A stretch of DNA of 64,000 nt, from assembly GCF_001956295.1 (NCBI RefSeq), contig NZ_MRTD01000003.1:124001-188000 (forward strand), given 5' to 3'. Below, one piece after another: positions 1-64,000 of the stretch (the stretch's first letter is position 1; every line of letters starts with the position of its first letter). The notes under the pieces were generated by a model. It was not told the DNA's origin, did not search any database, and saw nothing but the letters and a program-made list of their open reading frames with translations. A program made the position numbers and the translations under genes. This stretch comes from Paenibacillus sp. FSL A5-0031. Its GTDB lineage: Bacteria; Bacillota; Bacilli; Paenibacillales; Paenibacillaceae.

Positions 1-404
1 AGAACGCGTTAACTGCTAATGATAACAAAATCGATGCTGTAGTCGCAGCGAATGATGGTACAGCAGGCGGTGTTATTCAAGCGCTTGCAGCGCAAGGGCT
101 TGATGGAAAAATTCCTGTTTCGGGCCAAGATGCCGAGCTTGCGGCAGCACAGCGTATCGTTGAAGGAACACAAACGATGACGGTATACAAACCAATTAAG
201 GATTTGGCTGAGAAAGCGGCTGACCTTGCAGTGAAGATGGCTAAAGGCGAGGATGTAGGCGCTGATAAAACGGTTAACAATGGTAAAATCGATGTGCCGT
301 CCGTGCTGCTTAATCCGGTAGCTGTAGACAAAACGAATATGGATGCTACCGTCATTGCAGACGGCTTCCATTCCAAGGACGATGTTTACAAAAACGTGAA
401 GTAG
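1..404 (+). CDS. xylF: Xylose-type ABC transporter substrate-binding protein, C-terminal part
   Basis: The gene is cut by the left edge; about 133 codons are visible in frame from base 3 to a TAG at 402-404. The fragment contains the second lobe of a type-I periplasmic sugar-binding protein, with AANDGTAGG followed by VSGQDAELAAAQRIVEGTQT, a pattern typical of the D-xylose/ChvE-like group (XylF). It should be a surface lipoprotein that hands sugar to XylGH. The downstream ATPase and permease are the matching xylG and xylH types, which supports the assignment. The signal peptide and lipobox lie outside the window. The substrate could also be another aldose, since ChvE-like proteins bind several. 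Confidence 0.85.
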   Translation, partial: NALTANDNKIDAVVAANDGTAGGVIQALAAQGLDGKIPVSGQDAELAAAQRIVEGTQTMTVYKPIKDLAEKAADLAVKMAKGEDVGADKTVNNGKIDVPSVLLNPVAVDKTNMDATVIADGFHSKDDVYKNVK

Positions 405-420
405 CTGCTTGACTAGGTAA

Positions 421-456
421 AGGGGAAGAAGCGGGGTGCCATGACGCTCTTCCCCT
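421..456 (+). terminator. Hairpin between xylF and xylG
   Basis: An inverted repeat pairs AGGGGAAGAAGCG with CGCTCTTCCCCT, giving a GC-containing stem of about 12 bp, followed by a short T run. It sits in the 80-bp gap between the binding-protein gene and xylG. Such hairpins commonly protect the upstream mRNA or partly terminate, so that binding protein is made in excess over ATPase and permease; that role is inferred. Confidence 0.6.
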
Positions 457-484
457 CTTTGCCATTTACGGAGGTGAGGAAGGA

Positions 485-2008
485 ATGACGGCGGCATTAG
501 AAATGCGTAATATTACGAAGCAATTTCCTGGCGTTAAAGCGCTGAACGACGTGACCTTTTCGGTGAAAAAAGGAGAGGTGCATGCACTGTGCGGTGAGAA
601 CGGAGCAGGCAAGTCGACGCTCATGAAGGTATTGAGCGGTCTATACCCGCACGGCACCTACGATGGGCAAATACTCATTAACGGTGAAGAGAAGCGCTTC
701 GATAAAATAAAGGATGCGGAAGAAGCGGGCATTGCAATCATTTATCAGGAGCTTGCTCTAGTGAAGGATTTATCGATTGGCGAAAATTTATTTCTCGGCA
801 AAGAACCAGCGGTATTCGGAATTATTAACTGGGAGCGCGTATTCAAGGAGAGCGAACGGTGGCTGAAGGAAGTCGGCCTTCTCGATGTGAATCCAGAGCA
901 ATTGATCGGCGGCCTTGGCATCGGCAAGCAGCAGCAAATCGAAATTGCAAAGGCATTGTCCAAGAAGGCGAATATTCTTATTCTCGATGAACCTACAGCT
1001 GCTTTAACGGAGCAGGAAGTTGATATATTGCTTAATATTTTACGTGAATTTAAAAAACGCGGCGTTACTTGTATTTACATTTCTCATAAGCTTAACGAGG
1101 TGTTTGCCATTGCAGATACCGTTACGGTACTGCGGGATGGTCTGGCGGTTGGCACATACGACGTGTCTGATGTGAATGAGGATAAAGTCATTTCACTGAT
1201 GGTTGGACGCGAGCTCAAGGAGCGATTCCCGCGCGTGGAGGCAAGACCCGGCGAAGTCATGCTCAAGGTGACGGATTATACGGTTATGAATCCAGAGCGG
1301 CAAGGTAAAAAAGTGATCGATCATTTGAGCTTTGAGGTGCGCAAAGGTGAAATATTAGGCATTGCCGGGTTGATGGGAGCGGGGCGAACGGAGCTGGTCA
1401 TGAGCTTATTCGGCTCTTATCCAGGTCAAAGCAACGGATTGGTTGAGATTGACGGGAAACCTGTAAAGATTAAGCATACGCGGCATGCTATAAAAGCTGG
1501 ACTGGCGCTCGTTTCGGAGGATCGAAAAAAGTATGGGCTTGTTCTTGGCATGGATATTAAAAGCAATGTCAGTCTAGCAAGCCTTGCAGCTATATCCTCA
1601 GGCGGGGTGCTTCGACCTAATGAGGAAATTGCGGCAGGCAATCAATATTTGAACTCTCTACGAGTGAAAGCGAACTCAGTGGAGACGATTGTAGGAACTT
1701 TAAGCGGCGGCAATCAGCAGAAGGTTGTACTCGGCAAATGGCTGATGACGAATCCGAAAATTTTAATTTTGGACGAACCGACGCGGGGCATCGATGTTGG
1801 CGCCAAATTTGAAATTTATAATATTATGAACGAATTGCTTATGCAGGGCGTGTCCATCATTATGATATCGTCCGAACTCCCAGAGCTGCTAGGCATGAGC
1901 CACAGAATTATCGTCATCGCAGAAGGAAAACAGACGGGCGAGTTTAAGGCAGAGGAAGCAACGCAAGAGATGATTATGATGGCTGCTACGGGAGGAAAAG
2001 GACGATGA
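485..2008 (+). CDS. xylG: Xylose-type ABC transporter ATPase
   Basis: This 507-residue protein has two fused ABC ATPase domains, as in all CUT2-type sugar importers. Domain 1 has Walker A GENGAGKST at residues 37-45 and Walker B ILILDEPTAAL, but its signature is the atypical LGIGKQQQIEIAKAL. Domain 2 has a degenerate Walker A region (AGLMGAGRTEL), a normal LSGGNQQK signature and Walker B ILILDEPTRGIDVG. The YPHGTYDGQI stretch is characteristic of XylG/GguA. It energises import through XylH at the inner face of the membrane. The start is set by the GGAGGTGAGGA ribosome binding site. Its stop overlaps the xylH start by 4 bp, implying translational coupling. Confidence 0.93.
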   Translation: MTAALEMRNITKQFPGVKALNDVTFSVKKGEVHALCGENGAGKSTLMKVLSGLYPHGTYDGQILINGEEKRFDKIKDAEEAGIAIIYQELALVKDLSIGENLFLGKEPAVFGIINWERVFKESERWLKEVGLLDVNPEQLIGGLGIGKQQQIEIAKALSKKANILILDEPTAALTEQEVDILLNILREFKKRGVTCIYISHKLNEVFAIADTVTVLRDGLAVGTYDVSDVNEDKVISLMVGRELKERFPRVEARPGEVMLKVTDYTVMNPERQGKKVIDHLSFEVRKGEILGIAGLMGAGRTELVMSLFGSYPGQSNGLVEIDGKPVKIKHTRHAIKAGLALVSEDRKKYGLVLGMDIKSNVSLASLAAISSGGVLRPNEEIAAGNQYLNSLRVKANSVETIVGTLSGGNQQKVVLGKWLMTNPKILILDEPTRGIDVGAKFEIYNIMNELLMQGVSIIMISSELPELLGMSHRIIVIAEGKQTGEFKAEEATQEMIMMAATGGKGR

Positions 2009-3183
2009 GCATGAATCAAGAAACGGTGATAAGCCAGACAAAAACGAAGCAGCGGCCGCAATGGCTGAAATTTGACGCACGCGCGTATACGATGATCGGG
2101 GCATTAATATCGATTTGGGTTTTATTCTCGCTGCTGCATGACCGGTTTCTATCGCCGACGAATATATCAAACTTGTTTCTACAAATGTCGGTTACCTCTA
2201 TACTGGCTATCGGAATGGTGCTCGTCATCGTCGCAGGGCAAATTGACTTGTCGGTTGGCTCCCTTGTCGGCTTGACGGGCGGTATCGCAGCAATTCTCAA
2301 CGTGTGGTACGAGTGGAATACGATACCGGTTATTTTAGCTACCTTAGGCGTTGGTGCAGCGATCGGTTTTATTCAAGGCTGGATTATCGCTTATCGGGCG
2401 GTGCCGGCGTTTATTGTGACACTTGGCGGGATGCTCATTTTTCGGGGTATTTTGTTTGGTACAACCGGCAGCGTGACCATTGCTCCGCTGACGCCATCGG
2501 TGAAAGCCATTGGTCAATCTTATGTGGGGGATATTATCGGATGGATATTTGGTATTACTGCTTTAGCCGTTGCGGGATACCTTGTCATGCGAAAGCGAGC
2601 AGCAAGAGCTAAATTTGGCTTTGATGTTGAGCCGTTTGCCGTCAGCGTGCTGCGATTAGGCGTCATTGGCGCCATTGTTATTGGATTCGTTTATTTAATG
2701 AACAGCTACAAAGGTATTCCTGTTCCATTCGTTATGGTTATTGTGCTGGCGCTTATTTTTACGTTTATATCAAAAAATACGACCTTTGGCCGTCAAGTAT
2801 ATGCGATTGGCGGCAATCCGGAGGCTGCGCGATTATCAGGCATTAATATTAAGCGCCGCATATTGCTCGTGTTCGTTCTCTGCAATACGTTAGCAGCCAT
2901 AGCTGCACTAGTGCTGACTGCTCGCTTAAATGCAGCAACAATGAGTGCAGGTCAGAACTATGAGCTGGACGCCATTGCGGCTTGCGTAATCGGCGGAACG
3001 AGCTTGATGGGCGGCACGGGCACCATCGTTGGAGCGATTATCGGAGCTCTCGTAATGGCCAGCTTGGATAACGGGATGAGCTTAATGAATCTTGAATCCT
3101 TCTGGCAGTATATCGTAAAGGGCGGCATACTGATTCTTGCGGTATACGTCGATATTTACACGAGGCAGCGCAAGAAGGTTTAA
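2005..3183 (+). CDS. xylH: Xylose-type ABC transporter permease
   Basis: The 392-residue product is very hydrophobic, with about ten membrane segments and the BPD_transp_2 pattern, including VIVAGQIDLSVGSLVGLTGG early and AIGGNPEAARLSGIN in the cytoplasmic loop. The length of about 390 residues fits XylH/GguB rather than the shorter RbsC-type permeases. It forms the membrane channel for the sugar captured by XylF. The ATG overlaps the xylG stop codon. It is the last gene of the operon; a weak hairpin follows at 3214-3253. Confidence 0.92.
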   Translation: MSMNQETVISQTKTKQRPQWLKFDARAYTMIGALISIWVLFSLLHDRFLSPTNISNLFLQMSVTSILAIGMVLVIVAGQIDLSVGSLVGLTGGIAAILNVWYEWNTIPVILATLGVGAAIGFIQGWIIAYRAVPAFIVTLGGMLIFRGILFGTTGSVTIAPLTPSVKAIGQSYVGDIIGWIFGITALAVAGYLVMRKRAARAKFGFDVEPFAVSVLRLGVIGAIVIGFVYLMNSYKGIPVPFVMVIVLALIFTFISKNTTFGRQVYAIGGNPEAARLSGINIKRRILLVFVLCNTLAAIAALVLTARLNAATMSAGQNYELDAIAACVIGGTSLMGGTGTIVGAIIGALVMASLDNGMSLMNLESFWQYIVKGGILILAVYVDIYTRQRKKV

Positions 3184-3213
3184 GTGTGAATTCTGGCAAT
3201 GAGCTAAGCTTGA

Positions 3214-3253
3214 GCATCAGGGAGTTTTGCTGGGAAACCGTTTCTCCCTGATG
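3214..3253 (+). terminator. Weak hairpin after xylH
   Basis: GCATCAGGGAG pairs with CTCCCTGATG across a 19-nt loop. There is no clean T run after it on either strand, so this is a possible weak terminator or mRNA 3' end rather than a textbook one. It lies between xylH and the convergent acetyltransferase gene. Confidence 0.4.
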
Positions 3254-3266
3254 TCCTGCTAATCTA

Positions 3267-3803
3267 TCATTTGAAATATTCCTCGCGCAAAAGACTGTAA
3301 TAAGCGATGTCCTCATATACATCCCACTTTAGAAAATGCTGGCGGAAAGTGCCTTCGTATTGCATGCCGTTTTTTTTCATAACGCTTGATGAGGCAGGAT
3401 TTTTTGTCATAGCAGCTGCAACGATTTTATTAAGTGCAAGCTCCTCGAACCCAAACTGTAAAACTCGTTTGACGCCTTCTGTAACATACCCCTGATTCCA
3501 GTACCGTTTGCCTAACCAATAACCAAGCTCAGCTCTTTTATGATTATTATTTATTGTCATGCCGATGCTTCCCATAAACGTATGGTTTCCTTTATCGATC
3601 AGAGCAAATGTGTAGCCTGTCCCTTCTTGATCAATCTCAGCGCGACGGGCAATAAAGGCAGCAGCTCCGCCTTCTGGATAAGGATAAGGGATATTTAGAG
3701 TGGTGCTTGCAACATCAAAATCGTTTATTAGCTGCTGTAGATCCTCGGCATCGCCAGCCTCAAATGGTCTGAGTATTAATCTGTCGGTATGAAATACAGT
3801 CAT
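3267..3803 (-). CDS. GNAT-family N-acetyltransferase (RimJ/RimL-like)
   Basis: About 178 residues with the RimJ/RimL-type N-terminus (TDRLILRPFEAGDAEDL) and the acetyl-CoA binding region ELGYWLGKRYWNQGYVTEGV, followed by the conserved IVAAAMTKNPASSSVMKKNGM. The open frame extends to 3863, but GGAGGTGCATGCT sits correctly before the ATG at 3803, which also begins the conserved domain. Proteins of this group acetylate protein N-termini or small molecules; no substrate can be named. It is monocistronic and convergent with xylH, so it is not obviously part of the sugar pathway. Confidence 0.85.
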   Translation of the reverse strand: MTVFHTDRLILRPFEAGDAEDLQQLINDFDVASTTLNIPYPYPEGGAAAFIARRAEIDQEGTGYTFALIDKGNHTFMGSIGMTINNNHKRAELGYWLGKRYWNQGYVTEGVKRVLQFGFEELALNKIVAAAMTKNPASSSVMKKNGMQYEGTFRQHFLKWDVYEDIAYYSLLREEYFK

Positions 3804-3877
3804 AGCATGCACCTCCATAATGTAAATTTTAATTAAGTATAAAGAAAAATATGGAAGTTGCAAGGGTTTTTTATTGA

Positions 3878-4735
3878 TTATTTGGAGCGATACAGCATTC
3901 GAAAAGCTTTTGGTGTCGTGCTTGTGTGTTTCGTGAAGCAGCGAACAAAATAAGGAAAGGAGCCGAAGCCTGTTTCTTCGGCTATTTTGCCAATTGGTTC
4001 ATTGGTGTGGATAAGCAGCCGCTTCGCTTGCTCAATACGGTGGCGCGTGACGTACTCAAGGGGAGTGCACCCAAATGTTTTTTTCATACAAATCGCAATA
4101 TAATTGGGGTGAAAATGCAGCTCCTCTGCCATTTTCTTATAGCTGAGCGGGTCTTGATAGCTGCGCCGGAGGAACAGAGCGGTTGCTTCGGCAATTTGCA
4201 AATAAGGACTATCCACCGCCGATTGATTTTGATCCTGAAGCAGCTGGAGGAGGTGGTGAAAAATTTGCTGCTGGTTCCAGCGCGATTGAGCAGAGGGCTG
4301 CTCCTGCAGCTGCAGCAGCTCGCGTATTTTCTCTTCAATGGCATGAGGGACAAGCAGACGCTTCTGCTTTGGAAGCTGGAAAGGGAAATACTCGATCGGA
4401 GCAAAGGGCTGCCCCTCCTGTGAAATGGAGAAAGGCAGCCGTTCATGTGATTCACTCCAATCACCGACCGTTTGAAAGTGCAGCCAATAAAAATGGGTTT
4501 CCTCGCTGCAGGGCATAGTCGTTCGATGAGAACGGTCAGGCCGAAAAATAGCATAATGGCCTGCCGAAATATTGAACGCCTGCCCTTCTTCCTCCATAAA
4601 TAAACTACCGCGTGTTACGTATATGAGATCGAATACGCCAATGTTTGAACGATCAGCATGTCTGCCAAGTAAAGGATAAGTGTCCTCGCCGCCATGAATG
4701 AAATGAGGCATGGGGGGACAAATGAATTGGAACAT
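3878..4735 (-). CDS. AraC-family transcriptional regulator
   Basis: A 285-residue protein with an N-terminal cupin-like sugar-sensing domain (residues about 20-110, with GHYAIFRPDRSHRT) and a C-terminal double helix-turn-helix (about 185-285; LHFHPNYIAICMKKTFGCTP, then IGKIAEETGFGSFPYFVRCF). It is transcribed divergently from the GH127 gene and most likely controls it in response to a plant-derived sugar. The start has AAGGAG upstream. Part of the coding region gives long antisense open frames, which are shadows. Confidence 0.9.
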   Translation of the reverse strand: MFQFICPPMPHFIHGGEDTYPLLGRHADRSNIGVFDLIYVTRGSLFMEEEGQAFNISAGHYAIFRPDRSHRTTMPCSEETHFYWLHFQTVGDWSESHERLPFSISQEGQPFAPIEYFPFQLPKQKRLLVPHAIEEKIRELLQLQEQPSAQSRWNQQQIFHHLLQLLQDQNQSAVDSPYLQIAEATALFLRRSYQDPLSYKKMAEELHFHPNYIAICMKKTFGCTPLEYVTRHRIEQAKRLLIHTNEPIGKIAEETGFGSFPYFVRCFTKHTSTTPKAFRMLYRSK

Positions 4736-4925
4736 TCAGGCTTCACTCCTTGCTTAGTCATTACGGGATAATCATATGCGATGATTGCAGTTTGAGTAAA
4801 GATACGATAAAACAAAGATGTTGTGATTGGATAAAAAGTGGTTGAGATCAGCTATCCAATCGGGCAAGTCCCGCATGGTATATTCGGTATGCATTCATCA
4901 TGGCATGAAGGAGTGGTACAGAAGC

Positions 4926-6812
4926 ATGGGACAATTACATGAAGCATTCGGGGCGCTGCCGCTTGGCAGCATTAAGGCAGAAGGCTGGCTGTATAATCAG
5001 CTTCGAATACAAGCGGATGGACTTACGGGTCATCTGGAGGAGCATTGGGCGGATGTAGGCCCGAACAATGGTTGGATCGGAGGGGAAGGCGAGAGCTGGG
5101 AACGCGGTCCCTATTATTTGGACGGGCTGCTGCCGCTTGCGTATATACTGGGCGATGAGAAGCTGATCGCGAAAGCGAACCGTTGGATAGAATGGTCGCT
5201 CGCCAGCCAGCAGGAGAATGGCTTTTTTGGGCCTGCACATATTACGACGGTTAATAATGACCTGGATAAGAAGCAGGACTGGTGGCATTTCATGATTATG
5301 CTTAAGGTGATGATGCAATATGAGGAGGCAACGAGCGATGAACGAATCGTTCCATTCCTTAGCAAATTTTTCGGTTATGTAAGCTCGATTATCGAAGAGC
5401 AGCCTTTGCGCGGCTGGGCGAAGTCGCGCGGTTCCGAAATGCTGTTATGTATTTTATGGCTATATAAGAAGACGGAAGATGCCAAGCTGCTCAAGCTGGC
5501 TGATATCGTTGCCAGTCAAACACTGGATTGGACGGATATTTTCCATGACTTCCCGTTCTGGAGAAAAGTAGAGCAATGGGATTTTCGGACACATGTTGTC
5601 AATGTAGCGATGGGCATCAAGATGCCAGGCATTTTATATGAGCTGTATGGTGAGAGCGTTCAGCGTGATGCGGTTCATCGCGGCCTAGACAGCTTGATGA
5701 CTCATCATGGGCAAGCGCACGGCATGTTCTCCGGCGATGAATGGCTGTCGGGTACACATCCGAGCCAAGGGGTTGAGCTCTGCGCAGTCGTGGAGTATAT
5801 GTATTCGATGGAGCAGCTTACTCGGATTTTTGGCGAAGGGCGATTCGGTGATATTTTGGAGAAGGTGGCGTTCAACGCGCTGCCAGCTACGATTTCCAAG
5901 GATTGGAGCGCGCATCAGTATGATCAGCAGGTGAATCAAATTGTTTGCAATGTAGCGCCTAGAAATTGGAGCAATGGGCCAGATGCCAATTTATTTGGCT
6001 TAGAGCCTAATTTTGGCTGCTGTACATCAAATATGCATCAGGGATGGCCAAAGTTTGCTTCTCATCTGTGGATGACGGATGCAGCCGGAGGTTTGGCAGC
6101 TGTATCGTATGCTCCATGCCATGTCCAAACGTCAGTTGCAGACGGCATTGCAGCTGAGGTGCGAGTAAGCGGACAATATCCGTTCCGAGATGAAGTGACG
6201 ATCGAGCTAGTGCTTGAACGTTCCGCTACTTTTGCTATTTCGCTGCGTGTGCCGGAATGGTCGATCAGTCCGAGCCTGCTTGTGAATGGTGAAAGTATTA
6301 TTTTAAACCCAGTAAAAGGTTATGCGCGAATTGAACGGGAATGGCAAGACGGTGATAAGCTGCTGCTGAAGCTGCCTATGGAGGTTCGTACCGTTTCTCG
6401 TAATTTGTACGCAGTAAGCGTAGAACGTGGACCTTTAGTCTACGCTCTGCCGCTGGTGGAAAACTGGCAGCTGCTCAAGACGCGTGAACGGTTTCATGAC
6501 TGGGAAATATATCCGGGTTCTCCATGGAAATATGGCCTGCTCGCGGACACGAGCTTTGAGGTAATGGTGAGCGAAGATGCGATTCCCTATCAGCCGTTTG
6601 ATGCGGCTGCTGCGCCGATCCGCTTGAAAGCAAGCGGCAAGCTTGTTGCAGAATGGCGGATGGAAGGCAACAATGCGGGTACTCCGCCTCTCAATCCAGA
6701 CACAGAGGGTCAGCCGGTGACTGAGCTCGAGCTGGTCCCGTATGGCAGCGCGAAGCTGCGAATCGGTGAATTCCCGCTGCTTGGAGATCGAAAGCCGGTT
6801 ATTCGGAGATAA
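4926..6812 (+). CDS. GH127/DUF1680-family beta-L-arabinofuranosidase
   Basis: About 628 residues of the DUF1680 (GH127) fold, an (alpha/alpha)6 barrel followed by beta domains. Visible family residues are E284 and C286 in GVELCAV and the pair C365-C366 in GCCTSN. They correspond to the zinc-binding Glu/Cys and the nucleophilic Cys of the characterised Bifidobacterium HypBA1, with almost the same spacing. E272 in SGDEW is a candidate acid/base. No signal peptide is seen, so it should act in the cytoplasm on imported oligosaccharides. The frame is open from 4827, but the family begins at LPLGSIKAEGWL, so I prefer the ATG at 4926; the 33 extra residues do not look conserved. It is divergent from an AraC regulator. 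The exact sugar specificity is inferred. Confidence 0.85.
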   Translation: MGQLHEAFGALPLGSIKAEGWLYNQLRIQADGLTGHLEEHWADVGPNNGWIGGEGESWERGPYYLDGLLPLAYILGDEKLIAKANRWIEWSLASQQENGFFGPAHITTVNNDLDKKQDWWHFMIMLKVMMQYEEATSDERIVPFLSKFFGYVSSIIEEQPLRGWAKSRGSEMLLCILWLYKKTEDAKLLKLADIVASQTLDWTDIFHDFPFWRKVEQWDFRTHVVNVAMGIKMPGILYELYGESVQRDAVHRGLDSLMTHHGQAHGMFSGDEWLSGTHPSQGVELCAVVEYMYSMEQLTRIFGEGRFGDILEKVAFNALPATISKDWSAHQYDQQVNQIVCNVAPRNWSNGPDANLFGLEPNFGCCTSNMHQGWPKFASHLWMTDAAGGLAAVSYAPCHVQTSVADGIAAEVRVSGQYPFRDEVTIELVLERSATFAISLRVPEWSISPSLLVNGESIILNPVKGYARIEREWQDGDKLLLKLPMEVRTVSRNLYAVSVERGPLVYALPLVENWQLLKTRERFHDWEIYPGSPWKYGLLADTSFEVMVSEDAIPYQPFDAAAAPIRLKASGKLVAEWRMEGNNAGTPPLNPDTEGQPVTELELVPYGSAKLRIGEFPLLGDRKPVIRR

Positions 6813-6840
6813 GCAAAGCGACATCGCACGCTTTACAACA

Positions 6841-6879
6841 AAATGGCGGTGCAGGAGTTGTTCCTGCACCGCCATTTTT
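6841..6879 (+). terminator. Rho-independent terminator after the GH127 gene
   Basis: A near-perfect 16-bp stem (AATGGCGGTGCAGGA paired with TCCTGCACCGCCATT, 5-nt loop) is followed by T5. It begins 28 bp after the GH127 stop codon. Confidence 0.92.
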
Positions 6880-6887
6880 CTATTAAG

Positions 6888-7067
6888 ACTATATTCTATA
6901 CTTATTTTTACGAAATGAGCTAGTTTTATTGAAATAGACCTATATTTTAGTCTTATTTTTGACTGAATGACCTATTGGGGACCATTCGGCAGGTTATGAG
7001 GCAAATTAAGTCTATTTTCTATACCTATTTTTGACAAAAGGGCTAATGTCTTGAAAATAGGTATAGA
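6888..7067. repeat. Two AT-rich imperfect palindromes in a 344-bp intergenic gap
   Basis: The gap 6813-7156 contains, after the terminator, two related AT-rich units about 120 bp apart. The second (about 7006-7078) has a perfect 14-bp inverted repeat, TCTATACCTATTTT at 7018-7031 and AAAATAGGTATAGA at 7054-7067. The first (about 6888-6953) is a degenerate version using GACTATATTCTATAC and a matching ATAGACCTATATTTTAGTC arm. I see no open frame here. The units resemble dispersed palindromic intergenic repeats. Confidence 0.6.
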
Positions 7068-7156
7068 TTTTAGCTCTATAATACCCAATCGCCAAATGGA
7101 CGAAGTTGAGTCCCGCAAGGTTTATATTTATCTTAGATAGACTTAATTCTCCATCA

Positions 7157-8074
7157 TTATTTTTTCTTGAAAAACGCATTAAAAAGTTCAGCTGTTTTTT
7201 TCTGGTCAGGCGTGATCGAGAAGAGAACAAAATCTCCATTGCGCAGGATTTGATAGTTTAAAGCCTGTTCGTATTGATCTTGTACATAGGTTTCGAATAC
7301 TTTTTGCACAGCCTCGGCACGTTTCTTGAACAGCGCTTCAATGTCGGAATAGTCTTTCTCTGACTTGAGTTGAACAACAGAAAACTCTCCAGCTTGAATC
7401 ATTATCATCGGTTGATAGAAAATGCCGTCAATCAGCATCGTTTCCGGGTCTATGCCATAGCTGTCTTTTATTCGTTCGCCTTCAACTTCCGTAAGCGACC
7501 CAAGCCCTGCATCGGCTTTTATTTTGGCTGCGATATCAGCAACGGTGACCGCACCAGATGGATTGCCTGGATCTGGTTTCGTCGTCGGCTTCGGTGTAGG
7601 AGACGGCGTAGCAATCGGCAGGGTGGATGGCTTCGGTGCAACCGTTGGTTTTATGATTGGCTTCTCGGTTGGTGTCTCGGTGTTTGGCTTCTCAGTCGGT
7701 ACTGGAGAGGCTGGTTTCTTGGTCGGCTTTATGGTTGGCAAAGGTTTAGCTGAGGCTGCAGGTTTCTTCGTTGGTTTCGCAGTCGCAGCAGGTTCATCAG
7801 TCTTTGCTGGTTGTTTAGTTGGAGCAGGAGTGGCCGTCTCTACAGCATCCGATGGAGATGAGGCGGCTGTCGGCGCTTCAGTAGTTATATCCTCAGTCGC
7901 AGTAGGGAATGGTGCCTCGGTAGGCTTGTCCGTTGCGGTATTTCCACCTGATATTGAAGAACTGCTCTCGTCATTATTCAATGGTTTGCCGGCGCTGCTG
8001 CAGGCAGCTGTAATGACCATTATGAGTATAACCATGGATATGACGGAGAAGTATTTCGTTTTAAGCATAAACAT
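7157..8074 (-). CDS. DUF4358-type lipoprotein with a Pro/Thr/Lys-rich linker
   Basis: About 305 residues, starting at the ATG at 8074 behind AAAGGAGA. A signal peptide ends in a lipobox ITAACSS, so the protein is anchored outside the membrane. Residues of about 45-175 are a low-complexity linker rich in Pro, Thr, Lys, Ala and Glu with PTKKPA-like repeats. The C-terminal about 130 residues match my memory of the DUF4358 domain (from VTVADIAAKI to the end). Function is unknown. It is transcribed away from the AraC gene at 9041 on the same strand and may be cotranscribed with it. The linker suggests the domain is held away from the membrane through the cell wall. Confidence 0.75.
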   Translation of the reverse strand: MFMLKTKYFSVISMVILIMVITAACSSAGKPLNNDESSSSISGGNTATDKPTEAPFPTATEDITTEAPTAASSPSDAVETATPAPTKQPAKTDEPAATAKPTKKPAASAKPLPTIKPTKKPASPVPTEKPNTETPTEKPIIKPTVAPKPSTLPIATPSPTPKPTTKPDPGNPSGAVTVADIAAKIKADAGLGSLTEVEGERIKDSYGIDPETMLIDGIFYQPMIMIQAGEFSVVQLKSEKDYSDIEALFKKRAEAVQKVFETYVQDQYEQALNYQILRNGDFVLFSITPDQKKTAELFNAFFKKK

Positions 8075-8150
8075 CCAATTATCTCCTTTAATCATCGTTG
8101 TAAGTAAGACGCAGGGAAAGGCCAAAAGGTTGCTGTACGCTCATCTGCCG

Positions 8151-9041
8151 CTATTGCAGCTTACGTGCCTGCGAGGGGGTAATCCCTTTGTACTGCTTGT
8201 ATAGCTTCGTAAAATAGTTCGGATTCTCGCAGCCTACCTTTGCTGCAATTTCAGTAATCGTGTCATTGCTTTCGCGCAGCAGCCGCTCGGCTTCGTTCAT
8301 GCGATTGACATTTACATATTCGACAAAGGTGCGTCCTGTCAGCTTTTTGAACAGCTTGCAAAAATGGTAGGGATTGAGGCTGACTTGCTTGGCGGCCTGT
8401 TCAATCGACATTTTTTCGCGAAAATCAGATTCGATACGCTGAATGAGCAGCTTGAAGCGGTCGCGATTGACAAAGTATGGTTCCGCCGGCATGCCTACCA
8501 GCTGACGCTCGATGAAAGTGCGGGAAAGAAGCGTAAATAGAGCATACAGCTTTGATTTGACGATTAGCTGATAGGCTGGCGGCTTGGCAATCAGCTCGGT
8601 AATTGCTTCTTCCAGCAGCGAGTAATGCTGAAGGCAGGACTCATCCTGCTCGGCCGGCTTAACGGGATAACGAAGCCTACCCTCCAAGTAAGGCGCAACA
8701 AACTGCGCATGCAGCGGATCATGGACCCAATCATTGAAGAGGGATGCGTTGAAGACGATACAATCATAATAAATATTGTCGTAACCCAGTGCATAGCCGA
8801 CATGAAGACCGCCGCCTGGGATGAGCAGCACTTCTCCTGGCTTGACGACAAATGGACGGCTGTCGATATGGAAGAGAGCATTGCCTTCTCTCATAATGAT
8901 AATCTCGAAATGCTCATGCCAGTGTAAATAGAGGAAACATTCATTTGGCGTTACATTATAGGCACGGTTTTGGAAGAGCTGAAATGGATACGCTTTTTGC
9001 TCTAGACGCGTATTTTCCCATAGCTCTTTCGGATAGCTCAT
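8151..9041 (-). CDS. AraC-family transcriptional regulator
   Basis: A 296-residue regulator with an N-terminal cupin (HWHEHFEIIIMREG near residue 40; PGEVLLIPGGGLHVGY) and a C-terminal AraC DNA-binding domain (EQAAKQVSLNPYHFCKLFKKL and ITEIAAKVGCENPNYFTKLY). GGAGGTGCTGTAG precedes the ATG. It is divergent from the sugar isomerase gene at 9168 and probably activates the 9168-11148 gene pair. The inducer cannot be read from the sequence. Confidence 0.9.
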   Translation of the reverse strand: MSYPKELWENTRLEQKAYPFQLFQNRAYNVTPNECFLYLHWHEHFEIIIMREGNALFHIDSRPFVVKPGEVLLIPGGGLHVGYALGYDNIYYDCIVFNASLFNDWVHDPLHAQFVAPYLEGRLRYPVKPAEQDESCLQHYSLLEEAITELIAKPPAYQLIVKSKLYALFTLLSRTFIERQLVGMPAEPYFVNRDRFKLLIQRIESDFREKMSIEQAAKQVSLNPYHFCKLFKKLTGRTFVEYVNVNRMNEAERLLRESNDTITEIAAKVGCENPNYFTKLYKQYKGITPSQARKLQ

Positions 9042-9167
9042 CTACAGCACCTCCAACACAAGATTCGACTAGTATTGCGCAAGATTGTATAGAGAAATAT
9101 GCAAAACTCCTAGTTATAATGAAGTTGTTGAGAATACTATAAGCCAATATTGGAGTGATATACAAGG

Positions 9168-10055
9168 ATGAATAACAAATTGAGAATTGGAACGCTTGTC
9201 GGCGGCGGGAATGCGGATCAGATCATTCCACAAATCGTAAAGCACGGATTTGAATCGTTTAACTTAACTTTCTGGCAAACGACTGGTGAAACAGATCTTG
9301 TGGAGATGGCTAAACGGGTAAGAGCGCTCGCAGATGAACATGACTTTGTGGTTCCAGCTGTAAGCGTTTTCGGAAACCCGCTAACGGGAGAAGGAAACAA
9401 CGCAGATACGCTTGCGAGCTGGGAGCGTCTGATTGATCATGCGCATCTGTTTGGAGCTGATATTGTATCTGGGTTCACAGGCCGCTTGACGAATCAACCG
9501 ATTGACGAGTCTATTCCGAAATTCAAGGAAGTATTCGGGGAGCTCACACGCAGAGCAGCGGATAAAGGTGTACGGATTGCTTTTGAAAACTGCGATATGG
9601 GCGGAACCTGGGGGACAGGCGATTGGAATATTGCCCATAACCCGGCAGCCTGGGAACTTATGTTTAACGCGGTGCCGCTGGACAACATCGGATTGGAATG
9701 GGAGCCTTGCCACCAAATGGTCAGCTTAATCGATCCGATTCCGCAGCTGCGCAAATGGGCGAATAAGGTGTTCCATGTGCATGGCAAAGATGCAACGATC
9801 GCTTGGGATATCGTGAAGGAGCACGGGGTACACAGCAAGCAGCAGTATGTATGGCACCGTACACCTGGTTTTGGCGATACCAACTGGAAAGATATTATTA
9901 CGATTTTGAGACAGAACGATTATAAAGGCACAATTGATATTGAGGGCTGGCATGATCCTGTTTACAAGGACGAGTTGGAAATGACAGGACAAGTACATGC
10001 GCTTAATTATTTGAAAAACTGCCGCGGCGGCGATTTTGTTCCTAATCCGGTATAG
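9168..10055 (+). CDS. Sugar phosphate isomerase/epimerase (AP-endonuclease-2-like TIM barrel)
   Basis: A 295-residue cytoplasmic TIM-barrel protein. Metal-binding acids and histidines are placed as in the xylose isomerase-like family: FENCDMGGTWG near residue 140, GLEWEPCHQM near 180, VFHVHGKDA near 205 and DIEGWHDP near 265. It probably isomerises or epimerises a keto-sugar or inositol-like compound. It forms an operon with the dehydrogenase 34 bp downstream and is divergent from an AraC regulator. Such isomerase plus Gfo/Idh/MocA pairs are usual in uncharacterised sugar oxidation pathways; the substrate is not known. Confidence 0.85.
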   Translation: MNNKLRIGTLVGGGNADQIIPQIVKHGFESFNLTFWQTTGETDLVEMAKRVRALADEHDFVVPAVSVFGNPLTGEGNNADTLASWERLIDHAHLFGADIVSGFTGRLTNQPIDESIPKFKEVFGELTRRAADKGVRIAFENCDMGGTWGTGDWNIAHNPAAWELMFNAVPLDNIGLEWEPCHQMVSLIDPIPQLRKWANKVFHVHGKDATIAWDIVKEHGVHSKQQYVWHRTPGFGDTNWKDIITILRQNDYKGTIDIEGWHDPVYKDELEMTGQVHALNYLKNCRGGDFVPNPV

Positions 10056-10089
10056 ATAATAATAGAGTGCAAAAAAAGGAGAGAATATA

Positions 10090-11148
10090 ATGTCGATTAA
10101 GCATCGTGTCGTTATTGCCGGGTGCGGAGGCATGGCGAACACTTGGGTAGACTACGCCAAAGAACGGGAAGACACTGAAATTGTCGGGCTTGTTGATATT
10201 AAGGAAGAGTTTGCGCAAGCGATGGCTGAACGCAAGGGGCTTCATTGTCCAACCTTTACCGACATTAAAAAAGCGATCGCGGAGACAGATGCTACCATCG
10301 TATTCGATGTGACCATTCCTGCAAGCCATTATACAATCAGCACGACGGCTCTAGAGATGGGTTGTCATGTCTTCGGAGAAAAGCCGCTTGCAGAGTCGAT
10401 GGCTGATTGCAATGCAATCGTACGTATTGCTGCCGAGTCGGACAGAACACATGCCGTAATGCAAAATCGTAGGTTTGACCCGCGCATTCGTGCTTTTCGG
10501 CAATTGCTTGAGGAGGGCACGATCGGCAAACCAGGTTTTGTCGGCGCAGACTTTTTTCTAGGCGCTCACTTTGGTGGGTTCCGCGACGCGATGGACAGCC
10601 CATTGCTGCTGGATATGGCGATTCATACCTTCGATCAGGCGAGATTTATTATTGGTGCCGATCCTGTATCTGTCTACTGTCATGAGTTTAACCCTCCTGG
10701 CTCTTGGTATGCTGGAAATGCAAATGCGATCTGTATCTTTGAGATGTCCGACGGCTCCGTATTTAATTATCGCGGATCTTGGTGCGCGGAGGGGGCATCC
10801 ACAACATGGGAGGCTTCTTGGAGAGTAACTGGCGAGCATGGTACAGCGATTTGGGAAGGAGATAACAACCCGTATGCGGAGATCGTAGTTAGCGGCGATC
10901 AGAGCGGGAAATTCATACGTGACTATAAACGAGTAGAATCCCAGCTTCCTGAAATGGAAAATACGCATCATAAAGGCTGTTTGGACAATATGTTCGCGTC
11001 GCTTGAGGCAGGCAGCAAGCCGGAAACGGATTGCAGCGACAATATTTATAGTATGGCGATGGTTCTAGCCTCACTTGAGAGTGCAAAAACCGGTCAAAAG
11101 GTACAAATTGCTGGTTTTATGGAAGCGGCGCAGGCAAATAAATCATAG
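10090..11148 (+). CDS. Gfo/Idh/MocA-family oxidoreductase
   Basis: A 352-residue NAD(P)-dependent dehydrogenase. The N-terminal Rossmann fold has VVIAGCGGMANTW, and the family signature GCHVFGEKPLAESMADC provides the EKP lysine. The C-terminal domain carries the AIHTFDQARFIIG segment with the catalytic histidine. A good ribosome binding site (AAGGAGAG) precedes the ATG. It is the second gene of a two-gene operon with the TIM-barrel isomerase, and a strong terminator follows. Substrates of this family are sugars, inositols or their derivatives; none can be singled out. Confidence 0.9.
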   Translation: MSIKHRVVIAGCGGMANTWVDYAKEREDTEIVGLVDIKEEFAQAMAERKGLHCPTFTDIKKAIAETDATIVFDVTIPASHYTISTTALEMGCHVFGEKPLAESMADCNAIVRIAAESDRTHAVMQNRRFDPRIRAFRQLLEEGTIGKPGFVGADFFLGAHFGGFRDAMDSPLLLDMAIHTFDQARFIIGADPVSVYCHEFNPPGSWYAGNANAICIFEMSDGSVFNYRGSWCAEGASTTWEASWRVTGEHGTAIWEGDNNPYAEIVVSGDQSGKFIRDYKRVESQLPEMENTHHKGCLDNMFASLEAGSKPETDCSDNIYSMAMVLASLESAKTGQKVQIAGFMEAAQANKS

Positions 11149-11154
11149 GTGAAC

Positions 11155-11202
11155 AAGAGAGTGACTCCGAGCTGACACAGCTGCGGGGTCGCTCTTTTAT
11201 TT
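11155..11202 (+). terminator. Terminator after the Gfo/Idh/MocA gene
   Basis: AGAGAGTGAC-TCCGAGCTG pairs with CAGCTGCGG-GGTCGCTCTTT around a three-base loop, followed by a T-rich tract. It separates the dehydrogenase operon from the furanose transporter operon. Confidence 0.85.
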
Positions 11203-11306
11203 TGCATAAATGTCCGAATTCATTAAAAAAAGACCTATATTTCTAAATACGAACGATGGTCGTTTTTTCTACAATTGGAGGTGAAAACGGAAAGAGGTGA
11301 AGGACC

Positions 11307-12842
11307 ATGGGCACCGATTATGTGCTGCATATGAAAGGAATTAGCAAATCGTTTCCTGGCGTCAAGGCGCTTTCAAATGTTGATTTTGGTCTCAGGAAAG
11401 GCGAGATCCATGCGCTCATGGGAGAGAACGGCGCAGGAAAATCGACGTTGATTAAAGTAGCGACCGGCGTGCACAAATGGGATGCTGGAGAGGTGTTGCT
11501 TGCTGGCAGGACGATAGCTCCAAAATCTCCGCTGGAAGCACAGCGGCTTGGCATAAGTACGGTATATCAAGAGGTCAATTTATGCCCAAATCTTAGCGTG
11601 GCTGAGAACATTTATATTGGTCGTCATCCAAGAAAACGCGGATTAATAGACTGGCACAAAATGTACCAAGGCAGCGAGCGGCTGCTGGAGCGTCTTGACC
11701 TTGCGATTGATGTTAAGCAACCATTATCGCATTATTCGGTCGCTATTCAGCAGATGGTAGCCATTGCGAGAGCTGTTGATATTTCGAACGGTATTCTTAT
11801 ATTGGATGAGCCTACGTCAAGCCTTGATGCGAATGAGGTTAAACAGCTGTTCAAAGTTATGCGCATTCTAAAGCAAGAGGGCATGGGCATCGTATTTGTA
11901 ACTCATTTCCTAGACCAGGTATATGAAGTAACCGACCGAATTACGGTGCTGCGCAACGGGATGCTCGTCGGCGAATATTTAACGAAGGATTTAACCAAAA
12001 CAGAGCTTGTGTCCCATATGATCGGCAGGGAATGGAGCGTAGAAGAAGCAACAGGGAAAAAAGCAGTAGAGCGAACGGCTGGCGAAAACTTTTTGGAGGC
12101 CACCTCGCTTGGCAAACGAGGTAGCATTAATCCTATCGATCTTCAGATCGGGAAAGGGGAGGTGCTTGGTCTTGCAGGACTTCTTGGCTCAGGCCGAACA
12201 GAAATCGCTAAGCTCATCTTTGGCATCGACAAAGCGGATGAAGGCAGCTTGACCATAGACGGCGAGCTTATTTCTTCGATGTATCCGCAGAAAGCTATTC
12301 AGAAAGGGCTTGGATTCACGCCAGAGGATCGCAAAGTTGCAGGCATCATAGGAGAGCTTACCATTCGTGAAAATATCGTCTTGGCGCTGCAAGCCCGTAA
12401 AGGCCTCTTCTCATTCATACCGCTGCGCAAGCAGAAGGAAATCGCCAATTATTACATTGATTTGCTAAAGATCAAAACGCCAAGCGCGGAGCAGAAGATT
12501 GAAAATCTAAGCGGCGGTAATCAGCAAAAGGTTATTTTGGCGAGGTGGCTTGCTACGCAGCCGAAGCTGCTTATTCTGGATGAGCCGACACGCGGAATCG
12601 ATGTTGGTTCCAAGATGGAAATCCGCAAGCTCATTCTTGATTTGGCGGCAACAGGCATATCGATCCTCATCATATCGGCGGAGCTAGAGGAAATCGTTCA
12701 ATGCTGCAATCGGATTATCGTTTTACGCGATCGGATTAAGATCGGCGAGGTCGCCGGCGCAAACATGCGCGAGAACATTATTATGGAAATGATTGCGAAG
12801 GGAGCGGAAATGTATGGCGGGTCTGACGGGATTGGCGCGTAA
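11307..12842 (+). CDS. Furanose-type ABC transporter ATPase (YtfR-like)
   Basis: A 511-residue double ABC ATPase of the CUT2 sugar family. Domain 1 has Walker A GENGAGKST at residues 39-47 and Walker B GILILDEPTSSLD; domain 2 has LSGGNQQKVILARW and LLILDEPTRGIDVG. The gene order ATPase-permease-permease-binding protein matches the E. coli ytfR-ytfT-yjfF set, and the binding protein at 14920 strongly resembles YtfQ. AGAGGTGAAGGACC precedes the ATG. The 29-bp overlap with the next gene implies coupling. Import of a furanose-form sugar (galactofuranose or arabinofuranose) is inferred from the family. Confidence 0.9.
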   Translation: MGTDYVLHMKGISKSFPGVKALSNVDFGLRKGEIHALMGENGAGKSTLIKVATGVHKWDAGEVLLAGRTIAPKSPLEAQRLGISTVYQEVNLCPNLSVAENIYIGRHPRKRGLIDWHKMYQGSERLLERLDLAIDVKQPLSHYSVAIQQMVAIARAVDISNGILILDEPTSSLDANEVKQLFKVMRILKQEGMGIVFVTHFLDQVYEVTDRITVLRNGMLVGEYLTKDLTKTELVSHMIGREWSVEEATGKKAVERTAGENFLEATSLGKRGSINPIDLQIGKGEVLGLAGLLGSGRTEIAKLIFGIDKADEGSLTIDGELISSMYPQKAIQKGLGFTPEDRKVAGIIGELTIRENIVLALQARKGLFSFIPLRKQKEIANYYIDLLKIKTPSAEQKIENLSGGNQQKVILARWLATQPKLLILDEPTRGIDVGSKMEIRKLILDLAATGISILIISAELEEIVQCCNRIIVLRDRIKIGEVAGANMRENIIMEMIAKGAEMYGGSDGIGA

Positions 12843-13821
12843 TTTAAGCAAGCAGAAAATCATTTGGCCGATTCTGGCACTCGCTGTATTGTTTCTTTTC
12901 AATTTGATCGTCATCCCTGATTTTTTTCGAATGGAATGGAAGGATGGTCATTTATTCGGCAATTTAATTGATATTTTGAAAAATGGATCGCCGCTCATCA
13001 TTATTGCTATTGGCATGACTCTAGTCATTGCTAAAGAGGGAATTGATATATCCGTAGGATCAGTTCTCGCTATTTCGGGGGCTATCGCGGTATTTATGCT
13101 CGATGGTTATCCACTTTGGCTTGTCATTCTAGCAGGGGTATTTGCAGGGTTATTATGCGGCTTATGGAATGGGATGCTCGTTGCGATGATTGGCATTCAG
13201 CCGATGGTGGCTACCTTAATTTTGCTTACGATTGGCCGAGGAATCGCTCAACTAATTACGAGCGGGCAAGTGCTTACGACTAACGATAAGGCGTATCAGT
13301 TTATTGGAAAAGGGCATTTGCTAGGGCTGCCATTTCCACTGTTCATTGCGATGGCTGTATTTTTACTCGTATATCTATTCAAAACGCGTACCGCATTCGG
13401 ACTTTTTCTAGAGGCTGCCGGCGGCAATAAGACAGCGAGCAGCTATGCGGGTATACGTCCTAAAGTAATCTTCATGACCGCTTATACGATTACGGGCATT
13501 TGCGCCGGTATTGCCGGCATTATTATTAGTGCAAACGTAGCAAGTGCCGATGCGAACAATGCCGGACTGTGGATAGAGCTGGATGCTATTTTAGCTGTCG
13601 TAATTGGCGGAACCTCGATGCGTGGCGGACGCTTCTACCTTGGCGGAACGATCTTCGGAGCCTTGTTCATCCAAAGTTTAACGACGACGATTTATTCTTT
13701 GGGTGTTGAGCCTTCCAGTATTTTGCTCGTTAAAGCGGTTGTTGTTATTATCGTCTGCTTGATTCAATCCGACTTATTCCGGCAGTCATTCAAATTTGTG
13801 AAAAAGAAGGTGGCGGCATAA
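12814..13821 (+). CDS. Furanose-type ABC transporter permease 1 (YtfT-like)
   Basis: About 335 residues with eight to ten membrane helices and the BPD_transp_2 signature (IGMTLVIAKEGIDISVGSVLAISG; VIGGTSMRGGRFYLGG). The frame is open from 12793, but GGGAGCGG lies before the ATG at 12814, which starts the hydrophobic protein properly. It overlaps the ATPase gene by 29 bp and the next permease by one base. Two different permease genes side by side indicate a heterodimeric channel, as in YtfT/YjfF. Confidence 0.88.
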   Translation: MAGLTGLARNLSKQKIIWPILALAVLFLFNLIVIPDFFRMEWKDGHLFGNLIDILKNGSPLIIIAIGMTLVIAKEGIDISVGSVLAISGAIAVFMLDGYPLWLVILAGVFAGLLCGLWNGMLVAMIGIQPMVATLILLTIGRGIAQLITSGQVLTTNDKAYQFIGKGHLLGLPFPLFIAMAVFLLVYLFKTRTAFGLFLEAAGGNKTASSYAGIRPKVIFMTAYTITGICAGIAGIIISANVASADANNAGLWIELDAILAVVIGGTSMRGGRFYLGGTIFGALFIQSLTTTIYSLGVEPSSILLVKAVVVIIVCLIQSDLFRQSFKFVKKKVAA

Positions 13822-14849
13822 TGAAGCTGATTTCTCTGAAAATTAGCCATAACAATATTATTGTTTTGGCTACGCTGCTTCTTTTGTTTATTTTGTACGG
13901 ATCAGGTGCTGCGCTTTACAAGGGCTTTTTCTCCATGCAAGTATTTTTGAATCTATTTATAGACAACGCCTATCTCATTATTGTGGCCACAGGCATGGCA
14001 TTCGTCATTATAAAAGGCGGCATCGATTTATCCGTAGCTTCGGTCGTTGCGCTGATCAGCATGGTGTCGGCGTCACTCTTCCAGCATGGGGCAAACGCAC
14101 TTGTTGTAACGATCGTTGCTCTCGTCATTGGTACGCTGTTTGGGGCAGGACAAGGGTATTTAATTCAGAGATTTCAGCTGCATCCTTGGATTGTCACGCT
14201 GGCGGGAATGTTCCTTGCTAGAGGGATCAGCTTTCTCATCAGCACGGAGAGTATCGTTATTAGCAATTCGGTTTATGTGAAGCTCTCCCAATACAAAATT
14301 TATTTGTGGGGCGATCATTTTATAACGATTAGTGTCGTCATTGCGATTGCCGTTGTGATCGCTGCTCTTCTGATTGGGCGGTATTCCTCCTTCGGCAGGG
14401 CGGTGTATGCGATTGGCGGCAGTGAAAAGTCCGCTGTTTTGATGGGGCTGCCTGTTGCACGAACGACAATTCTTGTATACACCTTAAGCGGTTTGTTCTC
14501 TGCAATTGGGGGCATCGTGTTTACACTTTATATGCTGTCGGGCTATTCGCTGCATTTGATGGGGATGGAAATGGATGCAATTGCGTCGTGCGTTATTGGC
14601 GGTATTTTGCTCACTGGCGGATTTGGTTATTTGATCGGGCCAACGCTTGGCGTGCTTTGTACAGGTATTATACAAACGATCATTATGTTTCAAGGGACGC
14701 TCAGCTCTTGGTGGACTAAGATTACGATTGGATTTTTATTGTTTCTTTTCATGGCTTTTCAACGAATTATTGTGATGAGAAAAGAAAAAAACGCTTTGCC
14801 AGCTTCCAAAAATAAACCGAAATTTGAAAATAAAGTCGTTAATTTGTAA
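13821..14849 (+). CDS. Furanose-type ABC transporter permease 2 (YjfF-like)
   Basis: A 342-residue polytopic permease with the family pattern ATGMAFVIIKGGIDLSVASVV and AIGGSEKSAVLMGLP. It shares the fold but only limited sequence with the preceding permease, and probably pairs with it. Its ATG overlaps the previous stop (TAATG). The C-terminal tail after about residue 320 is charged and cytoplasmic. Confidence 0.88.
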   Translation: MKLISLKISHNNIIVLATLLLLFILYGSGAALYKGFFSMQVFLNLFIDNAYLIIVATGMAFVIIKGGIDLSVASVVALISMVSASLFQHGANALVVTIVALVIGTLFGAGQGYLIQRFQLHPWIVTLAGMFLARGISFLISTESIVISNSVYVKLSQYKIYLWGDHFITISVVIAIAVVIAALLIGRYSSFGRAVYAIGGSEKSAVLMGLPVARTTILVYTLSGLFSAIGGIVFTLYMLSGYSLHLMGMEMDAIASCVIGGILLTGGFGYLIGPTLGVLCTGIIQTIIMFQGTLSSWWTKITIGFLLFLFMAFQRIIVMRKEKNALPASKNKPKFENKVVNL

Positions 14850-14919
14850 ATACAGAACATTTGCAACATTTGTATATTGAGAGTGTAGCCAATACAAGTT
14901 CGATAGGGAGGAAATAAGA

Positions 14920-15969
14920 ATGAACAGAAAGAAACCGTTTATCGTCACGATGCTAGCTGCGATTATGCTGGTAGGCTTGATCGCCGGTTGTGGCAACAAC
15001 AGCAATAATGGGGGCAACAAACCAGCAAACGGAAATGCAACAAACAAGCCAACAGAGAATGCAGCAACGGAAGCACCACCGGAAGCGAACAAGAAGCTGG
15101 TTGTAGGATTCGCGCAAATCGGTGCGGAAAGCGGCTGGCGTGATGCTGAGACCGATTCGGTTAAAGCGACATTTAGCGAAGATCCGAACTTCGAGCTGAA
15201 ATTCTCTGACGCACAGCAAAAGCAAGAAAACCAAATTAAAGCGATCCGTACGTTTATCGCCCAAAAAGTAGATGCCATTGGACTTGCGCCAGTCGTAGAA
15301 TCAGGCTGGGAAACGGTATTAAAGGAAGCTAAAGATGCGAATATTCCAGTGTTTTTGCTAGACCGCGGCATTACAAAAGGCAATGAGGACTTGTATGTAT
15401 CGTTTATCGGTTCCGACTTTATTCTCGAGGGTCAAAACGCAGCAAAATGGATGATCGATGAGTTTGGCGCTGGCGCTCAAGTCAACATCGTTCAATTGGA
15501 AGGCACAGTAGGTGCAAGCGCAGCGAATGACCGTAAAAAAGGATTCGAGGATGCGATTGCTGGTGAAGCCGGCTACAAAATCGTTTATTCCCAAACAGGC
15601 GATTTCACTCGCGCCAAAGGCAAAGAGGTCATGGAAGCTTATTTGAAAAAGGATAAAAACATCCAAGTTGTCTACGCACATAATGACGATATGGCGCTAG
15701 GCGCGATTCAAGCGATTGAAGAAGCGGGCTTAAAGCCAGGTAAAGATATTAAAATTATCGGCGTTGACGGCATTAAAGCAGCTTTTGAAGCGATTGCAGA
15801 AGGTAAAATGAATGTTACTGTAGAATGTAATCCATTGCTGGGACCACAGCTGAAGCAAGCGATTCTCGATTACAAAGCTGGCACTACGCTCGAAAAATGG
15901 ATTAAATCGGATGAGGACGTTTATTTCGGCCAAAAAGCAATCGATGCGCTGCCAAATCGCAAATATTAA
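14920..15969 (+). CDS. YtfQ-like furanose-binding lipoprotein
   Basis: A 349-residue type-I sugar-binding protein. A signal peptide ends in a lipobox (VGLIAGCGNN), followed by an Asn/Gly/Thr-rich linker to about residue 55. The mature part reads closely like E. coli YtfQ: GFAQIGAESGWRDAET, DAQQKQENQIKAIRTFIAQ, GLAPVVESGWE, FLLDRGI, VQLEGTVGASAANDRKKGF, QTGDFTRAKGKEVMEAY and YAHNDDMALGAIQAIEEAG. It is last in the importer operon and should capture the sugar outside the membrane. YtfQ binds galactofuranose; here the nearby GH127 gene makes L-arabinofuranose an equally good candidate. The domain is repeated in the protein at 19092-20972. Confidence 0.92.
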   Translation: MNRKKPFIVTMLAAIMLVGLIAGCGNNSNNGGNKPANGNATNKPTENAATEAPPEANKKLVVGFAQIGAESGWRDAETDSVKATFSEDPNFELKFSDAQQKQENQIKAIRTFIAQKVDAIGLAPVVESGWETVLKEAKDANIPVFLLDRGITKGNEDLYVSFIGSDFILEGQNAAKWMIDEFGAGAQVNIVQLEGTVGASAANDRKKGFEDAIAGEAGYKIVYSQTGDFTRAKGKEVMEAYLKKDKNIQVVYAHNDDMALGAIQAIEEAGLKPGKDIKIIGVDGIKAAFEAIAEGKMNVTVECNPLLGPQLKQAILDYKAGTTLEKWIKSDEDVYFGQKAIDALPNRKY

Positions 15970-15999
15970 TCGTTATGGCAATTGAAGATAGGTAAATTA

Positions 16000-16042
16000 C
16001 GAGACTGCAGAAGAGAAAAATCTCTTATGCAGTTTCGTTTTT
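16000..16042 (+). terminator. Terminator after the binding-protein gene
   Basis: CGAGACTGCAGAAGAGA pairs with TCTCTTATGCAGTTTCG over an AAAA loop, followed by T5. It ends the transporter operon before the histidine kinase gene 45 bp further on, so the sensor genes probably have their own promoter or receive read-through. Confidence 0.88.
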
Positions 16043-16086
16043 CGCATTTCAAAGGAAATGATCACTATTTGATGAGGACGGATTGA

Positions 16087-17859
16087 ATGTTTATGCTAAG
16101 CGGTTTATTTGCGAATCGTAGTATCCGTTTCAAGCTTTTATTTTATTTCGTCATCATTACTTTATTTTCAATCGCTGCGCTCAGCATTCTGGGCAGCACC
16201 TTATACAAAAATGCAATTGAAGAGGAAACGAATGCACATACGGTGCAAATGATGGATCAGGTAAAAAACCACATTGAAGTATACATAAAAGAAATGGATA
16301 ACATTATTTATTATTTGTCGCAGGACGCGTCGGTCATCGAATTTATGAGAAGATCGAATAACGAATCAGGGCAGTTGAAGCTGCTGGATTCTAAGGTGAG
16401 GAAACTTCAGAGGGTCTATATAGAGAAGCATGTAGAAATTGCTGGAGCAATGATTGTGAGCCGCAACAACCAATTCGCAAGCAGCGGCTTAGAGCCGATT
16501 ACGAGAGATTTCATGACGGAAGAGCAGTGGTACAAGAAGGCAGCTCTTCAGCCGGAGCATATTCATTTGTTCAGCCATCCGATTGGGAGAAATATTAGAG
16601 CAGAGCAAAATTTAAGCGCCGATCAGGTGCTGTCGTTCGTGCGGGCCGTAAAGGACCCGTTGACCGGCCAAGTGCTTGGCGTTATTTTGATCGATATGAA
16701 ATTAGACATTATTCAGGCGATCGTAGAATCGGTATCGCTAGGGAAAAGCGGCTTTATTTTTATTATGGATGAGAATGGCGGTGTCGTGTATTCGCCGGTC
16801 AATCCGATTGTGTACCGCATTTCGGGCGATTGGATGGAGGGGCGCTCTGGCAAAGTCATTCGCCAAGTCAATGAGCTTGAATACCAGATGATCTATAATA
16901 CCTTTCCAGAGTTTGATTGGCGAATCGTCGGCGTGTTTCCGCTTAAGGAGTCGCTTCAAGTCGTTGCGGACATTCAATTTTATACCGTTATTATTGCGCT
17001 TGTCACGCTGCTGCTTGCCTTTATGGCATCCTGGTATTTCACGAATGCGATCGTTCGTCCCGTTGGGAAGCTGCGCAGTTTAATGAAGAAGGTAGAAGAA
17101 GGCGAGCTTCATCTGCGCTTTCCTAGTAAAACGAAAGATGAGATCGGACAGCTGGGCAATAGCTTTAACCATATGGTGCAGGAAATTGACAATTTAATTC
17201 ATCTTGTATATTTGGAGCAAAGAGAGAAACGCGAGGCCGAGCTGAAAATATTGCAAGCGCAAATTAAACCTCATTTCCTCTATAACACGCTGGATACGAT
17301 TCAGTGGATGGCACAGGACCGGGATGCCGATGATATCGTCGATATCGTAGTTGCCTTAACTCATCTCTTCCGAATCAGCCTTAGCAAAGGTCGGGAGGTT
17401 ATTCCGCTTAGCGACGAGATTCAGCATGTGGAGAGCTATTTAATTATTCAAATGGCCAGATATGAGGATAAGTTATCCTTTGAGATCGACATTCCGCAGG
17501 AGCTGCAGACGCAAAGCGTACTCAAAATCATTTTGCAGCCGCTCGTCGAGAATGCAATTTATCATGGCATCAAAGAAAAGCTGGCTAAAGGCACGATTCG
17601 TATACATGGCTCTGCAGAAGACAATAAGCTGGTTCTTGTTGTTGAAGATGACGGTGTCGGGTTTGAAGCGGAGCGGCTGATTCAGATGAATGAATCGTTT
17701 CATGCTATCCGGCAAAGCAGCGAGGATCGAGGTTATGGATTGTACAATGTGAATGAACGAATCAAGCTGTCATATGGCTCTGGTTATGGTCTTACCATTG
17801 AGAGCGAGCGGGGACAAGGCTCCAAAATCGTGGTAAAGCTACCGTTAATAGTTGGATAA
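16087..17859 (+). CDS. YesM-type sensor histidine kinase
   Basis: A 590-residue membrane kinase. The first membrane helix is at about residues 15-37, an extracellular dCache-like sensor at 38-300, the second helix near 300-320 (VIIALVTLLLAFMASWYF), and a HAMP domain at 320-375. The His_kinase domain has QIKPHFLYNTLD with the phospho-acceptor H396. The HATPase_c domain has LVENAIYHG (N box) and VEDDGVGF. It phosphorylates the YesN-type regulator encoded 24 bp downstream. The third gene, a tandem sugar-binding protein, probably presents ligands to its extracellular domain, as XylFII does to LytS in Clostridium; that is inference. Confidence 0.92.
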   Translation: MFMLSGLFANRSIRFKLLFYFVIITLFSIAALSILGSTLYKNAIEEETNAHTVQMMDQVKNHIEVYIKEMDNIIYYLSQDASVIEFMRRSNNESGQLKLLDSKVRKLQRVYIEKHVEIAGAMIVSRNNQFASSGLEPITRDFMTEEQWYKKAALQPEHIHLFSHPIGRNIRAEQNLSADQVLSFVRAVKDPLTGQVLGVILIDMKLDIIQAIVESVSLGKSGFIFIMDENGGVVYSPVNPIVYRISGDWMEGRSGKVIRQVNELEYQMIYNTFPEFDWRIVGVFPLKESLQVVADIQFYTVIIALVTLLLAFMASWYFTNAIVRPVGKLRSLMKKVEEGELHLRFPSKTKDEIGQLGNSFNHMVQEIDNLIHLVYLEQREKREAELKILQAQIKPHFLYNTLDTIQWMAQDRDADDIVDIVVALTHLFRISLSKGREVIPLSDEIQHVESYLIIQMARYEDKLSFEIDIPQELQTQSVLKIILQPLVENAIYHGIKEKLAKGTIRIHGSAEDNKLVLVVEDDGVGFEAERLIQMNESFHAIRQSSEDRGYGLYNVNERIKLSYGSGYGLTIESERGQGSKIVVKLPLIVG

Positions 17860-17883
17860 CTCGAAATGGCTGGGGGTATGGAG

Positions 17884-19095
17884 ATGTGGAAGCTGCTTAT
17901 AGCGGATGATGAGCCGAAGATCCGCAGGGGATTAGCCAAGGTGCTTCCTTGGGAGGAGCTTGGCATAGAACTGGTAGGCGAAGCCGAGAACGGCTTGCAA
18001 GCGCTTGAGCTCGCGGAAGAGCGTAAGCCCGATATTTTGTTTGTTGATATTTGCATGCCATTTGTAGACGGGCTGGAGTTCATTGAGCGGCTGCGGCAAA
18101 CGCTGGAACGCAGCATTGTCATCGTTATTTCAGGACATGATGAGTTTCGTTACGCGCAGCAGGCGGTAAAGCTGCATGTATTCGAATACATGCTCAAGCC
18201 TGTAATGAAAAGCAAGCTGGAGACTGTTGTACGCAAAGCGATAAGCGAGCTTGAGCAGAAACGAGACAAGGAGCAAAAGCTGGAATGGATGGATCAGCAG
18301 CTCAAAACCAATTCCGTCGCGATTCGGGATACGTTTTTGTTGAAATGGCTGGAAGGCATTATTGCGCCTGAGGAAATTCATAATCAGACCGCCTTCCTAA
18401 GACTGGGTTGGGTAGATGCTGTCGGCATGATCGCCTTTAAGGTGATTCAAAACGTGGAATCCGGCAAGGCGATGCGCGTGTGGGACCGCGACCTTCTGGA
18501 GTTTGCTTTGAAAAACATTACAGAGGATCTGCTTGCTGGCAATGGAGCTGGCAATCATGTCGTGCTTAACGATAAGAAAGGTCAAATCATCGTCATGGGC
18601 TGTTTAGACAGCTATAACGAATGGCTTAAGTTAGGACAGAAAATTCAAGATAAAATGGAAGCACTTCTTGAAAAAACGATTATTTTTGAGCAGCAGGCAG
18701 TGGAGAGTACCGAAGAGCTTCCGAAGCTGTACCGTACGTTGTCAAGAGAGCTTAGCAGCAAAGGCAGCTTGTCTCCGATCGTTATTTTGACGAAAAAGTT
18801 TATTGATCGTAATTTCTACATGCCTTCGCTGACGCTTGGCGATGTCGCTGAAGGTGTACAGGTGAGTCCTACTTATTTAAGCAAGCAGCTGAAGCGGGAG
18901 CTTGGGCTTTCTTTTATCGATTATTTGACGGAGGTTCGAATTCGGAAAGCGATTCAATTGATGAGCGATCCCTTGTTCAAAGTGTATGAAATTGCGGAGA
19001 AGGTAGGGTACAGCAGCCAGCATTATTTCAGCAGCGCCTTTAAGAAGGTGACTGGAACCTCGCCGATGGTCTATAAGAAAGGGATACGTTCATGA
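17884..19095 (+). CDS. YesN-type response regulator with AraC output domain
   Basis: A receiver domain (about 1-120) has the acidic pair D8-D9, the phospho-acceptor D55 in ILFVDICMP and the lysine in YMLKPV. A linker of about 150 residues follows. A C-terminal AraC helix-turn-helix pair comes last (LTLGDVAEGVQVSPTYLSKQLK and VYEIAEKVGYSSQHYFSSAFKK). The frame is open from 17866; the ATG at 17884 is preferred because GGGGG lies seven bases upstream and the receiver fold starts there. Its stop overlaps the next ATG (ATGA). The likely targets are the transporter genes just upstream; no binding site can be defined from sequence alone. Confidence 0.92.
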   Translation: MWKLLIADDEPKIRRGLAKVLPWEELGIELVGEAENGLQALELAEERKPDILFVDICMPFVDGLEFIERLRQTLERSIVIVISGHDEFRYAQQAVKLHVFEYMLKPVMKSKLETVVRKAISELEQKRDKEQKLEWMDQQLKTNSVAIRDTFLLKWLEGIIAPEEIHNQTAFLRLGWVDAVGMIAFKVIQNVESGKAMRVWDRDLLEFALKNITEDLLAGNGAGNHVVLNDKKGQIIVMGCLDSYNEWLKLGQKIQDKMEALLEKTIIFEQQAVESTEELPKLYRTLSRELSSKGSLSPIVILTKKFIDRNFYMPSLTLGDVAEGVQVSPTYLSKQLKRELGLSFIDYLTEVRIRKAIQLMSDPLFKVYEIAEKVGYSSQHYFSSAFKKVTGTSPMVYKKGIRS

Positions 19096-20972
19096 TTGGA
19101 AGAAAGGCAGCAGGTTTTCTTATCCTTTGCTTGATTTTTGTCGCTTTGGTAGTATGGACGCGGGCGTGCGTAATGAACGAGAAGGTAACGAAAAATGACA
19201 GCGGATACAATTATTTGATCGGAGTGTCCCAGCCCAATTTGAGCGAGCCTTGGCGCGTGGCCATGAATGAGGAAATTCAGCAGGAGGTCAGCAGGCACTC
19301 GGATATGCGCGTTATCTTCACCGATGCCGCGCAAAGCAGCGAGCAGCAGGCGAAGGATGTGAAGAAGCTGGTTGGATATGGCGTCGATCTGCTCATCATA
19401 TCGCTTGATGATCCAGTAGCTCTCACACAAACAGTAAGCTCCGTTTACGAGAATATCCCTGTTATCGTGCTCGGAAGAGGCGTGACAGGATATGATTATA
19501 CGCTATACGTAGGTACGGACGATGAAATGATCGGCAGAAAAGCAGGCGAATTTGCAATGGAAACGCTGGGGGAGTTGGGCGGTAAAATAATTGAAATGCA
19601 AGGGCTGGCCGGTTCTCCGACCGTTGAAGAACGCAGCAATGGGTTCCGAGAAGCGATTCATAATTCCAAGCTTAGCATCGTGCAGACGATGAATGCGGAT
19701 TGGCAGCGCGACCTTGCGGAGGATCTGCTAACGGATTGGTTAAAAGATCAACCCGAGGTTGACTTAATCTTTGCCCATAATGAAGCTATGGCATTAGGCG
19801 CATACCGAGCAGTACAGAAGCTTGATAGGAATGATATTAATATTATCGGTATCGATGGCGTCAATTCTGAAAACGGCAGCCTGCAGCTCGTTTCGGAGAA
19901 CAAGCTGACAGGCACTTTTACAAGCCCCCCTGGCGGCAAGGAAGCGATCCGTTATGCGGTCGATATATTGAATAAAGAAAAGGGAATTCCCAAAAAGGTT
20001 ATTTTGCGCAGTCAGAAAATAACGAATCAACTAGAGGGGAAGGGCGAGCCGCGCGTTACGCATTCACCAGCGCCTACGCTCCAAGAGGCACAATCTCCAA
20101 TTGTATTAGGTTTTGCGCAGGTGGGTACGGAAAGCGGCTGGCGAATCGCGAATACAAAGTCGGTGATTAATGCGGCAAAGGAGGCAGGCGTGGAGCTGCT
20201 TTATGAGAATGCGGAGCAGTCGCAGGATAAACAAATTGAACTGATTCGGCAGTTTATAAACAAAAAGGTGGATGTGATCGCCTTCTCACCGAAGACGGAG
20301 ACCGGCTGGGAAGAGGTATTGAAGGAAGCGAAGGAGGCAGGAATTCCAGTCATATTGTCTGATCGTGAAGTGAACGTAAGCGATGATACGCTGTGGACAG
20401 CTTACATCGGTTCAGATTTTCGCGAGGAAGGCAGAAGGGCGGCAAGATGGTTGATGCAAGAGGCAGAGGAAGGACAAAGCTATCAATTCGTCGAGCTGCA
20501 AGGAACCGCACACTCTGCTCCAGCAGTTGGGCGAATGCAGGGGTTCAAGGAGGTTATCCAAACCGATCAAAACTTCACTTTGCTTGAATCATTACAAGGC
20601 GACTTTACGAAGAAGAAGGGCAAAGAGCTGATGGCGGCGGCGCTGAAACGTCATGGCTCTGCGATAAACGTCGTTTATTCCCATAATGATGATATGGCTT
20701 TAGGCGCTATTGAGGCCATAGAGGATTTTGGCTTGCGGCCGGGTAAGGACATTACGATTATCTCTGTTGATGCAACAAAGTCAGCTCTTAAAGCTTTAAG
20801 TATCGGAAAGCTTAACTTTGCAGTTGAATGCAACGCGCTGCTTGGTCCTCAGCTCATGAAGGCTGTTAAGGATTTGTCGGAGGGCAAGGAGCTTCCGATG
20901 AAGATTATTACGGCTGAAGGTGTTTTTACGCAGGAATCTGCCAAAATGGCGCTGGCAAGCCGTGAATATTAA
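19092..20972 (+). CDS. Membrane-anchored protein with two tandem periplasmic sugar-binding domains
   Basis: A 626-residue protein with an N-terminal hydrophobic helix (residues about 8-24) and no convincing lipobox (TRAC), so it is probably a signal-anchor protein facing outward. Residues about 42-310 form one type-I sugar-binding domain (IGVSQPNLSEPWRVAMNEE, FAHNEAMALGAYRAVQ, IIGIDGVN). After a Pro/Thr-rich linker, residues about 336-626 form a second one that is YtfQ-like: GFAQVGTESGWR, QFINKKVDVIAFSPKTETGWEEVL, VYSHNDDMALGAIEAIEDFG. The second half is much closer to the importer binding protein at 14920 than to the first half. Translation is coupled to the response regulator. Binding proteins are normally single-domain; this looks like a dual-ligand co-sensor for the kinase, which is inferred. 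Confidence 0.9.
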   Translation: MIGRKAAGFLILCLIFVALVVWTRACVMNEKVTKNDSGYNYLIGVSQPNLSEPWRVAMNEEIQQEVSRHSDMRVIFTDAAQSSEQQAKDVKKLVGYGVDLLIISLDDPVALTQTVSSVYENIPVIVLGRGVTGYDYTLYVGTDDEMIGRKAGEFAMETLGELGGKIIEMQGLAGSPTVEERSNGFREAIHNSKLSIVQTMNADWQRDLAEDLLTDWLKDQPEVDLIFAHNEAMALGAYRAVQKLDRNDINIIGIDGVNSENGSLQLVSENKLTGTFTSPPGGKEAIRYAVDILNKEKGIPKKVILRSQKITNQLEGKGEPRVTHSPAPTLQEAQSPIVLGFAQVGTESGWRIANTKSVINAAKEAGVELLYENAEQSQDKQIELIRQFINKKVDVIAFSPKTETGWEEVLKEAKEAGIPVILSDREVNVSDDTLWTAYIGSDFREEGRRAARWLMQEAEEGQSYQFVELQGTAHSAPAVGRMQGFKEVIQTDQNFTLLESLQGDFTKKKGKELMAAALKRHGSAINVVYSHNDDMALGAIEAIEDFGLRPGKDITIISVDATKSALKALSIGKLNFAVECNALLGPQLMKAVKDLSEGKELPMKIITAEGVFTQESAKMALASREY

Positions 20973-21057
20973 TAGAAGGAGAGTGCTGTTAAAGTTGACA
21001 AGGTATGCCATACAAGAGCAGAATAAAAATATTACACTACGAAATGAGGCATAGCCC

Positions 21058-22218
21058 ATGTCAAACCTTATTGATAGAGTGAAAAAGCTAGCAGCAGGTT
21101 TTGATGAAGAAACGTTGCGAGCGATTGAAATAAACCCTTTGCTAGTCGAAGCGGGTGCCCTTCAAGCGGTAGCTCCTTATATAAAGGAAAAGCAGTATAG
21201 TCAGGTAGTTATCGCTGCGGATGCGATTACATACAACATTGCCGGTAAACTTCTAGAGGAAGCCATTGCCGCGCAAGGTATTTCTGTTCATGTGACGATC
21301 ATAAAGGCGGACCGTCAAGGCGATGTCATTGCGGATGAAGCATCGATCGTGCAGCTCTTATTGGATATTCAACTGCGCAAAGCACAGGTAGTCATTGCAG
21401 CAGGCTCAGGAACGATACATGATATTTCTCGTTATGCCGCTTATACAACGGGCATTCCCTTTGTATCCGTTCCGACTGCGCCATCTGTTGACGGCTTCAA
21501 TTCCAAAGGAGCGCCGATTATTATTCGCGGCGAGAAGAAGACGATCGCGGCCATTGGCCCCGATGCGATATTTGCTGATTTGGAAATCCTCACAGCGGCG
21601 CCAGCAGTCATGGTAGCTGCTGGCTTTGGCGATATGCTGGGAAAATATACATCGTTATTTGATTGGAGCTTTGGCGTAGCTGAAGGTGGTGAGCCCTATT
21701 CAGAAGAGGTTGCTGAAATTACGCGTATTGCACTTAACAAATGTGTAGAGAATGCCTCGTTAATTGCAACCCGTGACCAGCAAGGCATTCGCATACTTAT
21801 TGAAGCGCTTATTGAGTCCGGCCTTGCCATGCTCTTATTCGGTCAATCTCATTCGGCGTCTGGATCAGAGCATCATTTGTCGCATTTCTGGGAAATGGAA
21901 TATATTCGCCTTGGCAAAAGACAGCTGCTGCATGGTGCAAAGGTTGGCGTAGCCTGCGCGGAAATTTCCAAGCTTTATCACCAGCTTGCTGCTGAAGAGG
22001 AGGGTCTAGCTTTTACAGCTAATCCTGAGAAGGTACGGGAGGCTATTGCCGCACTTCCGGATGAAGCCCAAATCAGAGCGTGGCTAAAGCAGGTTGGCGG
22101 ACCGACCACGACGGAGGAGCTCGGCGTTGATAAGGAGCTGCTCACGGCAAGCTTGCAGAAAGCGCATCTCGTTAGGCCAAACAGATATACGTTACTAAGG
22201 GTTTATAATTCCATTTAA
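21058..22218 (+). CDS. egsA: sn-Glycerol-1-phosphate dehydrogenase (AraM/EgsA-like)
   Basis: A 386-residue protein of the iron-containing/glycerol dehydrogenase fold. NAD-binding features include VVIAAGSGTIHDISRYAAY and VPTAPSVDGFNSKGAPI; metal-ligand histidines appear in LLFGQSHSASGSEHHLSHFWEME. This pattern and length fit AraM/EgsA, which in Bacillus subtilis makes sn-glycerol-1-phosphate from dihydroxyacetone phosphate and is encoded in the arabinose operon. Its position behind a furanose sensing and uptake cluster fits that association. It is separated by 85 bp from the tandem binding protein, with no terminator between. Confidence 0.88.
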   Translation: MSNLIDRVKKLAAGFDEETLRAIEINPLLVEAGALQAVAPYIKEKQYSQVVIAADAITYNIAGKLLEEAIAAQGISVHVTIIKADRQGDVIADEASIVQLLLDIQLRKAQVVIAAGSGTIHDISRYAAYTTGIPFVSVPTAPSVDGFNSKGAPIIIRGEKKTIAAIGPDAIFADLEILTAAPAVMVAAGFGDMLGKYTSLFDWSFGVAEGGEPYSEEVAEITRIALNKCVENASLIATRDQQGIRILIEALIESGLAMLLFGQSHSASGSEHHLSHFWEMEYIRLGKRQLLHGAKVGVACAEISKLYHQLAAEEEGLAFTANPEKVREAIAALPDEAQIRAWLKQVGGPTTTEELGVDKELLTASLQKAHLVRPNRYTLLRVYNSI

Positions 22219-22224
22219 GCAAAA

Positions 22225-22260
22225 AACGGCTCCATCCTTTGAAACAAGGATGGAGCCGTT
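22225..22260. terminator. Bidirectional terminator
   Basis: A perfect 15-bp stem (AACGGCTCCATCCTT and AAGGATGGAGCCGTT) with a 6-nt loop lies between the convergent egsA and aldo/keto reductase genes. A-rich and T-rich flanks allow use in both directions. Confidence 0.92.
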
Positions 22261-22281
22261 ATTAATTTGAAGTGATTTAAT

Positions 22282-23109
22282 TTAGAAGTTGAAATTATCT
22301 GGATCTGGGCCAAAACGGTGATCTTGGTTAAGCGCACTGATTTGAGCCATTTCCTCAGACGTTAGCGTGAAATCGAAAATATTTCCATTTTCTTTAATGC
22401 GAGCCGGAGTAATCGATTTCGGTATCGTAACGATCTCGTTTTGCAGATCCCAACGAAGCACCACTTGAGCAGGCGATTTGCCGTATTTGGCAGCAATATC
22501 AGCGAGCACGCTTTGATCCAGGTTTCCTTGCATAAGCGGGCTCCAAGCCATTAGCTGAATGCTGCGGCTCTTGGCAAAAGCGTGAAGCTCCGTTTGTGTA
22601 AGAAGCGGGTGGTATTCCACTTGATTGACCATAGGAACAAATTCACCTGCTGTAATGACATCCTGTAGATGATGAATTTGGAAGTTGCTCACGCCAATAG
22701 CACGTACGTAACCGTCACGATACAGCTTTTCAAGCGCGCGCCAAGTTTCCAAGTACTTATCCTTTACAGGCCAGTGGATGAGCAATAGATCAACAACTTC
22801 AATGCCAAGTTTCCGTCTGCTGTCTTCAAAGGCAGTCAGCGTGGAATCGTAGCCTTGATGAGCATTCCAAATTTTTGTCGTTACAAAAATTTCGTCGCGC
22901 GCGATCCCGCTGTTGCGAATACCAGCGCCAACACCCTCTTCATTATTGTAAGCTGCTGCTGTATCGATGCTTCTATAACCAGCTTCAATCGCAGAGGCGA
23001 CCGTTCTTTCCGCTTCGCCATCATCTTTCACTTTCCATACGCCAAGACCAAGCCAAGGCATTTTTACTCCGTTACTTAATGTGGTATGTGCTGTTAGGGC
23101 ATGAGTCAT
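22282..23109 (-). CDS. Aldo/keto reductase (YvgN/glyoxal reductase-like)
   Basis: A 275-residue NADPH-dependent AKR barrel. The catalytic tetrad is visible: D49 and Y54 in SIDTAAAYNNEEGVG, K79 in TTKIW and H112 in LLIHWP. The cofactor loop is IPKSITPARIKENGNIFDF. It reduces small aldehydes or methylglyoxal. It follows the alcohol dehydrogenase gene by 16 bp and has a GGAGG ribosome binding site, so the two form an operon devoted to aldehyde/alcohol redox. Confidence 0.9.
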   Translation of the reverse strand: MTHALTAHTTLSNGVKMPWLGLGVWKVKDDGEAERTVASAIEAGYRSIDTAAAYNNEEGVGAGIRNSGIARDEIFVTTKIWNAHQGYDSTLTAFEDSRRKLGIEVVDLLLIHWPVKDKYLETWRALEKLYRDGYVRAIGVSNFQIHHLQDVITAGEFVPMVNQVEYHPLLTQTELHAFAKSRSIQLMAWSPLMQGNLDQSVLADIAAKYGKSPAQVVLRWDLQNEIVTIPKSITPARIKENGNIFDFTLTSEEMAQISALNQDHRFGPDPDNFNF

Positions 23110-23125
23110 TTATCGTAACCTCCAG

Positions 23126-24292
23126 TTAAAGTGATAATTCCAAAATAGCTTTAACATCTTGTTTTTCCAAACGCTTGAATGAACCAATCGTGCCATAACG
23201 TACAGCTTCCTCAGCCATGCGATCCAGTTTGTCGCTTCCGATCTCAAAGTCGGCAAGACGTGACTCAGCGCCAATTTTCGTGAAGAAATCACGAGTGGCT
23301 TGAATGCCTTCAAGAGCGATTTCGTTGTCTGATTTGCCTTCAGGATTCACATTCCATACACGAGTTGCATATTGAACGAAACGATCCACCCGCTCTTCAT
23401 AAACGTACTTCATCCAGTTCGGGAAAATAACAGCCAAGCCTGCGCCGTGCGGAATATCGTAAATGGCGCTCACTTCATGCTCAATGCCGTGCGAAGCCCA
23501 GTCATTGCTCATGCCAACGCTGATAAGACCGCCATTCAAAGCCATCGTACCACACCACATAAGGTTCGCGCGAGCAGCCGCATCCTCAGGGTTTTCAAGA
23601 GCTAGCTCAACATTCTCAATTACCGTTTGCAAAATGGATTCGCAGAAGCGCTCCTGCAGCGGTGTATTTGGCGTTAAGCTGAAATATTGCTCGAACACAT
23701 GTGACATGATGTCTACAGCGCCGTTAACGGTATGATTGCGAGGAACCGTGTACGTAAGCGTAGGATCGAGAATCGAGAATGCCGGATACGTATGCGAGCT
23801 GCCAAAAGCACGCTTTAAGTTTTCTTCCCAGTTCGTAACGACCGAAGAACCGTTCATTTCCGAACCTGTTGCAGCCAGTGTCAAAATCGTACCAAGCGGA
23901 AGCGCTTTTTGAATAACAGCTTTGCCTGTGAAGAAATCCCATACATCGCCTTCATAAGGAACACCTGCAGCGATAGCTTTGGCTGCATCAATAACGCTGC
24001 CTCCGCCAACGGCTAGAATGAAATCAACGCCTTCAGCGCGGCAAATGTCGATCCCTTTTTTGACGGTAGTTAAACGCGGGTTTGGTTCAATATTAGGAAG
24101 CTCGTGCACTTTGATGCCAGCTTCTTGAAGAAGGCTTACGGTTTGATCGTACAAGCCTGTTTTTTTGACGCTGCCTGATCCGTAAACGAGCAGGACCGTT
24201 TTGCCGTATTTGGAGGTTAATTGGCCTACTTGCTTGGCTGTACCTTCACCAAACACAATATGAGTTGGATTAACGAATTGAAATGAGTTCAT
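23126..24292 (-). CDS. Iron-containing alcohol dehydrogenase (butanol dehydrogenase-like)
   Basis: A 388-residue class III alcohol dehydrogenase of the BdhA/YugJ-YugK type. The N-terminus reads FVNPTHIVFGEGTAKQVG, the NAD(P)-binding loop GGGSVIDAAKAIA, and the iron-binding histidines lie in SHVFEQYF, SHGIEHEVSAIYDIPHGAGLA. It is cytoplasmic and interconverts aldehydes and alcohols. AGGAGGAATTAAG precedes the ATG. The promoter region upstream, shared with a divergent ArsR-type gene, carries four copies of TAACTAAA, suggesting that the neighbour controls this operon. Confidence 0.92.
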   Translation of the reverse strand: MNSFQFVNPTHIVFGEGTAKQVGQLTSKYGKTVLLVYGSGSVKKTGLYDQTVSLLQEAGIKVHELPNIEPNPRLTTVKKGIDICRAEGVDFILAVGGGSVIDAAKAIAAGVPYEGDVWDFFTGKAVIQKALPLGTILTLAATGSEMNGSSVVTNWEENLKRAFGSSHTYPAFSILDPTLTYTVPRNHTVNGAVDIMSHVFEQYFSLTPNTPLQERFCESILQTVIENVELALENPEDAAARANLMWCGTMALNGGLISVGMSNDWASHGIEHEVSAIYDIPHGAGLAVIFPNWMKYVYEERVDRFVQYATRVWNVNPEGKSDNEIALEGIQATRDFFTKIGAESRLADFEIGSDKLDRMAEEAVRYGTIGSFKRLEKQDVKAILELSL

Positions 24293-24318
24293 CTTAATTC
24301 CTCCTAAAACTATTTAGA

Positions 24319-24435
24319 TAACTAAAAAGGTAACTAAATATCTTTTGAGTTATGTATACGCCGTTTATTTTAGTTAATTCTACTCCATAAGTCAAGGTGG
24401 AGCAGGGAAGTGTTGAAAGGATAACTTTTTAGTTA
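24319..24435. promoter_or_regulatory. Four TAACTAAA octamers in the divergent adh/ArsR promoter region
   Basis: The octamer TAACTAAA occurs at 24319-24326 and 24331-24338 on the plus strand, and as TTTAGTTA at 24368-24375 and 24428-24435. The first plus-strand copy sits in a near-palindrome, TTTAGATAACTAAA. Four exact copies in 183 bp, two in each orientation, strongly suggest an operator cluster for the divergently encoded winged-helix regulator. Which promoter each copy serves is not known. Confidence 0.65.
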
Positions 24436-24475
24436 TATAATGATTTGAAATTAGCTAGAGACAGGGGAAGCAGCA

Positions 24476-25381
24476 ATGGAAATTGAAGTGAGCAGCCGCA
24501 ATATGAAGTTTCTTGAATGCTTCTCATCACACACACGGGTCAAAATGATTGAATTGCTAGGCGTGCAGCCTATGAATATAAAAAGCTTATCCGAGGCGCT
24601 AGATATAAAGTCTCCTATCGTTACAAGACATATTCATATGCTGGAGGAAGCCGGCATTGTTCGCAGCGAAAGCGTGGCTGGCAAGCGCGGCATGCAAAAG
24701 ATATGCCATCTCCAGCTGTCGCAGGCGATGCTGGTTTTTAAGAGTGAACCCGTCACGGACGAAACGAAGCGTTACTCGGTTTCACTGCCTGTGGGACATT
24801 ATTCATCGTACCAAATTAAACCAACCTGCGGACTGGCATCCGATACTCAAATGATTGGGATGTGCGATGATCCGCGTTATTTTGCCGATCCAGAGCATGT
24901 CCATGCCAAAGTCTTATGGTTCGGTTCAGGATTTGTGGAATACCGTATACCCAATTATATGGTGAATAACGAAATGCCAGAGTCGCTCGAAATTGCGATG
25001 GAGATTTGTTCGGACACGCCTTGCAGCGTCAACCACCTGCCATCGGATATTGCTTTTACGATTAACGGTGTCGGTGTTGGAACGTGGACGTATCCAGGCG
25101 ATTTTGGAAGCTCACGAGGGTTGTATACTCCCGAGTGGTGGCATAAAAATATTCAGTATGGCTTTATGAAAACGATCCGCGTTAACCAGCAAGGCTCGTA
25201 TATTGATGGCATTAAAGTATCTGATGTTACGATTGGCGAGCTAATGCTCGCTTATGATAAAGAAATTTTATTCCGCATCTCATCCAGCACAACGACGAGA
25301 AATTGCGGCGGCGTTACGCTGTTTGGCAAAGGATTCGGCAATTATAACCAAGATATTGAAGTGACGCTGCGCTGCCAGTAA
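24476..25381 (+). CDS. ArsR-type winged-helix regulator with a large C-terminal domain (COG4189-like)
   Basis: A 301-residue protein. Residues about 5-80 form an ArsR-like winged helix (FSSHTRVKMIELLGVQPMNIKSL, then SPIVTRHIHMLEEAGIVRSE). The remaining about 200 residues form an all-beta-looking domain rich in aromatic residues and Cys that I associate with predicted regulators of COG4189; its ligand is unknown. It is divergent from the alcohol dehydrogenase/aldo-keto reductase operon across the four-octamer region and is its most likely regulator, possibly responding to an alcohol or aldehyde. Confidence 0.8.
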   Translation: MEIEVSSRNMKFLECFSSHTRVKMIELLGVQPMNIKSLSEALDIKSPIVTRHIHMLEEAGIVRSESVAGKRGMQKICHLQLSQAMLVFKSEPVTDETKRYSVSLPVGHYSSYQIKPTCGLASDTQMIGMCDDPRYFADPEHVHAKVLWFGSGFVEYRIPNYMVNNEMPESLEIAMEICSDTPCSVNHLPSDIAFTINGVGVGTWTYPGDFGSSRGLYTPEWWHKNIQYGFMKTIRVNQQGSYIDGIKVSDVTIGELMLAYDKEILFRISSSTTTRNCGGVTLFGKGFGNYNQDIEVTLRCQ

Positions 25382-25410
25382 GGAATGCTGCGCAGTGTAT
25401 ATAATGAAGA

Positions 25411-25454
25411 GATGCCCCTTTAGGTTTTTACGACCTTGAGGGGCATCTTTTTTT
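25411..25454 (+). terminator. Terminator after the ArsR-type gene
   Basis: GATGCCCCTTTAGGT pairs with ACCTTGAGGGGCATC, followed by T7. It isolates the regulator from the rhamnose operon. Confidence 0.92.
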
Positions 25455-25544
25455 GTTAGTCTAATAAGTACATGCTTGCTGCCCGAAACTGTGGAAATAG
25501 CTTGTTTAGTCAAAAATAGATAAAGAAAACGACAGATATGCATC

Positions 25545-25615
25545 TTTGTTTGTTTTTGAAATAATCATATTCAAACATAAACAAATGTGTTATGATCGAT
25601 TCAAACAAATACAAA
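25545..25615 (+). promoter_or_regulatory. Three-copy 16-bp operator motif and promoter of the rhamnose operon
   Basis: A 16-mer of the form TTCAAAMAHAWACAAA occurs three times: inverted at 25545-25560, and direct at 25570-25585 and 25600-25615. Thirteen of 16 positions are identical in all three. A -10-like TATGAT lies at 25591-25596 between copies two and three. The direct copies are 30 bp apart, about three helical turns. They are the natural candidates for binding of the DeoR-family regulator encoded at the end of the operon. Confidence 0.65.
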
Positions 25616-25636
25616 ACATCATTCGGAGGTATATCC

Positions 25637-27706
25637 ATGGTACAAAGTTTGTGGGAAAACGAAAAAGCATCGCAGTTGGAAGGCGGATTAGCTGAGCTCG
25701 TATATCGCTCCAACATCATCGGTGCAGATCGCAGAGTTTGCAATTACGGCGGCGGCAATACGTCTAGCAAAACAATCGTAAAAGATTTCCGTGGTCGCGA
25801 TGTTGAAGTGATGTATGTGAAGGGCAGCGGTTCGGATCTTGCTTCTATGAAAGCAGGCAATTTTACTGGACTGCGGATGGATGATATCCGTCCATTATTT
25901 GAACGTGCTGAAATGCCGGACGAAGAGATGGTTGCTTACCTTGTCAACTGCATGATCGATTCGAAGCACCCGCGTGCGTCGATTGAAACGCTATTGCATG
26001 CTTTTCTTCCATTCAAACATGTGGATCATACACATCCCGATTCTATTATTAGCTTGTGCTGTGCGGATAACGGAAAAGCGCTTGCGAAGGAAATTTTCGG
26101 CGACCGTTTTGTCTGGGTTCCTTATGTTCGTCCTGGCTTCAACCTCTCCAAAATGATTGCCGAAGGTGTTCTTGCCAATCCAAATGCCGAGCTGGTGCTG
26201 ATGGAAAAGCACGGCCTTGTTACTTGGGGCGAGACTAGCGAGGAATGTTACGCGCAAACGATCAAAATCATTTCCGAGGCAGAGGCATTCATTGAATCTC
26301 GTTTTGACGAGGCTTCATTGTTTGGCGGCGTGAAATACGAGGTGCTCGAAGCTGATGTTCGCAAAAGCGTAGCTGCACAGGTTATGCCAACCATTCGCGG
26401 CGCAGTGAGCGATGCGAAGAAGATGATTTTGACATTTGACGATGAGGCGGATGTGCTTGCATTCGTAAGCGGGAATAATTCTCCGACATTATCGCAGGTC
26501 GGCGCTGCATGCCCGGATCATTTGGTGCATACGAAGGTTGTTCCATTGTTTATTGACTGGACGCCAAATGCAGAGGATATCGATGGTTTGAAGGCGAAAC
26601 TATCAGAAGGAATCGCTGCATACAAAGAGCAATATAAAGCTTATTTTGAACGCAACAAAAATGAAGGCGACATCATGTTTGAAGCAGCGCCTCGCGTAAT
26701 TCTAATTCCGGGAATCGGTATGATCAACACCGGCAAGAGCTGGGCGATGGCACAAGTGAGCGGAGCGCTATACCACCGTGCGATTGCCGTGATGCGCGGC
26801 GCAACAGCATTAGGTGATTTCGTATCGCTTAGCGAGAACGAGTCGTACAACGTGGAATACTGGCCATTAGAGCTTTACAAATTGTCGCTTGCTCCGGCTG
26901 AAACGGAATTTTCGCGTAAGGTTGCTTTCATTACAGGCGGCGCTGGCGGTATCGGAAGTGAAACAGCACGCCGTTTAGTATCAGAGGGTGCGCATGTTGT
27001 GCTTGCAGATCTTAATCTTGAAGGCGCGCAAAAGGTTGCCTCTGAAATTAATGAGAAATTTGGCGAATGCCGAGCAACAGCCGTGAAAATGGATGTGACG
27101 AGCGAAGAGCAGGTCAAAGCTGCTTATGCAGAGACAGCACTTGCTTACGGCGGCGTGGACATTATCGTGAACAACGCTGGTCTTGCGACTTCAAGCCCAT
27201 TCGACGAGACATCGCTTAAGGAATGGAATTTGAATATGAATGTGCTCGGAACAGGTTATTTCCTGGTCGCTCGCGAAGCATTTAAATTAATGAAGCAGCA
27301 AAGCATTGGCGGCAACATGGTGTTCATCGGTTCGAAAAACTCTGTGTACGCGGGTAAAAATGCATCTGCTTATAGCTCGGCAAAAGCGCTTGAAGCTCAT
27401 TTGGCACGCTGTATCGCAGCTGAGGGCGGCGAATTCGGCATTCGTGTAAATACGATTTTGCCGGATGCGATTTTGCAGGGGTCAGCAATTTGGAACGGCA
27501 GCTGGCGCAATGAACGTGCTGCGGCTTATGGCATTGAGCCGGATCAGCTGGAAGAATACTACCGCAAGCGCACGACGCTGCTCGTCAACATTTATCCGCG
27601 CGACATCGCAGAGGGCATTGCATTTTTTGCCTCCTCCAAAGCAGATAAAACGACAGGCTGTATGTTAACTATTGACGGCGGCGTACCTGCTGCATTCACC
27701 CGTTAG
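25637..27706 (+). CDS. rhaEW: Bifunctional rhamnulose-1-phosphate aldolase / lactaldehyde dehydrogenase
   Basis: A 689-residue fusion, the same length as Bacillus subtilis RhaEW. The N-terminal half is a class II aldolase (CNYGGGNTSSK, zinc-type HVDHTHPDSII, LMEKHGLVTWG). It cleaves L-rhamnulose-1-phosphate to dihydroxyacetone phosphate and L-lactaldehyde. The C-terminal part from about residue 428 is a short-chain dehydrogenase (TGGAGGIGSETA near 433, NNAG, and the catalytic YSSAK near 579-583), which oxidises or reduces the lactaldehyde. The frame is open from 25592, but GGAGGTATATCC selects the ATG at 25637. It is the first gene of the operon. Confidence 0.94.
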   Translation: MVQSLWENEKASQLEGGLAELVYRSNIIGADRRVCNYGGGNTSSKTIVKDFRGRDVEVMYVKGSGSDLASMKAGNFTGLRMDDIRPLFERAEMPDEEMVAYLVNCMIDSKHPRASIETLLHAFLPFKHVDHTHPDSIISLCCADNGKALAKEIFGDRFVWVPYVRPGFNLSKMIAEGVLANPNAELVLMEKHGLVTWGETSEECYAQTIKIISEAEAFIESRFDEASLFGGVKYEVLEADVRKSVAAQVMPTIRGAVSDAKKMILTFDDEADVLAFVSGNNSPTLSQVGAACPDHLVHTKVVPLFIDWTPNAEDIDGLKAKLSEGIAAYKEQYKAYFERNKNEGDIMFEAAPRVILIPGIGMINTGKSWAMAQVSGALYHRAIAVMRGATALGDFVSLSENESYNVEYWPLELYKLSLAPAETEFSRKVAFITGGAGGIGSETARRLVSEGAHVVLADLNLEGAQKVASEINEKFGECRATAVKMDVTSEEQVKAAYAETALAYGGVDIIVNNAGLATSSPFDETSLKEWNLNMNVLGTGYFLVAREAFKLMKQQSIGGNMVFIGSKNSVYAGKNASAYSSAKALEAHLARCIAAEGGEFGIRVNTILPDAILQGSAIWNGSWRNERAAAYGIEPDQLEEYYRKRTTLLVNIYPRDIAEGIAFFASSKADKTTGCMLTIDGGVPAAFTR

Positions 27707-27719
27707 GAGGTTAGGCGAT

Positions 27720-28091
27720 ATGATCCAAGGGAGAGGCGAAAAATCTTGGTATATACCGGATGGTTATATACCGCCAGATAGCACGGGAACGCTAACCAGC
27801 CATGAATCGATATGCGTGCTGAATTGCTCCACCGAAGAGGCCATTATTCATATTACGATTTATTTTGAGGATCGCGAGCCGATGGAAGATATTCAAGTTG
27901 TTGTTCCCGGCAGACGAACAAACCATATACGCACCAGCTCATTAATGAAGGAAGGGGCGTCGATTCCAATCGGCGTTCCTTACGCCATTGAGGTGCAGAG
28001 CAATATTCCAATCATTGTACAATACAGCAGATTAGATTCGACGCAGGCAGAGAATACGTTGATGTCTACGATGGCTTTTCCAATCAAATAG
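27720..28091 (+). CDS. Sensory rhodopsin transducer-family protein (ASRT/DUF1362-like)
   Basis: A 123-residue soluble beta-rich protein. The start WYIPDGYIPPDS and the later VVVPGRRTNHIRTSSL, IPIGVPYAIEVQSNIPIIVQYSRLD match the family of the Anabaena sensory rhodopsin transducer. AGGAGGTTAGGCGAT precedes the ATG at 27720. It lies 13 bp after rhaEW and 31 bp before the isomerase, so it is inside the rhamnose operon. No rhodopsin gene is in the window, so light signalling is unlikely here. The family fold is sugar-binding-like, so a carbohydrate-linked role, such as binding rhamnose or a phosphorylated intermediate, is possible but unproven. Confidence 0.85.
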   Translation: MIQGRGEKSWYIPDGYIPPDSTGTLTSHESICVLNCSTEEAIIHITIYFEDREPMEDIQVVVPGRRTNHIRTSSLMKEGASIPIGVPYAIEVQSNIPIIVQYSRLDSTQAENTLMSTMAFPIK

Positions 28092-28122
28092 GTTGAAAAT
28101 ATAAATGAGAGGGTGTTCCATA

Positions 28123-29343
28123 ATGACTGATCGCGCTTATACGTTTTTTGAGGAGCAGCAGAAAGAAAGAGGCATTAATATAGATGAAGTGAAAGCTAGA
28201 TTGAAAGCGCTCAAAATTGAGACGCCGTCATGGGGCTATGGGGATTCAGGCACGCGCTTTAAAGTGTTCCAGAAGGAAGGTGTGCCTCGCAATCCGTTTG
28301 AGAAGGTTGAAGATGCGGCGCAAGTGCATAAGCTGACGGGGATCGCTCCTTCAGTAGCTATTCATATCCCATGGGACAAGGTAGAAGATTACGGCAAGCT
28401 CAGAAGCCATGCAGAAAGTCTTGGACTTACCATCGGCGCAGTGAACCCGAACCTGTTCCAGGACGAGGATTACATGCTGGGCAGCGTAACCAATTCCGAT
28501 GCGGCGATCCGCCGCAAAGCGACGAACCATTTGCTCGAGTGCGTCGATATTGCGAAAGAAACGGGCTCGAATGAATTCAGCTTGTGGTTTGCAGACGGTA
28601 CGAACTATCCGGGCCAAGGCCATATCCGCAAGCGTAAAGCTTGGATGCAGGAAGCGCTAGCCGAAATGTACAGCGCTTTGACGCCTGACATGCGCTTGCT
28701 GATTGAATACAAATGTTTCGAGCCGGCGTTTTATCATACGGATCTTGCCGATTGGGGCATGGCTTACAACCTCGCGCAAAAGCTCGGACCGCAAGCGGAA
28801 GTGCTTGTCGATACAGGCCACCATCTGCCTGGCGCGAACATTGAGCATATCGTTGCTTACTTGCTAGACGAGAAACGCCTTGGCGGATTCCATTTTAACA
28901 GCCGTAAGTACGCAGATGATGATCTTATTGTCGGAACGGTAAACCCGTACGAGCTGTTCTTGATTTTCTATCAAATCTTGAGTGCGGCAGGCGATGCGGA
29001 TGCTGCTGTTCGCGGCAATGCAGAGAGTATTACTTATATGATTGACCAGTCACATAATATCGAGCAAAAAATCCCTGCCATGCTGCGCTCCGTCCTGAAC
29101 GTGCAAACCCAGCTGGCAAAGGCGCTGCTCATTAACCATGATGAAGTGAATGATGCTGCTGAACGCAATGATGTTCTTGGCGCTGAGGATGCTGTGCGCC
29201 GCGCATTTGAATTCGATGTTACACCGCTTTTGCACGCGATTCGCGAAGAGCAGGGCTTGCCGCATGATCCAATGAAAGCATACCTAAGCAGCAGCTATGG
29301 CAAAGACATATTGGCGAGAGGCAAGGGCGGTGCCAGCTGGTGA
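28123..29343 (+). CDS. rhaI: L-rhamnose isomerase (Pseudomonas stutzeri RhaI subtype)
   Basis: About 406 residues of a TIM-barrel isomerase. Metal and substrate residues appear in IGAVNPNLFQDEDYMLGS, EFSLWFADGTNYPGQGHIRKRK, LLIEYKCFEPAFYHTD, LVDTGHHLPGANIE and GGFHFNSRKYADDDLIVG. This is the P. stutzeri-type L-rhamnose isomerase, distinct from the E. coli/B. subtilis RhaA sequence type. It converts L-rhamnose to L-rhamnulose. The frame opens at 28105, but GAGAGGGTGTTCC precedes the ATG at 28123. It overlaps rhaB by four bases. Confidence 0.9.
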   Translation: MTDRAYTFFEEQQKERGINIDEVKARLKALKIETPSWGYGDSGTRFKVFQKEGVPRNPFEKVEDAAQVHKLTGIAPSVAIHIPWDKVEDYGKLRSHAESLGLTIGAVNPNLFQDEDYMLGSVTNSDAAIRRKATNHLLECVDIAKETGSNEFSLWFADGTNYPGQGHIRKRKAWMQEALAEMYSALTPDMRLLIEYKCFEPAFYHTDLADWGMAYNLAQKLGPQAEVLVDTGHHLPGANIEHIVAYLLDEKRLGGFHFNSRKYADDDLIVGTVNPYELFLIFYQILSAAGDADAAVRGNAESITYMIDQSHNIEQKIPAMLRSVLNVQTQLAKALLINHDEVNDAAERNDVLGAEDAVRRAFEFDVTPLLHAIREEQGLPHDPMKAYLSSSYGKDILARGKGGASW

Positions 29344-30809
29344 CCATCCTTGCTTACGATCTCGGAGCAAGCAGCGGAAGAGCGCTGCTTGGCAGGCTGA
29401 ATAATGGCAAGATCGAGGTAGAGGAGCTGCACCGGTTCTCCAATGATCCGGTGCAGGTCGGCGATCGACTGCACTGGGATATTTTGCGACTGCTTCATGA
29501 GTTAAAGCAAGCGCTGCTGCTAGTTAGGCATCGCGACATTACGCTGGACAGCCTTGCGATTGATTCTTGGGCCGTTGATTTTGGCTTGATTGGAAGCAAT
29601 GGGGAGCTGCTTGGCAATCCTTATCATTATCGCGATCATCATACAGATGGCGTAATGAAGCAGGTAGTGGAGGAATTGACGGCAACGGGTATATTTGCGA
29701 AGACGGGTATTCAGTTTCTGCCGTTTAATACGATTTACCAGCTGGCTGCTTTGAAGAAGGCAGATTCACCGCTGCTGCGGGATGCCAAACATTTTCTAAT
29801 GATTCCGGATTTGCTCCGTTATTTTTTGACGGGTGAGAAATATAATGAGTTTTCCAACGCAACGACAACGCAGCTGTATAACCCTGTTGCCGGCAGCTGG
29901 GACGAGGAACTTATTCGCTCGATTGGCATTTCGCCGGAACTGTTCGGTGAGGTTGTACAGCCAGGGGCGAAGGTTGGCAGCTTGCGAGCTTCCCTTTGCG
30001 AGGAGCTTGGCATTGAGTCCGTTCCTGTTTATGCAGCAGCGGAGCATGATACAGGCTCAGCGGTTGCCGCAGTGCCTGCACTTGAAAAGTCTTTTGCTTA
30101 CTTAAGCTGCGGCACTTGGTCGCTTATGGGTACAGAAGTCGACGAGCCAGTCATTAATGAACTGTCGCAGCAGCTGAACTTTACGAACGAAGGCGGCGTT
30201 TATGGCACGTATCGTTTGCTGAAGAACATTATGGGACTGTGGATTTTGCAGGAATGCAGACGTTCATGGGAGCGGGCAGGAATTTCTTATACGTTCCCCG
30301 AATTAGTAAAGCTTGCCGAAGAAGCTAAGCCATTTGCTGCGTTTATTGATCCGGATGATCCGTTGTTTTTGCACCCGGGAGACATGCCTGCTAGAATAAC
30401 GGAGTATTGTTTGCGCACAAGGCAGACGGCACCTACAGATACAGGAGCGATTGTTCGGTGTATTTTGGAGAGCTTAGCCTTGAAGTACCGAAATGTGCTA
30501 GAGTTAACAGAGCAATTGTCTGGTCAAGCGTTCAGCGGTTTGCATATGGTTGGCGGCGGCATTCAAAATACGCTGCTCTGCCAATGGACTGCAAATGCGA
30601 TTGGCAAGCCCGTGTGGGCAGGACCCGTGGAAGGCAGTGCAATTGGCAACATGATCGTGCAGTGGATTGCAAGTGGTCAGCTTGCTGACATCTGGGAAGC
30701 GCGCAAAGTGATACGCGAGTCATTCCCAGTTGATGTGTATGAACCAGAGCAGAATGATGCTTGGGAGAGCGCATATCGTGCTTTTAAAGAAACAACAGGA
30801 ATCGCTTAA
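29340..30809 (+). CDS. rhaB: Rhamnulokinase
   Basis: A 489-residue FGGY-family kinase starting with GTG overlapping the isomerase stop (GTGA). N-terminal ATP-binding start ILAYDLGASSGRALLG, substrate region NPYHYRDHHTDG, and C-terminal ATPase motif GLHMVGGGIQNTLLCQWTAN are seen, with AAEHDTGSAVAAVPA typical of RhaB. It phosphorylates L-rhamnulose at O-1, producing the substrate of RhaEW. Translational coupling with the isomerase fits balanced production. Confidence 0.94.
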   Translation: MTILAYDLGASSGRALLGRLNNGKIEVEELHRFSNDPVQVGDRLHWDILRLLHELKQALLLVRHRDITLDSLAIDSWAVDFGLIGSNGELLGNPYHYRDHHTDGVMKQVVEELTATGIFAKTGIQFLPFNTIYQLAALKKADSPLLRDAKHFLMIPDLLRYFLTGEKYNEFSNATTTQLYNPVAGSWDEELIRSIGISPELFGEVVQPGAKVGSLRASLCEELGIESVPVYAAAEHDTGSAVAAVPALEKSFAYLSCGTWSLMGTEVDEPVINELSQQLNFTNEGGVYGTYRLLKNIMGLWILQECRRSWERAGISYTFPELVKLAEEAKPFAAFIDPDDPLFLHPGDMPARITEYCLRTRQTAPTDTGAIVRCILESLALKYRNVLELTEQLSGQAFSGLHMVGGGIQNTLLCQWTANAIGKPVWAGPVEGSAIGNMIVQWIASGQLADIWEARKVIRESFPVDVYEPEQNDAWESAYRAFKETTGIA

Positions 30810-30846
30810 GCAGCGAATACAAATATAAGTATGAAAGAGGTACGTT

Positions 30847-31605
30847 ATGCTGGTCCATGAACGATACGATAAAATTGTACAGCTGGTAAATGAGAGAGGC
30901 AGCATCCGGGTTACGGAGCTGAGCGAGCTATGTCAGGTGACCGAGGAAACGATTCGGCGTGACCTTGACCGCTTGGAGCAAGCCGGACGTTTGCGCCGCT
31001 CCCATGGCGGTGCGGTTAGCGTAAAGGATCAGCAGCCGGAAATTCCGTATTTCGAGCGGGAGATTACGCATGCGGAGGAGAAAAAACGAATTGCTGTGGA
31101 AGCGATTAAGTTGATTCAGCCGAATGAGCGTATTTTGCTTGATGCGAGCTCGACGGCTTGGTATATGGCGGCAAGCATGCCGGATATGCCTCTAACGGTG
31201 CTAACCAACTCCATCAAAGTTGCGATGGAGCTGAGCAGCAAAGAGAAGATTGAAGTGATTTCGACGGGCGGCATTTTGGCTTCGCGTTCATTGTCCTATG
31301 TCGGTCCGTTAGCCGAGCGTTCTCTTGATGCATATCATGTGGATAAAGCATTTCTCTCCTGCAAAGGTGTCCATTTGGAGCGCGGCGTAAGCGAGTCGAA
31401 CGAGCTGCAAGCACGCATCAAGCACAAAATGGTAGGTATGGCGGATCAAGTCATTCTAGTCGCCGACTCCAGCAAGTTCGGCGTTCAAGCGTTTACTCAT
31501 GTGGCGGATTTAGATGATGTAGATGCAATTATTACGGATGAGCGGCTGCCAGCAGCGATCTTATCACAGCTTAGGGAAAAACAAATTTCCGTTACAACGG
31601 TGTAG
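30847..31605 (+). CDS. rhaR: DeoR-family regulator of the rhamnose operon
   Basis: A 252-residue regulator with an N-terminal DeoR helix-turn-helix (ERGSIRVTELSELCQVTEETIRRDL) and a C-terminal DeoRC sugar-phosphate sensor (LLDASSTAWYMA, VLTNSIKVAMEL, VILVADSSKFG). It lies 37 bp after rhaB with its own AAAGAGG ribosome binding site. By analogy with B. subtilis RhaR it should repress the operon until rhamnulose-1-phosphate is present, and its likely sites are the three 16-mers at 25545-25615. The effector is inferred. Confidence 0.9.
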   Translation: MLVHERYDKIVQLVNERGSIRVTELSELCQVTEETIRRDLDRLEQAGRLRRSHGGAVSVKDQQPEIPYFEREITHAEEKKRIAVEAIKLIQPNERILLDASSTAWYMAASMPDMPLTVLTNSIKVAMELSSKEKIEVISTGGILASRSLSYVGPLAERSLDAYHVDKAFLSCKGVHLERGVSESNELQARIKHKMVGMADQVILVADSSKFGVQAFTHVADLDDVDAIITDERLPAAILSQLREKQISVTTV

Positions 31606-31612
31606 AGCATAG

Positions 31613-31645
31613 ATGGCGCTGGCTTCAGTAGAAGCGCAGCGCCAT
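31613..31645 (+). terminator. Terminator at the end of the rhamnose operon
   Basis: ATGGCGCTG-GCTTC pairs with GAAGC-CAGCGCCAT around an AGTA loop (with a bulge), followed by a weak T/G tract. It lies 7 bp after the rhaR stop. Confidence 0.75.
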
Positions 31646-31661
31646 TATTGTTGTATAGGAT

Positions 31662-32269
31662 AGGGTTACTTGCGAAAATGAGCTGTAAGCGCATATGTGT
31701 TCTTACAGCGGTAAAAGTGGCGTTTCTGAGTGCTTGTAAGCACATATAGGTGCTTATTGAGTAGCTTAACAGGCAGGTTACCTACGAAAGAATGCTGTTA
31801 GCGCATACTTGTTCTTACAGCGGTAAAAGTGGCGTTTCTGAGTGCTTGTAAGCACAAATAGGTGCTTATTGAGCAATTTAACTGGCAGGTTACCTATGAA
31901 AGAATGCTGTAAACGCATATGTGTTCTTACAGCGGGAAATGTGGCGTTTCAGAGTGCTTGTAAGCACATATAGGTGCTTATTGAGCGCTTTAACTGGCAG
32001 GTTACCTACGAAAGAATGCTGTAAGCGCATATGAGTTCTTACACATGTAAAAGTGGCGTTTCTGAGTGCTTGTAAGCACAAATAGGTGCTTATTGAGCAA
32101 TTAAACTGGCAGGTTACCTACGAAAGAATGCTGTTAGCGCATATGAGTTCTTACAGCCGTAAAAGTTACATTCTTGAGAGTCTGTAATCACAAATAGGTG
32201 CTTATTGCGCAGCTTAACAGGCAGGTTACCTACGAAAGAATGCTGTAAGCGCATAAGTGTTCTTACATC
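31662..32269. repeat. Five-plus copies of a 112-bp tandem repeat
   Basis: The 750-bp gap between rhaR and lutA is mostly a tandem array with an exact 112-bp period. Copies begin (at GAATGCTGT) at 31790, 31902, 32014, 32126 and 32238; a more diverged copy begins near 31678 and the last is partial. Each unit holds an inverted repeat GCTGTAAG-n12-CTTACAGC and the palindrome GTGCTTGTAAGCAC followed by GGTGCTTAT, which can pair in alternative ways. The period is not a multiple of three, and the short minus-strand frames within it are not kept in register, so it is not coding. Copies differ by point changes, with the 32126 unit the most diverged. Confidence 0.92.
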
Positions 32270-32303
32270 TAAAACATTTTCACATAAAAAATTTTCACCA
32301 AAC

Positions 32304-32325
32304 TTGTCTGACAACCTGATATTAT
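32304..32325 (+). promoter_or_regulatory. FadR/GntR-type operator and -10 element before lutA
   Basis: TTGTCTGACAA at 32304-32314 fits the TNGTNNNACNA consensus of FadR-subfamily GntR regulators. A TATTAT -10-like box follows at 32320-32325. A GntR-type regulator is encoded downstream of lutC, so it probably binds here and represses the lut genes without lactate. Confidence 0.6.
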
Positions 32326-32355
32326 AGAAGTATAAGTAACGGAAGGGGTGCGGGT

Positions 32356-33078
32356 ATGAAGGTCTCATTATTTATTACTTGCTTAAGCGATGCGTTATAT
32401 CCAAGGGTCGGCGAAGCGATGGTGCGCTTGCTGGCAAAGTACGGTGTTTCATTGGAGTTTCCGACGGTGCAAACCTGCTGTGGACAGCCGGCCTACAACA
32501 GCGGCTATTGGAAGGAAGCGAGGGAGTCTGCCAAAACGATATTGGATGCGTTTGAAGACAGCGACTTCGTTATTTCACCATCAGGCTCCTGCACGGGAAT
32601 GATTCACCATTATCCGAAGCTGTTCGAGGATGATCCGGTCATGCTGAAACGAGCCAACAAGCTTCAGAGCAAATCTTATGAATTCACGCAGTTTCTGGTG
32701 CAGGTGCTTGGCGTTACCGATGTTGGCGCTGCATTTCCTCATAAAGTGACCTATCATCCTTCCTGCCACGGCAGTCGGATACTTGGCGTAAAGGATGAGC
32801 CGCTTGCGCTTATTCAGAATGTGAAGGGACTTGAGCTTGTACCGCTTCCATTTGCTGAGGATTGCTGCGGCTTTGGCGGAACATTCGCTGTTAAGATGGC
32901 TGATATTTCTGGAGCAATGGTGACGGAGAAGGTCGATCATGTGCTGGAGACGGAAGCGGAAGTGTTAGTCGGGCTAGATATGGCTTGTTTACTCAACATT
33001 GCTGGAAACCTGCGCTATCGCAACGAACCTGTCCGTGTTATGCATTTGGCTGAGCTGCTATATGAAGGGGTGAAATAA
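32356..33078 (+). CDS. lutA: L-lactate oxidation complex subunit LutA
   Basis: A 240-residue protein with two CCG domains (TCCGQPAYNSGYW near residue 37 and DCCGFGGTFAVKMAD near 172), as in the Fe-S heterodisulfide-reductase-like subunit LutA (YvfV). It works with LutB and LutC to oxidise L-lactate to pyruvate in the cytoplasm. The ATG has GGAAGGGGTGCGGGT upstream. lutA, lutB and lutC are contiguous. Confidence 0.94.
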   Translation: MKVSLFITCLSDALYPRVGEAMVRLLAKYGVSLEFPTVQTCCGQPAYNSGYWKEARESAKTILDAFEDSDFVISPSGSCTGMIHHYPKLFEDDPVMLKRANKLQSKSYEFTQFLVQVLGVTDVGAAFPHKVTYHPSCHGSRILGVKDEPLALIQNVKGLELVPLPFAEDCCGFGGTFAVKMADISGAMVTEKVDHVLETEAEVLVGLDMACLLNIAGNLRYRNEPVRVMHLAELLYEGVK

Positions 33079-33079
33079 G

Positions 33080-34609
33080 ATGGCTGTCGTGAAAAAGGAA
33101 GCTACAGTAAAAGCAAGAGCGGATCTTGCCCTCAACGACGAATTTCTGCGCAAAGCGGTGCGATTCACAACAGAACGGCTGCGCAATGGGAAGAAAAAAG
33201 CGACTGACGAGCACGGGAATTGGGAAGAATGGCGGGAGCGAGGCAGACAAATTCGTCTCCATACGATCGCACATTTGGATTATTATTTGAACTTGTTTGT
33301 GAACAATGCCCGCGCAAACGGCGTTCATATCCATTTTGCGAGTACGGCAGAGGAAGCGGTTAAGCTGACGCTAGACATTGCAGAGCATGCGAATGCGAAG
33401 TCGGTCGTCAAATCCAAGTCAATGGTTTCAGAGGAGCTGCATCTTAATCATGCGCTTGAATCCATTGGTGTTGAAGCGGTAGAAACCGACTTAGGCGAAT
33501 ATATTATTCAGCTTGCAGGTGAAATGCCATCCCATATCGTCATCCCAGCCATTCACAAAAACCGCTATCAAATCGCTGAATTGCTGTCCAAAGAGGCGGG
33601 CTACACGCTGCCGCCGGATACGACGGCGCTTGCAGGTTTCGTTCGCAAAAAGCTGCGCGAGAAGTTTTTGGAGGCTGAGATCGGCATGACCGGCTGCAAC
33701 TTTGCGATTGCGGAGACGGGATCGATGGTGCTTTTTGAAAACGAAGGCAATGCTCGGATGGTGAGTACTGTCCCTAAAACGCAAATTGCGTTGATGGGTA
33801 TGGAGCGAATTATTCCATCATGGTCTGATCTTGAAGTGATGGCTACATTGCTGCCGCGCTCGGCAACTGGACAAAAGCTGACGATGTATATGAATGGCAT
33901 TACTGGCCCGCGCCGCTCCGAGGATGCAGACGGCCCGGATGAAATGCACATCATTATCATTGATAATGGCCGTTCTTTGCAGCTTGGCGATCCGGAATTC
34001 CAAGAGCTGCTCAATTGTATTCGCTGCGGTGCATGTCTGAATGCTTGTCCGGTTTATCGCCATATTGGCGGTCATGCTTATGGCAGCACGTATAGCGGTC
34101 CAATTGGAGCCGTGCTTACGCCGTCCTTGAACAAAAACATCGCCGAATGGGATGATGTCGCCAATGCTTCCAGCTTATGCGGCGCTTGCTATGAAGCTTG
34201 TCCGGTCAAAATCCCCCTTCATGATATGCTTGTTTATTTACGCAGACGCAAGGTGGAAAGTGGAAATGGCAGCAAGATGGAGTCCATCGGTATGCAAGGC
34301 TTCGCCACCGTCATGGGCAATTCCTCGCGGCTTGGCGGGGTACTGCGACTCGGTAAGCTCGGTCAGAAGCTCGTCGTACGAAGCGGTGTCATTAAGACGA
34401 AGCTTGGGCCGCTAAAGGGCTGGAACACCTATCGTGTAACACCTAGCCTGCCAAAGGAATCGTTCCGTGATCGCTGGGATACGCTTGATCAAGAGTTGAA
34501 GCAGGGCTTAAAACAGATGGAGCCGTCGATGCAAAATCGGATGGAGGAGCTTGTACGTACTCGTGAGCATGAGGAAAAGCAAGGTAAAGGAGGACATGAT
34601 CATGGCTGA
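33080..34609 (+). CDS. lutB: L-lactate oxidation iron-sulfur protein LutB
   Basis: A 509-residue protein. The N-terminal half is an LUD-type domain (GMTGCNFAIAETGSMVLFENEGN). Two 4Fe-4S motifs follow, CIRCGACLNACP from about residue 313 and LCGACYEACP near 368, and a C-terminal DUF3390-like tail. It carries electrons within the LutABC lactate dehydrogenase. It begins one base after the lutA stop and overlaps lutC by 8 bp, so the three subunits are translationally linked. Confidence 0.94.
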   Translation: MAVVKKEATVKARADLALNDEFLRKAVRFTTERLRNGKKKATDEHGNWEEWRERGRQIRLHTIAHLDYYLNLFVNNARANGVHIHFASTAEEAVKLTLDIAEHANAKSVVKSKSMVSEELHLNHALESIGVEAVETDLGEYIIQLAGEMPSHIVIPAIHKNRYQIAELLSKEAGYTLPPDTTALAGFVRKKLREKFLEAEIGMTGCNFAIAETGSMVLFENEGNARMVSTVPKTQIALMGMERIIPSWSDLEVMATLLPRSATGQKLTMYMNGITGPRRSEDADGPDEMHIIIIDNGRSLQLGDPEFQELLNCIRCGACLNACPVYRHIGGHAYGSTYSGPIGAVLTPSLNKNIAEWDDVANASSLCGACYEACPVKIPLHDMLVYLRRRKVESGNGSKMESIGMQGFATVMGNSSRLGGVLRLGKLGQKLVVRSGVIKTKLGPLKGWNTYRVTPSLPKESFRDRWDTLDQELKQGLKQMEPSMQNRMEELVRTREHEEKQGKGGHDHG

Positions 34610-35327
34610 GACACATAAACAATGGCTGGAAAAGCTTGAAGCAGATTCAAGGGCGAAACAGGAGCTTTTTATGAATGATATTGCGGCTAAGCTGAGACAT
34701 CCGCGAATGACACATAAGCCGCAGCATCCTTTTCGCGGAGCTCCCGATTTCTGGAACTCATTCGAATGGCCGGAAGAAGAGCGAATCAAACAGTTTACAG
34801 ACAATTTTCTTTCAGTAGGCGGCCATGTAGCCCGTCTTCCATCGATGGATGATGTGAAATCCTTTATCGTTTCCAAAGCGGAGGAAATGAGTGCTAAATA
34901 TATTATTTGTCAAAATCAGCCAGAGCTGGATGAGCTCAAGCTTGAAGGCGCTTTGAAGGATTCGCAGGTATCGGTGTGGAATACGGATGTTGAGCAGCAT
35001 TGGCGCGCTCGTGCAGCTGAAGCGGATTTTGGCATCGTGATCGCGGATCATGCCGTTGCCTATACGGGTTCGGTTACTGTATTATCAGCTCCAAATAAAG
35101 GGCGGTCCGTCAGTTTGCTGCCAACCGTACTTATTATTATTATCCCGATCGAACGTTTAAAAACGAGACTTGGCGAAGTGCTCGTGACGTTTGATGAAGC
35201 GGGACGCGAGCAGCTGCCAGCAGGTATTCATTTTATTACCGGCCCAAGCCGCTCATCCGACATTGAGAATGATTTGACTATCGGCGTTCACGGACCAGGC
35301 ATCGTGTATGCGCTGTTAGTCGGGTAG
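34602..35327 (+). CDS. lutC: L-lactate oxidation subunit LutC
   Basis: About 241 residues of the LUD domain family (LutC/YkgG), with ADFGIVIADHAVAYTGSV and the C-terminal ITGPSRSSDIENDLTIGVHGP typical of the family. The frame opens at 34551, but AAAGGAGG is correctly spaced before the ATG at 34602. It overlaps the end of lutB. It completes the three-subunit lactate-oxidising complex. Confidence 0.93.
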   Translation: MAETHKQWLEKLEADSRAKQELFMNDIAAKLRHPRMTHKPQHPFRGAPDFWNSFEWPEEERIKQFTDNFLSVGGHVARLPSMDDVKSFIVSKAEEMSAKYIICQNQPELDELKLEGALKDSQVSVWNTDVEQHWRARAAEADFGIVIADHAVAYTGSVTVLSAPNKGRSVSLLPTVLIIIIPIERLKTRLGEVLVTFDEAGREQLPAGIHFITGPSRSSDIENDLTIGVHGPGIVYALLVG

Positions 35328-35406
35328 CTGTAAATTAAGGGTAGGAGAAGCGGCTTGGCGTTGTTAGAAGGCAGTGCATGCCGTTTAAGGTTGGAGGTGA
35401 GAGGTT

Positions 35407-36132
35407 ATTTCGTCATTAGAAGTAGAGAAGCTGTCAAAACGCAATCATTACGAGGAAATTACCGAGCAAGTGAAGCGTCTTATTATAGATGGCAAATTAA
35501 AAGTGGGAGATAAGCTTCCCTCTACGAAACAAATGTCCGAGCAATTTGGGGTAGGGCGCTCGACTACCCGCGAAGCGCTGAGCGCACTTAAAGCGATGGG
35601 CTTGATTGAAATTCGGCAAGGTGGCGGCTGTCGCGTCATTCGCAGCGTACCGATTGATATGGAGCTGCCGGAGCTAGCGTCTCTTCGTATGAACCGTAAG
35701 ACAGTGCTGGAATTACTGGAAGCTCGCGAATCGCTTGAGGTTTCCAATGCTGCAATCGCAGCTGTAAAGCATACGGATGAGGATCTTAAGCAGCTGAGCC
35801 AAATTATCGCTGAGATGGAGCGTGCCGCTGGTGATGAGTCCGAAGGTGAGAGACTGGATCTACGATTTCATCTCACGCTTGCCAATGCGACCCATAACAC
35901 AATCATGGTACGTTTGTTCGAATCGATTATGAATCATATCGAAACAGCTATCCATGACATTAGGCGGGTGGAGCTTTATTCGAGTGCGGCGGTAGCGGAA
36001 CGACTTTATAGGGAGCATTCTATGATAGTTGAAGCGATTGCGAAAAAGGACCCTGAGCTTGCAGCTGAGCGAATGAAGCAGCATTTGAAGCATGTTGAGA
36101 GCATCGTGCTGAAGCATTTGGGAGAGGGCTAG
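35407..36132 (+). CDS. lutR: GntR/FadR-family regulator, probable LutR, with an ATT start
   Basis: A GntR winged helix at residues about 20-85 (GDKLPSTKQMSEQFGVGRSTTREALSAL, written here in part as STKQMSEQFGVGRSTTREAL) is followed by an FCD ligand domain (LELLEARESLEV, RFHLTLANATHN). The reading frame is closed by a TGA at 35398-35400. The only standard start inside, GTG at 35470, would remove the first helix of the winged-helix fold (YEEITEQV). The strong site GGAGGTGA at 35393-35400 is six bases before an ATT at 35407, which gives 241 residues and a normal GntR N-terminus. I therefore propose ATT initiation. It should repress lutABC in the absence of lactate. Confidence 0.85.
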   Translation: MSSLEVEKLSKRNHYEEITEQVKRLIIDGKLKVGDKLPSTKQMSEQFGVGRSTTREALSALKAMGLIEIRQGGGCRVIRSVPIDMELPELASLRMNRKTVLELLEARESLEVSNAAIAAVKHTDEDLKQLSQIIAEMERAAGDESEGERLDLRFHLTLANATHNTIMVRLFESIMNHIETAIHDIRRVELYSSAAVAERLYREHSMIVEAIAKKDPELAAERMKQHLKHVESIVLKHLGEG

Positions 36133-36201
36133 TTGAAGGAGAATCCTTGAATAGCATGCGATAAGATGTATTTCAATAGTACTGTCGACCAGCCAACACT
36201 T

Positions 36202-36259
36202 AAAAAGCCCGATTACCGAACAAACCATCATTATGGCTGTCGGAATCGGGCTTTTTTTG
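36202..36259. terminator. Bidirectional terminator between lutR and the J-domain-like gene
   Basis: AAAAAGCCCGATT pairs with AATCGGGCTTTTT across about 29 nt containing a CCGA/TCGG inner match. The A and T runs let it stop transcripts from both convergent genes. Confidence 0.85.
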
Positions 36260-36267
36260 TTATTCTG

Positions 36268-37170
36268 CTATTTTATTGTAGCCAAGTATTTATTAATGAA
36301 TGCTTTGGCTTTGTCTGGATTTTTGCTATCGACTCTGATGCCGATAATCATGTTTTCTTTATACAGCGGAAGCTGGTTGACCAGTGCACTCTTGCTGAGG
36401 TCAATTCCGTATACATGCTCTTGGGTATCCTCGTCGGTCTTAAGCTTCTTCGAAAGGCTGTCAGTCATGTGCGGCTTAAATACTCCGTTAACATCGTCGT
36501 CTAACTTCATTAGCATTCCCTGAACGCCGATCCAATCGAAAATGCTCTCATCCATAATATATACATCCGGATGCTCAGTAGCTAGTACGAGCACTGCTTT
36601 CTGCATATAGGCAAATTGTGATTGCTGGTCTTTAGGGACAAACGTAAGCGTAGAAACAAATCTTTTCCATTCGGGAAACGCTGTCAAAAGAGCGGTTTCA
36701 ATCGGTTCTTTCTTAGGCGCATCATCCTTCAGCATGTAATTGCCCATAAATGAAACGTTCAAATCGACGGGCGGCAAATTAGCGAGCCGCTCTTGTTCTT
36801 CACGATAGTTCATGAAGCTGATTACACCATAAATAATAAGTGCTACCGCAGCGATGGCTCCGAGCGTGTGAAACTTGTAATAGCGCCAGAAATGATCCAT
36901 TTTCTGAGCTTGTCCAGCCATCTTCTTGTATTTACCGTACTCTTGCTCGTTGAAGGCATCGGTTAGCTTGCGATCCTCGTACTCTAGAATCAGTCGATAT
37001 GCTTTCGTAATCGTTGCAAAAGATTCATCCGCATCCCCCGCGTTATCCTTCTGCAGCTGTGCTCTGGAGCGTGATTGACGCATAAGTGTCGTATAACGCT
37101 TCTCCACTTCCTCTTTGGCCGCAAGTTCTGGCAGCCCCATCGTTTCATAGGCTTGTTTTAACTCGTCCAC
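36268..37170 (-). CDS. Membrane protein with a degenerate J-like N-terminal domain
   Basis: About 300 residues. Residues 1-70 look like a divergent J-domain (helices with ITKAYRLILEYEDRKLTDAF) but lack the HPD motif. A single membrane helix lies near residues 100-120 (TLGAIAAVALIIYGVISF). The outer part (about 130-300) has DVYIMDESIFDWIG and PLYKENMIIGIRVDSKNP and resembles part of a substrate-binding protein fold. The frame opens at a GTG at 37179 that lies inside the ribosome binding site, so the GTG at 37170 is preferred. I do not recognise a named family; function unknown. Confidence 0.75.
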   Translation of the reverse strand: MDELKQAYETMGLPELAAKEEVEKRYTTLMRQSRSRAQLQKDNAGDADESFATITKAYRLILEYEDRKLTDAFNEQEYGKYKKMAGQAQKMDHFWRYYKFHTLGAIAAVALIIYGVISFMNYREEQERLANLPPVDLNVSFMGNYMLKDDAPKKEPIETALLTAFPEWKRFVSTLTFVPKDQQSQFAYMQKAVLVLATEHPDVYIMDESIFDWIGVQGMLMKLDDDVNGVFKPHMTDSLSKKLKTDEDTQEHVYGIDLSKSALVNQLPLYKENMIIGIRVDSKNPDKAKAFINKYLATIK

Positions 37171-37458
37171 TTGTGTCACCTCAATTAGTAAATAGCTCCT
37201 ATATGATTCCTATCTATTAGTATACGGAATTCCGCGGGTAACGCAAATTTTGACGAATTTATTCGTATGGAATTTTTCTCGCAAGCATAACTAGTAGAGA
37301 GCCTTTGAGTGAAAAAGATAAAGCACTGCGCTTCTTCATAAGGCAATCAAACGCAGGTGGACTGAATTTTGAACAAAAACCACTTCTAATTAACTTCCTA
37401 TCTTGTCGTATTTTGATATTCTAGAATGACATAAATAAACCGTTAGGATGGTGTTTTC

Positions 37459-38568
37459 ATGACTGTTTCGCTTAAGTTTGATTTTGGTATCGGCAGCGCT
37501 CCCGCTTCACCTTATATACAAGTACTGCCGAATACGATCTATAACAAAGACGCAGGCTACGGTTTTGAGTCAACCCTACGTATAAGCTCACGGAATAGAG
37601 AAGAGGCGGATCGTCTTCGCGGAGCTTTCTGTATTCCACTTGAAGCCGCGTTTATTGTTGATCTGCCAAATGGCTGCTACACGATAACAGCTACGATAGG
37701 CGATGCCATTGCTCCAACCTCTACTACGTTAAAATATGGCGTAGGGCGCATAGTGCTGCACAAGGCCGTTACATCAGCAGGACAATATGCCGTACACAGC
37801 TTCACCGTCAAAGTAACCGATGGAAGGCTGCGCCTTGCCTTCTCAGGAGTAGCGCCGCGAATTAATGCACTTCAGATCGACGAGGCGAAGCAAGCGACGA
37901 CGATTTATTTGGCGGGAGACTCGACTGTAACCGATCAAGATACGTTCCCATATGCCGGATGGGGGCAGATGCTTCCGCTTTATTTTAAGACGGATGTAGC
38001 GATTGATAATCATGCCATGTCGGGAAGAAGCTCACGAAGCTTTATTAATGAAGGGCGATTGGCAGCTATCATGGAGCAAATAAAGCCGGGCGACTATTTA
38101 TGGATTCAATTCGGACATAATGACGAGAAGCCGGATGAAGATCGGGCAACTGAACCGTTTGGCAGCTTTAAGGAAATGCTGGCCGTTTATGTAGAGGAAT
38201 CAAGGGCACGCGGTGCAAAACCTGTATTAATTACACCGATGCATCGCCGCAAGTTCGACGAGCAAGGCAGGATTATCGATACTCATGGTGATTATTTGCT
38301 CGGAATGAAGCAGCTTGCGGCAGAGCTGGATGTTCCGCTGATCGATTTGGCTGCAAAGAGTAAGGATTTGTATGAGCGTTTGGGAGACGAGCCCTCTAAG
38401 GCGTTGTTCATGTGGGCTTATCCTGGGGAATTTATTCATTTTCCTGATGGCGCTCAGGACGACACACATTTTCAAGAGCTGGGCGGCATTCAAATTGCTG
38501 GATTAGTAGCAGAAGGCGTGCGTGAGCTCGCTTTATCGCCGCTGCTTTTATATTTAAAGGGGCTTTAG
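37459..38568 (+). CDS. SGNH/GDSL rhamnogalacturonan acetylesterase-like hydrolase
   Basis: A 369-residue protein. The N-terminal about 140 residues form a beta-rich carbohydrate-binding-like domain (starting with LKFDFGIGSA). The SGNH hydrolase follows: GDST with catalytic S155, GRSSRSF (block II Gly), GHND at 219-222 (block III) and the Asp-His pair D335/H337 in DDTHF. It closely fits the RhgT/YesT type that removes acetyl groups from rhamnogalacturonan. No signal peptide is visible, so it should act in the cytoplasm on imported oligosaccharides. AGGATGGTG precedes the ATG. Its substrate fits the rhamnose operon upstream, though it has its own transcription unit. Confidence 0.88.
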   Translation: MTVSLKFDFGIGSAPASPYIQVLPNTIYNKDAGYGFESTLRISSRNREEADRLRGAFCIPLEAAFIVDLPNGCYTITATIGDAIAPTSTTLKYGVGRIVLHKAVTSAGQYAVHSFTVKVTDGRLRLAFSGVAPRINALQIDEAKQATTIYLAGDSTVTDQDTFPYAGWGQMLPLYFKTDVAIDNHAMSGRSSRSFINEGRLAAIMEQIKPGDYLWIQFGHNDEKPDEDRATEPFGSFKEMLAVYVEESRARGAKPVLITPMHRRKFDEQGRIIDTHGDYLLGMKQLAAELDVPLIDLAAKSKDLYERLGDEPSKALFMWAYPGEFIHFPDGAQDDTHFQELGGIQIAGLVAEGVRELALSPLLLYLKGL

Positions 38569-38612
38569 AAGCGACAGCGGTGGAGTAGTTAAATAGCTGA
38601 ATTGACACAATA

Positions 38613-38668
38613 AGAGGCTGTTTCTTATGTAGATAAATCTACTTGAGGAGCAGCCTCTGTGACTTTTT
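38613..38668 (+). terminator. Terminator after the acetylesterase gene
   Basis: AGAGGCTG at 38613-38620 pairs with CAGCCTCT at 38651-38658; an inner TAGAT-AAATCTA stem extends it, and T7 follows at 38664-38670. It lies between convergent genes. Confidence 0.75.
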
Positions 38669-39334
38669 TTATGCTGAAAAACGATGGATGATTGCTGGTA
38701 TTTCTTGTAAATCATGACATATCGCATCTGGATATTTAATTGAGTGGTCATTGCTCTTCAGAATCGTTCGCATCCCTAATTCGTTCGCCGGAATAATGTC
38801 AGCCTTGAGATTATCGCCAACAAAAACGGACTGCGCAGACGAAGAGCTTAAATTAGAGAGGGACAATTGAAAAATAGCATGATCAGGCTTTCTCAAATTG
38901 ACCGCACCTGAAATGACAATATCATCAAAGAGCTCCATAATACCGAGTGCAGTTACTTTATTCCTCTGATAAAATTCCCTGCCATTCGTAATCATGCCTA
39001 ATTTATATCCACGCTGCTTTAAGGAGAGAAGCATTTCATTCATGCCGGGAAACCCGACGCTGTATTGATGAAAGTGATGGTTTAAATCATCGAGCAGCGG
39101 CGTAAATAGAGCATCTTCAATCTTGAAAAATCCGATTAACTCGTTATAAACATCTTCTTTGGGTATGAGCCTATTATTTAATTCAGTAAACTTCGCTATA
39201 AATTCATCTCTGTCTGCAATGAAGGCATGGAGTGCAAAACGTTCATACTGATACTTTGCAAAGTTGAGTAACGATTGGTTTTTATCAAGCAAGGTCTGGT
39301 CTAGGTCAAAGATAATCGTATCAATGGTGCTCAA
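38669..39334 (-). CDS. HAD-superfamily phosphatase
   Basis: A 221-residue HAD-IA hydrolase. Motif I is FDLDQTLLD near residue 8, motif II ITNGREF near residue 105, and motif III/IV VFVGDNLKADIIPANELGM near 175. The start is a TTG with GGAGGTGAACCG upstream. It probably dephosphorylates a small metabolite; no substrate can be named. A protease-like gene lies upstream on the same strand, 55 bp away. Confidence 0.88.
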   Translation of the reverse strand: MSTIDTIIFDLDQTLLDKNQSLLNFAKYQYERFALHAFIADRDEFIAKFTELNNRLIPKEDVYNELIGFFKIEDALFTPLLDDLNHHFHQYSVGFPGMNEMLLSLKQRGYKLGMITNGREFYQRNKVTALGIMELFDDIVISGAVNLRKPDHAIFQLSLSNLSSSSAQSVFVGDNLKADIIPANELGMRTILKSNDHSIKYPDAICHDLQEIPAIIHRFSA

Positions 39335-39389
39335 CGGTTCACCTCCGTCTGTTCTTGTGAAACTACACCGTATTTTTCTGGTAGAGAGG

Positions 39390-39971
39390 TTAATAGATCG
39401 CTATGCTTTCCATTTCATAAGGGTAATCCATTTGTTTTTTAATACTTTTCACCTCATGCTCTTCTAAGAAAAACCCGATGATGTAAAGACCCAAATCAAT
39501 CGAGGTGGCGACTCCTCCGGCTGTAATGACATTGCCGTCTCGTACAATACGCGAGCGAATAACCTCTTTACAATAGGGCTCTAATAAATCATAGGCGTAA
39601 GGATGGGTAGTAGCGTTTTTATTGGTCAGATAACCAGCGGCTCCAAGCAGCAGCGAGCCTGTGCACACGGAGACGATATACGCTGCCTGCTGAGCCTCCT
39701 TTATCCAAGCGGTGAACGATTCATCAAACCTTAACGCTCTTGTTCCAAGCCCTCCGGGAATGAAAATGAGGCCATATTGCGTTAGATCGGGTTTGACTTG
39801 ATTGACTTTAATCGTCATGCCAAGCTCATCCGTAACCTCTTCCTGCAGCGCACAGATATCCCAAGAGAACTCTTTTGTTGATTCGTAGTACTTCAAGCGA
39901 GTGATGACATCATAGAAGCCGACAAAATCCAAAAAAGTAACGCCATCAAATAAAATAAAAGCTATTTTCAT
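39390..39971 (-). CDS. DJ-1/PfpI-family protein
   Basis: A 193-residue glutamine-amidotransferase-like fold (MKIAFILFDGVTFLDFVG) with the nucleophile-elbow cysteine in SVCTGSLLLGAAGYL and FIPGGLGTRAL. Family members include isonitrile hydratases, glyoxalases and regulators. The start has AAAGAGGTGCTGCATCG upstream. It may be cotranscribed with the HAD phosphatase. Function is not assignable beyond the family. Confidence 0.88.
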   Translation of the reverse strand: MKIAFILFDGVTFLDFVGFYDVITRLKYYESTKEFSWDICALQEEVTDELGMTIKVNQVKPDLTQYGLIFIPGGLGTRALRFDESFTAWIKEAQQAAYIVSVCTGSLLLGAAGYLTNKNATTHPYAYDLLEPYCKEVIRSRIVRDGNVITAGGVATSIDLGLYIIGFFLEEHEVKSIKKQMDYPYEMESIAIY

Positions 39972-40125
39972 CGATGCAGCACCTCTTTTCTTTATTGCAA
40001 TAATATTACAAATATGGACTTCGGTATAGATTAAAGTGTCAAAAAAGCGAATCGAAAGCTCGATTCTGTTACTCTTATCGACTACAATAGCAAAGACGAT
40101 ATTGTAGTATAAGTGAGGGAAATCG

Positions 40126-40647
40126 ATGTTTGATCCAACTGTTTATGAAAATTTGAAAGTAGTCTTTGAGAATCAGCTCTATGATTTGGATACGCTCGAC
40201 CGGAAAATTGATATTATCAACCGGGTAGATCGTCTGGAGCTGGCGGTTATGTCGCGAGAATTTATGCTGGAGTTTAAGCTTGCTGAATATGCAGGGGTGT
40301 CTGCGGAAATTCAGCTGACTGCCTCGCTGAAGGATTTGGCGGCGGAAATATTGGAGCTGACAGGCGAGACCCCTGCATGCTCGCTTCGAATTCGTTTCTT
40401 CATGGAAGTGACGGATGTCACAACTCAGTGCAGCCAAATTAAGCAAATTATGAAGCGTATTTGGGAGCCGGATACAGAACCGACACAAACGATAAGCTAC
40501 CTTTTTGGCACGGAGCCGCCTACCTATTCGAATGTGATCGAGCTTGGCTTTAGTCGCAAAATAGGCGAAGAGCAAATGGAGGATATTCCGGAGCTGATTG
40601 ATCATGTCCTTAAGACATTGATGAAGCTGAAAGAGATTGCTGAATAA
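40126..40647 (+). CDS. Conserved-looking protein of unknown function
   Basis: A 173-residue soluble acidic protein without membrane segments, signal peptide or Cys clusters. It is predicted to be mixed alpha/beta, starting MFDPTVYENLKVVFENQLYD and ending with a helical DHVLKTLMKLKEIAE. I do not recognise the family. GAGGGAAATCG precedes the ATG. It stands alone, upstream of the queuosine riboswitch with no terminator seen between. Confidence 0.75.
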   Translation: MFDPTVYENLKVVFENQLYDLDTLDRKIDIINRVDRLELAVMSREFMLEFKLAEYAGVSAEIQLTASLKDLAAEILELTGETPACSLRIRFFMEVTDVTTQCSQIKQIMKRIWEPDTEPTQTISYLFGTEPPTYSNVIELGFSRKIGEEQMEDIPELIDHVLKTLMKLKEIAE

Positions 40648-40802
40648 ATGTTTTTTTTATATTCCAGTCCTCTAAGTTCCTAATATTTACAGTGAAATAC
40701 TGTCTGTTTCTTTAAGCAAGAAGCTATGCTATAGTACTTGTGAATGAACAACTGAAGAAGAAACTCCGAAGCTGTTGTCTACGGACAATGATAGCTCTCG
40801 GG

Positions 40803-40834
40803 AGAGGTTCGCGAACTCCCTCTATAAAAAACTA
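40803..40834 (+). ncRNA. PreQ1-I riboswitch aptamer
   Basis: AGAGGTTC-GCGAACTCC-CTCTATAAAAAACTA matches the class I preQ1 aptamer: the P1 stem AGAGG/CTCT and the A-rich tail that forms the pseudoknot. It lies 155 bp before queC. A hairpin (ACGATTGTC...GACATCGT, about 40841-40868) and a strong terminator at 40880-40927 follow, so it most likely stops queCDEF transcription when preQ1 is abundant. An upstream small hairpin, TTGTC-TACG-GACAA, lies just before the aptamer. Confidence 0.9.
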
Positions 40835-40879
40835 TGCGAAACGATTGTCCCATTAGGTGACATCGTCGTTTTCGCGTTC

Positions 40880-40927
40880 GGCGCGAAGCGGTTTTTTTAA
40901 CGCTTCGCGCCGTTTCTTTGGTTTTTT
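40880..40927 (+). terminator. Riboswitch-controlled terminator before queC
   Basis: A perfect stem GGCGCGAAGCG with CGCTTCGCGCC is followed by a T-rich tract (GTTTCTTTGGTTTTTT). It is the expression platform of the preQ1 riboswitch. Confidence 0.9.
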
Positions 40928-40988
40928 ATGTACATACGAAGGAATTCAAGCGATCTCAGTCTTCTCACATCAGAGAGGGAGATGCAGC

Positions 40989-41639
40989 ATGAAATCAGAA
41001 AAAGCGATCGTTGTGTTTAGCGGCGGTCAGGACAGCACGACCTGTTTATTTTGGGCAAAGGAACGATTCGCGGAGGTAGAGGCCGTTACATTCAACTATG
41101 GACAGCGGCATAAGCTGGAGCTGGATTGCGCGGCGGCTATCGCCAAGGAACTTCAGATTAAGCATCATATTCTTGATATGTCCCTTCTTAATCAATTGGC
41201 ACCCAATGCACTCACAAGAGACGATATCGCGATTGAGCAAAAAGAAGGAGAGCTGCCTACAACTTTTGTTGATGGCCGTAATCTGTTATTTCTTACGTTC
41301 GCAGCAGTGCTTGCAAAGCAGCTTGGTGCGAAACATATCGTAACAGGCGTATGCGAAACGGACTTTAGCGGATATCCGGATTGCCGAGATATATTCGTAA
41401 AATCGTTAAATGTGACGCTGAACTTATCGATGGACTATCCGTTTGTGATCGATACGCCGCTTATGTGGCTGAACAAAGCCGAGACATGGAAGCTTGCAGA
41501 TGAGCTGGGCGCCTTTGATTTTGTCCGTGAACGCACATTGACCTGCTATAACGGAATTATTGCGGATGGCTGCGGAGATTGTCCCGCTTGTCAGCTTCGA
41601 AGGAATGGGTTGGACGAATATTTAGTCCAGCGCAATTAG
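40989..41639 (+). CDS. queC: 7-cyano-7-deazaguanine synthase QueC
   Basis: A 216-residue PP-loop ATPase with the P-loop SGGQDST at residues 11-17 and the C-terminal zinc site made from the cysteine in LTCYNG and [10 protein letters not shown]. It converts carboxy-deazaguanine to preQ0 with ATP and ammonia. The open frame extends back to 40857 through the terminator, but GAGAGGGAGATGCAGC selects the ATG at 40989. It is first in the queCDEF operon. Confidence 0.95.
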
Positions 41640-41648
41640 GGTGAAGCG

Positions 41649-42086
41649 ATGATGCAGCAGATTTATCCGGCCGCACAGCATAGCTATAGTTATGAGCTTA
41701 ATAAGGATTTTCACTTTGCAGCAGCTCACTTCGTACCGAGTGAAGAGGCTGGAAAATGCCAGCAACTTCATGGCCATACGTATTATGCGAATGTAACAGT
41801 TGCAGGCGATGAGCTTGACGAGGCAGGTTTTCTTGTCAACTTCGCCATAATTAAAAGGTTGATTCATGATCGTTTTGACCATTCTTTGCTTAATGACGAC
41901 AACGAACACTTTAGCAATGTGTTGCCCGATCGTTTTCCTACGACTGAAGTGGTAGCCCGAACGATTAGCGACATCGTTCAGCGCCATTTGGATGGTACTG
42001 TAAATCGTCCGCAATGCGTTCAGGTCTTTTTGCGTGAAACGCCGACGAGCTATTGTATTTATCGTCCGAAGCGGGAGGCGGTCTAA
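41649..42086 (+). CDS. queD: 6-carboxy-tetrahydropterin synthase QueD
   Basis: A 145-residue T-fold enzyme. Zinc histidines are in DFHFAAAHFV and HGHTY, with the catalytic cysteine in GKCQQLHGH and the C-terminal glutamate region VFLRETPTSYCIYRP. It makes 6-carboxy-tetrahydropterin from dihydroneopterin triphosphate, the first committed step. It starts 9 bp after queC and its stop overlaps the queE start. Confidence 0.95.
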   Translation: MMQQIYPAAQHSYSYELNKDFHFAAAHFVPSEEAGKCQQLHGHTYYANVTVAGDELDEAGFLVNFAIIKRLIHDRFDHSLLNDDNEHFSNVLPDRFPTTEVVARTISDIVQRHLDGTVNRPQCVQVFLRETPTSYCIYRPKREAV

Positions 42087-42820
42087 TGATGCCATCCAAT
42101 AAACGAATTCCTGTAATGGAAATATTCGGCCCTACGGTCCAAGGAGAAGGTATGGTTATTGGCCGGAAAACGATGTTTGTTCGTACTGCTGGCTGCGATT
42201 ACAGCTGCTCTTGGTGCGATTCGGCATTTACTTGGGACGGCAGCGGCAAAGAAGATATTCGCATGCTGACAGCATTTGAAATAATAGAGCGATTAAAAGC
42301 AATAGGTGGAAATACGTTTGAGCATGTGACGATTTCAGGCGGCAATCCCGCACTGCTCCCGCAGCTGGGTGAATTTGTGGATGAGCTCCATAAACAAAAC
42401 ATCAGCGTTGCACTGGAGACACAAGGAAGTCGTTGGCAGGACTGGTTTTGGTCGATTGATGAGCTCACTTTGTCGCCTAAGCCGCCGAGCTCTGGCATGA
42501 AGACAGACTGGTCGAAGCTCGATGAAATCGTGTCCAACCTGAATCGGAAATCAACTAGCTTTTGCTTAAAAACAGTCGTTTTCGACGAGGATGATCTAGA
42601 GTACGCGACATACGTTCACCTCAGGTATCCAATGGTTCCATTTTATTTGCAGGCAGGCAATGGAAACTTGCAGGAAACGGAGCCGCAGCTCATGCTTCCT
42701 TATTTATTGGAGCGTTATGAATGGCTGATCGAGAAGGTTATGCCGAATCAGGATTTAAAGCGGGTGCACGTTCTGCCGCAGCTTCATACATGGGTATGGG
42801 GCAATAAGAAAGGCGTTTAA
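42086..42820 (+). CDS. queE: 7-carboxy-7-deazaguanine synthase QueE
   Basis: About 244 residues of a radical SAM enzyme. The N-terminal [19 protein letters not shown] and the CDYSCSWCD cluster motif (CxxxCxxC) are diagnostic. It contracts the pterin ring to carboxy-deazaguanine. Two ATGs at 42086 and 42089 follow GGGAGGCGG; the first overlaps the queD TAA. The frame opening at 42053 is not used. Confidence 0.95.
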
Positions 42821-42851
42821 ATCAAAACAGCTAAGAGAGGCGGAAACGAGC

Positions 42852-43349
42852 ATGGAAGGAAGAAGCAAAGATGAGCTGAGCGGTGTGACGCTGCTAGGCA
42901 ATCAAGGAACACAATATTTGTTTAACTATGCACCGGAAATTTTGGAGGCATTTGATAATAAGCATCCGAATCGCGATTATTTCGTGAAATTTAATTGTCC
43001 GGAATTTACGAGTCTTTGCCCAATGACGGGACAGCCGGATTTTGCAACCATTTATATATCATACATTCCGGGTGACAAAATGGTAGAGAGCAAGTCGCTT
43101 AAGCTGTATTTGTTCAGCTTCCGCAATCACGGTGATTTCCACGAGGATTGCATGAACATTATCATGAATGATCTAATTGCGCTGATGAGTCCAAGATATA
43201 TAGAAGTATGGGGCAAATTCACACCGCGTGGCGGCATATCCATCGACCCGTATTGCAATTATGGCCAGCCTGGCACAAAATATGAGCAAATGGCCGAGCA
43301 TCGCCTCATGAATCATGATTTGTACCCAGAGAAAGTGGATAATCGTTAA
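42852..43349 (+). CDS. queF: PreQ0 reductase QueF
   Basis: A 165-residue T-fold nitrile reductase of the short type. The catalytic cysteine lies in [14 protein letters not shown] near residue 55, with the conserved aspartate following, and the QueF motif [16 protein letters not shown] near 80. It reduces preQ0 to preQ1 with NADPH. It completes the queCDEF operon, so the cell can make preQ1 from GTP, assuming the usual GTP cyclohydrolase elsewhere. Confidence 0.95.
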
Positions 43350-43491
43350 TTTAGAATTGCAGCTCAAATTAGTAAAAGAGATACATTTATGATAGATTTT
43401 TCTGAATTGCCCGACTAAGGTCTAGGTGAATTTCATGCCTGAAGTCCATTTCAATTATTCTTTTAAAGTCTATACTTAGTTTAGAGTTACT

Positions 43492-43653
43492 AGGGCATGT
43501 CTGAGAACTCAGAGGACAGCAAATTTTGCCAAATTTTCGTTCCATGCAAGGCGCGTTTGTGAAGGCGTACCGGGGTACGTCAAGCAAACGGAACGAAGCA
43601 GGGGGTGAAAAGGCGGTGAAAGGTGCCACTGAACGGGTTTTCAGACACGTCCT
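43492..43653. mobile_element. 162-bp MITE-like element with imperfect terminal inverted repeats
   Basis: The left end AGGGCATGTCTGAGAACTC and the complement of the right end, AGGACGTGTCTGAAAACCC, match at 15 of 19 positions. Inside lie GC-rich palindromic segments such as CGTACCGGGGTACG. No transposase is encoded, and I see no clear target-site duplication. It occupies most of the 324-bp gap after queF. It looks like a non-autonomous element of a kind I recall as frequent in Paenibacillus genomes. Confidence 0.7.
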
Positions 43654-43673
43654 GGAGAATAGGTGGACAAACG

Positions 43674-43856
43674 ATGATTAAAAATGCGATATGTATGTCT
43701 GTACTGCTTTGCACCATAGCATCGGCGTTAACGAACTTTGGAGTATCTCCCGTTCGAGCGCTTGCAGCTCCAAGCGCGTCACAAGCTGAATATATTAGTA
43801 TAGATAATATGATTGAGCCCTTCTTGTTGCAGCCGAAGCAGGATGAAAAGGCATGA
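43674..43856 (+). CDS. Small secreted peptide, unknown
   Basis: A 60-residue protein with a typical signal peptide (positively charged start MIKNAICMS, hydrophobic core, and cleavage likely after VRALA at about residue 30). A mature part of about 30 residues follows (SQAEYISIDNMIEPFLL). An AGGTGGAC ribosome binding site precedes the ATG at 43674. It begins just after the MITE-like element and is followed by a terminator. I do not recognise it; a signalling peptide or small wall protein are possibilities only. Confidence 0.5.
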   Translation: MIKNAICMSVLLCTIASALTNFGVSPVRALAAPSASQAEYISIDNMIEPFLLQPKQDEKA

Positions 43857-43873
43857 AAGCATGACTAATTAGT

Positions 43874-43904
43874 AAACGCCGCGACCTATATGGAAGCGGC
43901 GTTT
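43874..43904. terminator. Bidirectional terminator
   Basis: AAACGCCGC pairs with GCGGCGTTT around a 13-nt loop, between the small secreted peptide gene and the convergent thiD. Confidence 0.8.
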
Positions 43905-43925
43905 GCTATTTCTAATAAAATGCAA

Positions 43926-44735
43926 TCAGCTCAAGCGCTGTCTGTCCCTATAAGCAAAATGATTGGTTGGGCCATGCCCGCCCCCAATTCCCAGCTTATC
44001 TTCAATAGCGGCTTGAATGAAGGCTTTGGCAGTTCTTATAGCTTCAAGTACAGGTTTGCCTTGAGCAATTTCTGCTGCAATCGCAGCGGAGAAAGTGCAT
44101 CCTGTGCCGTGAGTATGCTTAGTGTCGATACGTTTGCTTTCCAAATATACAAATTGTTCTCCATCGTAGATGAGATCAACGAGCGGTTCGCTGCTTGAAC
44201 CGTGGCCGCCCTTAATGACAACAAAGCGTGAGCCCATCTGATGCAATATTCGGGCCGCTTTCTCTCGATCGCTTAACGTACGGATCGGGATTTTTGCGAT
44301 AAGTTCGGCTTCTGGAATGTTAGGAGTCGTTATAAGCGCGAGCGGCAGCAAATACGTAATCAGTGTCTGAATAGCTTCTTGCTGAAGCAGAGGAGAGCCG
44401 CCTTTCGCCACCATGACAGGATCAATGATGAGATTATGCCAGTTATATTGTTTTACTTTCATTGCGACGATCTTTATAATTTCTGCGCTGAACAGCATAC
44501 CTGTCTTAACTGCGGATGGCTCCAGATCCTCGCCGATTGACTCGATCTGGCAGCTAATAGCCTCAGCATCCAGTGGGTAGATGCCCTGAACGCCAAGCGT
44601 ATTCTGCGCAGTCACTGCGGTAATAACCGACATGCCATAGGTGCCGAGCTCTTGAAATGTTTTTAGATCAGCTTGAATACCTGCGCCGCCGCCGGAGTCC
44701 GAGCCTGCAATCGTAAGTGCTTGATATCTTCGCAT
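43926..44735 (-). CDS. thiD: Hydroxymethylpyrimidine (phosphate) kinase
   Basis: A 269-residue ribokinase-fold enzyme with the ThiD N-terminus TIAGSDSGGGAGIQADLKTFQ, GTYGMSVITAVTAQNT, the VMVAKGGSPLL loop and the HGTGCTFSAAIAAEIAQG ATP motif. It phosphorylates HMP and HMP-P for thiamin synthesis. It is the last gene of the thiZXYD operon, 32 bp after thiY. Confidence 0.95.
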   Translation of the reverse strand: MRRYQALTIAGSDSGGGAGIQADLKTFQELGTYGMSVITAVTAQNTLGVQGIYPLDAEAISCQIESIGEDLEPSAVKTGMLFSAEIIKIVAMKVKQYNWHNLIIDPVMVAKGGSPLLQQEAIQTLITYLLPLALITTPNIPEAELIAKIPIRTLSDREKAARILHQMGSRFVVIKGGHGSSSEPLVDLIYDGEQFVYLESKRIDTKHTHGTGCTFSAAIAAEIAQGKPVLEAIRTAKAFIQAAIEDKLGIGGGHGPTNHFAYRDRQRLS

Positions 44736-44767
44736 CCGTGCATCTCCTTCGAAAGAGTAGAATTAAT

Positions 44768-45793
44768 TTACAAATTTGAAAAAGCATCCTCAGCCTTTAT
44801 TTTATCTGGCAGCAAGTCGTTATCGACGAGCCAATCCCTTACATTAGACCATGAAGTAGGCTCCTGATATCCAAATGATTGCTTCCCTGCATCCATGAGA
44901 GGCAGAAGAATGTCCAAGCTTTTTGTCTCGATTTCTTGATCGAGAGGGGAGGTCTGGTTCTCATGCTCAACTAAAATCGACAACGATTTTTGTTTATTTT
45001 CAGCTACAAATTGTTGACCCTCCGTAATGGCTGCGATGAAGCTTTTGAACAACGCCTGCTTCTCGGCCAGTCCTTGCTCACTTGCTACAAGTACGAGCTC
45101 GTAATAATCCGGCACGCCAAAATCAGTTGGGTTTATCGCCGTCATCGGATGCCCTTCCTTGGCAAGCAGCAATTGTTCATGATTAATAAATCCGCCGATG
45201 ATCGCATCTACCTTGTTGGTTGCTATTGCTGGAATAAAGGAAAATCCAACGTCAATCATTTCGACATTTTGCGGGTCGCCGCCATCATGCTTAATCATGG
45301 TGCGCATCATTGCTTCATAGAGAGGGATGGAGGAGAAGCCGACCTTTTTACCAACAAGGTCCTTGGGTGATTTGGCGCTTCCGCCTGCTGGTACCATTAG
45401 ATGATTAAGCGGATGCCTGACGATTGCAGCAATGGATTTAACAGGAATATCCTCGCCGCGAGCCATCAATACCTGTGGCTGGTAGCTGAGCGCCAAATCA
45501 ACCTTGCCGGCAGCCACTAGCTTCAACGCGTCATTCGTATCTGCGGGCATCTGAATGTTAACCTCTAAACCATGCTTCGCAAAATAACCGTTTGTTTGAG
45601 CCGCATAGAGGAAGGAATGCACCGCATTTGGATACCAGTCGAGCATAATGCTAATAGTCTGAGGATTTTGTTTAGCCGAAGTGTCCTCGGGTTTGTTTTC
45701 AGTTGGGACAGCGTTGCTGCTGCACCCGTTAAGCACGAGCAGCAGAGAAGCAAGCATTGGCATTATCCATTTCATTTTTGCGTTGATGATCAT
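44768..45793 (-). CDS. thiY: Pyrimidine (HMP precursor)-binding lipoprotein ThiY
   Basis: A 341-residue NMT1/THI5-like binding protein. The signal peptide ends in a lipobox (LLLVLNGCSS). The mature protein has the THI5-like signature MLDWYPNAVHSFLYAAQTNG and AAGKVDLALSYQPQVLMARG. By family it binds formylaminopyrimidine, a thiamin breakdown product, and delivers it to ThiX/ThiZ. It overlaps thiX by four bases (ATGA). Its presence behind a TPP riboswitch with thiD supports this substrate. Confidence 0.92.
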   Translation of the reverse strand: MIINAKMKWIMPMLASLLLVLNGCSSNAVPTENKPEDTSAKQNPQTISIMLDWYPNAVHSFLYAAQTNGYFAKHGLEVNIQMPADTNDALKLVAAGKVDLALSYQPQVLMARGEDIPVKSIAAIVRHPLNHLMVPAGGSAKSPKDLVGKKVGFSSIPLYEAMMRTMIKHDGGDPQNVEMIDVGFSFIPAIATNKVDAIIGGFINHEQLLLAKEGHPMTAINPTDFGVPDYYELVLVASEQGLAEKQALFKSFIAAITEGQQFVAENKQKSLSILVEHENQTSPLDQEIETKSLDILLPLMDAGKQSFGYQEPTSWSNVRDWLVDNDLLPDKIKAEDAFSNL

Positions 45794-46566
45794 GTATTGA
45801 ACCTCTTTCTCTTTAGAATTGATTTCTCCAAAAGGACAATGGCAGCAAATAATAAGATGCCAATGAGGGATAGCAGGAAAACAGATGCAAACATGGAATC
45901 GGCGTTCAAATTGTTGGACATTCGGCGGCTATAGTAGCCTAGGCCTTCACTGCCTCCAAGCCATTCACCGATGGTGGCGCCGACAACGCAATAGACGACC
46001 GATAACTTAAGTCCTGAGAAGAAGGACGGTAGGGCGATGGGTACTTGTATTTTTCGGAAAATGCCCCAGCGCGTTGCTCCCATTGTGAGCAGTAGTTCTT
46101 CATATTCGCTACCGCTTTTCTTAAGTCCGTCATAGGTGCTCACAACGATAGGGAAAAAAGCAGTCAAAAAAACAACAGCGACCTTGCTCCAAATCGTATA
46201 GCCAAACCACATAATGAAAATTGGCGACAGAGCGATAAGCGGGATGGTCTGACTGATGACGACAAACGGGTACAGCGCCTTCTCCAGTATTCGGAAAGTG
46301 TGCATGCCTGCAGCGAGCGCAGTCCCAATAACAATCGACAATAGAAAACCGAGGGACACTTCTTTAAGCGTAGCCAGCAGATGTTTGCCAAGCAGCAGAT
46401 GGCCGTCTTCGATTAATGCCTGAGCTATTGAGCTAGGTGACGGCAGTATGTAGGACGGAACCAGTCCGAGCTGTGCGACCCATTGCCAAATGAACAACAA
46501 GCTAACGAGCAGCAGTATGAAAAGACCGTAATGGCTCAGCCACTGGTTAATTAGAGGTTTGCGCAT
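45790..46566 (-). CDS. thiX: ABC transporter permease ThiX
   Basis: About 258 residues with five to six membrane helices and the binding-protein-dependent permease motif EYEELLLTMGATRWGIFRKIQVP. It belongs to the taurine/nitrate/pyrimidine importer group. The open frame continues upstream to 46653, but the hydrophobic protein begins at MRKPLINQWLSHYG (ATG at 46566). It overlaps thiZ by 20 bp. Confidence 0.9.
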   Translation of the reverse strand: MRKPLINQWLSHYGLFILLLVSLLFIWQWVAQLGLVPSYILPSPSSIAQALIEDGHLLLGKHLLATLKEVSLGFLLSIVIGTALAAGMHTFRILEKALYPFVVISQTIPLIALSPIFIMWFGYTIWSKVAVVFLTAFFPIVVSTYDGLKKSGSEYEELLLTMGATRWGIFRKIQVPIALPSFFSGLKLSVVYCVVGATIGEWLGGSEGLGYYSRRMSNNLNADSMFASVFLLSLIGILLFAAIVLLEKSILKRKRFNT

Positions 46567-47323
46567 GCAGTCTTCGCTCCAAATCTTGCCGCAGCTTGAT
46601 GAAGTCGGGTTCATAATTTTGCTCATAGTGTCTTGGTCTCGGCAAAGGAACAACTATTTCCTGCATCCCTTGCGCCTCGTTAGCTGCACTTGGCAATAAA
46701 TAAATGCGATCGCTCAGCAATATCGCTTCCTCAAGATCATGTGTGATAAAGAGTACTGTTTTTCCAAGGTCGCTCCACAGCTCAAGCAGCCACTTATGCA
46801 TGCCGCGTTTGGTCATGGCGTCAAGCGCGCCAAACGGTTCGTCCAGCAGCAGCAGCTCTTGTCCGGTTACTAGCGTGCGCAGAAAAGCTGCCCGCTGTCG
46901 CATGCCGCCTGACAACTCGTCAGGGTAAGCTTGTTCATAGCCTGCTAGTCCGAAGCGCTCTAGCAGCTCCATGATTTGGATCGTGGTATAATGGGGATTG
47001 CTGCATGTCAGCTCAAGTGGAAGCTGACAATTGCCGAGTATTGTTCTCCATGGCAGAAGAAGATCCTTTTGCGGCATATAAGCAATCTTGCCGAGACGAT
47101 TGGGTGCAGGCTTGCCATGCAGCCTAATTTCGCCTAGGCTAGGCTGAAGCAATCCGGCCATGAGCTTAAAGAGAGTGCTTTTGCCTGAGCCGCTAGCACC
47201 GATGATAGAGGCAAACTCACCAGAATGGGCTTGAAGCGAAAGACTAGACAGTATAGATGTTTCAGCAAGCTTGTCGTAGGTGTAGCTTACTTGGTGAAGT
47301 GAGATTATGGCTGTAATACGCAT
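46547..47323 (-). CDS. thiZ: ABC transporter ATPase ThiZ
   Basis: About 258 residues. Walker A is GASGSGKST, the signature LSGGMRQRAAFLRTL, and Walker B LLLLDEPFGALD, followed by the H-loop FITHDLEEAILLSDR. The frame runs upstream into the riboswitch, so the start must lie near 47323. The ATG at 47323 directly abuts GGAGGG; an ATT six bases further (47317) has better spacing, so the true start is uncertain by two codons. It is the first gene of the operon. Confidence 0.9.
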   Translation of the reverse strand: MRITAIISLHQVSYTYDKLAETSILSSLSLQAHSGEFASIIGASGSGKSTLFKLMAGLLQPSLGEIRLHGKPAPNRLGKIAYMPQKDLLLPWRTILGNCQLPLELTCSNPHYTTIQIMELLERFGLAGYEQAYPDELSGGMRQRAAFLRTLVTGQELLLLDEPFGALDAMTKRGMHKWLLELWSDLGKTVLFITHDLEEAILLSDRIYLLPSAANEAQGMQEIVVPLPRPRHYEQNYEPDFIKLRQDLERRLHAQTSN

Positions 47324-47340
47324 CCCTCCGTAAACAAATA

Positions 47341-47377
47341 AAGACCCACCCATTTCCGAGGGGAAATGAGCGGGTCT
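47341..47377 (-). terminator. TPP riboswitch terminator
   Basis: On the minus strand, AGACCCGCTCATTTCC pairs with GGAAATGGGTGGGTCT around a CCTC loop, followed by a T-rich TTATTTGTTT. It lies between the TPP aptamer and thiZ. Confidence 0.85.
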
Positions 47378-47419
47378 AACGATCACACAAGGCTTGCGCG
47401 CATGAATGAATGCTTTGCT

Positions 47420-47507
47420 GCTCCACTTCCCTCCGCTGGAATGATCCAGATCAGGTTCCAAGGGTCCGGAGCAGTTGCTCCATCTCAGCCGTTAGGCTCC
47501 CCTAGTG
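47420..47507 (-). ncRNA. TPP riboswitch (THI box)
   Basis: On the minus strand, the aptamer runs from CTAGGGGAGCC through GGCTGAGATGG, GACCCTTGGAACCTGATC and TGGATCATTCCAGCG to GGAGGGAAGTG. All the conserved THI-box segments are present. It controls thiZXYD by TPP-dependent termination at 47341-47377. Confidence 0.96.
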
Positions 47508-47600
47508 AAATAAATAGGTTTATATGCAATTTGTATTTTTTCTACTATAGCATACACTGGATAGATGTAAACCATAATTATCCGAAAAGGCGTTGGACAA

Positions 47601-48158
47601 ATGAAAAATTTACTCGTAACGGGCTACCGAGCGCATGAGCTTAATATTTTTAGCCAGAAGCATGAGGGCATTGTTTATATAAAAAAAGCGCTGACAGGCA
47701 AGCTGGTTCCGCTTATAGAAGATGGGCTTGAGTGGGTGATTACCCCGGGTCAATATGGCGTGGATTTGTGGGCGTGCGAGGTCGTTATTGCGCTGAAGGA
47801 AATTTATCCTCATTTGAGACTTTCAATTATTTCGGCATACAGCAATCCGGAAGAGAAATGGAAGGATGATAAAAAGGAGTTTTATCAGCAGGTTTTAAAA
47901 GGGGTCGATTATTACGCTTCGGTCAGCAACCAGCCCTATAATGGCATTTGGCAGTTTACGGCTAGGGACGAGCTGCTGTTTCGGAAAACGGACGGTATTC
48001 TGCTCGTTTATGATGAGGATGCAGGCGAGGGCAGCCCCAAGTTTTTTAAAGAAAAAGCGTTAAAGAAACAGCAGGCTGAGGGCTATGGCTATTTCAGCAT
48101 AAGCTCGGAGGACATTCAGAGCATTGCGGATGATGACAATTTGTATTCGGAAAATTAA
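47601..48158 (+). CDS. ypsA: YpsA-like SLOG-family protein (DUF1273)
   Basis: A 185-residue Rossmann-like protein with the family start LLVTGYRAHELNIFSQKHEG, the ITPGQYGVDLWACEV segment and the QFTARDELLFRKTDGILLVYDED region. This matches YpsA/DUF1273 of Firmicutes (SLOG superfamily, proposed to bind nucleotide- or ADP-ribose-like ligands). In Bacillus YpsA affects cell division; a role here is inferred only. A weak AAAAGGCG ribosome binding site precedes the ATG. It is divergent from the thiamin operon. Confidence 0.88.
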   Translation: MKNLLVTGYRAHELNIFSQKHEGIVYIKKALTGKLVPLIEDGLEWVITPGQYGVDLWACEVVIALKEIYPHLRLSIISAYSNPEEKWKDDKKEFYQQVLKGVDYYASVSNQPYNGIWQFTARDELLFRKTDGILLVYDEDAGEGSPKFFKEKALKKQQAEGYGYFSISSEDIQSIADDDNLYSEN

Positions 48159-48196
48159 CGATGCATCGTAGTTGAGTAAGAGGAGTTTATTTTATG

Positions 48197-48225
48197 CTGG
48201 CAGGCAGAGACCTGTCAGCTTTTTC
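48197..48225 (+). terminator. Terminator after the ypsA-like gene
   Basis: CTGGCAGG pairs with CCTGTCAG (one mismatch) around CAGAGA, followed by CTTTTTCT. Confidence 0.75.
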
Positions 48226-48267
48226 TATGCGCCAAGCTGACTATTTGTATTTTCGAGATTGTTGTGT

Positions 48268-48325
48268 TTGACAAATAATAGGTGGCGTATTATTATCTGA
48301 TTAGATAAATATCTAATTAGATATA
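48268..48325 (+). promoter_or_regulatory. Sigma-A promoter with palindromic operator
   Basis: TTGACA at 48268-48273 is separated by 17 bp from TATTAT at 48291-48296, a near-consensus promoter. Directly downstream lie TTAGATAAATATCTAA (48301-48316, near-perfect palindrome) and the overlapping perfect palindrome ATCTAATTAGAT (48311-48322). This is where the transcript should start, so a regulator bound here would block it; autoregulation by the ArsR-type product is likely. Confidence 0.75.
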
Positions 48326-48362
48326 AGTTAAATTTGTTTGATGGAGGAAGAGGTGGTGAACG

Positions 48363-48968
48363 GTGCAATTAGATAAGGTGGTAGCCTATCATAAGGCATT
48401 ATCCGATCCGACGAGAATTAAATTGTTGATTATGCTGGCTGAAGGTGAGCTTAATGGACAGGTGCTCGCAGAGAAATTAGGCGTGACGCCTGCTACGATT
48501 ACGCATCATGCAACCAAATTAAGAGAGGCCAGCTTAATTAATGAACGCAGAGAGAAAAATACGATTTATTTTTCGCTGAACCATTATTTTATTAAGAGTA
48601 ACGCTAATGCGGCGGCGGAGCTCATTTACCGTAATGCAGGTACAGAGAAAGGAGTGGACAACATGGAGGATAGCAATAAGAAACTGAAGGATTCAGTCAT
48701 CCGCAACTTTTTTACTGCTGAGGGTAAGCTTAAGCATATGCCGGCTCAGCATAAGAAAAAGTTGATCGTGCTTCAGCATATGGTTTCTCATTTGACGAGA
48801 GGGAAACAGTATACAGAGAAGGAAATTAATGCGTTTATCAAAGGTTATCATGACGACTTCGCGACCATTCGCAGAGAGTTCATTATGCATCAATTAATGT
48901 TTAGAGAAAATGATATTTACGAATTGAATCCGCAAGAAATTTGGGCGAAGTGGGAGATTCTTTCGTAA
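48363..48968 (+). CDS. ArsR-family regulator with a DUF2087 domain
   Basis: A 201-residue protein starting with GTG. Residues 1-80 form an ArsR winged helix (KALSDPTRIKLLIMLAEG, GVTPATITHHATKLREA). Residues about 115-195 match DUF2087 (VIRNFFTAEGKLKHMPAQ and REFIMHQLMFRENDIYEL). Fusions of this type are known in Firmicutes, but the ligand is not. The operator palindromes just upstream suggest that it represses itself. No metal-binding Cys cluster is visible. Confidence 0.88.
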   Translation: MQLDKVVAYHKALSDPTRIKLLIMLAEGELNGQVLAEKLGVTPATITHHATKLREASLINERREKNTIYFSLNHYFIKSNANAAAELIYRNAGTEKGVDNMEDSNKKLKDSVIRNFFTAEGKLKHMPAQHKKKLIVLQHMVSHLTRGKQYTEKEINAFIKGYHDDFATIRREFIMHQLMFRENDIYELNPQEIWAKWEILS

Positions 48969-48989
48969 GCGGAAGTTGTTTTTGATAAT

Positions 48990-49170
48990 AGCGGACATCA
49001 GATGCCTTATTTGCCTTATCTCCTTCTATTGGCCGTAGTTGCGGACATGAAGGCCGTTATTTGGCTATAATCGTTATAAATGACTGCGATTTCTGCTAAA
49101 TAACGGACTCTATGTCCGTTAAAATCTAATTTGGCCTTTAAATTTGAAAATAAGGGCTTCTATGTCCGTT
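48990..49170. repeat. Block of CGGACAT / ATGTCCGTTA repeats in a 475-bp gap
   Basis: The gap 48969-49443 contains GCGGACAT at 48991-48998 and 49041-49048, TAACGGAC-TC-TATGTCCGTT at 49101-49120 (a palindromic pair) and TATGTCCGTT at 49161-49170. The same motif recurs at 52161-52298. No open frame or RNA is recognised here; the 3' part (49200-49440) is AT-rich and otherwise featureless. Confidence 0.75.
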
Positions 49171-49443
49171 AGAAGTAAAACTGAACTCATCGAGCGGCTG
49201 CTGTGCTACTGCGTCATAAAGTAAAAGTAATTTTTTTATCGAATTTTTTTAATTATACGAAATGGAAATAAGCAGGACCTGGGGGCTTGGGAGATGGGGA
49301 AGGCTGATGGGATTTACAATCAATTGATAGCTGCAATTCAGAAATCAAAAGATATGATGATTTGACGATACATGATTTTGATTTGAAAAATAAAATATAC
49401 CATCGATCTATTAAAATTGAGATTGTGATATGGAGAAGAACAA

Positions 49444-49791
49444 TTGGGGGTTAAAGTGAAGAAGGTTACTTTGTTATTATTGCTTGCGGCAACAATAGGA
49501 ATCGTTGTAATTTTTCAAATTCAAAAGCCTATCCTAAGCGAATACAATGCTATGATCAAAGCAAAAGAATATGTGGACATCGTAAATGAAAAATTGAATT
49601 CTAAATTTGACACTGAGATTAATGCAAAGTATGTTGTGCTAGAGAAGAATACGTTTTGGAACAAATTGTTGGGCAATCAACAATGGTCTTCTATGATTGA
49701 TGGTGTCATTGTAAATATAGATGCTCATTCGGGGGAGTTTGTTCAAATGGTATTTCCTTTGGATGGCGTCATCTCCAAGCTTCCAGAGTAA
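49444..49791 (+). CDS. Small exported or membrane-anchored protein, unknown
   Basis: A 115-residue protein with one N-terminal hydrophobic helix (KVTLLLLLAATIGIVVIF) and an outward hydrophilic part (AKEYVDIVNEKLNSKFD, GVIVNIDAHSGEF). The start is TTG at 49444, with GGAGAAG upstream, or GTG at 49456, with GGGGG five bases before it. The coding region is AT-rich compared with the sugar operons. I do not recognise the family. Confidence 0.6.
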   Translation: MGVKVKKVTLLLLLAATIGIVVIFQIQKPILSEYNAMIKAKEYVDIVNEKLNSKFDTEINAKYVVLEKNTFWNKLLGNQQWSSMIDGVIVNIDAHSGEFVQMVFPLDGVISKLPE

Positions 49792-49867
49792 ACATTTAGT
49801 AATTTCTGAAGGATATCTGAAAGATAAAGTACATAATAAGAGTGGATTACAAAAGGAGCGAATACAT

Positions 49868-50275
49868 ATGACGTTGGCAGAAGGTACAAAAGAAAACCCA
49901 TGGAAATTAAAAACACCCCCTCAGACATCTGAATATGAAATGTATAAGGATGAAAAGGACGGTAAACAAATTTTAGTATGCACAGTTGGGAAGACGGTCT
50001 TGCATTATGATTTCCGCTGCATCGAAGACTTAAGCGCGATGCTCAAACAACATGGTGACTGGATTGAGCTTGGCAGCGCCGATGAGCAGAAGCCTGCAAA
50101 AGAGGGTACCGTTGAAGCATGGGGACGCTCGTCTGAAAACCCGATTGGCGGCTGGTATGGATTGAAAAAAGGGCTGCGCGGCAGATTCGGAATGTATCTT
50201 CCACCATTAATGGAGAAGCTGGGACTTGCAGAATTAGAGCATAATCCAAGGAATAATCGGATGAAGTCCATTTAA
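49868..50275 (+). CDS. Conserved uncharacterised protein (DUF6855-like)
   Basis: A 135-residue protein starting MTLAEGTKENPWKLKTPP, with VCTVGKTVLHYDFRCIEDL, a GDWIELGSADEQKPAKEGTV stretch and GGWYGLKKGLRGRFGMYLPP. I remember closely similar proteins in many bacteria under DUF6855, but am not certain of that accession. No function is known. AAAGGAGCG selects the ATG at 49868. Its GC content is higher than that of the genes on either side. Confidence 0.8.
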   Translation: MTLAEGTKENPWKLKTPPQTSEYEMYKDEKDGKQILVCTVGKTVLHYDFRCIEDLSAMLKQHGDWIELGSADEQKPAKEGTVEAWGRSSENPIGGWYGLKKGLRGRFGMYLPPLMEKLGLAELEHNPRNNRMKSI

Positions 50276-50353
50276 GAGCAGTGGTGTGAAAACTTTAAAT
50301 GGGACGAGAACCATTCAATCCTATTGTGAATGATTATTGAGTTTAAGTGAATG

Positions 50354-50378
50354 GCTGCCGCATTGGCAGCTTTTTTTT
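50354..50378 (+). terminator. Terminator after the DUF6855-like gene
   Basis: GCTGCC pairs with GGCAGC around GCATT, followed by T8. Confidence 0.85.
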
Positions 50379-50452
50379 ATTGTAAGAGTGATTGAGAACT
50401 TACAAATATTTGTATATATTTATTTTAAAAGAATGATAAGGAGGGTTATTCC

Positions 50453-51478
50453 TTGACATCCTCACAATTGAAACCCGATAAACTAAAACCCGGAGATACC
50501 ATTGGAATTGTTTCACCATCCTCGCCGGTTGCATTTTATTGCCCAAACAGATTGAATCGTGGAATAGCTGCTTTAGAAAATATGGGATTTAAAGTAATTA
50601 CAGGACAGCATAGCAGGAAGAGGACTGGTCACACGGCTGGCAGCCTAAATAATCGTTTGGATGATTTTCATCATATGATTCGTGACCCTGATGTAAAAGC
50701 AATTATCGCTACAATAGGCGGATACAATTCACATCAGCTGCTTGAAGAATTAGATTATTCGCTTATTAGCAGCCATCCGAAAATTATAATGGGGTATAGC
50801 GATATCACTGCACTTCTAGCAGGCATACATGCGAAAACAAATCTTATTACATTTATGGGACCCGCTATTATGCCGCAATTCGGAGAATTTGGCGGACTTA
50901 TTGATTTTACATACCATTCCTTTGTGAGAACTTTAATGAAGGATACACCAATTGGAAAGATTGACTCCAGCGATCATTGGACAGAGGAACATTTAAGCTG
51001 GGACATTGACGATTCACGCCCAAGAGCGACCGTCCCTAATACAGGCATGAAGATTTTAAAGCCAGGGCATGCAAGAGGGCCTATACTAGCTGCGAATATG
51101 GGTACACTTCTCCTGCTGGCGGGTACACCCTATTTACCAAGCTTCGAGGGCAAAATTTTGTGTCTAGAAGACGACGAGAGTGAGCAGCCAAGTACAATTG
51201 ATAGATATGTTACACAAATTCGCCAGATGGGTATCTTTGATCAAATTTCCGGTCTGATTATTGGAAGATTCCACTCGAATGTAGGATTTAATGAAGAAGA
51301 TTCATTGCAAGAGCTGCTGCAGAATGCAACGAGAGGATACGATTTTCCGATCATATATGATGCGGATTTTGGCCACACGGACCCTATGATTGTACTTCCG
51401 AATGGTGTTGAGGCTAGTTTGCAAGCCACTGAGGAACGAGGGGTACTTTTTTCGATTGAAGAATCTGCCGTGCAATAA
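50453..51478 (+). CDS. S66-family peptidase (LD-carboxypeptidase / MccF-like)
   Basis: A 341-residue cytoplasmic serine peptidase starting with TTG after GGAGGGTTATTCC. The nucleophile is S116 in MGYSDITAL; a catalytic Glu is likely in CLEDDESEQPS and the His in YDADFGHTDPM. The GGYNSHQLLEELDY segment and the insert near residues 130-200 fit MccF-type proteins, which cleave the aminoacyl-nucleotide antibiotic microcin C, more than housekeeping LdcA. An alternative role is muropeptide recycling. It has no adjacent antibiotic biosynthesis genes. Confidence 0.85.
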   Translation: MTSSQLKPDKLKPGDTIGIVSPSSPVAFYCPNRLNRGIAALENMGFKVITGQHSRKRTGHTAGSLNNRLDDFHHMIRDPDVKAIIATIGGYNSHQLLEELDYSLISSHPKIIMGYSDITALLAGIHAKTNLITFMGPAIMPQFGEFGGLIDFTYHSFVRTLMKDTPIGKIDSSDHWTEEHLSWDIDDSRPRATVPNTGMKILKPGHARGPILAANMGTLLLLAGTPYLPSFEGKILCLEDDESEQPSTIDRYVTQIRQMGIFDQISGLIIGRFHSNVGFNEEDSLQELLQNATRGYDFPIIYDADFGHTDPMIVLPNGVEASLQATEERGVLFSIEESAVQ

Positions 51479-51596
51479 TAAAATCTACTATATGTCATTT
51501 ATTTAAGTACATGATATTGTGAATATTATTTTGGACAGAAATCAGCTGCTGTTTTAAACTAGAATAGAATTCAAACGATAATTTGGAGGGTAAAAT

Positions 51597-52025
51597 ATGA
51601 AATTAGAAAATGAAAAAGAGATCCTGACAATCGTTAATTCAGATGTTACAGCTTCCAGCTTCAAAAATGTTTGTGCGGAGCAGGTCACGTTTAACTGTTG
51701 TAATCTTAGTGGTATGAATATGAATGATGTGAATGTAACGGGATTACATATCTCCGATGCTAATTTGAGTGAGTTTGTTATTGACGGTGCACAGTGGGGC
51801 GGAGCCCATTTTCGCAACATTGGATTCGGCAATCCAAATCAGCCTGATGTTGAATTCAACAGAACACCTGTGCAATTAACCAATTGTAATCTACATCAAA
51901 GCGTGTTCACGGATTGTAATTTAAAGAACGCTAAGTTGGACAACTGCGATATTTCTGGTTTAACTATAAACGGAATTGATATCGAAGGTTTAATTAAACA
52001 GTTTAAAGCTATGGAGCAGAAATAA
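51597..52025 (+). CDS. Pentapeptide-repeat-like protein
   Basis: A 142-residue protein with irregular A(N/D)LXX-type five-residue periods: SSFKNV, VTFNCCNLSGMNMNDVNV, ISDANLSEFVIDGA and LTNCNLHQSVFTDCNLKNAKLDNCDI. It should form a right-handed beta helix. Some such proteins mimic DNA and protect gyrase; no specific evidence points to that here. GGAGGGTAAAAT precedes the ATG. A terminator follows. Confidence 0.8.
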   Translation: MKLENEKEILTIVNSDVTASSFKNVCAEQVTFNCCNLSGMNMNDVNVTGLHISDANLSEFVIDGAQWGGAHFRNIGFGNPNQPDVEFNRTPVQLTNCNLHQSVFTDCNLKNAKLDNCDISGLTINGIDIEGLIKQFKAMEQK

Positions 52026-52065
52026 GAATAAATCAACTTTATCCAGCGAGGCACGATCACCTAAA

Positions 52066-52110
52066 GCCGTAAAAAGTTCGCCAACAAGGCAGCCTTTTGC
52101 GGTTTTTTTT
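52066..52110 (+). terminator. Terminator after the pentapeptide gene
   Basis: CCGTAAAAAG pairs imperfectly with CTTTTGCGG, followed by T8. Confidence 0.75.
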
Positions 52111-52160
52111 AAATAAATGTGATGAGGACGCTATTTATGAGTTTAACGTACAATCCGCTT

Positions 52161-52298
52161 GCTAGCGGACATAGGATACGTTATGGATGTGAAATGAAGT
52201 AAAATTATGACTTTTGAAGCTGAATAAGGTCCTCTATGTCCGTTAGTTCGCAAAAAAGGGTGAAAATGTAGCAAATAGAGTACCTGATGTCCGTTAGC
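52161..52298. repeat. Second block of CGGACAT / ATGTCCGTTAG repeats
   Basis: The 340-bp gap after the pentapeptide gene has GCTAGCGGACATA at 52161-52173, TCTATGTCCGTTAG at 52233-52246 and GATGTCCGTTAGC at 52286-52298. They are the same motif as in 48990-49170. Apart from these and the terminator, nothing else is seen in the gap. Confidence 0.75.
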
Positions 52299-52364
52299 AA
52301 AGCAACATTGTTCTAAATTGTCACGTCTCTATGATATCTGATTGAAAATAGGAGGAGAGCAGCT

Positions 52365-52688
52365 ATTCGAAACCATATTTTAACTGCTTTGCCGATTCAT
52401 TTGTTGGCATGGGCTATGATTCTTGCGGCAATGTTATTTGATCCATTTCGATGGTTTTTAAACCCGATCGTTAATAATACTCCAGCTTTTTTAACCGTTT
52501 CAAGATGGTTGGCTCAATCATTATTCATAACGGGACTAATTGGCTTTTCCATATATAAGTTAAGAACGAGTCCCCAGCTGACAAGAAAAGATTTGAATGT
52601 AGTTTCTGTACATGTTTTATTTTCTATTGTTCATATTACAGTCGTTAGTGCGGGTATTTTTATAACGGTCGGCTTTGAAGATTTATAG
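52365..52688 (+). CDS. Small membrane protein with a probable ATT start
   Basis: About 107 residues with three hydrophobic helices (LLAWAMILAAMLF, WLAQSLFITGLIGFSIY, VLFSIVHITVVSAGIFITV). The only standard start in frame near the beginning is a TTG at 52389 without a ribosome binding site. GGAGGAG at 52351-52357 is seven bases before an ATT at 52365, which adds IRNHILTA and looks the more natural start. The family is not recognised. Confidence 0.65.
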   Translation: MRNHILTALPIHLLAWAMILAAMLFDPFRWFLNPIVNNTPAFLTVSRWLAQSLFITGLIGFSIYKLRTSPQLTRKDLNVVSVHVLFSIVHITVVSAGIFITVGFEDL

Positions 52689-52747
52689 TAAATCATCATC
52701 ATACATAAGCAAATGGATGCTGCGAATTAATTGTATTTCTATATGAA

Positions 52748-52771
52748 GGCTGCCGAGGGGCAGTCTTTTTT
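52748..52771 (+). terminator. Terminator after the small membrane protein gene
   Basis: GGCTGCC pairs with GGCAGTC around GAGG, followed by T6. Confidence 0.75.
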
Positions 52772-52923
52772 GTATTGTTAGGTCCGCCATGCTTGAACTG
52801 AAAATAAAAACTAAATAAATCCGTTATTGCGAGTACTACGTAAATGTAGAGCTACACGAATCCATAAATCTCTTATAAAGTGGAGTATTCGAAGGTAAGT
52901 TAATGATGGAAGGAGAGACAACG

Positions 52924-53400
52924 TTGAGTATAATGTCAAATAAAAATGGTTTTGAGCTATTGGCATGCTTACCTATGAAAGAGGATGACCTCAGCGAGGA
53001 TGTACTTTTGGCGGGTTCATACGCGGTAATCAATTGTGACGAGCGATTTCTTATTTGTTTTAACAAGTGGAGACAACAATGGGAAGTACCCGCAGGGGGA
53101 AGAGAGGAAGGGGAAACACCGAGGGAATGTGCAAGCAGGGAGTTATTCGAAGAAACATCACAAATCGTTAATGACTTCGAGTTCATCGGGTTGATAAAAG
53201 TGAAGAAGCCTAATGGAGATATCAAATATAATCCCATTTTTTATGCTAATGTAGATAAGCTCGTCCCATTCCAAGCAAATGAAGAAACTGAGCAGATCGT
53301 ACTTTGGGATTTAATTGCAGAAATTGGTACTATGGATGAAGTCGACAAAGCGGTTCTTGAGTGGTGCAAGGTTATCTCTGCTAAAGGTAAAAACGAATGA
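52924..53400 (+). CDS. NUDIX hydrolase
   Basis: About 158 residues with the complete Nudix box, GGREEGETPRECASRELFEE followed by TSQI, near residues 58-81. It hydrolyses a nucleoside diphosphate linked to another group; the substrate is not predictable. The start is either ATG at 52903 or, with a well-placed GGAAGGAGAG, TTG at 52924. The gene is AT-rich and lies in the repeat-bounded variable stretch. Confidence 0.87.
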   Translation: MSIMSNKNGFELLACLPMKEDDLSEDVLLAGSYAVINCDERFLICFNKWRQQWEVPAGGREEGETPRECASRELFEETSQIVNDFEFIGLIKVKKPNGDIKYNPIFYANVDKLVPFQANEETEQIVLWDLIAEIGTMDEVDKAVLEWCKVISAKGKNE

Positions 53401-53556
53401 AATAGTGTATGACAAAATAACGATGATATCCGGGAAAAGAAAAACTTAATAAATAAAATATATTTATTGACACTTTCATTTTTTAGCTGGTATACTATGG
53501 AACATTACTCATACCCGATTAAAAACATCGGAATTAGAAACATGGAGGCAATGTTT

Positions 53557-54912
53557 ATGAAAAACACAAAAGCATCATACACAAAACTGCTAGTAGCACT
53601 CCTCTTATCTTTCTCTGTTATCTTTACACAATCAGCAGCCTTTGCGGCTCCGTCTGAAGCAGCGGCACTAAAGGAAGATGGCGCAGCGCAGTATAAGCAG
53701 TTTTTGAAAGAAAAATTTAATGTCAGCCTCTCCAGCAAAGTGACGAAGGGTGAATTTATTGAAGCAGTAGCTGATATTCTTGGTTACGAGCCATCAGGCA
53801 AAGAGGTCACTTTCTCCGATGTAAAGTCAGATAATAAGATTTATCCAGCAGCGGCGGCTTTGTATGAGAAAGGCATTTTGTCTGGCCCAGCCATTCAAGG
53901 CGATCAAGTACTTACAAGCGCTGTAGCGATTTCCATTGCAGTAAGAGCAGCGGATTTGAAGGAGCTTGCTTATACATACCCGGCTGTTAAAGTAAACAAA
54001 GTACTAACGAAGCTGAACGTTAAAAGCAGCGCGCTTGGCACAAAAGGTGCGCAAGAAGTTGCAGCAGCAGTAGATACAGGCTTGCTGCCAGCTGAATTTT
54101 ACACAGGCTTCAAACCAAAAAATGCAGCAAGCGATCAATTGATCCACACATTGCTTGGTAAAGTGCTTATTACAAAAGGTCTTTACAAAAAGTATATCGG
54201 TTATGTTAACGACAACGATATTTTCCAAAAGCTAAGCAGCGCTTACGAAACTTCTGATATTATCGATGCGCCTAAGCTGCAAAAGCTGGTAAATACTGCT
54301 TTGGAGCAAAGCTTGATCACAGGCTACAACATCAAGGACTCCCGTTTCAATGCTAACTTCATCGATTCTTTGTCTCTGATTTACGGTCATTCCGATTTTA
54401 ATCACGCGATTCAGCTTATTGGTTTGCTTCGCAGTGAAGGCCTAAATGCGAAAGTGCAATTCGAGCCAAAAACATCCGCATTTATTTTTCTAGCGGAATG
54501 GGGCAATCCTGGTCCAAACGTAGTTAAAATTGCAAATGGCAATTATATTTCGTATTCCAAAGAGTATGACCTTGAATTTGAATTTGCAACTGCGGCAGAT
54601 AAAGCAGCTTTCCAAGACGTTGTTCTAGCTTATGCGAAGAAAGATGAAGAGGATCAAGCAGGACTTATCGTTGCATCATGGTGGCAGCCGCTCTACTACT
54701 CACAAACTGCACTGAAGGATTATGAAATTATTACGAACAACTTTATTACAGATCCAGACAGCCCTTATACAGTTAACCCGTTCTCGCTTAATGAGGATTC
54801 TGCGAAGGTCGTTGCAGGATTTAAAGCCATTGATCCTAATGTCAACATTACGCCTACTCAATTTTGGGTAGATAAGCCATTCTTTAGATATTTGCATAAC
54901 GAAGCGGCTTAA
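53557..54912 (+). CDS. Secreted protein with SLH-like N-terminal repeats
   Basis: A 451-residue exported protein. The signal peptide (KLLVALLLSFSVIFTQSAAFA) is cleaved near residue 31. Residues about 55-120 contain S-layer-homology-like sequence (VTKGEFIEAVADILGYEP, VTFSDVKSDNKIYPAAAALYEKGIL). The rest is a large domain of unknown type with many Lys, Ala and Asn and an aromatic-rich end (WWQPLYYSQTALKDY). It is probably attached to the cell wall. The frame opens at 53467, but GGAGG selects the ATG at 53557. Strong codon bias in a long even frame suggests good expression. Confidence 0.78.
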   Translation: MKNTKASYTKLLVALLLSFSVIFTQSAAFAAPSEAAALKEDGAAQYKQFLKEKFNVSLSSKVTKGEFIEAVADILGYEPSGKEVTFSDVKSDNKIYPAAAALYEKGILSGPAIQGDQVLTSAVAISIAVRAADLKELAYTYPAVKVNKVLTKLNVKSSALGTKGAQEVAAAVDTGLLPAEFYTGFKPKNAASDQLIHTLLGKVLITKGLYKKYIGYVNDNDIFQKLSSAYETSDIIDAPKLQKLVNTALEQSLITGYNIKDSRFNANFIDSLSLIYGHSDFNHAIQLIGLLRSEGLNAKVQFEPKTSAFIFLAEWGNPGPNVVKIANGNYISYSKEYDLEFEFATAADKAAFQDVVLAYAKKDEEDQAGLIVASWWQPLYYSQTALKDYEIITNNFITDPDSPYTVNPFSLNEDSAKVVAGFKAIDPNVNITPTQFWVDKPFFRYLHNEAA

Positions 54913-54942
54913 TAAGATTATTTGGCAAAATAGTTACTATGA

Positions 54943-54978
54943 AGCAGCCCTGACCATCGTTGATGGTCAGGGCTGCTT
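54943..54978 (+). terminator. Terminator after the SLH-like protein gene
   Basis: A perfect 16-bp stem (AGCAGCCCTGACCATC with GATGGTCAGGGCTGCT) with a 3-nt loop, then a short T tract. Confidence 0.93.
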
Positions 54979-55012
54979 TGTGTTATCGTTCAAGAAAAGG
55001 AGCTGGTATTTG

Positions 55013-55681
55013 ATGACTGCAATTGCGCATGCTTTGGAAGCTTTGTTCAGGGAGCACGCCAATCCGGAGACGGCTCAGCCTATGGAGGCTTACATGCGCG
55101 GCCAATTTATATTTCTTGGCCTAAAGACTCCGGAGCGAACGCAGCTGCTGCGCGAGTTTTGGAAGCAAAATGAAAAGCCGAAGGGCGAGGCGCTGCTGCA
55201 AACAGCAGAGCAGCTATGGCAGCTGAACGAGCGAGAGTTCCATTATGTAGCGATGGGTTTGATGGAAAGATACAGCAAAGAGGCTGAGCCTTCACATATC
55301 GACAGGCTGGAGCGGTGGGTAACGACCCATTCTTGGTGGGATACCGTTGATTTTCTGGCAGCGCATTTAGTCGGCAGTCAGCTCTCGAAATATCCGGAAT
55401 TAACAGCGGAGTATACGGAGCGCTGGATCGATTCTGATCAGATGTGGCTCCGCAGAACTGCTTTGTTGTTTCAGCTTAAGTACAAGCATGATACGGATAC
55501 AGATCGATTATTTGACTATATACGCCGCACGAAGGACGAAAGCGAGTTTTTCATTCGCAAAGCTATCGGCTGGGCGCTTAGAGAATATGCAAAAACCGAT
55601 GCAGCCTGTGTGCATCGGTTTGTAGAAGAAACGCCGCTCTCGCCGCTTAGCAAGAAAGAGGCGTTAAAGCATATCGTTTAG
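55013..55681 (+). CDS. DNA alkylation repair protein (AlkD-like HEAT-repeat glycosylase)
   Basis: A 222-residue all-helical HEAT-like protein (PF08713 type). Visible family features are MRGQFIFLGLKTPERTQLLREF, a THSWWDTVDFLA segment and FFIRKAIGWALREYAK. AlkD-type enzymes excise bulky alkylated bases such as 7-methylguanine without base flipping. AAAGGAGC selects the ATG at 55013. It ends one base before the convergent MFS gene. Confidence 0.9.
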   Translation: MTAIAHALEALFREHANPETAQPMEAYMRGQFIFLGLKTPERTQLLREFWKQNEKPKGEALLQTAEQLWQLNEREFHYVAMGLMERYSKEAEPSHIDRLERWVTTHSWWDTVDFLAAHLVGSQLSKYPELTAEYTERWIDSDQMWLRRTALLFQLKYKHDTDTDRLFDYIRRTKDESEFFIRKAIGWALREYAKTDAACVHRFVEETPLSPLSKKEALKHIV

Positions 55682-55682
55682 C

Positions 55683-57074
55683 TTAACGTAGATTTGACTC
55701 ATCGAGCTGCTGCTTGGAAGAGAAATAGTACAACCACGATGCTGCAATGGCGAAGGCGGCAATGACGCCCATTCCCCAAAATATATTTGAAAAAGCACGG
55801 CCAAGCGGAACAGTGCTTTGTGCAGCGAGAACGATACCGCTAATCGCTACGCTGAAAGCGCCGCTAATGAATTGCGACAGCTGGAACAAGCCCATTCCAG
55901 CACCTACATGCTCACTTGGTAAAATTCTTGACAGCTCGTTCGAAACGCCCGAGTTTAACGCGGAGAAACTAACGCTCATCACGATATAAATTGCCATGAC
56001 AACGTAGATGGATTGATCCGCGAACAAGGCGAAAGAAACAGCAGCGAGCAAGAGAAAGCAAGGAGTTAGCCGAAGCAGCAAGCTGTTGCCGTGTTGATCA
56101 ATGATTTTTCCAATGCGATTGGAGGAAAGCATAGCTACAATGGCTCCCGGAAAAATAATGAGACCTGCTTGACCTGGTGTCAGCTTGAACAGGTGAATAA
56201 GCACCTGAGGCAGCAAAAATAGTGTAGAAAAATTGTTAATGTAAGATACAACACCAAGTGTAATCAGACGAATATACCTTTTATTGCGGAACAAAGTAGG
56301 CTGAACAAAAGGATTTACTGCACGATTAATCCGTATCCAGAATAAGATTAGCGCTAGGATTCCGCCAATAAGAGCAATCAAGAAATGGTTCGTAATATAG
56401 AGCAGAACACCTGTGGAGCCAATTCCGACAAGTGCAGCACCTAGAATATCGAAGGACCCCTTGTTCGATGGTTCAACCGGCAGCAGTCGATAAAACACAG
56501 GAATGAGTAAAAGTGAGATTCCGGTAACGATAAACAGATCGTTCCAGCCCAAATACTGTGTTATAGCACCGCCGATGACGGGGCCTAGACCAAGGCCAAG
56601 TGACGCAGCCGAAGTAATAAGTGCCATGGATTTGCCCCGGCGAGCAAGTGGAATGAATCGTGTAATGAGCACGATGGTTAAACTAAGGACGGAGCCCGCT
56701 CCGCAAGCTTGAATCAGGCGCGCGACAAGCAGCAGTACATAATGATGACTAAAATAACCAAGCACTGATGCGCCGCCCATGGCGATTAAGCCAATCGTGA
56801 GCAGCAGACGAATCGGAACAAAGTCAGAGAGTCTGCTGTAGGTAATGGATGAAATGGCAAATATAATAGAATAACCAGTTATGATCCATGAAGCTGCCGA
56901 TGGGGATAGCATAAACTGAGCCGTGACTTGGGGCAAGGCCAGATTAAACATCATCGTATTCATGATCACAATAATTACGGTTAAACCTAGCAGCGGGATA
57001 ACGAGACCGTCTCTAAAGGCGGGCCGCTCCTCGGTGAATACGGGTGGGACAGTAACAGCGGCACTGTTTCTCAT
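55683..57074 (-). CDS. MFS drug exporter, 14-helix DHA2/TetA(L)-like
   Basis: A 463-residue protein with about 14 hydrophobic segments. The N-terminal NLALPQVTAQFMLSPSAASWI and motif C-like GLGLGPVIGGAITQYLGWN fit proton-driven exporters of the DHA2 family. AGGTTCTATATG context precedes the start. It is divergent from a small ArsR regulator across a perfect inverted repeat, indicating substrate-responsive expression. The drug or metabolite exported is unknown. Confidence 0.9.
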   Translation of the reverse strand: MRNSAAVTVPPVFTEERPAFRDGLVIPLLGLTVIIVIMNTMMFNLALPQVTAQFMLSPSAASWIITGYSIIFAISSITYSRLSDFVPIRLLLTIGLIAMGGASVLGYFSHHYVLLLVARLIQACGAGSVLSLTIVLITRFIPLARRGKSMALITSAASLGLGLGPVIGGAITQYLGWNDLFIVTGISLLLIPVFYRLLPVEPSNKGSFDILGAALVGIGSTGVLLYITNHFLIALIGGILALILFWIRINRAVNPFVQPTLFRNKRYIRLITLGVVSYINNFSTLFLLPQVLIHLFKLTPGQAGLIIFPGAIVAMLSSNRIGKIIDQHGNSLLLRLTPCFLLLAAVSFALFADQSIYVVMAIYIVMSVSFSALNSGVSNELSRILPSEHVGAGMGLFQLSQFISGAFSVAISGIVLAAQSTVPLGRAFSNIFWGMGVIAAFAIAASWLYYFSSKQQLDESNLR

Positions 57075-57102
57075 ATAGAACCTCCAAAGTTGTCTCTTTA
57101 TC

Positions 57103-57140
57103 TATTTTCATTGTACGAATATTATCGTACAATGAAAATA
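57103..57140. promoter_or_regulatory. Perfect 16-bp inverted-repeat operator between MFS and ArsR genes
   Basis: TATTTTCATTGTACGA at 57103-57118 and its exact complement TCGTACAATGAAAATA at 57125-57140 flank a 6-bp spacer. It lies in the 116-bp divergent promoter region and is the obvious binding site of the ArsR-type regulator at 57191, controlling both genes. Confidence 0.85.
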
Positions 57141-57190
57141 TAGCATGAGCTATGGTATAATGCAATAAGTACTTAATGAGAGAGGTGCGA

Positions 57191-57502
57191 ATGCCATTGA
57201 AAATATTATTCCATCCCAATCGTGAGGATATTGAGCTTACTTCTGTTTTATATGCATTAAGTGATCCTATTCGGCTTAGCATTGTTGTCGCTATCGATAA
57301 GCATGGCGAACAGTCCTGCGGCCACTTTGATCTTCCTGTCGTAAAGTCTACAATGACGCATCATTTCCGTACATTGCGTGAAGCGGGTATAGTGAATGTT
57401 AGAAAGCAAGGCACCCAGCATTTTTTGACGCTGCGCACTGAGGATTTGGATGCTCGCTTTCCAGGCCTGTTAACGGCTATTCTTCAACCGGCTTCTGTAT
57501 AG
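57191..57502 (+). CDS. ArsR-family repressor of the divergent exporter
   Basis: About 103 residues with a winged helix (VLYALSDPIRLSIVVAIDKHG, VVKSTMTHHFRTLREAGIV). One Cys in QSCGHF is present, but there is no metal-binding pair. GAGAGGTGCGA selects the ATG at 57191; the ATG at 57176 lies inside that site. It should repress the MFS gene and itself from the inverted repeat upstream. Confidence 0.88.
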   Translation: MPLKILFHPNREDIELTSVLYALSDPIRLSIVVAIDKHGEQSCGHFDLPVVKSTMTHHFRTLREAGIVNVRKQGTQHFLTLRTEDLDARFPGLLTAILQPASV

Positions 57503-57582
57503 ACGAAAGTAAGAACTATTTCTTTTCTCGCCCATATACGCTAAAATAAGGCTGTACTTTGGCAACGAGAGAAGGAACAACT

Positions 57583-59151
57583 GTGGGTACACGCAAAGGC
57601 TTAAAACTTCGATTCGTCTTGGGGCTGTTCGTAATCGGCTCTGTTATCTTAACCGCCATCATCGGCGGTTATTTTGCATGGACGACAAACAAGACTTCAC
57701 TAACGTCGGGTTATTTGGAAAGCAATTATCAATATGCGCAAAAGCTGTCCTCTAATACGAAAGAATTATTGGATATTATTGGAAATAATGTTGATGCCAT
57801 CGCTGCAAGAGCAGGCATACAAAATATATCGCAAAAGGAATTGGATAGCTGGTACGATGCAAATGAGCAATATTTTAATGCGATTATCATTGTGGATTCC
57901 AATCGTAAAGTGATGTTATCTAGTTTTTCAAGCGGAGGAGTCAAGGCAGGGGCAGTGCTGAACTCTTATGCATCGAAACAAGCGGTTGAACAGAAAAGAC
58001 CGCTTATTTCAGAGCCTTATGTGGGGACAACAACGAACCAGCTTCTTATGCTAATTTCTTCACCCATATTCAATGAACATGGCGAATATGAAGGTTTTGT
58101 AGCTGGAACCATTTATTTGAGCGAGAGCAACGCGCTTAGCAAATTGCTCAACGAACATTTTTACGGAAACGGCTCTTACGTCTACGTAGCAGATAAGCAA
58201 GGCCGCCTTATTTTCCATCCGGACCATAAGCGAATTAATGAAAAAATTACTTCAAATGAGGTTATTAATAAGGCATTAGCTGGACATAGCGGATCGCAGG
58301 AGATTGTTAACTCAAAGGAGAATCGTTACTTTGCGGGTTATGCGAGCGAGTCGATAACCGGTTGGGCTATTGTAGCACAAACGCCTGCTTCAATTATTGA
58401 TAAGCCATTAAATGAATTGATATGGAGTATACTGCTGCAATTTCTCCCGTTATTTATCGTAATCCTGCTGCTTGCGTGGTATGTTTCCCATTTAATATCG
58501 AAGCCTCTATTTGAACTAGCTGCTTTCTCAGAGGAAGCGATTTTATCAACAAAGGCGATACGTTCTAAAATGCCCAAAACAAATTCTTACATCTATGAAG
58601 TGAGACAGCTTAATCAAAGTATAAATAACCATTTTAATTTACTGAACAAGGAAATTCGATTGGATGGGCTTACGGGACTTGCGAATAGGAAAACATTTGA
58701 TTTGACCATTCAAGAGTGGATTGCCGAGGATATACCGTTTGCGCTTATACTGCTGGATGTTGACCATTTCAAAAAAATTAACGATCAGCACGGGCATCTT
58801 ATTGGAGATGAAGTATTAATCTATACAGCTGCGCAAATAAAAGCATTTTCCAGAAGTCACGATCTTAGCTTCCGCTACGGCGGTGAAGAGTTTGGCATAC
58901 TGGTTAAGCTAGGAAGCATTCCTACGGCAACAAATATTGCGGAGCGGCTTAGAGAAGGAATCGCTGCTGGCGCCAGTCCGACTGGCAGTCCAATCTACGT
59001 TTCAATCGGCATTTCAATTTCGAGTGGGAAGGCGAAGGAAGCGAAGGAAATAATTGAAATGGCGGATCAAGCGCTTTATCGCTCGAAGGAAGCAGGCAGA
59101 AACCGAACAACGGTTTACGACAATAAGCCATTAAGCGGACGAGAGGATTAG
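57583..59151 (+). CDS. Membrane diguanylate cyclase (dCache-GGDEF)
   Basis: About 522 residues. A membrane helix near 15-37, an extracellular dCache sensor to about 280 (SSPIFNEHGEYEGFVAGTIYL; VADKQGRLIFHP), a second helix (FLPLFIVILLLAWYVSHLI), then a GGDEF domain with an intact YGGEEFGILV active site. It makes cyclic-di-GMP in response to an outside ligand. The RxxD inhibitory site expected five residues before GGEEF is absent, so product inhibition at that site is not expected. The start is a TTG at 57559 or, with better spacing from AAGGA, GTG at 57583. Confidence 0.88.
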   Translation: MGTRKGLKLRFVLGLFVIGSVILTAIIGGYFAWTTNKTSLTSGYLESNYQYAQKLSSNTKELLDIIGNNVDAIAARAGIQNISQKELDSWYDANEQYFNAIIIVDSNRKVMLSSFSSGGVKAGAVLNSYASKQAVEQKRPLISEPYVGTTTNQLLMLISSPIFNEHGEYEGFVAGTIYLSESNALSKLLNEHFYGNGSYVYVADKQGRLIFHPDHKRINEKITSNEVINKALAGHSGSQEIVNSKENRYFAGYASESITGWAIVAQTPASIIDKPLNELIWSILLQFLPLFIVILLLAWYVSHLISKPLFELAAFSEEAILSTKAIRSKMPKTNSYIYEVRQLNQSINNHFNLLNKEIRLDGLTGLANRKTFDLTIQEWIAEDIPFALILLDVDHFKKINDQHGHLIGDEVLIYTAAQIKAFSRSHDLSFRYGGEEFGILVKLGSIPTATNIAERLREGIAAGASPTGSPIYVSIGISISSGKAKEAKEIIEMADQALYRSKEAGRNRTTVYDNKPLSGRED

Positions 59152-59203
59152 TTGTTCGGTTAAGGCTGCTCTGCTCCATACGCCATTCATCCCAAATAGA
59201 AAA

Positions 59204-59875
59204 TCATACTGGTTTGCTTAACAGTACTCTAAAGCAATAAAGCGTTCCCCACATATTTGAGCTAATGGCAGTAGAGCTGGGTGCAGCCTCAAATTCGCCG
59301 CCATATGTGAGTCCTGCAGATTCAGCGGCTCGTTTGAGCTGCTGCAAGTCAACTGTCGGATAATCGAAGGTTAGCGCGATCCGGCCTCCTGGTTTCACTG
59401 TTCTTGCGAATTCTTTTAAGCTGAGGTCCTGATCTACATGTCTTAGATGCTCAAGCACAGAAATACAGAAGATGATGTCAAAATAATTATCTTCATAAGG
59501 AAGGTCAGTTATACTTGCCTGAGCATATTGAACCTTGGACCAGCCTTGGTGGTTGGTTATTAACTGGAGAGCTGGCTGACCTACGTCCTGAATAATTTCC
59601 TGAGAAATAGCCTCCCATGAGCTAATGCGCGCATCGAAATCGCAAGCATGTACTTCCTTGCAAACGCCGCCCAAATAAAATTTTAAAGGGTGCGAAATGC
59701 CGCAGGCTGCATCCAGTACGATATCATTTGGTGAAATGAGCGTTCGGCACCATTCATACTCATAGGGACGGCTCCACCAGGTTTCAGGCAAAGGATAGAT
59801 AAGCGTATCTATCCTCGGATCAGTCGATGTGAAGAAGCGTGCTTCTTCGCGGCTGTGCTCATTTGGATTTAACAT
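59204..59875 (-). CDS. SAM-dependent methyltransferase
   Basis: A 223-residue class I methyltransferase. Motif I is VLDAACGISHPLKF near residue 55, and a later NYFDIIFCISVLEHLRHVDQ and KPGGRIALTFDYP complete the Methyltransf_11 pattern. The substrate is not known. GGGAGGAAAATAACGC precedes the ATG. It is convergent with the cyclase and divergent from a GNAT gene. Confidence 0.87.
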   Translation of the reverse strand: MLNPNEHSREEARFFTSTDPRIDTLIYPLPETWWSRPYEYEWCRTLISPNDIVLDAACGISHPLKFYLGGVCKEVHACDFDARISSWEAISQEIIQDVGQPALQLITNHQGWSKVQYAQASITDLPYEDNYFDIIFCISVLEHLRHVDQDLSLKEFARTVKPGGRIALTFDYPTVDLQQLKRAAESAGLTYGGEFEAAPSSTAISSNMWGTLYCFRVLLSKPV

Positions 59876-60004
59876 GCGTTATTTTCCTCCCGCAAACGTG
59901 ATTATATGGCAAGCTCACATGCAAGGCTCATTTTACAAGCTTATGATGCAAGGGAAAGATTATGTATTTTACGTGTTTGTATGATGGAAAAAGGGGTTGA
60001 ATGG

Positions 60005-60580
60005 ATGGGTGCGTCATTCTCATTTCAGACGTTTCCGCGAATAGAGACGGATCGTTTTATTTTGCGAAAAACAGAGCAGCGAGATGTGCATGAATTGTTT
60101 GAGCTCTATTCCAATGATGATGTTGTCAAATATACACCGCTGCTGCCTTTCTCGGCAGAAGACGAGGCATGGCAGGAAATGAATTGGCATTTGGAGATTT
60201 ATGCTCTACAAATAGGCATCAGATGGATAATTGAAGAGAAGAGCTCGGGTAAAGTAATCGGCACATGTGGGTTTTTACATTATTTGAAGGAGCATGCGCG
60301 TACGGATTTAGGTTATGATCTATCTCCAAGCTACTGGCGGAAAGGGATTATGAGTGAGGTAGCGGCGCCCATTATTGCTTTTGGCTTCAACAGCATGAAG
60401 CTCCATTGCATCGAGGCAAAGGTAGATCCGTCAAACACTGCATCGATCAACCTGCTCTGTAAGCTCGGTTTCAAACAGGATAGTCAGCCGAGGGAATTTG
60501 AGTTTGAGGATGGGAATTTTATTGAGCTGCTTGTATTTACGATGCTGCGCAAGGAGTTTGAATTATTGCACGCACGTTAG
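60005..60580 (+). CDS. GNAT-family N-acetyltransferase (RimJ/RimL-like)
   Basis: About 191 residues with the RimJ-type start ETDRFILRKTEQRDVHELF, the central LGYDLSPSYWRKGIMSEV acetyl-CoA segment and KVDPSNTASINLLCKLGF. It acetylates a protein N-terminus or a small amine. The frame is open from 59906, but the domain begins near the ATG at 60005, which has AAGGGG upstream. It has little sequence overlap with the GNAT at 3267. Confidence 0.87.
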   Translation: MGASFSFQTFPRIETDRFILRKTEQRDVHELFELYSNDDVVKYTPLLPFSAEDEAWQEMNWHLEIYALQIGIRWIIEEKSSGKVIGTCGFLHYLKEHARTDLGYDLSPSYWRKGIMSEVAAPIIAFGFNSMKLHCIEAKVDPSNTASINLLCKLGFKQDSQPREFEFEDGNFIELLVFTMLRKEFELLHAR

Positions 60581-60696
60581 CGTCTTTCGCAAAGGACGTT
60601 TTCATCGTATAATAGGAAGAAGCGAGCCGCAGGAAGCTAAATGTATGCTTGCTCGGCGGCGTTGCTTTATAATACTTTTTTTGGGAGGCATTACTA

Positions 60697-60933
60697 ATGT
60701 CTATTAGCAAGGCGAGAAAGGCAAGACAGAAGCTGGCGCAGCAAGGGCGCATGACACCGGATGCACTGCGGGGCAGCTGGCTGGGCGTCAATCCAACAAT
60801 CAAACGTACACCTACTCTGCAGGAGAAGCAGACGAAGCTGAATAAGAAACACCGAAGGAATCACGCGAATTACAGCGATGGTTCCTTTTGTATTTATAGG
60901 GGCTGTTTGGTTTGGGATAAGCAGGTTAGCTGA
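60697..60933 (+). CDS. Small basic conserved protein, unknown
   Basis: A 78-residue Lys/Arg-rich protein starting MSISKARKARQKLAQQG, then a RGSWLGVNPTIKRTPTLQEK region and KLNKKHRRNH. Similar short basic proteins occur in many Bacillales genomes without a known function. A strong GGGAGGCATTACTA site precedes the ATG. The C-terminal end after NHANYSDG looks less conserved and may be an extension. Confidence 0.7.
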   Translation: MSISKARKARQKLAQQGRMTPDALRGSWLGVNPTIKRTPTLQEKQTKLNKKHRRNHANYSDGSFCIYRGCLVWDKQVS

Positions 60934-61004
60934 CTTTGAATTTCGTAATTTTACTATGGTAATATGAAGACGTACATAATGAAATACTTTAAAGTAATGA
61001 CAAC

Positions 61005-61052
61005 AATACCCTTGTAAGCACGCAGTCGTTCTTACAAGGGTATTCATTTTTT
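61005..61052. terminator. Hairpin resembling the 112-bp repeat core, followed by T7
   Basis: AATACCCTTGTAAG pairs with CTTACAAGGGTATT around CACGCAGTCGTT, followed by CATTTTTTT. It can act as a terminator in the 360-bp gap between the small basic protein gene and the SOS-box gene. The GTAAGCNCN-type arm and GTTCTTACA resemble the unit at 31662-32269. The remaining 150 bp of the gap hold only the promoter of the next gene. Confidence 0.7.
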
Positions 61053-61233
61053 TGGGTAAAGTGAAGATGCAGTTGTTAGCGCGAGCGAGCCGCATTTCTA
61101 AGCATGTTGTATTACATTGGATTTGGTAAAAATTGATTTATGCCTATGTCATGCATCTGATGCGAATCAATGACTCGCAAACAATCACGCCAAGCAGGAT
61201 TAAAAGTTAACTTTTGGGTAATAGTAAATTAAC

Positions 61234-61279
61234 TTGCATCAAATCCTCGCTCCTCGCTATAATAAGAACAAATGTTCTT
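61234..61279 (+). promoter_or_regulatory. Sigma-A promoter with LexA/DinR-type box
   Basis: TTGCAT at 61234-61239, an 18-bp spacer and TATAAT at 61258-61263 form a promoter. AAGAAC-AAAT-GTTCTT lies at 61264-61279 right after the -10 box, and its core GAAC-N4-GTTC (61266-61277) fits the Bacillus LexA (DinR) operator consensus. The box covers the expected transcription start, so the gene at 61296 should be induced by DNA damage. Confidence 0.72.
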
Positions 61280-61295
61280 ATTTGGAGGGGTGGCA

Positions 61296-61697
61296 ATGGC
61301 CGCTAAAGAGGAAGAAGCCCGCGGAAAAGTCAGAATGGCAGCTAATCCACCGATACAGACCGAGGAAGAGCTTGTGCTGGTGAAGCAGTACGTTTTGCTT
61401 GGCATTGTTATGCGTATTTTGGATCATGATATACGTGTGATAGGCACATCAGCCATTAAACTGCCGCGGTTTTATGAATCGATGATGCGCGGCATGCAGG
61501 ATCGGGTGCTGCTCGACCTCGCTGGAATTAGAAGGAAATTCCGCGAAACAGGAATAAAGGTGTATGAGGAGAAGCGCGAAGCGGATGGTTTGCATGCCGA
61601 ATATGTGTGCAGAGGGTACCATCATCGTTTTTTTATGCTGTGGGGCTTTGTAAAAGCGGAGTCTGAACGGGTGTTAAAACAGTATTTGTCCAGCTAA
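61296..61697 (+). CDS. Unknown protein, probable SOS-regulon member
   Basis: A 133-residue soluble protein of high charge. It begins MAAKEEEARGKVRMAA and continues with predicted helices (LVLVKQYVLLGIVMRILDHD, RGMQDRVLLDLAGIRRKFRE) and an aromatic-rich end (YHHRFFMLWGFVKAESE). GGAGGGGTGGCA selects the ATG at 61296. I do not recognise the family. The LexA-type box on its promoter is the main clue to its role, which would be in the DNA-damage response. Confidence 0.75.
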   Translation: MAAKEEEARGKVRMAANPPIQTEEELVLVKQYVLLGIVMRILDHDIRVIGTSAIKLPRFYESMMRGMQDRVLLDLAGIRRKFRETGIKVYEEKREADGLHAEYVCRGYHHRFFMLWGFVKAESERVLKQYLSS

Positions 61698-61832
61698 TTT
61701 TGTAATTGTTCATGGTTTTGTCAAAATAACAAAAAAACTTTTCAGCTTTCCGTAGTTTAAGGTTGAGAACTTCGGACGATCTTATGTAATATAAGAGGTA
61801 GACATTATGATCGCAAAGGGGAGCACATAGCA

Positions 61833-62222
61833 ATGCATAAGTGGATTATGTTTACTGTATTCGCAGCGGCGTCTTTGCTGGGCTTATATTTGCTCACGTT
61901 CGCACTGCCAGCTAAGCCGGTTGATGAGTCTGCCTCGTTGCCAGAGGGCATGACTTTATTGAAGGTTGTAGCGTCCAACGATTTTGTATTTGATCAAAAA
62001 GAGTACAAAGTTAAAGTTGGAGACAAAGTTAGACTAAAACTTTCCAACAAAAGCGGTATCCACGGGATGCATATTGACGAGCTTAAAGTAGCTTTGGATA
62101 ACGATCACCCGGAAACAGATTTGGAATTTAAAGAGCCAGGTACTTACAGAATCTATTGTTCCATTCCATGCGGTCAAGGACATACAACGATGGAATCGAC
62201 TTTAGTGGTTGAAGCAGCCTAG
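61833..62222 (+). CDS. Membrane-anchored CuA-like cupredoxin
   Basis: A 129-residue protein with an N-terminal membrane helix (IMFTVFAAASLLGLYLLTFAL) and an outside cupredoxin domain. The CuA ligand set is visible: YCSIPCGQGHTTM (two Cys, His and Met) and a His in GIHGMHI. It resembles the C-terminal domain of cytochrome c oxidase subunit II, but the two-helix membrane part is missing. It may carry electrons or copper; no oxidase genes are nearby. Confidence 0.85.
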   Translation: MHKWIMFTVFAAASLLGLYLLTFALPAKPVDESASLPEGMTLLKVVASNDFVFDQKEYKVKVGDKVRLKLSNKSGIHGMHIDELKVALDNDHPETDLEFKEPGTYRIYCSIPCGQGHTTMESTLVVEAA

Positions 62223-62254
62223 TGCGTAATTGATTCATGTGCTGTAGAAATGAG

Positions 62255-62278
62255 AAAGGAGCCGAAAGGCTCCTTTTT
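62255..62278. terminator. Terminator between convergent genes
   Basis: AAAGGAGCC pairs with GGCTCCTTT around GAAA, followed by further T residues. Confidence 0.88.
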
Positions 62279-62291
62279 GCCTAAAATAAAG

Positions 62292-62558
62292 CTATCGTGC
62301 TGAACGAGGATGATGCTCTTTGTCACGACTGCGTACGATAAGCACGTCGGCGAGAAAGCCAAGCAGCGCCCATGTAGCAACAGTAAGTACATACATGAGC
62401 AAGACGTTAACCTCGTGCACGTCAACAAATAAATCAACGACCCATGCGGGAATGCTAAACATGAAGAAAACAAGATTGTGCGGGTCGTAACCCGTGGAGT
62501 TGAACAAGCAGATAGCTAGTCCAATAATTGTTGCAACAATTGTAACTGGATAGCGCAT
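62292..62558 (-). CDS. Small membrane protein, unknown
   Basis: About 88 residues with two to three hydrophobic segments (VTIVATIIGLAICLF, LVFFMFSIPAWVVDLFV, LLMYVLTVATWALLGFLADVLIV) and a charged end (RSRDKEHHPRSAR). The start is ATG at 62558 or GTG at 62567, the latter better spaced from AAGGGG. I do not recognise the family. It is convergent with the cupredoxin gene. Confidence 0.65.
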   Translation of the reverse strand: MRYPVTIVATIIGLAICLFNSTGYDPHNLVFFMFSIPAWVVDLFVDVHEVNVLLMYVLTVATWALLGFLADVLIVRSRDKEHHPRSAR

Positions 62559-62668
62559 AACGTACACCGAGCCCCTTCGTGTTAAAGATTGCCGTAATGC
62601 GACTGCATAGGTTATTATGTGACAAATAGACAAAAGTTATGCGTCAATATTAGAGGAGGAACTAAATA

Positions 62669-62956
62669 ATGCTTACTCATATCGTATTTTTTAAATTAAA
62701 AGATGGCAGCGCAGAGAGCGTAGCGCGTACCGCACAAGTGCTTAGGGATATGGAAGGGCAAATCGAAGTATTAAAGTCGATTGAGGTTGGCGTGGACGTT
62801 GTGCATTCGGAGCGTTCTTACGATATCGCTCTTATTACGAAGTTCGAATCTTTGGAAGCGCTAGAAGTGTATCAAGTGCATCCTGTACATAAAAAAGTTA
62901 TTGAACACATGATGCAAGTTCGTGAAGCTTCCGTCAGCGTTGATTTTGAAAGCTGA
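62669..62956 (+). CDS. Dabb-family stress-responsive protein
   Basis: A 95-residue dimeric alpha/beta-barrel protein with the family start THIVFFKLKDGS and SYDIALITKFESLEALEVYQVHP, and the C-terminal VREASVSVDF. Function within the Dabb family is varied and not predictable here. A strong AGAGGAGGAACTAAATA site precedes the ATG. The small gene at 62975 follows closely. Confidence 0.88.
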   Translation: MLTHIVFFKLKDGSAESVARTAQVLRDMEGQIEVLKSIEVGVDVVHSERSYDIALITKFESLEALEVYQVHPVHKKVIEHMMQVREASVSVDFES

Positions 62957-62974
62957 GAGGCAGGTTGAGCAGTT

Positions 62975-63091
62975 ATGAGCGACATGAGGGATGTATACGA
63001 AATATTTACTTATTTGCTTGTTATCATTTTTAGCAGCATTATTATGGTGGCGTGGCTGAAACGCAAAGGGAAAAAAAAGAAGCAAGGCTGA
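62975..63091 (+). CDS. 38-residue single-helix membrane protein
   Basis: A short frame from ATG at 62975 to TGA at 63091 encodes MSDMRDVYEIFTYLLVI, a continuing hydrophobic stretch to VAWL, and a very basic tail (KRKGKKKKQG). That is an outside-short, one-helix protein with a positively charged cytoplasmic end. A weak AGGTTGAGC lies upstream. It is 18 bp after the Dabb gene and 17 bp before the HepT-like gene, so it fits an operon. No homologue is recalled. Confidence 0.55.
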   Translation: MSDMRDVYEIFTYLLVIIFSSIIMVAWLKRKGKKKKQG

Positions 63092-63108
63092 AAGCGGGCG
63101 ACTGATTG

Positions 63109-63528
63109 ATGTATTATGTGAATCGTGAACAAATAGCGGTAAGGTTGAATTCGATTACTGAAATCGCTTCGGCGCTGGACTCGCTTGCCGCTAATTGGCA
63201 GGGAACGGTGCTGGAGGGGCTGGCGCAGGAAAGAGCGCTGCATCTGGCTATTGAAACCGTAACAGATGTTGGCAGCTTCTTGATCGACGGGTTTATTTTG
63301 CGGGATGCGAGCAGCTATGAGGACATCATCGATATTACTGGCGAGGCAGGCGCGTTTCCGCTTGAAATGCAGGCGACGCTGACGGAGCTGGTGAAGCTTC
63401 GCAAGCCGTTAGTGCAGGACTATTATGTTTGGCCGAGAACTGAGCTTCATCCGCTTACGAAGACGCTTACTGCTCTGCTGCCTGCCTTTAAGCAATCGAT
63501 TGATGATTATTTAGAACGCGAGCTGTAG
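63109..63528 (+). CDS. HepT-like (DUF86/YutE) protein with altered RX4HXY motif
   Basis: A 139-residue all-helical protein of the DUF86 type, similar to Bacillus YutE (VNREQIAVRLNSITEIASAL, ALHLAIETVTDVGSFLIDGF). HepT toxins carry RX4HXY; here the equivalent is RKPLVQDY, with Gln in place of His. No MntA-like nucleotidyltransferase partner is adjacent. It is therefore more likely a housekeeping DUF86 protein than an active toxin. The ATG at 63109 follows an in-frame TTG. Confidence 0.82.
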   Translation: MYYVNREQIAVRLNSITEIASALDSLAANWQGTVLEGLAQERALHLAIETVTDVGSFLIDGFILRDASSYEDIIDITGEAGAFPLEMQATLTELVKLRKPLVQDYYVWPRTELHPLTKTLTALLPAFKQSIDDYLEREL

Positions 63529-63669
63529 GCGTTTTTGCTATTTGCACGTAAACCATTACGATTGCAGAGCAAGCATAGATTATGACTTTATGATTGTTTT
63601 ACGCTTGATTTACGAAAAACTAAAAATACGTTACAATGACGCTATCAAGCCTGCAAAGGTGGTGAAGGG

Positions 63670-64000
63670 TTGAAGCGGATGAAAACGGCAAGTGCATCAG
63701 ATATAACGGCAGCTTCACGCGGTGATCATTCCACGCGAGAGCGCATATTGATGCTGCTGAAAACAGGCGGCAGATTGAATGCTGGTTCCTTGTCAAGCGA
63801 GCTAGGACTAACGGAAATGGCAATCAGGCGGCATATGTATGCACTAGAGAGCGAAGGCAGCGTGAATATCGTATCGGTGCGGCAAGCCATGGGCAGACCG
63901 CTCCATGCGTATGAGCTGACAGCTGAGGCGGATGAGCTTTTCCCCAAAAATTATCATATGCTCGCACTCGACTTGCTGGGCGAGCTCGCTGATGACCCGG
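63670..64000 (+). CDS. Winged-helix regulator (SufR/DeoR-like), 5' part
   Basis: The gene runs off the right edge. The first about 110 residues contain a helix-turn-helix (STRERILMLLKTGGRLNA, ELGLTEMAIRRHMYALESEG) followed by VRQAMGRPLHAYELTAEADELFP. This matches the COG2345/SufR-like group, in which the missing C-terminal part often carries Fe-S binding cysteines. The start is TTG at 63670 (GGTGGTGAAGG upstream) or ATG at 63679. Confidence 0.85.
   Translation, partial: MKRMKTASASDITAASRGDHSTRERILMLLKTGGRLNAGSLSSELGLTEMAIRRHMYALESEGSVNIVSVRQAMGRPLHAYELTAEADELFPKNYHMLALDLLGELADDP

Follow-up and report, generated by a model that had tools for sequence, protein, structure and literature searches.

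A tandem two-domain sugar-binding protein as the probable co-sensor of a two-component system beside a furanose importer in Paenibacillus

Results

In Paenibacillus sp. FSL A5-0031, genes for a histidine kinase, an AraC-type response regulator and a membrane-anchored protein with two sugar-binding domains of different kinds adjoin a GafA/YtfQ-type importer. We consider it likely that these three proteins form a three-component system in which a tethered co-sensor with two sites senses an extracellular furanose and induces its uptake system, the adjoining importer, whose substrates would be arabinose and similar sugars in a rare ring form. The DNA examined (GCF_001956295.1, contig NZ_MRTD01000003.1, positions 124,001–188,000, forward strand; 64,000 nt) is referred to as the window, and all coordinates are positions within it (Table 1). 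The different kinds of the two halves, the match of the C-terminal half to the neighboring importer and the conserved DNA elements extend an earlier note made on this sequence.

Table 1. Features of the importer and sensor genes in the window
Feature	Position	Strand	Basis or remark
Conserved element 1 (putative operator)	11208..11251	+	~56 bases 5' of ytfR, directly 5' of conserved TACAAT
YtfR/GafB-like ATPase, importer component	11307..12842	+	NF041861, 704 bits (cut-off 850)
YtfT-like permease	12793..13821	+	NF041862, 359 bits (cut-off 535)
YjfF-like permease	13821..14849	+	NF008630, 390 bits (above cut-off 363)
Conserved element 2 (putative operator)	14811..14854	+	~66 bases 5' of gafA; overlaps yjfF 3' end
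GafA/YtfQ-like transport binding protein, distinct from candidate co-sensor	14920..15969	+	NF041827, 369 bits (cut-off 510)
Terminator-like hairpin and T-run, between gafA and kinase gene	15999..16043	+	Fold z
Sensor histidine kinase, 590 aa	16087..17859	+	Pfam, AlphaFold2
Response regulator, receiver and AraC-type HTH, 409 aa	17866..19095	+	Pfam
Candidate tandem co-sensor (626 aa): single membrane helix, then two type-I sugar-binding domains	19092..20972	+	ORF, Pfam, AlphaFold2
Tandem protein: membrane helix/signal anchor, residues 1–27	19092..19172	+	AlphaFold2 helix 2–27, Cys26
Tandem protein: N-terminal binding domain, residues 41–311, BT1754-type	19212..20024	+	2x7x match, tree
Tandem protein: low-confidence linker, residues 315–333	20034..20090	+	pLDDT <50
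Tandem protein: C-terminal binding domain, residues 338–626, GafA/YtfQ-type	20103..20969	+	GafA structure matches, pocket

Architecture of the sensor genes

The kinase, which we take to be of the YesM type, comprises a membrane helix, an extracytoplasmic dCache_1 domain (42–282), HAMP, His_kinase and HATPase_c (Pfam). In structure comparisons of its AlphaFold2 model (pLDDT 81.2, pTM 0.49), the ectodomain resembles known dCache domains, for example that of PscC (6mni, Z 21.6), and the kinase domain resembles GanS (6swk, Z 22.6); other dCache domains head the best 50 matches, and LytSN is not among the matches listed. The regulator combines Response_reg with an AraC-type HTH (Pfam). The earlier note had described the three genes as translationally linked, which applies to the second junction only, because overlap is confined to the regulator and binding-protein genes (4 bases, ATGA); the kinase stop lies 6 bases 5' of the earliest possible regulator ATG (17866), a gap of at least that length. 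Most relatives' regulators align from residue 7, corresponding to ATG 17884 (403 aa), and this is likely the true start, judging from the alignment; the kinase–regulator gap would then be 24 bases.

The anchored pair of type-I sugar-binding domains proposed previously for the third protein is recovered both as two Peripla_BP_4 stretches (Pfam) and in the AlphaFold2 model of the protein alone, a check that had been suggested (19-row alignment; pLDDT 86.8, pTM 0.81): a single helix (residues 2–27) is followed by two separate domains (modeled at residues 41–311 and 338–621), with the N-terminal half membrane-proximal. The anchor cysteine is kept in 13 of 13 same-genus proteins aligned, where its surroundings resemble a weak lipobox or the remains of one; in more distant tandem proteins, lipoboxes of classical appearance or plain helices take the place of this anchor. 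The two halves differ in origin, the first being BT1754-type and the second GafA-type.

The N-terminal half

The N-terminal half matches the BT1754 structure 2x7x (profile E 7.2e-44; fold Z 35.7), and in a 67-row tree with few outgroups, in which BT1754 occupies a long branch, N-halves and BT1754 together split from RbsB, GafA, the C-halves and single co-sensors with support of 100/99. Nine of its 12 pocket positions, assigned from RbsB like those of the C-half below, are identical to those of fructose-binding BT1754 in the window's protein. Across the family, W54 is present in 18 of 18 covering rows, and S104, R129, R181 and D255 in all 19 proteins, while the D89 equivalent is Gly in 11/19 and the N190 equivalent is Ser in 5/19. 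Pocket conservation is 0.72 versus a background of 0.51, a value reached by 121 of 10,000 random draws, which we count against the proposed mechanism; this site is less constrained than the C-terminal one. The weaker conservation and the D89 and N190 substitutions, together with the membrane-proximal position and the kinship to a domain fused to a kinase, could indicate that only the C-half binds sugar and that the N-half serves mainly for kinase docking, its own site being weak or vestigial in Bacilli. We regard such a one-site sensor as unlikely, in view of the invariant pocket residues and the identities to BT1754.

Free single-domain relatives of the N-half matched in 17 of 398 genomes searched, two of which hold the tandem gene. 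As candidate co-sensors in Bacillota these were rejected: importer genes lie beside the match in 13/13 neighborhoods viewed, as for RbsB (13 of the 15 non-tandem genomes were covered, all but G163 and G650).

The C-terminal half

The C-terminal half matches the GafA structures 6hb0, 6hbd and 6hyh (E ~1e-86), with 38–50% identity to 2vk2, 5ocp, 6hbd and 6hbm (49% to 6hbd) and 47% to the operon's own GafA. An origin by recent copying of that GafA is not supported: all 33 tandem C-halves fall on one side of a branch (SH-aLRT 95) in a quickly built 134-row tree, although support is only 84/77 when 11 C-halves are placed in the 67-row tree. Against NCBIfam NF041827 the whole tandem protein scores 356.8 bits, below the cut-off of 510, as does the operon's own GafA.

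At pocket positions that we assumed from RbsB, rather than computed from coordinates, the C-half keeps the furanose pocket residues of GafA/YtfQ: at 11 of 12 positions, 30 or more of the 33 tandem C-halves have the GafA residue, and the twelfth is V or I in both groups (for two positions the equivalence could be shifted by one residue, and using the alternative does not alter the result). Conservation of this pocket is 0.92–0.93 versus a background of 0.55, equaled in 0 of 10,000 random draws. PDB titles of GafA structures name L-arabinofuranose and D-galactofuranose as ligands, in line with the portion of PMC10191376 that describes binding of both sugars by GafA. By homology, the ligand of the C-site would most likely be L-arabinofuranose, and possibly D-galactofuranose.

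Of 102 positions that are strongly conserved in GafA, 93 carry the GafA residue in half or more of the tandem rows, which would also fit a protein whose C-half feeds the GafBCD permease, uniting transport and sensing. This dual use appears improbable to us: the glycine at 474 (RbsB Gly134 position), present in 101/101 compared GafAs, occurs in only 7 of 33 tandem C-halves, and a search of seven genomes for a separate gafA located one in six. In the seventh, the metagenome-assembled genome of locus L098, none was found. Replacement of GafA by the tandem protein at the six loci with no gafA in view was rejected for five of them, where gafA lies elsewhere in the genome. A 2.7-kb match in Clostridium thailandense (L095), at first sight a pair of split genes, proved to consist of a tandem gene and, after it, a gafA of its own.

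Gene order and conserved elements

In a comparison of 34 distinct tandem genes across Bacillota, from Paenibacillus to Clostridia, the triad is conserved: the regulator gene lies directly 5' of the tandem gene in 32/34 loci and the kinase gene 5' in 31/34. Four loci account for the exceptions: contig ends truncate L095 and L098, L099 is without the kinase and L102 is without a regulator in place. GH127-, GH43- or GH2-type genes occur near several tandem loci.

Within the genus, 13 of 51 genomes carry the tandem gene, the window's own included, and in a same-species genome it lies on a single 7.6-Mb contig; because of these occurrences, and with 34 distinct loci on record, an assembly fusion was rejected. 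The earlier note had named such a fusion, or loss of ligand contacts in one domain, as grounds for abandoning its reading; neither applies: core contact positions are retained in each pocket, and the tandem gene did not arise through assembly.

The placement of the tandem gene 3' of the regulator gene in 32/34 loci also bears on whether the kinase dCache domain senses the signal directly, with the tandem protein only sharpening the response or presenting the ligand. We hold this to be quite unlikely given that gene order, although the ectodomain has the dCache fold of many direct sensors and, according to PMC10384115, the Cua kinase and regulator can sense cellobiose by themselves, at lower efficiency.

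A 44-base conserved element precedes both ytfR and gafA. Allowing up to two mismatches, the 7.8-Mb genome of the window contains exactly two sites (11208 and 14811), and the reversed-pattern control gives 0. Weights derived from 14 sites found the element, at 15 bits or more, in 9/16 held-out tandem loci and 0/35 other gafA loci; with refitted weights, 27 of the 34 tandem loci have it before gafA and 22 have it before ytfR, and the 62 gafA-type loci lacking the tandem gene gave a single weak match (13.8). No element was found with the refitted weights in tandem loci L096, L097, L102 and L190, which counts against the proposed mechanism. We infer that the regulator pairs with these elements. 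Between gafA and the kinase gene, an 86-nt hairpin region folds with z −4.97 (0 of 200 shuffles equally stable) and is absent from the list of a simple terminator scan.

Discussion

We propose that binding of a sugar would change the membrane-tethered co-sensor, in which a membrane-proximal BT1754-type sensor domain is joined to a distal GafA-type furanose-binding domain, and that the changed protein would dock on the kinase's dCache domain. Once phosphorylated, the AraC-type regulator would activate two promoters, before ytfRT-yjfF and before gafA, the predicted direction of response being induction of uptake of that sugar. Located behind gafA past the terminator-like hairpin, the triad might be topped up by read-through. 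The co-sensor role suggested previously gains support because the kinase–regulator–tandem triad is conserved, transport has a separate GafA and conserved elements precede the importer genes. With control for YtfR only, mirror-tree partial correlations of the kinase ectodomain are 0.32 with the N-half and 0.30 with the C-half; they drop to 0.00–0.10 with the regulator and kinase core controlled, which weighs against the mechanism. These values single out neither half as the one docking on the kinase.

The earlier note had raised the possibility of one kinase reading two sugars, or one sugar at two concentrations. More tentatively, the BT1754-type and GafA-type sites might each have a ligand of its own, or might bind one sugar in two forms, one of them the furanose; the kinase, reading both sites, would then detect coincidence or a ratio. 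Freshly released furanose could in that case be reported by the GafA-type site before mutarotation, a sign of active polymer breakdown nearby, and the furanose importer be gated accordingly.

No description of this tandem co-sensor was found in the open-licence PMC papers searched, or in the available parts of PMC10384115, PMC9602780, PMC10191376, PMC4194401 and PMC13068155. A conserved two-domain form, ranging from Paenibacillus to Clostridia, is added to kinase sensing that depends on substrate-binding proteins. Its two binding sites are distinct and ready-made, and the window's genome has just two copies of its DNA element, which makes testable both the integration of two ligands in one chain by a binding-protein-dependent kinase and bacterial sensing of the short-lived arabinose furanose form released by arabinofuranosidases.

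Comparison with known systems

As in AraPST and XylFII-LytS-YesN, a binding-protein gene adjoins those of a kinase and an AraC-type regulator, and an importer with its own binding protein lies nearby. In AraPST of Geobacillus stearothermophilus and XylFII-LytS-YesN of Clostridium beijerinckii, one substrate-binding protein senses and another transports, as set out in part of PMC10384115. The structures of AraP (6sw4), XylFII (5xsj) and GanP (6gq0) are single-domain chains of 273–290 residues, as the earlier note had stated of known co-sensors such as XylFII; a single binding domain is typical of solved co-sensors rather than a stated definition. The protein described here, in contrast, holds two domains of different ancestry in one chain.

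The N-half resembles BT1754 in tree grouping, pocket and fold. BT1754 senses fructose, and its domain is part of a Bacteroides hybrid kinase chain (an excerpt of PMC3243724), whereas the N-half belongs to a separate tethered ORF, is not fused to a kinase and is followed by a second binding domain. The C-half shares its identity and pocket residues with GafA/YtfQ of GafABCD, and differs in having lost the glycine at the Gly134 position in 26/33 tandem proteins and in not being the operon's sole GafA. Tandem type-II domains, found in the sensors EvgS and BvgS and the transporter GlnPQ, belong to another fold class. In EvgS and GlnPQ, as listed in the literature, a single chain similarly carries a pair of binding domains in front of a kinase or permease; there the tandem domains are fused to the kinase or permease itself, whereas here they would form a separate co-sensor.

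Architecture of the probable sensor triad

The histidine kinase, response regulator and two-domain sugar-binding protein proposed in the earlier note are all borne out as open reading frames carrying the domains claimed for them. The gene overlaps that it described hold at one junction: the regulator and binding-protein genes share four bases (ATGA), while none are shared by kinase and regulator. In the AlphaFold2 model of the 626-residue tandem protein (pLDDT 86.8, pTM 0.81), a single helix (residues 2–27) precedes two complete type-I binding domains, the N-half (41–311) and the C-half (338–621), joined by a low-confidence linker (315–333); the high pTM hints at a defined packing of the two domains. 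A cysteine lies close to the helix end in 13/13 same-genus tandem rows, the anchors at the related loci L093, L094 and L096 carry a classical-looking lipobox, and other tandem proteins (e.g. L087, L089–L092) have a Cys-free anchor helix; the feature kept seems to be tethering rather than the chemistry of the anchor. The genome contains 41 Peripla_BP_4 stretches; the tandem gene accounts for two of these and is the only gene among them whose open frame exceeds 560 residues.

Features of the window discussed in the text
Feature	Position	Remark
Other sugar ABC importer	485–3183	ATPase and permease
GH127-like gene	4827–6812	beta-L-arabinofuranosidase-like (Pfam)
Conserved element 1	11208–11251	upstream of ytfR
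Conserved element 2	14811–14854	overlaps 3' end of yjfF coding region
Terminator-like hairpin	15999–16043	strong; between gafA and kinase gene
Sensor histidine kinase gene	16087–17859	
Response regulator gene	17884 (likely start)–19095	first possible start 17866
Tandem binding protein gene	19092–20972	626 residues
Glycerol-1-phosphate-dehydrogenase-like gene	21058–22218	directly downstream of tandem gene
L-rhamnose genes	25592–29343	RhaD-type bifunctional aldolase/dehydrogenase; Gram-positive RhaA

Distribution and origin of the tandem protein

Full-length tandems were found in 13 of 51 same-genus genomes, 21 of 394 family genomes and 2 of 398 genomes sampled across the phylum, this genome being counted each time. 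Among the matches listed, the species genomes with tandems belong to Paenibacillus, Cohnella, Peribacillus, Bacillus, Neobacillus and Gracilibacillus, and further to Pelosinus, Ruminiclostridium, Clostridium and uncultured Clostridia including Butyrivibrio. The regulator gene lies directly upstream of the tandem gene in 32 of 34 distinct loci and the kinase gene upstream of it in 31; L095 and L098 end at contig ends. The regulator-to-tandem junction measures −4 bases in 26 of these 32 loci, −8 in two, −1 in two, 0 in one and +1 in one. A Clostridiaceae MAG (L099, 4911–6767) has the regulator, and the place of its kinase is taken by a large protein bearing fn3 and F5/8-type domains; in a Butyrivibrio MAG (L102, 4917–6881) the tandem protein comes straight after the kinase, with no regulator in between. 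The importer gene gafA is visible in the stretch examined at 28/34 tandem loci, and searches of the genomes behind the other six and L099 recovered a separate gafA in all except that of L098. Owing to the hairpin that separates gafA from the kinase gene, the sensor genes may be expressed at a lower level than gafA.

The C-half resembles GafA/YtfQ (E about 1e-86 against 6hb0, 6hbd and 6hyh), sharing 49% identity with MSMEG_1712, whose structure has galactofuranose bound, and 47% with GafA, the transport protein of this operon. The structure nearest to the N-half is 2x7x, in which the sensor domain of BT1754, a fructose binder, was solved (Z 35.7). In a 67-row tree, in which the BT1754 branch is long, support of 100/99 sets 33 N-halves together with BT1754 apart from the C-halves, the single co-sensors, GafA and RbsB, and the 11 C-halves included have branch support of 84/77. 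All 33 C-halves lie on one side of a branch (SH-aLRT 95) when 134 GafA-type rows are placed in a quick tree. Because N-halves and C-halves group in this manner, the fusion was probably one old event, and derivation of the C-half as a recent copy of the adjoining GafA is disfavoured. The N-half precedes the C-half in 38/38 tandem rows, duplicates counted.

Conservation of the two binding sites

The contact positions of RbsB were carried to each half through its structure-match alignments. Across 19 proteins, mean pairwise identity at the C-site is 0.93 versus 0.55 in other columns, with 0/10,000 random draws as high; a second alignment shifts two of the twelve equivalences by one residue (399 and 580 instead of 400 and 579), giving 0.92 and again 0/10,000. 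Bar one V/I position, the dominant residue at the twelve positions is equal in 33 tandem C-halves and 101 GafAs; position 399 is S or A in GafA. The corresponding N-site values are 0.72 versus 0.51, with 121/10,000 draws as high (19 proteins). W54 is kept in 18/18 covering rows and S104, R129, R181 and D255 in 19/19, the D89 equivalent is Gly in 11/19, and the N190 equivalent is Ser in 5/19; the N-site of the window protein matches BT1754 at 9/12 positions. On these figures both sites keep contact residues, so the finding that would have refuted the earlier note, a domain stripped of every ligand contact, did not arise; the N-site is, by sequence conservation, less constrained than the C-site.

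At nine of 102 GafA-conserved positions the GafA residue occurs in under half of tandem C-halves. Among them is position 474, Gly in 101/101 GafAs versus 7/33 tandem C-halves, which corresponds to RbsB Gly134 as placed by a common ELQG motif and a common Arg seven residues on. The RbsB face with Gly134 is the contact face for permease and chemoreceptor; the titles of PDB entries 1drj, 1drk and 2dri mention studies of RbsB protein–protein interaction. Mirror-tree comparison of the kinase ectodomain with the halves gave r of 0.32 for the N-half and 0.30 for the C-half when YtfR was the only control, but 0.00–0.10 once regulator and kinase core were controlled, and so favours neither half as the partner of the kinase.

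Candidate ligands and neighbouring genes

GafA binds L-arabinofuranose and D-galactofuranose, according to PMC10191376. Relatives of the window's GH127-like gene occur in L040, close to its tandem gene, and in L168, where the relative lies upstream of the gaf operon and an aldose-1-epimerase is also present. Proteins of GH43 or GH2 type are encoded near tandem loci of several species, and some of them bear SLH or dockerin domains. In 6 of the 33 remaining loci, every one of them from the same genus, the tandem gene is followed by a relative of the AraM-like, glycerol-1-phosphate-dehydrogenase-like gene; an L-arabinose isomerase is encoded elsewhere in the genome. Our best guess for the C-site ligand is L-arabinofuranose, and a fructose-like or an arabinose furanose are candidates for the N-site. 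The window also encodes L-rhamnose genes and part of a different sugar importer, whose binding protein may be the Peripla_BP_4 gene spanning the window start.

A conserved element at gaf operons

An alignment of six same-genus species revealed a nearly invariant 44-base element, AAATGTCCGAA...TCTAAATACG, upstream of ytfR. Across the whole genome, a relaxed pattern (at most 2 mismatches) has exactly two matches, elements 1 and 2, and a reversed-pattern control has zero. Weights built from 14 sites of tandem loci (threshold 15 bits) were applied to 16 tandem loci that had not contributed to them and were neither duplicates nor near copies of loci that had; the element scored at least 15 bits in nine and fell below this in L096, L097, L098, L099, L101, L102 and L190. 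None of 35 tandem-free gafA-type loci, Paenibacillus and Cohnella included, reached 15 bits (best 10.1). With weights refitted on 21 sites, from loci partly the same as those scored (threshold 13 bits), 30/34 tandem loci have at least one site, all but L096, L097, L102 and L190; within 600 bases, a site precedes gafA in 27/34 and ytfR in 22/34. These refitted weights gave one weak match (13.8) among 62 tandem-free loci. The site stands before no recognised gene in L094 and L098, and before the kinase gene in L166, where importer genes are absent from view. The regulator would be the obvious candidate to bind these elements.

Eight inspected Paenibacillus and Cohnella gaf loci (L104, L120, L124, L126, L134, L142, L149 and L150) follow another design, its Pfam domains taken from one full set: a divergent single-domain binding protein (293–337 aa as called) instead of the tandem, a larger regulator (532–616 aa) and a distant kinase (29–32% identity). 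In six, all but L120 and L134, the operon ends with a second gafA-type gene, and the conserved element is absent from all eight (14-site weights). Since these loci combine a single-domain protein with another regulator and kinase and lack the element, the gafABCD-type importer has, on comparative genomic grounds, two alternative designs of putative co-sensor, of which the tandem is one.

Comparison with known systems

Three-component sugar sensing is already described, in PMC10384115, for XylFII-LytS, a Geobacillus system and CuaDSR, and solved structures exist for GanP and GanS. The open-licence PMC papers searched yielded no description of a tandem type-I co-sensor; tandem binding domains are known in EvgS-type sensors and GlnPQ. 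XylFII, AraP and GanP, the co-sensors with solved structures, each consist of a single domain, whereas the tandem protein has two.
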